This document shows positions 1 to 24,433 of a DNA stretch of 24,433 nucleotides, one piece after another. The notes beneath the pieces are model-generated. The model saw only the letters and a program-made list of their open reading frames with translations, did no database searches and was not told the origin of the DNA. The position numbers were made by a program, and so were the translations under genes. Within the stretch, counting starts at the first letter, position 1, and every line of letters begins with the position of its first letter. The DNA comes from a virus, in the IMG/VR virus record IMGVR_UViG_3300022902_000074, positions 1-24,433 of that record; one strand, written 5' to 3'.

Positions 1-368
1 AAAAGTTTAGTATATCCAGCAACGCCTATATACATAGCCCTTCTTTTAACCCGATTAACACCAAGAGAAACCATTGCCTCTAAGAATATTTTATCAGCTT
101 GATCACGAGGAATCACTTTAAACTCACAAAGCCAATCGTGCAAGACAGCCGCCTTATCATGTTTGCCAACTCTAGGGATAAGCCAACGTAATCCACGCGG
201 TATAGAAGCAAAATCTGTATTGATACCTATGGGTACACGGAACGGCTCACCGTCTTTCGCGATATAATCTAAATGGGCAAGAGTGATAAACCACTTTCCA
301 TCTACCAGGTAATCTCTATGACGAAGATCAAGGTCAGATATAAACCCATAACCAAGTTTATTATTCAA
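1..368 (-). CDS. DUF1353 family phage protein (3' end cut off by window)
   Basis: The reading frame is open from the window edge to a TTG start at 368-366. The translation carries the family pattern TDFASIPRGLRW, then KHDKAAVLHDWLCE, then a helix with DQADKIFLEAM, which I recognise as DUF1353, a small protein common in tailed phage genomes with no settled function. No in-frame ATG lies between the upstream stop (TAA, three codons before) and the conserved region, so TTG is the best start. It overlaps the TGA stop of the MazG-like gene as TTGA, which suggests translational coupling. It is the last visible gene of the leftward operon. The family call is fairly firm; the start is less so, and the C-terminus lies outside the window. 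Confidence 0.8.
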   Translation of the reverse strand, partial: MNNKLGYGFISDLDLRHRDYLVDGKWFITLAHLDYIAKDGEPFRVPIGINTDFASIPRGLRWLIPRVGKHDKAAVLHDWLCEFKVIPRDQADKIFLEAMVSLGVNRVKRRAMYIGVAGYTKL

Positions 369-691
369 AACAATTTACCGCCATGCTTATGTGACCGGGT
401 TTTATTCATATTCTTCTTTGCGATAATCGCACCGGCAAGGCGTAACTTCTTTTTACCGGCATAATCCATAATCCGTATTATAGTATCAGCCAATTCCGCT
501 TCTTCACTTGTAAATTCCGGTATCTTTTCATCAGCAGGATTACCCTTTCTCAAAGCCTCAAGCGCCTCGGATAGCTCAGAGTGCATTAAACATATCAATT
601 CACCATCGTTACGGTCTTGATCCCACCAGCCTTTGTCCTTTGCAATCTCATGTACTTCATTCTGTACTTCTTCAAAGCTTTTTATAAACAT
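365..691 (-). CDS. MazG-like nucleotide pyrophosphohydrolase
   Basis: 108-aa all-helical protein. The MazG/dUTPase-like signature is visible as two acidic helix motifs: SELSEALEALRKG at about residues 38-50 (the E..E pair) and EEAELADTIIRIMDY at about 63-77 (E..D). These normally bind Mg2+ for hydrolysis of NTPs or dNTPs to monophosphates. In phages such enzymes may clean nucleotide pools or lower host alarmone levels; that role is inferred. The open frame runs further upstream, but the ATG at 691 has a good ribosome site (AAAGGAG, 5-6 nt spacing) and begins right at the conserved domain, so I chose it. The basic tail (KKNMNKTRSHKHGGK) is unremarkable. The stop overlaps the TTG start of the DUF1353 gene. 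Confidence 0.8.
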   Translation of the reverse strand: MFIKSFEEVQNEVHEIAKDKGWWDQDRNDGELICLMHSELSEALEALRKGNPADEKIPEFTSEEAELADTIIRIMDYAGKKKLRLAGAIIAKKNMNKTRSHKHGGKLF

Positions 692-719
692 TCTTTCTCC
701 TTTGTCAATTAATTTTATT

Positions 720-905
720 TCATATACCCTTATCATCGCCATATCGTTTAATCGCATCCATTCCAGTAAGTTCCGGCACAACCGTATCACCATACTTCCC
801 TGTGGTTGCATAAGCCATGATATGCATAAAGCAAAAATACTTTACTTTATTCGGAATGAGATATTTAACCAACCAATACCAAAAATCTAATTCATATTTT
901 TTCAT
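720..905 (-). CDS. small conserved phage protein
   Basis: 61-aa protein starting at ATG 905, preceded by GGGAAGGTGGGT; a GTG three codons upstream is a less likely start. The N-terminal half is aromatic and hydrophobic (FWYWLVKYLIP, then YFCFMHIMAYATTGKY), and the C-terminal half is polar with a VVPELTGMDAIKRY motif. The arrangement of an aromatic or basic start, AYATTGKY and VPELT.MDA resembles small phage proteins I have seen in other tailed phages, but no function is known to me. It lies between the terminase gene (18 nt upstream) and the MazG-like gene (28 nt downstream), co-directional with both, and is probably in one transcript. Confidence 0.65.
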   Translation of the reverse strand: MKKYELDFWYWLVKYLIPNKVKYFCFMHIMAYATTGKYGDTVVPELTGMDAIKRYGDDKGI

Positions 906-923
906 AATACCCACCTTCCCAAA

Positions 924-2453
924 TTAATAATTACTAATATGCTTCTCAGTACCACTCCGACTCCTACCTTCACCACTCTTAATCACCCGATCATTCGCTA
1001 AAGTATTCAATCTTTCATTAATCGCAGTAGATTTCCTGTAAACAAAATCAAATAACTGGTCATTCAGTGCGGCACCGACTGCCAACCCACACGAATCGAT
1101 AGCATCATCCTGTTCATCCGCACCTTGAGGCGCCACAAGTTTAAAAGATGATCCGTGATATATCTTTTCGCAGTTCAAAAACTGCCTTGTGAGTGATTTC
1201 CAGGGACCGGCATCCTTAACTTTGGGCCGAATCAACCGTTTATAGTTAATTTCGTTCAGCATTTTATCATGTAACATAGGTAAATTGTACGCTGTGACCG
1301 GCTGAACCTTACTTCCAAAGATCGCAATGAGGAAATCGGTGTTAGTATCGCCGACTCCGGTAGATTCTGACCAGATTTTCTTCAATCTCGGGTACTTATT
1401 CAGGAAAACTTGTATAGCAATATGCTGTTGAGGGTAATCATCACCAGTTAATTCAAGTAAATCCACCATTTTCAAGCAGTTTAAAGCCTTTTCTACCACA
1501 GTAACAAAGGTATTATTGTGAGTTTTGCCCCAATCTATCCCAACATATAGATTATCTGAAGTAATTTCACCCGGTTTATAATCACCAAGCATATCAATGT
1601 CATCCCAAAGCTCCGGAGTAATCGGATTTGTAGTCTTTAATAGCCAAACGAGAAGGAAATTTAACTGGAATTCAATAGAATCCTTACCGATTCGAGACAA
1701 TTCATTCATAATCCACTTCTTGTAATACTTAGAATACTTCTGTGCTTCCATGTACGGTATCCTTGAGTGCAGTCCAAGCTTCTTATTAATCTGTATTTGA
1801 TTGTAGAATGACAGTTTCGCGGTCCAGGAGATCCCAAATGACACAATAGTTCCGTTTGTTGACGATACCATAGGTGAATACGCCTTATGCCATGAGTAAG
1901 GTACTATCTGATGTGCTTCGTCAAAGATTAAAAGGTGCGCGGATTCACCCTCAGTAACCGATTTAGGGTTCCCGGACATCGCAACGATAGAAGATCCGTT
2001 AGATAGCGAGAATAAGAACAGAGATTTGTTTATAACTTCAATACCGAGCTCGGCCATAAGCTTCTTATAGTTCTTTTTCTGCGATATACCCTTTAATCTC
2101 CGTAGTGTTATCTTCGCTTGATCAATTTTCGGTGCCACAATTACAATACTAAACCCATCCTTGAATAAATGTAAACTCGGGAATAGCTTTAAATACTTTT
2201 CCGATTGAGCAAGTGCAGGGAATAGAGTCATACAGGATAGAGTTAGTATTGTAATTGATGCAGTTTTACCAGTTTGCCGGGCGCGTTCACGAGTAAGTGA
2301 ATTCCCATGTCCGAATAATATATCTTCAAGCTCAACTAATAGATCTGCCAATTGATATGGGTATAGATTGTACTCGAATATATGTTCCTTGATTATCTGC
2401 AGGAAGTTTTTCGGAAGAAGTTCAAGTAAGTCTATTTTCGTTTCAGTTTCCAT
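924..2453 (-). CDS. terL: phage terminase large subunit
   Basis: 509 aa, usual length for a large terminase. It is the motor of DNA packaging: an N-terminal ATPase translocates DNA into the procapsid and a C-terminal RNase H-like nuclease cuts it. Visible motifs are the Walker A-type RQTGKT (59-64), Walker B LLIFDEAH (174-181), nuclease strand VGIDWGK (304-310, first catalytic Asp), WSESTG (361-366, second acidic site) and DEQDDAIDS (447-454, last acidic cluster). Walker A is the degenerate R-Q-x-G-K-T form typical of terminases. The ATG at 2453 has no clear Shine-Dalgarno sequence and lies 7 nt after the stop of the small upstream gene, so coupled translation is likely. No small terminase subunit is recognisable nearby. 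Confidence 0.93.
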   Translation of the reverse strand: METETKIDLLELLPKNFLQIIKEHIFEYNLYPYQLADLLVELEDILFGHGNSLTRERARQTGKTASITILTLSCMTLFPALAQSEKYLKLFPSLHLFKDGFSIVIVAPKIDQAKITLRRLKGISQKKNYKKLMAELGIEVINKSLFLFSLSNGSSIVAMSGNPKSVTEGESAHLLIFDEAHQIVPYSWHKAYSPMVSSTNGTIVSFGISWTAKLSFYNQIQINKKLGLHSRIPYMEAQKYSKYYKKWIMNELSRIGKDSIEFQLNFLLVWLLKTTNPITPELWDDIDMLGDYKPGEITSDNLYVGIDWGKTHNNTFVTVVEKALNCLKMVDLLELTGDDYPQQHIAIQVFLNKYPRLKKIWSESTGVGDTNTDFLIAIFGSKVQPVTAYNLPMLHDKMLNEINYKRLIRPKVKDAGPWKSLTRQFLNCEKIYHGSSFKLVAPQGADEQDDAIDSCGLAVGAALNDQLFDFVYRKSTAINERLNTLANDRVIKSGEGRSRSGTEKHISNY

Positions 2454-2460
2454 AGTTATT

Positions 2461-2652
2461 TTATAATTTGTTTATTACAGCATTTTCACATCTTATCCAT
2501 TGCACATCGCTTTCATCGCCACCATCACAATAACCGCTAATACCGATAAGTCTTTCTTCAAAATCGACAGAGGCTACATCATAAATCTTATTCTTATACT
2601 CCACTCTCATTTGCCCTGTCCACTTTACTGAATCAAACGCCTCTACATTCAT
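2461..2652 (-). CDS. small acidic protein upstream of terminase, unknown
   Basis: 63-aa protein. I start it at ATG 2652, preceded by GGAAAGGAAGGG; two further ATGs upstream would put that ribosome site inside the gene. The sequence alternates short strands (MRVEYKNKIYDVASVDF, RLIGISGY) with an acidic stretch (DGGDESDVQW), suggesting a small beta-rich fold. I do not recognise a family. It sits 7 nt before the terminase start, so a packaging-related or purely accessory role is equally possible. Confidence 0.6.
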   Translation of the reverse strand: MNVEAFDSVKWTGQMRVEYKNKIYDVASVDFEERLIGISGYCDGGDESDVQWIRCENAVINKL

Positions 2653-2672
2653 ATCGCCCTTCCTTTCCATAA

Positions 2673-2786
2673 TCAATCACAACACAAATACAAAGTAACA
2701 ATAAACACACACACCCAAAACGCAACACCAACCCACTTATTACACTGATGCCTTTCATTATACTTAACTTCTTCTCTGTTTCGCAT
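2673..2786 (-). CDS. 37-aa single-pass membrane peptide
   Basis: A very short gene with a strong ribosome site (GGAGGGTAGGAACG before ATG 2786). The first 19 residues are charged (MRNREEVKYNERHQ) and the rest is one hydrophobic segment (VAFWVCVFIVTLYLCC) ending D-stop, a typical N-in single-span peptide. It overlaps the end of the zinc-finger gene (2764-2919) in another frame and precedes the 63-aa gene by 20 nt. Tiny membrane proteins like this are frequent in phage operons; no function can be read from it. Confidence 0.5.
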   Translation of the reverse strand: MRNREEVKYNERHQCNKWVGVAFWVCVFIVTLYLCCD

Positions 2787-2919
2787 CGTTCCTACCCTCC
2801 TGCATTTTAACTTGTTGTTCCGGAGTAATCACACGCTTAGACTTACTACCACCCTTCGCGCCCCAATACCGACCAACCACCTTATCACTTATATTCTTCA
2901 AACAATTAGGACATATCAT
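2764..2919 (-). CDS. 51-aa CxxC zinc-finger-like basic protein
   Basis: Starts at ATG 2919 with GGGG upstream, just after the TAG stop of the previous gene. The N-terminus MICPNC gives one CxxC pair, followed by a basic segment with WGAKGGSKSKR and a polar helical tail. Small phage proteins with a CPxC start and a GAKGGS motif are common and are often suspected DNA- or RNA-binding regulators; here only one CxxC pair is present, so metal binding would need dimerisation or other ligands. The function is unknown. Confidence 0.6.
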   Translation of the reverse strand: MICPNCLKNISDKVVGRYWGAKGGSKSKRVITPEQQVKMQEGRNDAKQRRS

Positions 2920-2922
2920 TAT

Positions 2923-3120
2923 CTATTTCCCCACAATTAATCTAGGATCGTATTTACTACCAATCAAACTTCTTAGGTCTTCCCGAGCTTCATCAATATT
3001 ATAATCACCGTTCAGTATACCCATCAAGTAAAACACATGAGCATCCCAACAATCAACTATATCTTCTTCCGTAAATTTTTCTTTCTTATCGCTCATAAAT
3101 ACTATCAACTCAAGGCACAT
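2923..3120 (-). CDS. small acidic helical protein, unknown
   Basis: 65 aa from ATG 3120, which has AAGGGAG about 10 nt upstream; a second start at ATG 3096 (MSDKKEKF) is possible and gives 57 aa. The body (EEDIVDCWDAHVFYLMGILNGDYNIDEAREDLRSLIGSKYDPR) looks like a compact two- or three-helix domain with a conserved-looking EDLRSLIGSKYDPR end. I do not recognise a named family. It is co-directional with and closely spaced to the zinc-finger gene downstream. Confidence 0.6.
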   Translation of the reverse strand: MCLELIVFMSDKKEKFTEEDIVDCWDAHVFYLMGILNGDYNIDEAREDLRSLIGSKYDPRLIVGK

Positions 3121-3184
3121 ACCCCATCGACTCCCTTTCTCGAATCAAGCGATTGCTCGCATATACGCCTTGAATGGATGGTAC

Positions 3185-3487
3185 TTATTTATTATCCGCA
3201 ATTGAAATAGTTGCATATACAGCCTGTTTGATATTAAGAAGTTCTGTACGTTTATCATTACATTGATCTAAAGTATTTCCTGAATCAACGTATCTTATTT
3301 TCATCACATCCCTTATCGGCTGTAAGATTTTCTCCATCTCTTTATCCGCAGTATCTTTGATTATATATTCATCCATAACCCTATGATCTTGTGGATCTAA
3401 TTTAGGGTCAGTCAAAGAACAATTACTCGAATGTCTGTAATTTGCATTTAGATTCTCAACCCATATCCTCTCAGGTGCATCACTCAT
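3185..3487 (-). CDS. 100-aa protein, unknown
   Basis: Starts at ATG 3487 with an excellent ribosome site (GGAGGAAGTGAA) that lies inside the end of the upstream gene; the start overlaps that gene's TGA as ATGA. The N-terminal half (APERIWVENLNANYRH) resembles the short RIWV/I-type motif seen at the start of several small phage proteins, and the C-terminal half is helical and charged. No catalytic motif is visible. About 60 nt without a gene separates it from the next gene downstream. Confidence 0.6.
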   Translation of the reverse strand: MSDAPERIWVENLNANYRHSSNCSLTDPKLDPQDHRVMDEYIIKDTADKEMEKILQPIRDVMKIRYVDSGNTLDQCNDKRTELLNIKQAVYATISIADNK

Positions 3488-3660
3488 TTCACTTCCTCCA
3501 ATTTCTTTAACACAGGGCAATTAGCCTCGGTGCATTTAGTATGAACATCTACTCTAATACGGACATCATATTCATATAGTTCAGCACAATTACCTTTAAC
3601 ATACAACCTATGCGCACAATTCTTCTTAAACATCCTGAATGATATTTTGTAGTATCTCAT
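3484..3660 (-). CDS. 58-aa cysteine-containing basic protein
   Basis: Short gene with AGGGGGGA directly before ATG 3660. Four cysteines (about residues 15, 25, 43, 48) and histidines at 17 and 40 could form a zinc site; the central part (LYEYDVRIRVDVHTKC) looks like beta strands. It overlaps both neighbours by 4 nt as ATGA (upstream membrane peptide and downstream 100-aa gene), the clearest sign that it is translated. The family is unknown. Confidence 0.6.
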   Translation of the reverse strand: MRYYKISFRMFKKNCAHRLYVKGNCAELYEYDVRIRVDVHTKCTEANCPVLKKLEEVK

Positions 3661-3764
3661 TCCCCCCTACCCTTCACAAACAAAACACCCAACCCCACCA
3701 TTACAACCAAGCACACACCCGGGATCACATACCTCAACACCATAATTATAAATTCCTTATCCAT
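3657..3764 (-). CDS. 35-aa single-pass membrane peptide
   Basis: Tiny gene with GGGGTTATAGGT before ATG 3764; its stop overlaps the next start as ATGA. The sequence has a short charged start (MDKEF), a single hydrophobic helix (ITMVL-type start, then VCLVVMVGLGVLFV) and a basic tail (KGRGE). It is probably an inner-membrane peptide. It is tightly placed between the frameshifted gene and the 58-aa gene, so expression is likely coupled. Confidence 0.5.
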   Translation of the reverse strand: MDKEFIIMVLRYVIPGVCLVVMVGLGVLFVKGRGE

Positions 3765-3766
3765 AC

Positions 3767-4125
3767 CTATAACCCCAAAAATATAAAAGTCTGCTCAACC
3801 TTCCTATCAGCAACCAGCGCATACAAATCAAACAGACTCTTTGAATCAAAACATATAATCGGTTCATCAACATAAATATTAGTATAAGTCTTCGGTGCCT
3901 TCTACCCTGCATAGCCTTAATCCTACCTGCAGATAATATGTCAATCTGGTTCTTATGTACCAACACCCCACCGCTACGATTACCAACCAGCAACCTGGAC
4001 ATAACCAACTTCTTCGTATTTTCATCCTTAACCACAATCAACTCGTCAACCGACCACTCTCTCCACGGAGGCTTAATATCATCACCACTATTAAAATTCT
4101 CAAATCTACCAGTATCACAATTCAT
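3767..4125 (-). pseudogene. unknown gene interrupted by an apparent -1 frameshift
   Basis: The N-terminal part starts at ATG 4125 with GGAG 8 nt upstream and reads as an ordinary soluble protein (RFENFNSGDDIKPPWREW, then LVVGNRSGG-type strands, then IDILSAGRIKAM) for about 75 codons. Near 3899-3902 the frame then runs into an unnatural Arg/Leu/Ile-rich tail that overlaps two downstream genes. The -1 frame from the same point gives a normal-looking continuation (APKTYTNIYVDEPIICFD, then SKSLFDLYALVADRKVEQ, ending FIFLGL) with its stop at 3767, just before the next start. The second part has no start of its own. One missing A in AGAAGG near 3900 would restore one 119-residue frame. A sequencing error, a true mutation and programmed frameshifting are all possible; no classical slippery heptamer is visible. 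The function is unknown. Confidence 0.6.
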
Positions 4126-4191
4126 ATTACATTCTCCAAAAAAGATTAAACACCAGTAACAATTAACAACAACTATATCATAACCGCAAAA

Positions 4192-4416
4192 TTAAGATTC
4201 TAAGTACACACCCAATTCAGAGTAGGTTTGTTCAATTGCCAATCCGCATATCTTCATTAATTCCCTATCTTGTGGCTTCTCATTTAAAAGAAATGGTTCA
4301 GCTTCTTCTTTTAAAATTAGATAATCAAGGACAGGTATAAATATCTCAGTCGGCACAACCCCTTTATCCCTTTCAAATCCATAAATCATTTCCTGTATAG
4401 TATCAATCATTTTCAT
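4192..4416 (-). CDS. 74-aa helical protein, first gene of leftward operon
   Basis: I start it at ATG 4416 (MKMIDTIQ), although the open frame reaches 4512, because the extra N-terminus is low-quality sequence lying on top of a promoter. No ribosome site precedes it; the promoter's expected transcription start falls at or within 1-2 nt of this ATG, so the mRNA may be leaderless. The protein is acidic and mostly helical (IQEMIYGFERDKG, FIPVLDYLILKEEAEPFLL, then LMKICGLAIEQTYSEL). I do not recognise a family. First-gene position suggests an early or regulatory role, but that is inference. Confidence 0.55.
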   Translation of the reverse strand: MKMIDTIQEMIYGFERDKGVVPTEIFIPVLDYLILKEEAEPFLLNEKPQDRELMKICGLAIEQTYSELGVYLES

Positions 4417-4423
4417 AATGCAT

Positions 4424-4452
4424 ATCTTATCATAACAGCTTACGCAAGTCAA
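4424..4452 (-). promoter_or_regulatory. probable sigma70-type promoter for leftward operon
   Basis: On the minus strand TTGACT (4452-4447) and TAAGAT (4429-4424) are separated by exactly 17 nt. The -35 box matches consensus at five of six positions and the -10 box at four of six. Only 7 nt separate the -10 box from ATG 4416, which predicts a leaderless or nearly leaderless transcript. Confidence 0.55.
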
Positions 4453-4700
4453 TATAAAAAAAGTGTTATTTTGGAGGGTGAGTTGATTAAATAGATATAT
4501 ATAGATTATCAATAATTTTAAATGAGTCTTACACGGAAGTATATTTATGTGAGTCAGTATATTAATTTTTTAAAAGTAAAAAATTTATTTTTGATTTTTT
4601 TTAAATTTTTTTTTGATTGATTGATAATCACATAGCATTCGGAAGTAGGATCTACAATCTTTCTACCTTATCTTTCTTCTACTATAAGAAAAAAAGAATA

Positions 4701-5092
4701 CGTCATTGGTGTTCCTTTAAAATATTTTTCTATAAAAATTTTTTTTATACTTAGGTATAAAAATTTTTACTTAGATGAATTCGCTATTAATAAAAAAAAT
4801 AAGGATAGCTCATTGTTCTTTAATTAAAAGAATTCGGATGCATGTTTATATTAGTGAGGTGGATTTATATTGGATGAATGATTTGCTACGCTTCGATTAC
4901 TCTCAGCTTGATTAGTGTGGATGGTTTATTTGGAAGGAAGATTGATAAAAGTATTCGCCTGGATTCGATAAAGACTGAATCCTCGACAGGCTCATTGTTG
5001 TTTAATATATAAAAAGATGAACATACTATGTTAATCATTTTATACGAAGAACTACAATATGGTGTTCGCTAAACGCTCAATGTTATTTCTTA
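4701..5092. repeat. dispersed motif CTCATTGTTnTTTAAT, four degenerate copies
   Basis: Copies: TCATTGGTGTTCCTTTAA (about 4703-4720), CTCATTGTTCTTTAATTA (about 4809-4826), CTCATTGTTGTTTAATAT (4991-5008) and CTCAATGTTATTTCTTAT (5076-5093). The second and third match at nearly every position and are both followed shortly by an A-run and G. The third copy directly follows a hairpin (4957-4991). Spacing is irregular (about 85-180 nt). Confidence 0.45.
4957..4991. repeat. hairpin before third motif copy
   Basis: GGATTC (4961-4966) pairs with GAATCC (4977-4982) across a 10-nt loop. GCCT (4957-4960) pairs with AGGC (4988-4991), leaving a 5-nt bulge (TCGAC). The stem ends exactly where the CTCATTGTT motif begins. 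Role unknown: RNA structure or protein site. Confidence 0.4.
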
Positions 5093-5104
5093 TATGCCAT
5101 CCCC

Positions 5105-5208
5105 CTCCCTCGGCCAGCCCCACCCATTCTATTCAAAAGTATATATTATTATTAAAGGTATTATTTTCTTTGTTTGTTGAGGTTACTTTCCTCTGGGCTG
5201 GCAGGGAG
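5105..5208. repeat. GC-rich long-range stem in AT-rich region
   Basis: CTCCC (5105-5109) and CCAGCCC (5114-5120) pair with GGGAG (5204-5208) and GGGCTGG (5195-5201), giving twelve GC-rich base pairs around a small internal loop and enclosing about 74 nt of A/T-rich sequence. It could be an RNA domain or a cruciform. Confidence 0.45.
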
Positions 5209-5225
5209 TAGCCGGCATACATTAT

Positions 5226-5251
5226 AAATAAAAAACGACACGTTTTTATTT
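5226..5251. terminator. A/T-rich hairpin, possible bidirectional terminator
   Basis: AAATAAAAAACG (5226-5237) pairs with CGTTTTTATTT (5241-5251) around the loop ACA, with one bulged A. The arms supply an A-run on one side and a T-run on the other, as in bidirectional intrinsic terminators, but the stem has only two GC pairs, so termination would be weak. It may instead only be part of the structured region. Confidence 0.35.
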
Positions 5252-5318
5252 ACCAGAAGCAACGGCTCAAATGAACCAATCTATTTAAAAACAAAAGCCA
5301 GCGGAGGCGTTCGCCCAC

Positions 5319-5470
5319 TAATAAAATGTGAAGCGGTATTCCTACCATCAATTGAACCTTCCAACGCTTGCCATCCGATAACTAACTAGTTATCTGACAG
5401 AAAGCTACTCTTATTGATACCGGCTTACAGCCTAACATAATGTGCTTTATGTTATCTTCACATTTTATTA
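5319..5470. ncRNA. candidate structured RNA or cruciform (nested inverted repeats)
   Basis: A perfect 15-bp outer stem, TAATAAAATGTGAAG (5319-5333) with CTTCACATTTTATTA (5456-5470), encloses two branches. Branch one opens with CGGTAT (5334-5339) pairing with ATACCG (5417-5422), directly stacked on the outer stem, and contains the hairpin GATAACT-AACT-AGTTATC (5377-5394). Branch two is TAACATAA (5433-5440) pairing with TTATGTTA (5447-5454) around a 6-nt loop. Together this forms a three-way junction of 152 nt. The strand is undetermined because perfect pairs fold on either strand. No tRNA features (anticodon arm, T-loop, CCA) are seen. It could be a non-coding RNA, a replication-origin structure or a protein-bound cruciform. 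Confidence 0.45.
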
Positions 5471-5713
5471 ATGACCTCTCTATTACTACGCTCCTTATCC
5501 CGACCACCACCCCTCAAAAACTACGATTTTGGACATGATCACAAAAGGGCCAAAAAGGGTCAAAAAAGAGCTTTTTTAATGTTTTTTGCGAAATTCCTGC
5601 GCAAGAATATTCCGAACAGAAGTGTTCGCACGCAGTGTAGGCAAGGCCAAAGTGCGCAGCAAATTTCCTGCACCCACTGTTTACCTATCCAAACGTGACA
5701 TTGACACACTCTT

Positions 5714-5757
5714 TGACATTTTGTCACAAGGACTTACATCTTTTTGACATTTTGTCA
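5714..5757. promoter_or_regulatory. paired palindromic operator-like sites TGACATTTTGTCA
   Basis: Two identical copies of the 13-bp palindrome TGACA-TTT-TGTCA lie at 5714-5726 and 5745-5757, 31 bp apart (about three helical turns, same face). Identity extends to flanks (TT before, CA after). Two further TGACA half-sites lie just upstream (5696-5700 and 5702-5706). This is what a binding site array for a dimeric regulator looks like. The sites are 55-126 bp upstream of the rightward promoter, so either activation or repression of a further promoter is possible. Confidence 0.5.
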
Positions 5758-5811
5758 CACCTATCTAATCAACAACCATTATATATTACGTACAGTTATA
5801 CCGTTTTAACA

Positions 5812-5840
5812 TTGACAATCTATATTATTTCGTATTAAAT
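5812..5840 (+). promoter_or_regulatory. probable promoter of virion gene operon
   Basis: A perfect -35 box TTGACA (5812-5817) is followed after 17 nt by TTAAAT (5835-5840), matching four of six -10 positions. TATTAA at a 15-nt spacing is an alternative. The start codon of the connector-like gene is 40 nt further on with its own AGGAGG site. Confidence 0.5.
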
Positions 5841-5879
5841 CACAGAGAAATTACATCAATTATTCAGGAGGATAAGTAA

Positions 5880-6341
5880 ATGGCGACATATAGTACAGAC
5901 GCGGAGCTTGACCAGTTGTTTCATGGCATAGCTACAACGCCCGGGTATTCGCTCTCTCTAAGCGACTTTGCACTTGAACGTGCCTTAGCATACGATTGGG
6001 TGAATGACAACCTCAGAGATAGGTACACTGTTCCATTTACCGGCACTGTATCTAAGACCATTGTAATGGCTGAAGCGAATTATGCTGTTGGTATGATACT
6101 GAAATCTAATTCAACTACAGCAGGTTTCGAGTTCGCTACATACAATCCGTTCTTTCAGGAAGCTAAGAGTTTGATAAACAAGTTACGTATCATGGCTACA
6201 GGTCCGGACAGTTCGACAGAATTAGACAAGATTACTTCAACCAACGCAGGAGTCGAGCCAACAGTTGCTTTATCTAAGAAAGATCGTGACGGTAATCGAT
6301 TGAATCCGAGTAAGGCTTTCAGGAAAATGGACTTTTATTGA
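5880..6341 (+). CDS. head-tail connector / head completion-like protein
   Basis: 153 aa, ATG with a strong AGGAGG site. The N-terminus (DAELDQLFHGIATTPG) followed by an ALERALAYDWVNDNLRDRYTVPF helix resembles the gp6/DUF1320-type neck proteins, in which a helix bearing a D..L..RYT.PF motif follows a short N-terminal arm. Such proteins form the ring that joins the portal to the tail. The length fits that family. It is the first gene of the rightward virion operon and is followed after 12 nt by a lysine-rich protein and then the PKD protein, a position consistent with neck genes. The family assignment is by pattern only and moderately sure; a general virion role is likelier than the exact name. 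Confidence 0.55.
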   Translation: MATYSTDAELDQLFHGIATTPGYSLSLSDFALERALAYDWVNDNLRDRYTVPFTGTVSKTIVMAEANYAVGMILKSNSTTAGFEFATYNPFFQEAKSLINKLRIMATGPDSSTELDKITSTNAGVEPTVALSKKDRDGNRLNPSKAFRKMDFY

Positions 6342-6353
6342 TAATCCTTAATC

Positions 6354-7253
6354 ATGGCAGAAAATAAAACAACGCAAACTATTACTTCAGCAGACATCGG
6401 TACGCTTTCTACCAGTTTGTTAAATAAATCATACGTTCATTCACTCCCAACCATATTATTAATACGAGCCCACAATAGAGTTGAGCTTCAACATCTCATA
6501 GATCCAAAGAATAAACGATTACAGATAGCACACACTAATCTATTCATGGAAATGGAGTTAAGGGAAATTGAGCATTATGATACAGATCCAGATTTCTTCA
6601 CACCAAGTAATATAAAATGGCCCTTTGATTTAGAGGCTGACGAAGACTTTAGATTAGAGAAGTTTAATAAGAAACAGAAGCGGATTGATAATAACAAGGG
6701 GAAGAAGAAAAAGAAAGATGGAGTCAGTAATACTTCAACCAGAAAGAAAGAATCTAAAGTAAAGAAAGAACGATTCAGGAAAGGGAAAACCCCGAGGACA
6801 AGATTCAGAAGAAGATTCAGGGATTATGAAATTGATAATGCTAATAACCAACCGAGTAAAACATCAGAACGATTAAAGATTGACCGGGCAAATCTCATAG
6901 AAAAACATTCAGCCGCAATCGATTGGGCAAGTTTATTAATCGGAAGTGATGAAACTAAGAGGATCTTCAAAGATAAAGCGGTTGCAACCTGGAACATTCA
7001 ACCAGCTACCGGAGAAATACCTATTGGCATTGGGCCAAGACCAAAGAAAGAACACTGGTACTTGGCTCTGTTCCCACCGATGGGAGCGTATCAAGCATTC
7101 ATGCAGAAAACCTTGAGCGCATTTTACCGTAGACGGACACCAGAATGGGCAATTCAAGAATGGGATATACAATTGACGGTTACTATTGACGGTGAAGAAT
7201 TTGTCGGAGAGAAGCGGAATTTTATTTCAGTTAGTATCAGCCCTTACTTATAG
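6354..7253 (+). CDS. lysine-rich virion-region protein, unknown
   Basis: 299 aa. It starts at ATG 6354, 12 nt after the connector-like gene, with no evident Shine-Dalgarno sequence, so it may be coupled. Three parts are visible: an acidic/neutral N-terminal domain (1-105), a strongly basic low-complexity linker (about 105-165, with KKKKKDG and RTRFRRRFRDYE) and a C-terminal domain (165-299) with HWYLALFPPMGAYQAF and WAIQEWDIQLTVTIDGEEFVGEKRNF strands. The basic linker suggests nucleic-acid contact or an inserted disordered segment. By position it could be a neck or tail-completion protein or a tail assembly factor; I do not recognise the family. Confidence 0.6.
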   Translation: MAENKTTQTITSADIGTLSTSLLNKSYVHSLPTILLIRAHNRVELQHLIDPKNKRLQIAHTNLFMEMELREIEHYDTDPDFFTPSNIKWPFDLEADEDFRLEKFNKKQKRIDNNKGKKKKKDGVSNTSTRKKESKVKKERFRKGKTPRTRFRRRFRDYEIDNANNQPSKTSERLKIDRANLIEKHSAAIDWASLLIGSDETKRIFKDKAVATWNIQPATGEIPIGIGPRPKKEHWYLALFPPMGAYQAFMQKTLSAFYRRRTPEWAIQEWDIQLTVTIDGEEFVGEKRNFISVSISPYL

Positions 7254-7262
7254 GATAATAAT

Positions 7263-8201
7263 ATGGCAGTAGTCGCGGCATTCACTTCAGATGTTCAAAC
7301 AGGTGCAAGAGATTTAACGGTTACATTTACTGATACTTCTACCGGATCTCCCACAAACTGGCTATGGAATTTCGGTGACGGTGGATCTTCTAACGTACAA
7401 AACCCTGTTCATGTCTATACAGTGGCAGGTACTTACACTGTAACATTGAGAGCATTCACATCATCAGGAGAAACCGTTACAAATGGCACAAGTGTAAGTA
7501 GATTACAAAGAACAGGATCAGCAGGATCAAACGCGGCCGCACATGTAGCATTACTAGCGGCAAGTTTTGGAGCTTCTTCAGTTCAAGGTAGATACGATGT
7601 AAGGAATCTATCAGGAACATACACATACAGACAAGCAAAATCAACACTAGGACTCGACTTAACATCTTTTACTTCTCATATAATTGAATTTAGAATTCCT
7701 TTTTCTACAGTACAAGGACCAGAAAACGGTATAAAGTTTATTGAATCAGGAATGATATTACCCTCTACAGGTGCGCCATTCTTCACAGATTTATTCGTTG
7801 AAGATGTTACAGCTTTTGCAGGAACAAGTATAACAAGAACCTTTGAACCATCAGGTGGCGGTGAAAGTGCGCCAACAATACTAAGCTCACCAAGTAGTCC
7901 AAATAAAAATGGATGGGATATTGCATCAGCACCACGAATATATAAACACACATTTGCGGCAGGTAATAATGACGTTGAAACTAAAGCAAGTTACATCACA
8001 GTAAACGACCCCGAAGCAGATTTCTCCGCAGATCTACGCAAAGGATTAGATGATATTGATAGTACCTTCACGGATTTATCAGGTGCTTCTACTGCATGGA
8101 GCTGGAAACGTAGGCCATCTGGTATAAACGCACCCTATGTAGAATTCTCCACGGCTGAAAACCCTACAGAAAACTTTGATGTTACAGACCCAACACCATA
8201 A
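7263..8201 (+). CDS. PKD-domain virion protein (major tail or decoration protein candidate)
   Basis: 312 aa. The N-terminal 80 residues are a classical PKD immunoglobulin-like domain: AAFTSDV, then LTVTFTDTSTG, then WLWNFGDGG (33-41), then HVYTVAGTYTVTLRA (50-64). A second, divergent PKD-like unit occupies the last 65 residues (DFSADLRKG, STFTDLSGASTAWSWKR, AENPTENFDV). The middle (90-240) is beta-rich and not recognised. Ig-like domains of this type decorate capsids, tail tubes and fibres of tailed phages and are thought to bind carbohydrate weakly. Position as third gene of the virion operon favours a tail tube protein with appended Ig domains, but a decoration protein is possible. Weak ribosome site (AGGATAATA). 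Confidence 0.7.
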   Translation: MAVVAAFTSDVQTGARDLTVTFTDTSTGSPTNWLWNFGDGGSSNVQNPVHVYTVAGTYTVTLRAFTSSGETVTNGTSVSRLQRTGSAGSNAAAHVALLAASFGASSVQGRYDVRNLSGTYTYRQAKSTLGLDLTSFTSHIIEFRIPFSTVQGPENGIKFIESGMILPSTGAPFFTDLFVEDVTAFAGTSITRTFEPSGGGESAPTILSSPSSPNKNGWDIASAPRIYKHTFAAGNNDVETKASYITVNDPEADFSADLRKGLDDIDSTFTDLSGASTAWSWKRRPSGINAPYVEFSTAENPTENFDVTDPTP

Positions 8202-8311
8202 CAATCATTTCTAATTGCACAACCCTCATAAAAAATTTCCTACTTCGCTTCACTCAGCTTAAAGGTATTTAAAATCTAACAGCTTTAAATCTTTACGCTC
8301 TGCTTAGAAAA

Positions 8312-8327
8312 AAGTTTCGCGAAACTT
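8312..8327. repeat. 16-bp perfect palindrome AAGTTTCGCGAAACTT
   Basis: Perfectly self-complementary, flanked by an A-run on the left and ATTTTC on the right, so it could act as a weak terminator hairpin or, as DNA, as a dimer-binding site. It lies 110 bp after the PKD gene stop. Confidence 0.4.
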
Positions 8328-8571
8328 ATTTTCAAAAAGATTAATATTGAGCTATTAACTTATACAGTTTTTAGATGAATATTCCCTCAAGCTATCACGA
8401 ATATTAACTAAAAAACCAACTACCTAATCGTCACTTATCTTTAGTATATTTCTCTTGCTTCATGTGAGGATTGAATCTACCAGTATGGTCCAACTAGGGT
8501 GAGATTTAATATTCGCAAGATAAATACAAAACAGACTATAGGAATAAAAGAGTTTTTAACTAAAGAAAAAA

Positions 8572-8609
8572 AGCCGGAAAAAGGGAAAGTGATTTTTCCG
8601 GTTTTTTTT
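8572..8609 (+). terminator. strong intrinsic terminator
   Basis: CCGGAAAAA (8574-8582) pairs perfectly with TTTTTCCGG (8593-8601) around a 10-nt loop and is followed by eight T (8602-8609). An A-run upstream would also give a U-tract on the other strand. It sits 34 bp before the zinc-ribbon gene and separates the virion operon from the small-gene operon. Confidence 0.8.
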
Positions 8610-8643
8610 ATAGAGGATTTTAAAGAAAGGGCAGGTTTTTATT

Positions 8644-8775
8644 ATGGATAATACAGAGAGTCAATGTGATGGATGCGGTGCAGAAGGTCAGCGTTTAATA
8701 TTTATCAGCGGTTACAGCATGTGTCCGAAGTGCCACAAGGAAGCGTTAGCAGATAAAAAACGGTGTCAATCTTGA
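8644..8775 (+). CDS. 43-aa zinc-ribbon protein
   Basis: ATG 8644 preceded by AAAGAAAGGGCAGG. Two CxxC pairs (CDGCG at 8-12 and CPKC at 27-30) plus H31 form a minimal zinc ribbon, with a lysine-rich end. Such tiny ribbons are common in phage early regions and may bind nucleic acid or host proteins. Its TGA stop overlaps the TTG start of the SLOG gene as TTGA, implying coupled translation and perhaps joint function. Confidence 0.7.
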   Translation: MDNTESQCDGCGAEGQRLIFISGYSMCPKCHKEALADKKRCQS

Positions 8776-9119
8776 AGCTGATTATTTCAGGTGGACGCCA
8801 GTATAAATTTACAGCAGACGATATTGAATTGTTAGATAGTATAAAACACACGATAACCGAGATCGTGACGGGCGGTGCGACAGGTGCAGATTCCGAGGGC
8901 GTTTTGTGGGCAGTTGCTAATGACATCCCAGTGAAACAATTTCCGGCTGAGTGGTCGCGCCTGGGCAAGTCTGCCGGTGTAGTCAGGAATAAACAAATGG
9001 CGGTATATGGCGATGCTGTGTTATTGTTCACTGGTGGCAGAGGTACGCAGAATATGCATAAGTGCGCCAAGGAAGAAGGGATTACGGTAATGGACTATCG
9101 CGTTGTTGGTGCAGGTTGA
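8772..9119 (+). CDS. DUF2493 / YspA-like SLOG-fold protein
   Basis: 115 aa from TTG 8772 (MKLIISGGRQY, the family start); GTG 8763 is an alternative with three more residues. Visible are the Rossmann-like first strand and SGG turn (5-8), the nucleotide-loop motif TGGATGADSEG (33-43), the FPAEWSRLGKSAGVVRNKQM segment (57-76) and the second glycine motif FTGGRGTQNM (86-95). This is the DUF2493 type of SLOG fold, related to LOG/DprA/TIR-adjacent nucleotide-binding proteins; proteins of this fold bind nucleotides or nucleotide-derived ligands. The enzymatic activity here is unknown. It is coupled to the zinc-ribbon gene and followed by a truncated copy of its own start. Confidence 0.82.
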   Translation: MKLIISGGRQYKFTADDIELLDSIKHTITEIVTGGATGADSEGVLWAVANDIPVKQFPAEWSRLGKSAGVVRNKQMAVYGDAVLLFTGGRGTQNMHKCAKEEGITVMDYRVVGAG

Positions 9120-9190
9120 TTATTTCGGGTGGAGTTATTGCAAGGAATGATATTAATTTAACAAGATTTTTAATGGGCTGTAGATTATAG
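9116..9190 (+). pseudogene. truncated duplicate of the SLOG gene start
   Basis: Immediately at the SLOG gene stop, a 25-codon frame begins TTG-ATT-ATT-TCG-GGT-GGA and reads LIISGGVIARNDINLTRFLM before a TAG at 9188-9190. DNA identity to the true SLOG start (8776-8793) is about 16 of 18 nt, and the protein pattern (LIISGG, then a linker, then a DI.L helix) matches. It again starts as TTGA across the previous stop. It is best explained as the remnant of a tandem duplication, deleted after the first beta-alpha unit; it could also be translated as a micropeptide. Confidence 0.5.
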
Positions 9191-9207
9191 AAAGGCAGAT
9201 TGATAAT

Positions 9208-9414
9208 ATGAAAATGATTGTTGAAATAAGAGGCGGAGTAGTAACAAACCTAGAAGCAGAAGATTCAATTTCTATTTTTATCATAGACCATGACAGTTTA
9301 AAAGATGGGGCAGAGCCATCCGAAACAAGAATAGGACAAAGGCCATTCTTCACAGGAACAGAAGCAGAAATTGACGAACACATAACAGAAATATTATCTC
9401 CATACGAAAATTAA
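9208..9414 (+). CDS. 68-aa acidic protein, unknown
   Basis: ATG 9208 with the repeated leader TTATAGAAAGGCAG ending 9 nt upstream. The start MKMIVEIRGGVVTNLEAED followed by SISIFIIDHDSLKDG resembles small phage beta-hairpin proteins of the type 'V.v.GG.v..v...d.v.v.iiDyD', often seen in replication or early regions but without a known role. The C-terminus is helical and acidic (TEAEIDEHITEIL). Confidence 0.65.
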   Translation: MKMIVEIRGGVVTNLEAEDSISIFIIDHDSLKDGAEPSETRIGQRPFFTGTEAEIDEHITEILSPYEN

Positions 9415-9435
9415 TTATAGAAAGGCAGGGAAATT

Positions 9436-9648
9436 ATGACAGCAACGATAGGAGAAAAAGTAATATTCCAAAATTCAAAAGAGGATTTCTTAAAAGAGAG
9501 AGATTCAATCACAAATCTGAAAAACCAAATGAAAGAAATAAAATTTGAAATATCAGAGAGGCAAGCAAAACAGGCAGACATTGTAAGATACCTAGCAAAG
9601 AGATTAGACATAAAATTCAAAGAGGCATTATTAAAAATGTATAAGTAG
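9436..9648 (+). CDS. 70-aa coiled-coil protein, unknown
   Basis: Preceded by a second exact copy of TTATAGAAAGGCAG (9415-9428), 7 nt before the ATG. Almost the entire chain (EDFLKERDSITNLKNQMKEI, then ISERQAKQADIVRYLAKRL) is a charged amphipathic helix, so a dimeric coiled coil is likely. It has a basic C-terminus. It may be an oligomeric adaptor or small regulator; nothing more can be read. Confidence 0.65.
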   Translation: MTATIGEKVIFQNSKEDFLKERDSITNLKNQMKEIKFEISERQAKQADIVRYLAKRLDIKFKEALLKMYK

Positions 9649-9660
9649 AAAAGACAAGTG

Positions 9661-9674
9661 ATCGCCCACGCGAT
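9661..9674 (+). repeat. short GC hairpin ATCGC-CCAC-GCGAT
   Basis: Five-bp stem with a 4-nt loop 12 nt after the coiled-coil gene stop and 43 nt before the next start. One of three GC hairpins that punctuate this otherwise A-rich operon (see 10023-10045 and 11259-11270). It could be an mRNA processing or stability element; there is no T-run, so it is not a terminator. Confidence 0.4.
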
Positions 9675-9717
9675 ACAACTATATCTTTTTAATATTATAT
9701 ACAAAGGAGTTGAGACA

Positions 9718-10002
9718 ATGAGTACCAGAATATCAATAAAGGACCTGCAAGAAATGGTTGACCAGATAAACGATATAACAGGACACGACAAAGATCCATA
9801 CGACCACAGCAAAAAAGGATGCAATCCAAACACAGGAACATATCTGATTGACTCCGCTTATGGTGGAGTAAAACTGGTGAGAATGTCATTGACTAAAGGT
9901 TGTAGTGGTCAATCAGATATAACATCAGGATTCAATACAAAGAAAGATTTATACGAAAAGATAAAAGGAATTTTAACCGGCTTAAAAATGAAACAGAATT
10001 AA
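9718..10002 (+). CDS. conserved phage protein of unknown function (94 aa)
   Basis: Starts at ATG 9718, chosen over a frame opening at 9658 because AAAGGAG lies 8 nt before it. The pattern ISIKDLQEMVDQINDITGHDKDPY near the start, followed by NTGTYLIDSAYGGVKLVRM and a C-terminal KKDLYEKIKGILTGL helix, matches a widespread small phage protein type ('L..lv.riN..tG.p..py......a..G.y.l..aYGG..L.rm'), whose role is unknown. The YGG core is the best-conserved-looking part. Confidence 0.7.
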   Translation: MSTRISIKDLQEMVDQINDITGHDKDPYDHSKKGCNPNTGTYLIDSAYGGVKLVRMSLTKGCSGQSDITSGFNTKKDLYEKIKGILTGLKMKQN

Positions 10003-10022
10003 TTTATATCTTAAATGGTGGG

Positions 10023-10045
10023 GCGCGCATACCGATGACACGCGC
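10023..10045 (+). repeat. GC hairpin GCGCG/CGCGC
   Basis: GCGCG (10023-10027) pairs with CGCGC (10041-10045) around a 13-nt loop, 20 nt after one gene and 14 nt before the next start. It lies directly before the AGGGGATAAA ribosome site, so it could affect access to it. Confidence 0.4.
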
Positions 10046-10059
10046 AGACAGGGGATAAA

Positions 10060-10260
10060 ATGAATAGTACAATAACAACCACAATCAAACCACAGACCAA
10101 AACAAAAAAAATAACATGCTTACAATGCGACACAGTAAAACAAGGAGAAGATAACACCATTCCAGAACATGAGAATTGTTGGTGGATCTGTGATACTTGC
10201 GAGGATGAAGTTGCAGAGAAGTTAAACTGTTTTAATTTTGATACAAACTACAATTTATAA
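10060..10260 (+). CDS. 66-aa zinc-ribbon protein
   Basis: ATG 10060 with AGGGG upstream. After a Thr/Lys-rich disordered start (about 18 residues), two CxxC pairs (CLQC at about 20-23 and CDTC at about 44-47) with EHENCWWI between them form a typical zinc ribbon; a tail with one more Cys follows. It may act on transcription or nucleic acid; function unknown. Nine nt separate it from the RadC-type gene. Confidence 0.65.
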   Translation: MNSTITTTIKPQTKTKKITCLQCDTVKQGEDNTIPEHENCWWICDTCEDEVAEKLNCFNFDTNYNL

Positions 10261-10269
10261 AGGGGAATC

Positions 10270-10743
10270 ATGTACTACACAAAGACTCTGAAAACAATCT
10301 CATTGAAAATATCAGAACCAGAAGCAGAAAAGGAAACAACGTTAAATAGTAGACAATGTTTCAGGATAGCAAAGGAGATATATAAAACCCTTGATGACGA
10401 TCAGGAACACTTTACAGTATTTTTCCTAAACTCACAGAATGAGATAAACGGATTTAAAACATTATTCTCGGGTGGGCAAAGTTTCGCGACAGTAGATTTA
10501 AAGATTATATATCGAAACGCATTACAATTTGGAGCGAGCGCGATAATAGCAATTCATAACCACCCTGCCGGATCACTTAAAAGATCAGGTGAAGATGACA
10601 AGATAACACAGGAGATAATAAACGCAGGAAAGTTGCTGAATATCAAATTACTAGACCATTTAATTCTAGGGAATGGTGAATATTACAGCTATGCAGATGA
10701 GGGTTTAATTGAAACATATAACAGAAAAGGGGAATCATGCTGA
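10270..10743 (+). CDS. radC: RadC-type JAMM-domain protein
   Basis: 157 aa with ribosome site AAAGGGGAATC. It carries the JAB/MPN metalloprotease-like core of RadC: FTVFFLNSQNEINGF (48-62, with the usual Glu), TVDLKIIYRNALQFGASAIIAIHNHPAGS (74-102) with the HxHP zinc motif at 96-99, and Asp at 109-110 as third ligand, followed by LLNIKLLDHLILGNGEYYS. Cellular RadC has an extra N-terminal helix-hairpin-helix part (about 220 aa in total), which is absent here, as in many mobile-element RadC proteins. The usual 'PS' before the metal Asp is replaced by RSGE. The biochemical role of RadC is unsettled despite its name. Confidence 0.88.
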   Translation: MYYTKTLKTISLKISEPEAEKETTLNSRQCFRIAKEIYKTLDDDQEHFTVFFLNSQNEINGFKTLFSGGQSFATVDLKIIYRNALQFGASAIIAIHNHPAGSLKRSGEDDKITQEIINAGKLLNIKLLDHLILGNGEYYSYADEGLIETYNRKGESC

Positions 10744-10859
10744 CATACAATCAAATATACATCAGACTCAGGAACAGGAAGAACCATGTCAAGTGGTTTT
10801 ATAGATTCATAGTTACTGCAATTATCGTGACAGTGTTTAGATATTTAACAGGGTATTAA
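10737..10859 (+). CDS. 40-aa basic single-pass membrane peptide
   Basis: Starts at ATG 10737 inside the end of the RadC gene (7-nt overlap) using AAAAGGGGAATC, the same ribosome sequence as the RadC gene. It has a basic N-terminal half (YIRLRNRKNHVKWFYR) followed by one hydrophobic helix (FIVTAIIVTVF). Function unknown. Confidence 0.5.
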   Translation: MLTYNQIYIRLRNRKNHVKWFYRFIVTAIIVTVFRYLTGY

Positions 10860-10872
10860 ATAAGGAGACACG

Positions 10873-11082
10873 ATGTTAATAGAAACCAAAGTAACAACAC
10901 TCCACCAAGTAGCGATTGACAAAAACTACAATCAAATGTACGCTGACGATATTACGAAATCATCTTATAGTTATTTAGATGAATATTACAAGAAGTATAA
11001 TATCATCGCGAGGACAAAAGAAAGAAGGAAAGAGAATAATAAAACACATAGACTGAATCTAAAAAGGAAAGGAATAATATGA
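10873..11082 (+). CDS. 69-aa basic protein, unknown
   Basis: ATG 10873 with AAGGAGACACG upstream. It is tyrosine-rich in the middle (YNQMYADDITKSSYSYLDEYYKKY) with a strongly basic tail (KERRKENNKTHRLNLKRKG), suggesting nucleic acid or ribosome contact. Its stop overlaps the next start as ATGA. Confidence 0.6.
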   Translation: MLIETKVTTLHQVAIDKNYNQMYADDITKSSYSYLDEYYKKYNIIARTKERRKENNKTHRLNLKRKGII

Positions 11083-11252
11083 TAACATTTAAAAGCCCAA
11101 CTAAAAAAGCCATACGAAAACTAGCAATACAGAAATCAATCTCAATAGAAGAAGTTAAAAACTCACCGCCATTGATAGATGAAGCCCTGAGAAGATACAA
11201 CACAGGTATAAACTTCCTAACATTCATTGACGGAAAGAATAAGCGGAAATAA
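11079..11252 (+). CDS. 57-aa basic helical protein, unknown
   Basis: ATG 11079 with AAAGGAATAAT upstream, overlapping the previous gene by 4 nt. The sequence (SPTKKAIRKLAIQKSISIEEVKNSPPLIDEALRRYN) is rich in helices and could be a small helix-turn-helix-like or RHH-like domain, but no firm match is visible. A short GC hairpin (CCCC-TACC-GGGG, 11259-11270) follows. Confidence 0.55.
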   Translation: MITFKSPTKKAIRKLAIQKSISIEEVKNSPPLIDEALRRYNTGINFLTFIDGKNKRK

Positions 11253-11258
11253 AATTTA

Positions 11259-11270
11259 CCCCTACCGGGG
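11259..11270 (+). repeat. short GC hairpin CCCC-TACC-GGGG
   Basis: Four-bp GC stem 6 nt after the 57-aa gene, in an AT-rich context, without a T-run. Third of the inter-gene hairpins of this operon. Confidence 0.35.
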
Positions 11271-11365
11271 CATAACAAAACATCATAGGAATGCTTCGCA
11301 TAATTTAACCGCTGATTTTGACACTTGGCCTACAAGGAACACTTACCCGATTAGAAAGGCGATTT

Positions 11366-11512
11366 ATGAAAATAATAATAAATAATCTTAGATTAATAAT
11401 TGGTGATTGCTTAATCAATATAGCAATGAACCTGTATCCAGAAGGAAATGAACGTAAAAGTCTTTGTTACTTTTTAAATAAACATTATAGATTTATGACA
11501 GAGGGAAAATGA
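11366..11512 (+). CDS. 48-aa protein, unknown
   Basis: I start it at ATG 11366, after TTAGAAAGGCGATTT, a variant of the repeated leader; the open frame extends upstream but has no good site. It has a hydrophobic beta-like start (MKIIINNLRLIIGDCLINIAM) and a basic, aromatic end (FLNKHYRFMTEGK). The start resembles small phage proteins of the pattern 'R..lG..L...a..l.P', but I cannot name the family. The stop overlaps the next ATG. Confidence 0.55.
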   Translation: MKIIINNLRLIIGDCLINIAMNLYPEGNERKSLCYFLNKHYRFMTEGK

Positions 11513-11715
11513 AAGTAGATATAATTCTAAACATTGAACGGATTGCATATAATAAGAAGTTTAAGATTGTAGGAAAAGTACATCAAGTTGACATGAAGAA
11601 CGATGAAAAGATAAAGACAGTTTTGTTCCTGGCATACAAGAAACTGGAAAAAGATATAGAATCTACTATTGAAACTTATAGAAAGGCAGGTGGATTGCAT
11701 TATGATAGAAATTAA
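11509..11715 (+). CDS. 68-aa protein, unknown
   Basis: ATG 11509 overlaps the previous stop (ATGA) and follows AGAGGGAAA. It has a lysine-rich alpha/beta appearance (VDIILNIERIAYNKKFKIVGKV, then IKTVLFLAYKKLEKDIES). The 3' end contains the third exact copy of TTATAGAAAGGCAG (11676-11689), which serves the next gene; the two genes overlap by 14 nt. Confidence 0.55.
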   Translation: MKVDIILNIERIAYNKKFKIVGKVHQVDMKNDEKIKTVLFLAYKKLEKDIESTIETYRKAGGLHYDRN

Positions 11716-12154
11716 GTTTGAAGCAAAAGGCGAAACAATTGAAGAACTGGCACAACATTTAAGTATGGTGAAATCATTAATAGAGCAAAGAAGTTATGAG
11801 GGAGTAATAACATTCCATGAAGATTATTGCAATAAGGGAAATACTAAGACGAGTAGTTATGAATATTCAATCAAGAACGTCAAGGAAGATGATAGCTTTA
11901 TAACCGGAGTAGTAATTAGATTTGCAGGTGAAACACACAGCATGTTAAAGGGATGTCATAAAGATTTAGCAAAAGCGCTGATAATTCAGGGCATCCCAAT
12001 TCGATCAAGTGAAATGATAGAAGGATTTATATTGAAGAACGGTACATTTTTAAACCGGATAGAAGCCGCGAAACACGCAATCAAGATCAAACAGGTAAAA
12101 CAAGACGAGACATTAATGCTTTCAAGTAAACTATACAGCCAGGACCTTTGGTAG
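11702..12154 (+). CDS. conserved phage protein with C-terminal LYSQDLW motif
   Basis: 150 aa from ATG 11702, 12 nt after the repeated AAAGGCAG leader. The C-terminal half has the sequence pattern EGFILKNGTFLNRIEAAKHA.......KLYSQDLW, which I recognise from many phage proteins ('GFlts.grFvdR.EA..iA...gQ....LfSEDLW'). In those the preceding part contains R..GE.H, here VIRFAGETHSML (about residues 76-87). The function of this family is unknown to me. The first 65 residues are specific to this protein and read as a charged helix plus strands. It is the last gene of the rightward operon, converging with the helicase gene at a 2-nt gap. Confidence 0.7.
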   Translation: MIEIKFEAKGETIEELAQHLSMVKSLIEQRSYEGVITFHEDYCNKGNTKTSSYEYSIKNVKEDDSFITGVVIRFAGETHSMLKGCHKDLAKALIIQGIPIRSSEMIEGFILKNGTFLNRIEAAKHAIKIKQVKQDETLMLSSKLYSQDLW

Positions 12155-12156
12155 AA

Positions 12157-13773
12157 TCAATAATCAAAATCATCTTCGTCAGGCTGAGTGATCCCGGCAT
12201 TCACTAATTCAGGACACTTGGCCTGATCTTCTTCCTCTCCATAATCAAAGTCTTCTACAATATCATCGTTAAACCATTTCGGCAAACACTTACGGACACG
12301 CTCAAAACAACTATCCAATATATACATAACACCCCAATCAGTATGAGATCTTACATGCCTACCGGACATTTGCAACACAGCTTGCGCCGTTTCGGAATTA
12401 TACCACATCTTGCCTTTATTACCTGATCCATAGCAACGCTTCGATATAGCCTTGTCACCGAGATTCGGGAACGGCATCTTTACACAGATACCAAATCGCG
12501 CTTTATCATCGTTTAACGACAATCCTCGCACACAAGAAGGGGAAACAAATACAAGGGGCTCTGTGGAATTATAGAAGATATGCAATTGTTTCTGTTTATC
12601 TTTCGACTCATGTGTAATCAATCGATTGCCGCCGATCTCCATAATCAGATCCCGGAGCGCATAGGACTGACAATGTATAATCCCTTTTTCAGTGGCATGG
12701 CGATCAAGGACAATTCCTACATAATCGATCATAGTCATATACTTTTCTTTATTCTTGAAACTCATATCCATAACAGGTTCGTATATCACTTTACGGTTTT
12801 CCGGTAAAAAGCTGGACCCGACTTCAATATAATCACAATCTGCAGGATCAATCATCAAGGTATTACATATAGTTGCTTTCGGAGGAAGTGAAGCAGAACA
12901 GAGAATAAACCGGTCAGCATGAGAAAACAGGTACTTTTGTATCAATTCCTTAGTAATCCATACAGGTTTGAATTCAGAATAAGTATTATGCCGATTATAA
13001 ATCCAATCATCCTCAACCAAAAGTATGAACAGTTTCAACTTTTTGATTAATTTATCAGCTTTTACGAATTCAGGATCTAAGGAATTCTTGCAATTTTCTG
13101 AATTGTAGGATTTTTCCAGCTTGATTATAGAATCACCGGCCCAATCAATCCATGATTCGACTACGGTTAGTTTCGGGTATCCGAGATCATATTTCCTTAT
13201 AAGCGAATCTGATACTTGCAAGGACACAAACGATATGAAATTAAGGTCCAGGGTATCAGCCTCGTCAATTATGATTAAATCCTGCCCTTTTAACTGCCCG
13301 GCATAATTCATTTCAAATAACAGGTAGAATGTATTTAGGATACGGAAGTCTGCATTTAGGAGTTCAGCCTTTTTATCATAATAATTACACTGGATCTCTT
13401 TGGCTTTATATTCCGCACATTGCCCGACACAGGTATCGGCGTTTAAATGGGGGAATAGGTTACAGGTGTAATTTCCTCTACCCTTGAGTACCACAGCTTC
13501 AGGGAAATCATTTAATAACTGGTCCTGTAATTGTTTATCAGAACAAACGTAATTGATTTTATTTGATAGAGTATATGCAGACATCGCACAGATTAAAGAT
13601 TTGCCCAAACCAGTTGGCGCCGATAACATAATAAATGACTTCTTTGATTCTGTTATTAAATCAGTAATCGGTTTCTGTGTTTTATTGTACCGATTGAGCG
13701 ATGATGGATTATTGAAATTACGGAAGGGTATTTCATTTGTGTTCAGGTTGACAATTTTAAATTCTTTTTGCAA
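12157..13773 (-). CDS. DinG/XPD-type superfamily 2 DNA helicase with Fe-S cluster
   Basis: 538 aa. It unwinds DNA 5'-3' by analogy with DinG and XPD. Motifs: Walker A SAPTGLGKS (51-59), four cysteines in the Fe-S position (104, 115, 119, 129), DEAD box IIIDEADTL (167-175), motif III-like CSASLP (292-297), motif V SPSCVRGLSL (411-420) and motif VI LQMSGRHVRS (467-476). The Fe-S cysteines lie between motifs I and II as in the family. The start is TTG 13773, preceded by TAGGAG at 8-9 nt; no ATG fits. It is shorter than cellular DinG (about 700 aa), mainly by lacking the large arch insertion. It is the last gene of the replication-recombination operon and is preceded by a repeat-rich 215-nt spacer. 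Confidence 0.85.
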   Translation of the reverse strand: MQKEFKIVNLNTNEIPFRNFNNPSSLNRYNKTQKPITDLITESKKSFIMLSAPTGLGKSLICAMSAYTLSNKINYVCSDKQLQDQLLNDFPEAVVLKGRGNYTCNLFPHLNADTCVGQCAEYKAKEIQCNYYDKKAELLNADFRILNTFYLLFEMNYAGQLKGQDLIIIDEADTLDLNFISFVSLQVSDSLIRKYDLGYPKLTVVESWIDWAGDSIIKLEKSYNSENCKNSLDPEFVKADKLIKKLKLFILLVEDDWIYNRHNTYSEFKPVWITKELIQKYLFSHADRFILCSASLPPKATICNTLMIDPADCDYIEVGSSFLPENRKVIYEPVMDMSFKNKEKYMTMIDYVGIVLDRHATEKGIIHCQSYALRDLIMEIGGNRLITHESKDKQKQLHIFYNSTEPLVFVSPSCVRGLSLNDDKARFGICVKMPFPNLGDKAISKRCYGSGNKGKMWYNSETAQAVLQMSGRHVRSHTDWGVMYILDSCFERVRKCLPKWFNDDIVEDFDYGEEEDQAKCPELVNAGITQPDEDDFDY

Positions 13774-13889
13774 TTTGAATTTCTCCTATTTTCAAAAGTG
13801 AGTGATTTCGAGTAAATGAATTTTTCAGTTTTTTAAAAACGCTCTACAAACCTGCCTATTAATACATAAAGGATAGCTCTTGCGATTTT

Positions 13890-13985
13890 GGAGCTACCGA
13901 GCTACAGAGCTACAAGCTACAGAGCTACAGAAATAAAGGATTGTTTGTAGCTCGAAAAGCAATGGCGCCGGGTCTGGAGCTACAG
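13890..13985. repeat. GAGCTACA repeat block
   Basis: Five near-tandem units (GAGCTACC 13891-13898, GAGCTACA 13899-13906, GAGCTACA 13907-13914, AGCTACA 13915-13921, GAGCTACA 13922-13929), then one inverted unit TGTAGCTC (13946-13953) and one more direct unit GAGCTACA (13977-13984). The inverted unit can pair with the last tandem unit to form an 8-bp stem. The block lies between the methyltransferase stop and the helicase start, so on the transcript it is a 5' leader of the helicase gene. Confidence 0.6.
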
Positions 13986-13988
13986 GTG

Positions 13989-14417
13989 CTAATGCTCATA
14001 GACTACAATCATCGAATCATGCTTGCCCTTCTTTTTAGTGACATATTTGCCATTTGAATTAAATCCTTCAAAAGCAACACGACCTTTTAAGAACCGTATT
14101 TCGGCATAAGGATATATTAATTTATGAAAGATAATAGTGGAAGTAGCGACAGGCAACAAGAGAACACAGGTCTTTCCAGACTGCCATTCATCCCATGCTT
14201 TTTGTATAAACCTTGGCTTATCAATCTTATTATAAGGTGGATTGATAAAGTTAGAAGTACCCCATTCTATTTCAAGGCCATTAAAATCTGCATTCAAAGG
14301 ACATGGATCAAAGTTAAAATGAAACTCCCGATCAAGTTCGTCATACAAATATGAAGGAGTCTTCCAATTATCGTGAGTTGGTTGGTTGTTTCTGTCAGTG
14401 ATAGTTTTAGTATTCAT
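13989..14417 (-). CDS. phage Dam-type DNA N6-adenine methyltransferase
   Basis: 142 aa. The pattern DNWKTPSYLYDELDREFHFNFDPCP (start at residue 16; key parts DNWKTP and DPCP at 37-40), followed by FINPPYN (58-63, the N/DPPY catalytic motif of amino-methyltransferases) and VLLLPVATST, is that of the phage Dam family (DNA N-6-adenine-methyltransferase). It would transfer a methyl group from S-adenosylmethionine to adenine, probably protecting phage DNA from restriction. The start at ATG 14417 has GAGG about 11 nt upstream and overlaps the previous stop as ATGA; an in-frame TTG at 14438 is less likely. Recognition sequence cannot be inferred. Confidence 0.85.
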   Translation of the reverse strand: MNTKTITDRNNQPTHDNWKTPSYLYDELDREFHFNFDPCPLNADFNGLEIEWGTSNFINPPYNKIDKPRFIQKAWDEWQSGKTCVLLLPVATSTIIFHKLIYPYAEIRFLKGRVAFEGFNSNGKYVTKKKGKHDSMIVVYEH

Positions 14418-15316
14418 GTAGTAGATTGCCTCGTACAAGCCTGAATTTCAAGATCATGTATCATCTGTTTAAAGAAATATTCATAATTACTCAGCTTCTT
14501 TTGAATAGCCCATTTAGATAATATGTACAACCCTGCAACAAAATACCCTCTATATAACTGCCCTGGCAATTTACCAGATCCATAATATTTACTATATTCA
14601 TACGACAATATTGTAAACCTGCGACTTATACGGATTGTAATTGATGGATTTTGCGAGTCTACCTGCGAGTTTTTCACCTTTGCACTCAAAGCATACATCT
14701 TATCAGTCAATCCATCTTTAACAAAGGACCGGCACATCTTCAATAACTCAGGACAAACCAACCATTTCTTTGGTTTATGATAATCCGGTATCTGTTTGGA
14801 CCAGACAGGATGCAGTTTATTCCACAGGAGAACGCCGTACTTGTCGTTACGAGGTCTTCCGCATACGATACCATCAACAACGGAAATGGTGCCTGTGTTG
14901 TGAAAATCAAGCAGTTCTAGGGTTACGTTGAATCTCTTATCCATAGAAAGGGATCTTTGACCACTATACAAATCTATAGTTGGATCAATCAAATCTGTGT
15001 TTATATTCTTCTGCCTACATAATGAGATAATCCCTATACTAATAACACCGCGGATAAAATCAGCCTCAGACATCTTCATCGCTTGCATACGGAACGCGGA
15101 CATCAAAGAGTATGGTATAATACCTATTCGCGCCTGAAGCTTCACAGGCCGGAACCTGTCTGCAAGGGATAATGTAGATAAATCATAGAAGGATTCAGGT
15201 TGAATCTTGTCTTCTAGCTTCAAATATTGTGTTTTGCTGGTTTGGAATACAATTTCATCATCAATCATACTGCCATCTGTTGCGCCAATTTCTTCATCGT
15301 CACGAATTTTCGCCAT
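14414..15316 (-). CDS. 300-aa protein in recombination operon, unknown
   Basis: I use ATG 15316 because AAGGAG lies 5 nt before it; the adjacent ATG at 15319 is only 2 nt from that site. The N-terminus is acidic (KIRDDEEIGATDGSMIDDE), and the body has many basic and aromatic residues (LADRFRPVKLQARIGIIPYSLM, KPKKWLVCPELLKMC, ISRRFTILSYEYSKYYGSG). No catalytic motif or zinc site is evident. Location between the ERCC4-type nuclease and the methyltransferase, with ATGA overlap to the latter, suggests a DNA-related role such as replication initiation or primosome loading; this is inference. Confidence 0.6.
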   Translation of the reverse strand: MAKIRDDEEIGATDGSMIDDEIVFQTSKTQYLKLEDKIQPESFYDLSTLSLADRFRPVKLQARIGIIPYSLMSAFRMQAMKMSEADFIRGVISIGIISLCRQKNINTDLIDPTIDLYSGQRSLSMDKRFNVTLELLDFHNTGTISVVDGIVCGRPRNDKYGVLLWNKLHPVWSKQIPDYHKPKKWLVCPELLKMCRSFVKDGLTDKMYALSAKVKNSQVDSQNPSITIRISRRFTILSYEYSKYYGSGKLPGQLYRGYFVAGLYILSKWAIQKKLSNYEYFFKQMIHDLEIQACTRQSTT

Positions 15317-15636
15317 CATATCTCCTTATTTAATTTACGAAAGCCTTTCTTGCTTATTTCTACAGTGATCATAACACCATTATGTATTACATAGGTAAAG
15401 TTCGGATCTCGGAAGTATAAAGAATGCCCATGCCTTTTAATACGGATCTTCTCACGAGAGTTATAGTTCTTCACACGAGAGGCCAAAGGGAATAATGCTA
15501 TTATCTTACCTTCAGCTTCAGTTGAGGTCAAAACAGTACCAAATAGTTTTTCATATCTATCCCGGAAAGAAAAGACAGCATGGCGCTTAATAATAATCTC
15601 AATCTTTTTTCCCTTGCTGTTAAGATAATATATCAT
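15316..15636 (-). CDS. 106-aa basic protein, unknown
   Basis: Starts at ATG 15636 inside the end of the nuclease gene (17-nt overlap). The pattern IKRHAVFSFRDRYEKLFG near the start, then REKIRIKRHGHSLYFRDPNFTYVIHNGVMITVEI, resembles small proteins of the 'KH...RF.eRy' type, with a helix followed by a beta sheet ending in 'ivTv'. Some such proteins are RNase-like toxins, others are phage proteins without known role; I see no decisive catalytic signature. It is probably expressed by coupling with the nuclease gene. Confidence 0.55.
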   Translation of the reverse strand: MIYYLNSKGKKIEIIIKRHAVFSFRDRYEKLFGTVLTSTEAEGKIIALFPLASRVKNYNSREKIRIKRHGHSLYFRDPNFTYVIHNGVMITVEISKKGFRKLNKEI

Positions 15637-16150
15637 TTTTGTTATTTTCTAAGTAATTCTTATAAAAGACCAATAACCAGTTGGCAATTTTAATCGCACA
15701 GGACCGGCGGTTTCCATAATATACATGCAAGCCTCTTTTTATCTCAAATGAAATGATTGTTGAATAGACAGAGTTCTTGTGTATTTCAGAGAATGAGGTT
15801 TCAGGTGATAGTAATTCAATTTCTTCGCATTCAATTATAAGACCTTTGAATAAATGAGAGTCCAGGCGGTCAAGCATCCGGTAGAACCTTGCTCGTGCAT
15901 GGCCGGTTATTGTACCATAGAAATCAGCTTGAGACTTACGCTCAATAGATACTAAATGCTCCATACCGTTAATTGAGTAATCACCAGCATTGATAGTCTT
16001 CACAATTACCGGGATCTTCCCAAATTTATAAGGCTTCTGCTCACGAGTATCAACGGAAATTATAAAGTCTTTAGGTACTGACGGTATGTATGAAACGTGT
16101 GTAGGGTTTAATTTAATCGGTGGAGCGCAGAATTCATCAGTATTTTTCAT
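15620..16150 (-). CDS. ERCC4/XPF-family nuclease
   Basis: 176 aa from ATG 16150; the open frame continues to 16195 but that extension overlaps a hairpin. The XPF-type nuclease core is clear: ISVDTREQKPYKF (31-43), NAGDYSI (54-60), and the hallmark ERKSQAD (70-76) of GD-x(n)-ERK-x3-D, followed by FYRMLDRL and LIIECEE strands and helices. Enzymes of this type cut branched DNA or 3' flaps near single-/double-strand junctions. There is no helix-hairpin-helix or helicase domain, so it is a minimal nuclease that probably dimerises or works with the helicase or SMC partner in the same operon. Confidence 0.85.
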   Translation of the reverse strand: MKNTDEFCAPPIKLNPTHVSYIPSVPKDFIISVDTREQKPYKFGKIPVIVKTINAGDYSINGMEHLVSIERKSQADFYGTITGHARARFYRMLDRLDSHLFKGLIIECEEIELLSPETSFSEIHKNSVYSTIISFEIKRGLHVYYGNRRSCAIKIANWLLVFYKNYLENNKNDILS

Positions 16151-16160
16151 GTATATAGAA

Positions 16161-16192
16161 ATGGCCCATAGCCGGTTAAAGCTACAGGCCAT
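16161..16192 (-). repeat. hairpin before ERCC4-type gene, possible attenuator
   Basis: ATGGCC (16161-16166) pairs with GGCCAT (16187-16192), and TAGC (16169-16172) with GCTA (16181-16184), around an 8-nt loop. Read on the minus strand it is followed by TTTCTATATA and then ATG 16150, so it may act as a weak terminator or attenuator, or block the start site, between the 53-aa gene and the nuclease. Confidence 0.4.
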
Positions 16193-16224
16193 CAAATTAA
16201 TTATTAACGTAATAGGTTAATGAT

Positions 16225-16386
16225 TTATTCTTCTGAGAAGCGAACCTCAAGTTCTTTAACGATTTCGTCTTCTCTTTCAGTACAATCCTTAATAATGCCC
16301 TTTGCAAGTTTTATTTCATCTTGCTGTTTTTGGACCATTGCCCGGTTGGTAACAAGTTCCTTTGCTAAATCAAGTTCTACAGACAT
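16225..16386 (-). CDS. 53-aa coiled-coil protein
   Basis: ATG 16386 with GGAGAGATAA upstream. The whole sequence (VELDLAKELVTNRAMVQKQQ, then GIIKDCTEREDEIVKELEVRF) is one amphipathic charged helix. It lies between the SSB-like gene and the nuclease gene, so it could be a small adaptor or dimerisation partner. Family unknown. Confidence 0.6.
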   Translation of the reverse strand: MSVELDLAKELVTNRAMVQKQQDEIKLAKGIIKDCTEREDEIVKELEVRFSEE

Positions 16387-16436
16387 TTATCTCTCCGTAA
16401 ATGTTAGATAATATAGAATAAGTTAGAGATTAATGA

Positions 16437-17036
16437 TCAGCCAAAGTCATCGGAATCATCTTCAGCGGCCGCGGCTGGTTTACTTTCCTTTGCTGGTTTC
16501 TCAGCGGTTGCCTTACCCTTCTTTGCAGAAGCAATCTTACTGATATTGGCATTCGGGAAACCTTCTTTAGTCTCACCAGTTACCTTATCCACATACGGCT
16601 TTGCCTCAGAATGAGAAATTGAACAAAGTATTGTACAACCTTCAATCTCTTTGCGTAGTTGATTGTGAAATTTAGGATCTGCCAGGACCTTTACCTTAAC
16701 ACCACCCTGAGAAGATTGAATCGGTGGTTTGTTCTTACTGATACGCACCTTGTCAATCTTATCAAATACACCTGAATCTCTACCGATTCCAACAATCTTA
16801 GACAAACCGGATTGCGTTGTGGTCTTACAGAAGATGTTTGCCTTTGCAGATGGATCATCTACATAGGTTAAAGCAAACATAAGGCAATCTTCATCTTCAC
16901 CACACATCTTAATCTCTCCGGTAAACTCCATTTCCACGCCTGTGCCCTTTGCTATGTTACCTTCAGGTGGCATACTGAATCCACCCATATCCTCGGTACC
17001 ACTAATTTCCATACTATCATCAATGCTTTCACTCAT
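16437..17036 (-). CDS. SSB-like protein with acidic C-terminal tail
   Basis: 199 aa, ATG 17036 with AAGGAGGGTAGC. It has an acidic, Met-rich start, a beta-rich core of about 120 residues (VEMEFTGEIKMCGEDEDCLMFALTYV, then CTILCSISHSEAKPYVDKVTGETKEGFPNANISKI), then a Lys/Ala-rich linker and the acidic end AAAAEDDSDDFG. The layout of an OB-like core, flexible linker and acidic tip ending in a hydrophobic or Gly residue is that of single-stranded DNA-binding proteins; the core resembles phage DUF669-type proteins. It sits next to a Sak4-like ATPase, a frequent pairing in phage recombination modules. I am fairly sure of the role, less of the family. Confidence 0.65.
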   Translation of the reverse strand: MSESIDDSMEISGTEDMGGFSMPPEGNIAKGTGVEMEFTGEIKMCGEDEDCLMFALTYVDDPSAKANIFCKTTTQSGLSKIVGIGRDSGVFDKIDKVRISKNKPPIQSSQGGVKVKVLADPKFHNQLRKEIEGCTILCSISHSEAKPYVDKVTGETKEGFPNANISKIASAKKGKATAEKPAKESKPAAAAEDDSDDFG

Positions 17037-17149
17037 AAAGCTACCCTCCTTAAAACAAATTATTAAACTAGAATAAATACCGGCTTACTCAGTTCGTCAA
17101 TAAACATAACGCCTTTCGCTTACGTTCACGTATGAAACCGGCACACTAC

Positions 17150-17908
17150 CTACGCGCAAAACCATGCAAATCTTTTACTTAAATCAAATGGTGTAGTCAA
17201 TTTCTTAGGTTGAACACCACGCCACTTAACTAAATACCCCTGCTGATCATCAAAACTCAATTTTGGTGGATATTGAACAGTCCCATGTTCATCAAGATTA
17301 GGGATTGTAAAACCAATGTAATCAAAATATCCCTTTAATGCTTTGTTATAGTCTTTGTAATTGAAACATGGACCAGCTTCAAGTTCACGATTCCACTTAG
17401 GGTTTTCCTGTAACTGCGCAGTCATAATGACCATGACACCATATTGCGATAAAGTCTTCAGGAGATCCGTTAAACGACTCATTTGACTATTAGCTGTGTT
17501 TACCTCAGTCCAATCACTTTGAGACTGTGCGGACAGCTTACCAGCATCGACACCAGTACGGCCATCATTACGATCATCTTCAACACGGATGGCGAGCTTG
17601 ACATTCATCCAGAAAGTACCGGAATCAAATACAACGGTCTTATGTGGGAATTTTCCTGCAATTGCTTCAGCGATCATCTTGTTAAGTGAATCCATAAGAT
17701 CTTCATGTGACTCAGGCTGGACAATCTCAATATCAATCTTCTCTTTAAATGCTTCACAGACGTCTACACTTTTCCACGCATCACCTTCTGCAGAAATATA
17801 GAGTATTGATCCAGGTGCGGTCCGGACAATCGAGGTTGTCTTGCCTGAATTGGTATCTCCGTAGACTAATAAAAATGGCGCGTTATGTTCTCTTTTAATA
17901 GTTTTCAT
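17150..17908 (-). CDS. Sak4-like / AAA_24 phage recombination ATPase
   Basis: 252 aa. Walker A GDTNSGKTT (17-25), SILYISAEGDAW strand (34-45), Walker B KTVVFDSG (90-97), and a sensor-like strand GVMVIMTAQ, all in the order of RecA-fold ATPases that load single-strand annealing or strand-exchange proteins in phages. The SSB-like gene follows after 113 nt, the SMC-like gene precedes it, consistent with a recombination role. The gene has no clear Shine-Dalgarno sequence before ATG 17908. A RecA-type recombinase of minimal size is an alternative name for the same function. Confidence 0.75.
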   Translation of the reverse strand: MKTIKREHNAPFLLVYGDTNSGKTTSIVRTAPGSILYISAEGDAWKSVDVCEAFKEKIDIEIVQPESHEDLMDSLNKMIAEAIAGKFPHKTVVFDSGTFWMNVKLAIRVEDDRNDGRTGVDAGKLSAQSQSDWTEVNTANSQMSRLTDLLKTLSQYGVMVIMTAQLQENPKWNRELEAGPCFNYKDYNKALKGYFDYIGFTIPNLDEHGTVQYPPKLSFDDQQGYLVKWRGVQPKKLTTPFDLSKRFAWFCA

Positions 17909-17929
17909 ATTTACCCCAAAAGGTTAGAA

Positions 17930-19159
17930 TTATTCTACAATTTTACATTGGCGTAATAATACAGACTTATCACGAGTTTTCTTATCGCCTACAGTAGCCG
18001 TTATTATCTGGAATCCACGCTTTGTCAAGCCCTTGATTATCTTACGTTGATTTTCCTCGTCTAATACTTCGAAGTCATCAATGAACCGGACCTTTAGATC
18101 AGGGTTGAGCCCGGATGATATGTTCGCAATCGCCATTTCCAACTCACCCTTTGAAAAATATGGTGATTTTATAGGCTTTTCGTCTAAAAGGAGAGAGCCG
18201 GTATCATCTACAGATAATCCTTTCATGCCGAATGTAGAGGTTTTGATGTATTCAAGGCGCTCCTTATACTTTTTGTCCTGAGTTTCAATATTGGAATCAA
18301 GGTCATCATGAAACTTTTTCAATTCATTGACCTTTAGCAAATTAGAATCATAAGCTACTGCAAGTTCGTTTGTTTCTTCTGCATTTTCTATCTGTTCATC
18401 GAGTTCATCCGTATCTTTTAGCTCACAAGAATCTACCATAGTAGATAATTCATCCTCATGGTCTTTTAAAATATTTGATAAACTTTGCATTTCAGCCTTA
18501 ACGACATCAATTTGATTTCGTTTCTGTGCATGTGCAGTTGCAATTGCATTTTGCGAATTATTGAATGAAACAATTTCATCACGCTTTTCAATCAAATCAG
18601 ACACAGATACCTTATCAACCTTTTCTAATTCAGGCAGATCACCGATGGACTTAATCTGTTTTCTTAATAACTGAGCCTCTGATTTAATATCCGCAATCGA
18701 TTCATCATGTCCAGTAGTATCAATACCAAGAGCGAGGGCCTGTTCTTTGCCGGATAATGAAGTGAAGTGTGAGGCTGACAGAAATGTTACGTTTAGAAGG
18801 TTCTCAACAGTTTGCTTATCAAAAGGAGCATCGTCACCGGATGATTCAATTGAGATCTGATTTACATCTTTGGTGATATGGCGTTTAAGTATTATATCTT
18901 TCTCTGTAGCGTTATCATGCAAAGTTATCTCAATATCAAGAGACTTCTTACCAGGAGAGATAAACCTATACCTCTCACCAATCAACGCATCTTTACTTTT
19001 CTCAGCAATACCTTTAAATCCAGCCCATATAGCATTGAGTCCCACTGTTGTTTTACCAGAGCCATTGATACCAACTAAATGGGTAATGTCATCATTGAAT
19101 ACAATTTCAAAATCTTCAAATTGTGCAAAGTTTTTCAATTTCAACTGTCTGATTTTCAT
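17930..19159 (-). CDS. SMC/Rad50-like ATPase
   Basis: 409 aa with AGGAGAAAAG before ATG 19159. Walker A GINGSGKTT (30-38) follows the usual SMC start (IRQLKLKNFAQFEDFEIVF). A helical segment of about 160-310 is a short coiled coil without a CxxC zinc hook. The ABC signature is replaced by YFSKGELEMAIANIS (334-348), and Walker B is VRFIDDFEVLDEENQRKI (357-374), with DD in place of the common DE. An IITATVG strand near 385-391 is the last motif. Such small phage SMC proteins act with a nuclease at DNA ends or in recombination. The promoter lies directly upstream, so it starts the second half of the operon. Confidence 0.8.
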   Translation of the reverse strand: MKIRQLKLKNFAQFEDFEIVFNDDITHLVGINGSGKTTVGLNAIWAGFKGIAEKSKDALIGERYRFISPGKKSLDIEITLHDNATEKDIILKRHITKDVNQISIESSGDDAPFDKQTVENLLNVTFLSASHFTSLSGKEQALALGIDTTGHDESIADIKSEAQLLRKQIKSIGDLPELEKVDKVSVSDLIEKRDEIVSFNNSQNAIATAHAQKRNQIDVVKAEMQSLSNILKDHEDELSTMVDSCELKDTDELDEQIENAEETNELAVAYDSNLLKVNELKKFHDDLDSNIETQDKKYKERLEYIKTSTFGMKGLSVDDTGSLLLDEKPIKSPYFSKGELEMAIANISSGLNPDLKVRFIDDFEVLDEENQRKIIKGLTKRGFQIITATVGDKKTRDKSVLLRQCKIVE

Positions 19160-19362
19160 CTTTTCTCCTAATACAGGTTTAAATTATAATGTTATGTTCG
19201 CTTCGCTCTCACTGAGTTTTTCAGGGGCAACAGGCAGACACTCGTTCCGCTTCGCTACACTCCGTTATTGCGCTCCGCGCTGGAGTCTTTAGGTGTTAAA
19301 TAGGACACGGCTTGCCCCTTGATTTGGTTGCACTCCTGCAGAGCCAAGTTAAGGACCGTGTC
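19160..19362. other. 203-nt regulatory gap with CTTCGCT repeats
   Basis: Non-coding stretch between the 39-aa gene and the SMC gene. It contains two related copies of CTTCGCT-n-CACT (19201-19216 and 19250-19264), a GCGC-GGA-GCGC hairpin (near 19270-19281), the left arm and loop of the long hairpin at 19296-19370, and the SMC promoter. Confidence 0.5.
19183..19212 (-). promoter_or_regulatory. probable promoter of SMC-Sak4-SSB gene group
   Basis: On the minus strand TATAAT (19188-19183) is a perfect -10 box; GTGAGA (19212-19207) is a weak -35 box at 18-nt spacing. It gives a short leader of roughly 15-20 nt containing AGGAG before ATG 19159. Confidence 0.5.
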
Positions 19363-19370
19363 CTATTTAA
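19296..19370. repeat. long hairpin with perfect 15-bp stem
   Basis: TTAAATAGGACACGG (19296-19310) pairs perfectly with CCGTGTCCTATTTAA (19356-19370). Inside, CCTT pairs with AAGG, TTGG with CCAA and TGCA with TGCA around a CTCC tetraloop, forming one long imperfect hairpin of 75 nt. The right arm overlaps the last codons and stop of the 39-aa gene. No T-run follows on either strand, so it is not a standard terminator; it may be an RNA processing site, small RNA or protein-bound structure. Confidence 0.55.
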
Positions 19371-19482
19371 AATAACAATTATGAACATAAGAACAAACAT
19401 TCATAAAAAGGATTCCGCACAAAAGAGCCTTAATATGTAATAATTGCAATCCGAGTTCAATAATCTGATTTTCAAAAGTCAT
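19363..19482 (-). CDS. 39-aa small hydrophobic protein
   Basis: ATG 19482 overlaps the TGA of the nuclease gene as ATGA and is preceded by AGGGAGAAAAA. The peptide (FENQIIELGLQLLHIKALLCGILFMNVCSY) is mostly hydrophobic with three cysteines. It could be a membrane peptide or helical adaptor. Its stop lies in the stem of the long hairpin (19296-19370). Confidence 0.5.
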   Translation of the reverse strand: MTFENQIIELGLQLLHIKALLCGILFMNVCSYVHNCYFK

Positions 19483-20432
19483 TTTTTCTCCCTATAACCA
19501 TATACATCTTCACTGATCGCACCGTTATTCTTACATATACTCAAATAATTACATTCAAACGGATGCAAACACCCTGTACCGTTCTGAATCCATAGATCTC
19601 TCTCAATACACCCTTTGATATTATCGGCAATCATCCGGTAATACCTCACCATTTCATCAACATCGATCTCAGCCCTGCCGAATTTCGCGCCAAAGTTTCG
19701 TTTCTCAGGATTATACCCTGGAAAATAGAATTTCGCACGAGCCAGCATATCACGATGACACCTATTTGAATAATCAGGATAAGATTCGTTCTTGAATTTC
19801 CCTGTACGTTTCAAATCAGGTACACGAATAGCCCAAACAGTACCAGTTTTATACTTATCATTAGACATGAAGTAAGTTGCAAGTTTGTATTTGATATAAA
19901 ACAGGTTTATGTAATAAGCAGGGTCACGACCAGTTTTCAATTCAATAAATCCAGAATCATTCTTAGCGTGAAGATCCAAAAACCCTTGTATTTGAGGCTG
20001 ACCATCATTATTGAGTACAAATTTATACTGGCCGACATATTTTTCCTTATACTTATCAACACCGATTAGATCCCGGAACGCTTTCATGATCGCAATGGCC
20101 TTTGCTTGCCACATATAATCAATATCAGAGTTTATATCCAAATAATCTTCGTTCTTAGCACCTGTGAGTAGATATTCAGTAATGTAACTATCCACAGCAC
20201 TACCTATTTTTATAGGATCGGAAGTCTCTTTCTTCTGTATGCCACATATCTGAGCATAATAATACATCTTCGGGCATCGGATGAAGTTAATGATACCTGA
20301 ATGCGATAACGTAGGCTCATTCCGTTCAATGTATTCAACACACCTGAAGATAGTTTTCTTTGAACAGAATCCGGACTTAATGTAGAAGTCACAGGATTTT
20401 TTCTTTTTGTTTTCTTTATATTCGCAGGTCAT
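19479..20432 (-). CDS. Cas4/AddB-like Fe-S PD-(D/E)XK nuclease
   Basis: 317 aa. Nuclease motif: GFLDLHAKNDSGFIELKTG with D153, E164 and K166 as the D-(D/E)xK triad. Fe-S ligands of the Cas4/AddB type are visible as C53 (in IRCPKMYYYA) and C288, C294 and C300 (in CLHPFECNYLSIC). The usual His of motif I is Asp here (IGSAVDSYI, 77-84). Unusually, four further cysteines (3, 14, 23, 31; ending GFC...FRC) precede the nuclease, forming a possible second metal site. Such enzymes resect DNA ends 5'-3' or 3'-5' to give single strands for annealing. It starts 3 nt after the coiled-coil gene; the weak ribosome site suggests coupling. Confidence 0.82.
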   Translation of the reverse strand: MTCEYKENKKKKSCDFYIKSGFCSKKTIFRCVEYIERNEPTLSHSGIINFIRCPKMYYYAQICGIQKKETSDPIKIGSAVDSYITEYLLTGAKNEDYLDINSDIDYMWQAKAIAIMKAFRDLIGVDKYKEKYVGQYKFVLNNDGQPQIQGFLDLHAKNDSGFIELKTGRDPAYYINLFYIKYKLATYFMSNDKYKTGTVWAIRVPDLKRTGKFKNESYPDYSNRCHRDMLARAKFYFPGYNPEKRNFGAKFGRAEIDVDEMVRYYRMIADNIKGCIERDLWIQNGTGCLHPFECNYLSICKNNGAISEDVYGYREKK

Positions 20433-20435
20433 AGT

Positions 20436-20588
20436 TTAGTCTTTGCTTTGTAGTTCAACCTTGCCGGATAAAATATCCTTACGGAGTTCACATAGAAGCT
20501 CAAGAGTATACAATAAATACTTTTCTTCAGTTTCAAGAGCCCTCAATCTATCTTCAATACTTTTAATGTTTTCGTTTAATTCATCCAT
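20436..20588 (-). CDS. 50-aa coiled-coil protein
   Basis: ATG 20588. The ribosome site is unclear, but the gene fits exactly between its neighbours (5 nt and 3 nt gaps). The sequence is one long charged helix (IKSIEDRLRALETEEKYLLY, then LLCELRKDILSGKVEL). Family unknown; possibly a partner of the nuclease encoded next. Confidence 0.55.
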   Translation of the reverse strand: MDELNENIKSIEDRLRALETEEKYLLYTLELLCELRKDILSGKVELQSKD

Positions 20589-20593
20589 AATAT

Positions 20594-20779
20594 TTAGTAT
20601 TCAAAAACTCCGTCATCCTTACCATCATTCCCATAAGTAAATTTAACACACTCAATCATATCCTTCATACTCATATCATTAAAGTAAGCCAGCAATTCAG
20701 ATTTATTCATACCTTTAAGATATTGATCATAAGCGTGTATCCTGAATTCATTTACCTGTTCGGTATCTGTCATAGGCAT
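20594..20779 (-). CDS. 61-aa acidic helical protein, unknown
   Basis: ATG 20779 (MPMTDTEQ) with AAGGATAAATAAT upstream; ATG 20773 is an alternative. The sequence is helical and methionine-rich (FRIHAYDQYLKGMNKSELLAYF, then MKDMIECVKFTYG) with an acidic end. It follows the RHH gene by 1 nt. No family recognised. Confidence 0.6.
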   Translation of the reverse strand: MPMTDTEQVNEFRIHAYDQYLKGMNKSELLAYFNDMSMKDMIECVKFTYGNDGKDDGVFEY

Positions 20780-20780
20780 A

Positions 20781-20936
20781 TTATTTATCCTTACAAAAGA
20801 ACAATACGATTAAAGAATCAATAAATGCAGACAAACTCATGCCTTTTTTATTAGCATGATCCCGGGCCTTATTATGAACAGAGGGCCTCATTGCAACATT
20901 AAACCTTTCCTTCTTTTCAACCTTAAATTTACTCAT
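20781..20936 (-). CDS. ribbon-helix-helix regulator
   Basis: 51 aa. A basic lead (KFKVEKKE) is followed by the RHH pattern: strand RFNVAMRP (11-18), helix SVHNKARDHANKKG (19-32), turn and second helix MSLSAFIDSLIVLF (33-46). RHH proteins bind DNA as dimers through the strand pair. It is the first gene after its own promoter, which carries two direct repeats one helical turn apart, so autorepression is likely. It controls the operon with the Fe-S nuclease. No Shine-Dalgarno sequence is visible before ATG 20936. Confidence 0.72.
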   Translation of the reverse strand: MSKFKVEKKERFNVAMRPSVHNKARDHANKKGMSLSAFIDSLIVLFFCKDK

Positions 20937-20975
20937 AGTTTTAATTAATTATTAGTGAATTAAAATAACGAGAGT

Positions 20976-21005
20976 GTTATATCACATACACAACATATAC
21001 ACAAC
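20976..21005 (-). promoter_or_regulatory. promoter with tandem RHH operator
   Basis: On the minus strand TTGTGT (21004-20999) and TATAAC (20981-20976) are 17 nt apart. Two direct repeats GTTGTGTAT (21005-20997 and 20994-20986) lie 11 bp apart, overlapping the -35 box and spacer. This is the geometry expected for cooperative RHH dimers. The leader to ATG 20936 is about 30 nt of pure A/T. Confidence 0.55.
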
Positions 21006-21083
21006 TTTTATTTTTGAAACAATTGGATTATTTTCGTGAAATGAGACAGGGAGAAGGGGGAGGGTACAAGATGTATGACAAAT

Positions 21084-21380
21084 TTACTGACCGTGCTTAT
21101 GTACAGGCGGTATTTTATCGTGATATTTATACCAGAATATCAGGCCACCAGTTAAAACAGAGAAGAAGAAAAGTATAATCGCTCTAAATATAGTCTTCCA
21201 AAAGGTATCACGTATAGCTTCAACAAACTTCCGGGCATTAACTAAAAAATCTATATCAACATGATCTAACCGCTGTAACTTTTGATGGTCATCATAATGC
21301 TGTTGCCTTTCAACATAAAAAGGCTTGATCTCAGCTTCAAAGGTTTCCTTAATTGCTTCTTTTATTAACTCTTTATTCAT
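21084..21380 (-). CDS. single-pass membrane protein, lysis-cassette type
   Basis: 98 aa. The N-terminal 60 residues are helical and charged (KEAIKETFEAEIKPFYVERQQHYDDHQKLQRL), followed by one strong hydrophobic helix (AIILFFFSVLTGGLIFWYKY, about 67-86) and a His-rich tail. The pattern 'E.I...PFYVE...HY.dH' is familiar from phage membrane proteins located near lysis genes; it is a holin or antiholin/spanin-associated candidate. It lies 2 nt after the lipoprotein gene. No endolysin is visible in the window. Confidence 0.6.
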   Translation of the reverse strand: MNKELIKEAIKETFEAEIKPFYVERQQHYDDHQKLQRLDHVDIDFLVNARKFVEAIRDTFWKTIFRAIILFFFSVLTGGLIFWYKYHDKIPPVHKHGQ

Positions 21381-21382
21381 TA

Positions 21383-21646
21383 TTAATGAGCAATCAATTC
21401 CATACCAGTAGCACCGGCAGAAACTTTCGCAATATCAGTTAATATTTTAGCCATTACACCTGAACTACCAACCTGTTTACCTATTTTCATTTTAAGAACA
21501 CCGGATTTATCTTTTTCAACCACTAACCCATCGATTGATTGCTTACCTAATCGGGAATAAGTGAATTCATCTTCCTTCCAGGTGATACGCGCACAACCAG
21601 CAGAGCAAAACAGTAAACATATGATCAATATTAATAATTTTATCAT
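21383..21646 (-). CDS. small lipoprotein, possible outer spanin-like subunit
   Basis: 87 aa. A signal peptide (LLILIICLLFCSAGC) ends in the lipobox SAGC, so Cys18 would be lipid-modified after cleavage by signal peptidase II. The mature part (ARITWKEDEFTYSRLGKQ, then VGSSGVMAKILTDIAKVSAG) is basic with a C-terminal helix. Next to membrane proteins this could be an outer-membrane spanin component, but it lacks the proline-rich character of Rz1. ATG 21646 overlaps the previous stop as ATGA. Confidence 0.65.
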   Translation of the reverse strand: MIKLLILIICLLFCSAGCARITWKEDEFTYSRLGKQSIDGLVVEKDKSGVLKMKIGKQVGSSGVMAKILTDIAKVSAGATGMELIAH

Positions 21647-21891
21647 GGAGAGGAGTCCTTCTTAGTTGATTTAGCAAAATGATAGCCCATGATCGCGCCA
21701 AGCGGTGTACCTATTAATCCTATAATACCCAATACGACAGACACCAATTCTAACAAATCCGTATCTTCCGGATTCGCAAAGAACCATTTGATCACAGCCA
21801 AAATTAATATAATAATACAGGCTATATAACTTGTTGCAAATAGCATAGTTAAATAAGGCCGTTGAAAATCTCTTAAATTTTGTATAGACAT
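21643..21891 (-). CDS. two-helix membrane protein, holin candidate
   Basis: 82 aa from ATG 21891, with GGAGAAGAA upstream (a further open-frame extension lacks support). Two hydrophobic segments (about 18-37, LFATSYIACIIILILAVIKW, and about 50-72, VSVVLGIIGLIGTPLGAIMGY) are joined by an acidic loop (NPEDTD), with a basic end (AKSTKKDSSP). This is the build of a class II-type holin, and a GYHFAKS end resembles phage '3TM-like' holins. It is directly followed by the lipoprotein and membrane genes and preceded by the fibre gene. Confidence 0.6.
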   Translation of the reverse strand: MSIQNLRDFQRPYLTMLFATSYIACIIILILAVIKWFFANPEDTDLLELVSVVLGIIGLIGTPLGAIMGYHFAKSTKKDSSP

Positions 21892-21924
21892 TTCTTCTCC
21901 ATTAAGGCCAATTCGGATCATTAA

Positions 21925-24433
21925 CTACGGCTTTTTCCGTAGCCTTGTTGTAATTGTTTTTTTAGGCAATTCTTCTCCATAGGCATACGCATGTATTTTA
22001 TATCCCTTGGAATTCATCTGGACACTTTCGACAACATCTCCAACCCTAGAAGGATCATCCGTATCAATATACTCGGTTTCTAATCGTGACATATCAGGTA
22101 ATGGTTTATCATGTTCAGGGATAAATCTGCCATTAGCATCTGTCTTACTCATAGCCCTTACAAACGGATCATTTCTTTCTGCCATCACAACCCACGAAAC
22201 AACATCAGTAGAAAAAATATCTTCACATTCAATATCAAAAGTCGCTCCAATAACTGGACTTGATTTTACCCTGGAAAACCCATCTTGGTTGTGTAAACTT
22301 GTAACAACAGCATTTTGAGTTAATGCTACAAATGTACCGGCCATCATGCTATTTCCACCACCACAAGAATCAATGTCTAAATTAACAGTAGCTTTCCCAT
22401 TAACTAAAGTGGCATTACCTCTATATATTAAATCTATTCTCGGCCCTTCTATTGCCATGTGATATAATAATTTATTATTAGGATCAAGAGGATGGTCTAT
22501 TTTAAACGTCTTTGTTCCTGCTGTAAATTCATTGACAACATTTACAAGACCGCTTGTACCGTCAATAGTCATCCGAGTGGGAACTGACGCACCACTTCCC
22601 ACACCTATTATCATGTCTGCCGCCCCTGCTGTACCCTCCGCATCAACACGAATAAACGCCATCTGCTCAGGGCCAGTATTGCCATACCAAGAAAAACTTC
22701 CAATTATTTCAGTATCAACAAGTGCCTCAACCTTGCCCATTTCCACATAGGGTATTTGATTTGCAGTATGAGAAGAATCTATGGTGATAACCGAACCAGA
22801 AGTAGCAATTTTATTAGGAGTCACAGTTCCAATGCCAACAGCAAAATCATCGCCAGCGACAACCAAACGACTCGTATCAATGGTAAAATCATCACCAGTA
22901 GCCGAACCAAGAGAAATATCTAAAGGTTGGCCTGTATCTTGAGTAATTTGCCCCTCTGAAAAATGCGTACTTGAGCCAAACTCCATATCTCCCGAATTAG
23001 ATATTTTAATTAAATCAGTACCATCAGATTGTTCCCATACAGTCAAAGAAGAAGTTTGAGTTGCATTGCCTTGAAATGAAACTAATATCTGGTCTGCATC
23101 ACCATCAACGCTTAATTTAGCTGTATTATTATGCGTAGTTCCAATCGCAGTATCTTTAGTTGTTGTGTTTTGTACGATTGGATCTGATGCATCGCTAAAT
23201 GCACCACCAGCCGCATCCGCATAGGCGGTTGTCGCTAATTTTGTTGAATTATCACTAGCAGATTGTGTTGTACCTGTCACAGCGCCAGCGATTGTACCAG
23301 TATCAATATTTACATTAGTGGTTGCTTGTGAACCCATACTCCACGCACCGGCAAGCGCAACCGAACCATCAGCAAGTAAATCACCAATAGTGTAATCCTT
23401 ATCAAGAGGCTTTAGTGTTCTGGTAGTGCCTGTAGTTATATTTGTTCCAACATCAAACGCCATCACCTTTGTATTATCAGTGTTATCGAATATATCAAAA
23501 ACATTATCAGCAAATGTAGTCGCAACGCCAGCCGCACCACCTGTTGCTGATTGTGGCGTTGAACCTCTTAAATCCACAGTAGCAACATGGGACCATGTAG
23601 TTCCCATCTGAAACGTAGTCCTACATATCAAGAAACCATTCGAGCTATCAAGTGCAAACTCTCTTGGAATTGTAAATACGTCATAGCTACTTACATCGTT
23701 TTGAGCATCAGCAGATGAATTATAAAAGCCACCAGGAACATTACACATTACTACCTGATGTTCTCCTGTTTTATTTATCACTCCCCATAGAACAAGGTTG
23801 AAATATTTATTATTTGTTATTGTCGCACCTGTGCTATCAGTTGTTATACTGAACAAATCTGTTATTGCCCGGTATCCACTTACAGAAGAATTGACAACAT
23901 GAATGGTGCTTCCAGTTGACGTATCAAAAGCAGGGAAAGTTTGCTTATGCATCTGAAACATTACACCAGAAGTTGAAATAAACTCACTATTACTCGCCCC
24001 TAATGTATAGTAACTTGCAGTTGCGCCATTACCATCGATTCCAGAAAAATACGATGGCCCCAACGCTCTTATCTTTTCGCCTACATGAGACACATGGCCT
24101 TGGCTATCAGTTGTGAATAGTTCATTGTTCCAGTTTTGATTTATAATAGGGCCGCCAGCGGATTGAACAGTTGCCGCAGATTGCACAAAAAAGAATCCTA
24201 TCTTAATATGTTCAGTTGCGGGCCAAGCTGTCGTTGATTTTACGAGTGTAGATGGCGCTGATTGGAGAATGTATATCCAATTACCCTGCGGTGAGGCATC
24301 ACTTCCCACAGTCAGAGCAATGGTATCAGCAGGAGTACAATCATAGGTAGCGATACCAGAAGAAAATTGTGTGGTCAAATCCCCTGTACCTGTTTTCTCA
24401 ATGGACATCGTAACAACAGAACCATTACTCGTC
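21925..24433 (-). CDS. fibre-like phage protein (5' end cut off by window)
   Basis: At least 835 codons; an ATG at 24408 exists, but the frame stays open to the edge and no ribosome site precedes that ATG, so the true start is probably outside. The sequence is Ser/Thr/Gly-rich with repetitive beta-strand character (TTGTTRTLKPLDKDYTIG, GTIAGAVTGTTQSASDNSTK, SGDMEFGSSTHFSEG), typical of trimeric phage fibres. The C-terminal part contains FKIDHPLDPNNKLLYHMAIEGP (key KIDHPLDP.NK.L.H) and YRGNATLVNGKATV, which I recognise as a domain widespread at the ends of phage tail fibres and bacterial surface proteins. It probably functions in host recognition. Followed after 33 nt by the holin candidate. 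Confidence 0.75.
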   Translation of the reverse strand, partial: TSNGSVVTMSIEKTGTGDLTTQFSSGIATYDCTPADTIALTVGSDASPQGNWIYILQSAPSTLVKSTTAWPATEHIKIGFFFVQSAATVQSAGGPIINQNWNNELFTTDSQGHVSHVGEKIRALGPSYFSGIDGNGATASYYTLGASNSEFISTSGVMFQMHKQTFPAFDTSTGSTIHVVNSSVSGYRAITDLFSITTDSTGATITNNKYFNLVLWGVINKTGEHQVVMCNVPGGFYNSSADAQNDVSSYDVFTIPREFALDSSNGFLICRTTFQMGTTWSHVATVDLRGSTPQSATGGAAGVATTFADNVFDIFDNTDNTKVMAFDVGTNITTGTTRTLKPLDKDYTIGDLLADGSVALAGAWSMGSQATTNVNIDTGTIAGAVTGTTQSASDNSTKLATTAYADAAGGAFSDASDPIVQNTTTKDTAIGTTHNNTAKLSVDGDADQILVSFQGNATQTSSLTVWEQSDGTDLIKISNSGDMEFGSSTHFSEGQITQDTGQPLDISLGSATGDDFTIDTSRLVVAGDDFAVGIGTVTPNKIATSGSVITIDSSHTANQIPYVEMGKVEALVDTEIIGSFSWYGNTGPEQMAFIRVDAEGTAGAADMIIGVGSGASVPTRMTIDGTSGLVNVVNEFTAGTKTFKIDHPLDPNNKLLYHMAIEGPRIDLIYRGNATLVNGKATVNLDIDSCGGGNSMMAGTFVALTQNAVVTSLHNQDGFSRVKSSPVIGATFDIECEDIFSTDVVSWVVMAERNDPFVRAMSKTDANGRFIPEHDKPLPDMSRLETEYIDTDDPSRVGDVVESVQMNSKGYKIHAYAYGEELPKKTITTRLRKKP

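Follow-up and report, generated by a model that had tools for sequence, protein, structure and literature searches.

A covarying four-way-junction element, most likely a short non-coding RNA, in the control region of a probable Marinimicrobia phage and two relatives

The window, by which the whole 24,433-nucleotide stretch analysed here is meant, is a 24.4-kb virus record (IMGVR_UViG_3300022902_000074) and represents a fragment of a tailed phage that includes a terminase gene. The portal protein encoded on a contig overlapping the window is homologous to portals of Mu-like phages. Marinimicrobia are an abundant, uncultured marine phylum. Where the two were compared (window 10090-24433), the IMG/VR contig IMGVR_UViG_2537562243_000002 shows 99.98-99.99% identity to the window, and PMC5688066 lists IMG taxon 2537562243 with the single-cell genomes of Marinimicrobia sampled in Saanich Inlet and the NE subarctic Pacific. 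Because this near-identical contig belongs to a Marinimicrobia single-cell genome, the host is very probably a member of that phylum, with the usual caveat of single-cell contamination; the first viruses of the phylum were reported in PMC4533152. The window, a further contig (L005) and the single-cell contig overlap end to end (an observation that covers L005 and L045), which suggests a possible circular map.

Two related phages, L007 (the same contig as L011) and L008, encode proteins that, where compared, are 66-76% identical to those of the window. The features of the window and their strands are as follows.

924-2453, minus: terminase large subunit gene, phrog_2 type
4555-4630, plus: A/T tract ending TTGATAATC, the counterpart of the A/T tract and AATGATAATCC that open the L008 and L007 box arrays
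4808-5090, plus: GCTCATTGTTNTTTAA repeats at 4808, 4990 and about 5075 (spacing about 2 x 91 and 85), weak
5093-5219, strand unassigned: second large stem with a C-rich arm, TATGCCATCCCCCTCCC..., whose motif GCCATCCCCC is shared with L008
5298-5321, minus: weak terminator-like hairpin with a T-run, located immediately beyond the 3' end of the putative minus-strand RNA
5319-5470, minus as the better-supported RNA strand: whole structured element, a four-way junction (folding, covariation, covariance model, shuffles)
5319-5333, minus: 3' arm of closing stem P1, partner of 5456-5470, 15 of 15 pairs formed and two-sided compensated changes at 5 positions in relatives
5335-5421, minus: long arm bearing hairpin C, with base GGTAT/ATACC (5335-5339 with 5417-5421), from the hand alignment by helix
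5366-5405, minus: hairpin C, GCTT..CTGTC.GATAACT/AGTTATC.GATGG..AAGC, with G-U pairs on the minus strand only
5422-5432, minus: hairpin B, 4 bp, GGCT/AGCC, two-sided changes in 3 of 4 pairs
5433-5454, minus: hairpin A, TAACATAA/TTATGTTA, loop of 6, ACATAA/TTATGT invariant
5456-5470, minus: 5' arm of P1, perfect complement of 5319-5333
5535-5563, minus: TTGACC-17-GATCAT, a weak promoter-like match that lies upstream of where the putative minus-strand RNA would start
5880-6341, plus: gene for a small conserved protein that lies upstream of the tail/PKD genes and served as a marker; no family match, adaptor-like as judged by position

A sequence-only reading had described 5319-5470 as a non-coding, nested three-way junction, and all four stems that it listed were present at the correct coordinates, namely the 15-bp P1, a 6-bp stem (CGGTAT/ATACCG), a 7-bp stem (GATAACT/AGTTATC) and the 8-bp stem of hairpin A. 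The junction is four-way because the conserved 4-bp hairpin B, which had been overlooked, adds a branch. The 7-bp stem likewise exists, not as a separate hairpin but as the tip of the longer hairpin C. P1 is perfect over 15 bp and, when extended, covers 18 nt at 94%. No convincing ORF covers any part of the element, in agreement with the proposed non-coding location. The minimum free energy of 5319-5470 was -40.5 kcal/mol on the plus strand and -48.1 kcal/mol on the minus strand, with z-scores of -6.6 and -5.8, respectively. None of 200 shuffles folded as stably, and a perfect stem of at least 15 bp at the P1 spacing arose in none of 1000 dinucleotide shuffles of the control region, so that the fold, argued earlier to be unlikely by chance, lies well outside chance expectation.

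Relatives were collected with the marker protein, the terminase, the portal and the capsid as bait, which yielded a handful of close relatives and many distant ones. Homologs of the element were found in two of them, at L008:5108-5251 (z about -11) and L007:1089-1262 (z -6.4 to -8.2). The stem of the long arm is far longer in these phages, at 17 bp in L008 and about 14-16 bp in L007. A covariance model built from all three members gave E values of 6e-28 to 1e-21, and a model built from the window and L007 only, run over 0.8 Mb, retrieved L008 with an E value of 4.5e-10, the best unrelated match after it having one of about 1. When 16 whole records and 1.1 Mb of related loci were searched with the covariance model, no member beyond these three came to light. 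Viral contigs were also scanned twice with a DNA pattern for hairpin C, which gave true matches in L008 and L007 only; further matches in L033, L034, L036 and L037 fold differently and were rejected as false positives. Two other candidates were also discarded, namely the long non-coding region of L012, whose inverted repeat was not significant (z about -1), and a strong structure in L014, which the covariance model did not match. Portal and capsid alignment scans of genome contigs revealed no close prophage.

Pairing was retained across the three members. In an alignment of 42 pairs (A8), 98.2% of cells were paired, compared with 33-47% when the partners were slid by 1-3 columns. Two-sided changes occurred in 11 pairs of this alignment, compared with at most 2 after sliding and a mean of 4.5 after shuffling, and none of 500 shuffles reached 11. 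An alignment made by hand, helix by helix, which adds the base of the long arm and omits the outermost P1 pairs present only in the window, showed variation at 17 of 42 pairs, 14 of them two-sided with pairing retained. Selection therefore maintains the pairing. For a comparison of three independent members this is strong evidence, although so small a number restricts formal testing and the structure was drawn from the same sequences; a base-paired structure under selection is very nearly certain. The earlier reading had staked its fold on compensatory changes in related phages, and the arms are indeed conserved through such changes in L007 and L008. Since matched mutations are found in two distantly related phages, the element is real.

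The standard pairs that depart from Watson-Crick geometry bear on the strand. There are six of them, every one a G-U pair when the minus strand is read; A-C pairs, the sign of G-U pairing in a plus-strand RNA, do not occur (p=0.03). This wobble bias, which comprises six pairs only, modestly favours a minus-strand RNA, and the element is likely to act as RNA rather than as DNA. Some pairs of hairpin C are lost in the window and L007 if the plus strand is folded instead. The plus strands of the three elements also scored much lower with the covariance models, which adds little because the models were built on the minus strand. Folding z-scores did not discriminate between the strands. The terminator-like hairpin at 5298-5321 is confined to the window and is absent at the corresponding place in L007 and L008; promoter matches overall were at chance level, with no promoter conserved upstream of the element.

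In all three phages, the first features of the non-coding region around the element are an A/T tract and a box resembling AATGRTAATCC. In L007 and L008, the region continues to the left of the element with about a dozen directly repeated boxes at roughly 70-96-bp spacing, the arrays starting directly after a tract such as TTTTTTTAATTTTTTTTT. The boxes of L007 (GAATGGTAATCC) are about 70-81 bp apart and those of L008 (AATGATAATCC/TAATGAAAATCC) mostly 91-96 bp apart. Beyond the first box, the repeats of the window are weaker and differ from those of L007 and L008 in sequence and number; those at 4808-5090 may, weakly, represent a degenerate box array. The terminase, helicase and adaptor-like genes have been moved or flipped among the three phages, and the orientation of the element relative to the YspA gene is identical in all of them. 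In the window and L008, the element sits between divergent operons; in L007, it is flanked on both sides by plus-strand genes. Helicase, Sak4-like, ERCC4 and exonuclease genes were found among the phage genes, but no replication initiator was recognised. A 301-aa protein (14414-15319) and an Arc-like protein (20781-20936) of the window, or their L008 counterparts, are candidates that may bind the box array or hairpin C. The more distant relative L014 has a repeat array of its own, the final copy of which falls within another strong structure (14937-15203); at this place GC skew rises abruptly from -0.13 to +0.53. This was the only clear jump, GC skew being confounded by gene strand in the window and irregular in L011. 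By analogy with known origins, an A/T tract, a series of repeated boxes and a folded element may together be read as the layout of a replication control region. As a separate observation, the motif GCCATCCCCC..CCCCACCC of the second large stem (window 5093-5219) recurs at L008:5350, on the opposite side of the junction element.

Searches of Rfam 15 at the gathering cut-off gave no family for the window or its relatives, with packaging, plasmid-control and phage RNAs included; sub-threshold matches at E<=10 were to unrelated families and were set aside. Comparison with phages and plasmids by blastn produced short chance matches or none. With ARAGORN, neither tRNA nor tmRNA genes were detected in the window, L007, L008 or L018; L011 gave a single doubtful tRNA-like prediction, which lies about 5 kb away from the element.

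Several known systems nonetheless resemble the locus in part. ColE1-type RNA I/RNA II and other plasmid replication-control RNAs are also structured RNAs located beside an origin and encoded in the origin region. The element differs from them in lacking an Rfam match and a visible antisense partner, and box arrays are, to our knowledge, not a ColE1 feature. Iteron-type theta origins (such as those of P1, lambda and SPP1) share the non-coding arrangement of an A/T tract followed by protein-binding-like boxes seen in L007 and L008. Their boxes are, however, spaced by about 20 bp rather than about 70-96 bp, the array of the window is degenerate (a first box and weak repeats), and no initiator was recognised. 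We know of no covarying four-way junction in origins of this type. Single-strand origins (sso) of rolling-circle plasmids are likewise highly folded, orientation-specific non-coding DNA of 150-250 nt, but no rolling-circle initiator was found and the phage is a tailed dsDNA phage.

Taken as a whole, the element is a previously undescribed structured element of phages that is kept by selection on pairing, and it is most likely a short non-coding RNA. A minus-strand non-coding RNA of the replication control region that acts on origin firing or copy control is the preferred reading, with a probability of roughly 40%. The chief alternative is that the element works as DNA within that origin, as a hairpin, a cruciform or a single-strand initiation site, and is recognised by a phage initiator that would bind the box array as well. 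This is possible but rather unlikely. The origin-like surroundings and the very long A/T-rich stems, such as that of 17 bp in L008, would suit DNA, as would the array repeat lying inside a structured arm in L014. In L007 and L008, moreover, hairpin C is capped by a stem of TGATAAT/ATTATCA, a sequence that is also the core of some boxes. This match is just 7 nt, however, and most L007 boxes carry TGGTAAT; the confinement of wobble pairs to one strand also argues against DNA.

A packaging RNA, a leader and a mobile element are all less likely than either of these two readings. A packaging element, whether a phi29-like packaging RNA or a pac/cos structure recognised by terminase, would fit the compact multi-branch fold in a non-coding region and a terminase gene lying 3-5 kb or less away in the window and L008. 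The phi29-type RNA is also phage-encoded, about 120-175 nt long and closed by paired ends around a multi-way junction. In L007, though, the terminase is more than 8 kb away, no packaging RNA in Rfam matched, no complementary loop pair was noticed by eye in the element, and a phi29-type packaging ATPase and connector are at odds with the phage type, the phrog_2 terminase and the Mu-like portal homology. No finding points specifically to the packaging site suggested earlier, and the idea is improbable. Scarcely better is the prospect of a cis-acting leader (antiterminator, attenuator or riboswitch) of an adjacent operon. The position between divergent operons in two of the phages would allow it, but a minus-strand transcript in L007 would have no operon to lead because both flanking genes are on the plus strand, and a plus-strand leader would contain a hairpin C short of pairs in the window and L007. 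A MITE-like inverted-repeat element or recombination site, finally, is very improbable despite the 15-bp perfect terminal inverted repeats with TA at both ends. The element is present in single copy in the record, plasmids gave no match, and it otherwise occurs only in the control regions of the two relatives, with compensatory changes. No transposase or integrase was present among the genes tested, and the recombination site envisaged earlier lacks any integrase, attachment-site or mobile-element signature.

Under the minus-strand RNA reading, an RNA of about 150-175 nt would be transcribed from the minus strand, with P1 closing a four-way junction of hairpin A, hairpin B and the arm that carries hairpin C. 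It would be encoded such that transcription heads toward the box array. The RNA, or the transcript as it folds during synthesis, might then act in cis on DNA replication by priming or activating the origin; alternatively, it might act in trans on phage DNA replication as a copy control. A role in phage replication is suggested by analogy with the origins considered above. Within the limits of sequence evidence, the lack of an Rfam match, the compensatory changes and the origin-like region support the earlier proposal that this is an undescribed phage RNA or a structure of a replication origin.

The element is compact and its shape is strongly conserved. Should it control replication, it would exemplify a type of phage origin in which a junction RNA is combined with phased boxes at wide spacing. 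Known structured RNAs of phages are few, and we are aware of none from Marinimicrobia phages. A more ambitious and doubtful version of the RNA reading would be a new class of phage RNA, in which transcription toward an origin array of phased boxes yields a four-way-junction RNA that starts or controls replication in a Marinimicrobia phage family. Hairpin C would then mimic the core of the boxes, and RNA and array might compete for one initiator protein.

Several other sequences in these phages were observed. Exact copies of parS (TGTTYCACGTGRAACA), the bacterial chromosome-partition site, are present in three close relatives (L007:1598-1613, L012:13242-13257 and L014:5299-5314), two of the three within the long non-coding control region; the window contains none within 3 mismatches. 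Phages bearing parS may be held and segregated by a host or phage ParB. At L014:14396-15040, five repeat copies with the core ACTTAAAGG, several of them in the loops of different long inverted repeats, adjoin an array of CGCGCTTACGCGC palindromes. Paired short repeats lie upstream of rightward genes at window 5709-5759, L007:1416-1489 and L008:5784-5821 (TTTGACATTTTGTCACA, TGTGTCAATTTGATACAG and GGAAAGATTCCCTATA) and look like repressor operator sites. A stem at window 19290-19385 (TTAAATAGGACACGG / CCGTGTCCTATTTAA; z about -5) is located between minus-strand genes, and further strong hairpins, one of them terminator-like (AAAACCCAGAAAAC..GTTTTCTGGGTTTTTT), occupy an intergenic gap at L013:12430-12740 (L008:8430-8740).
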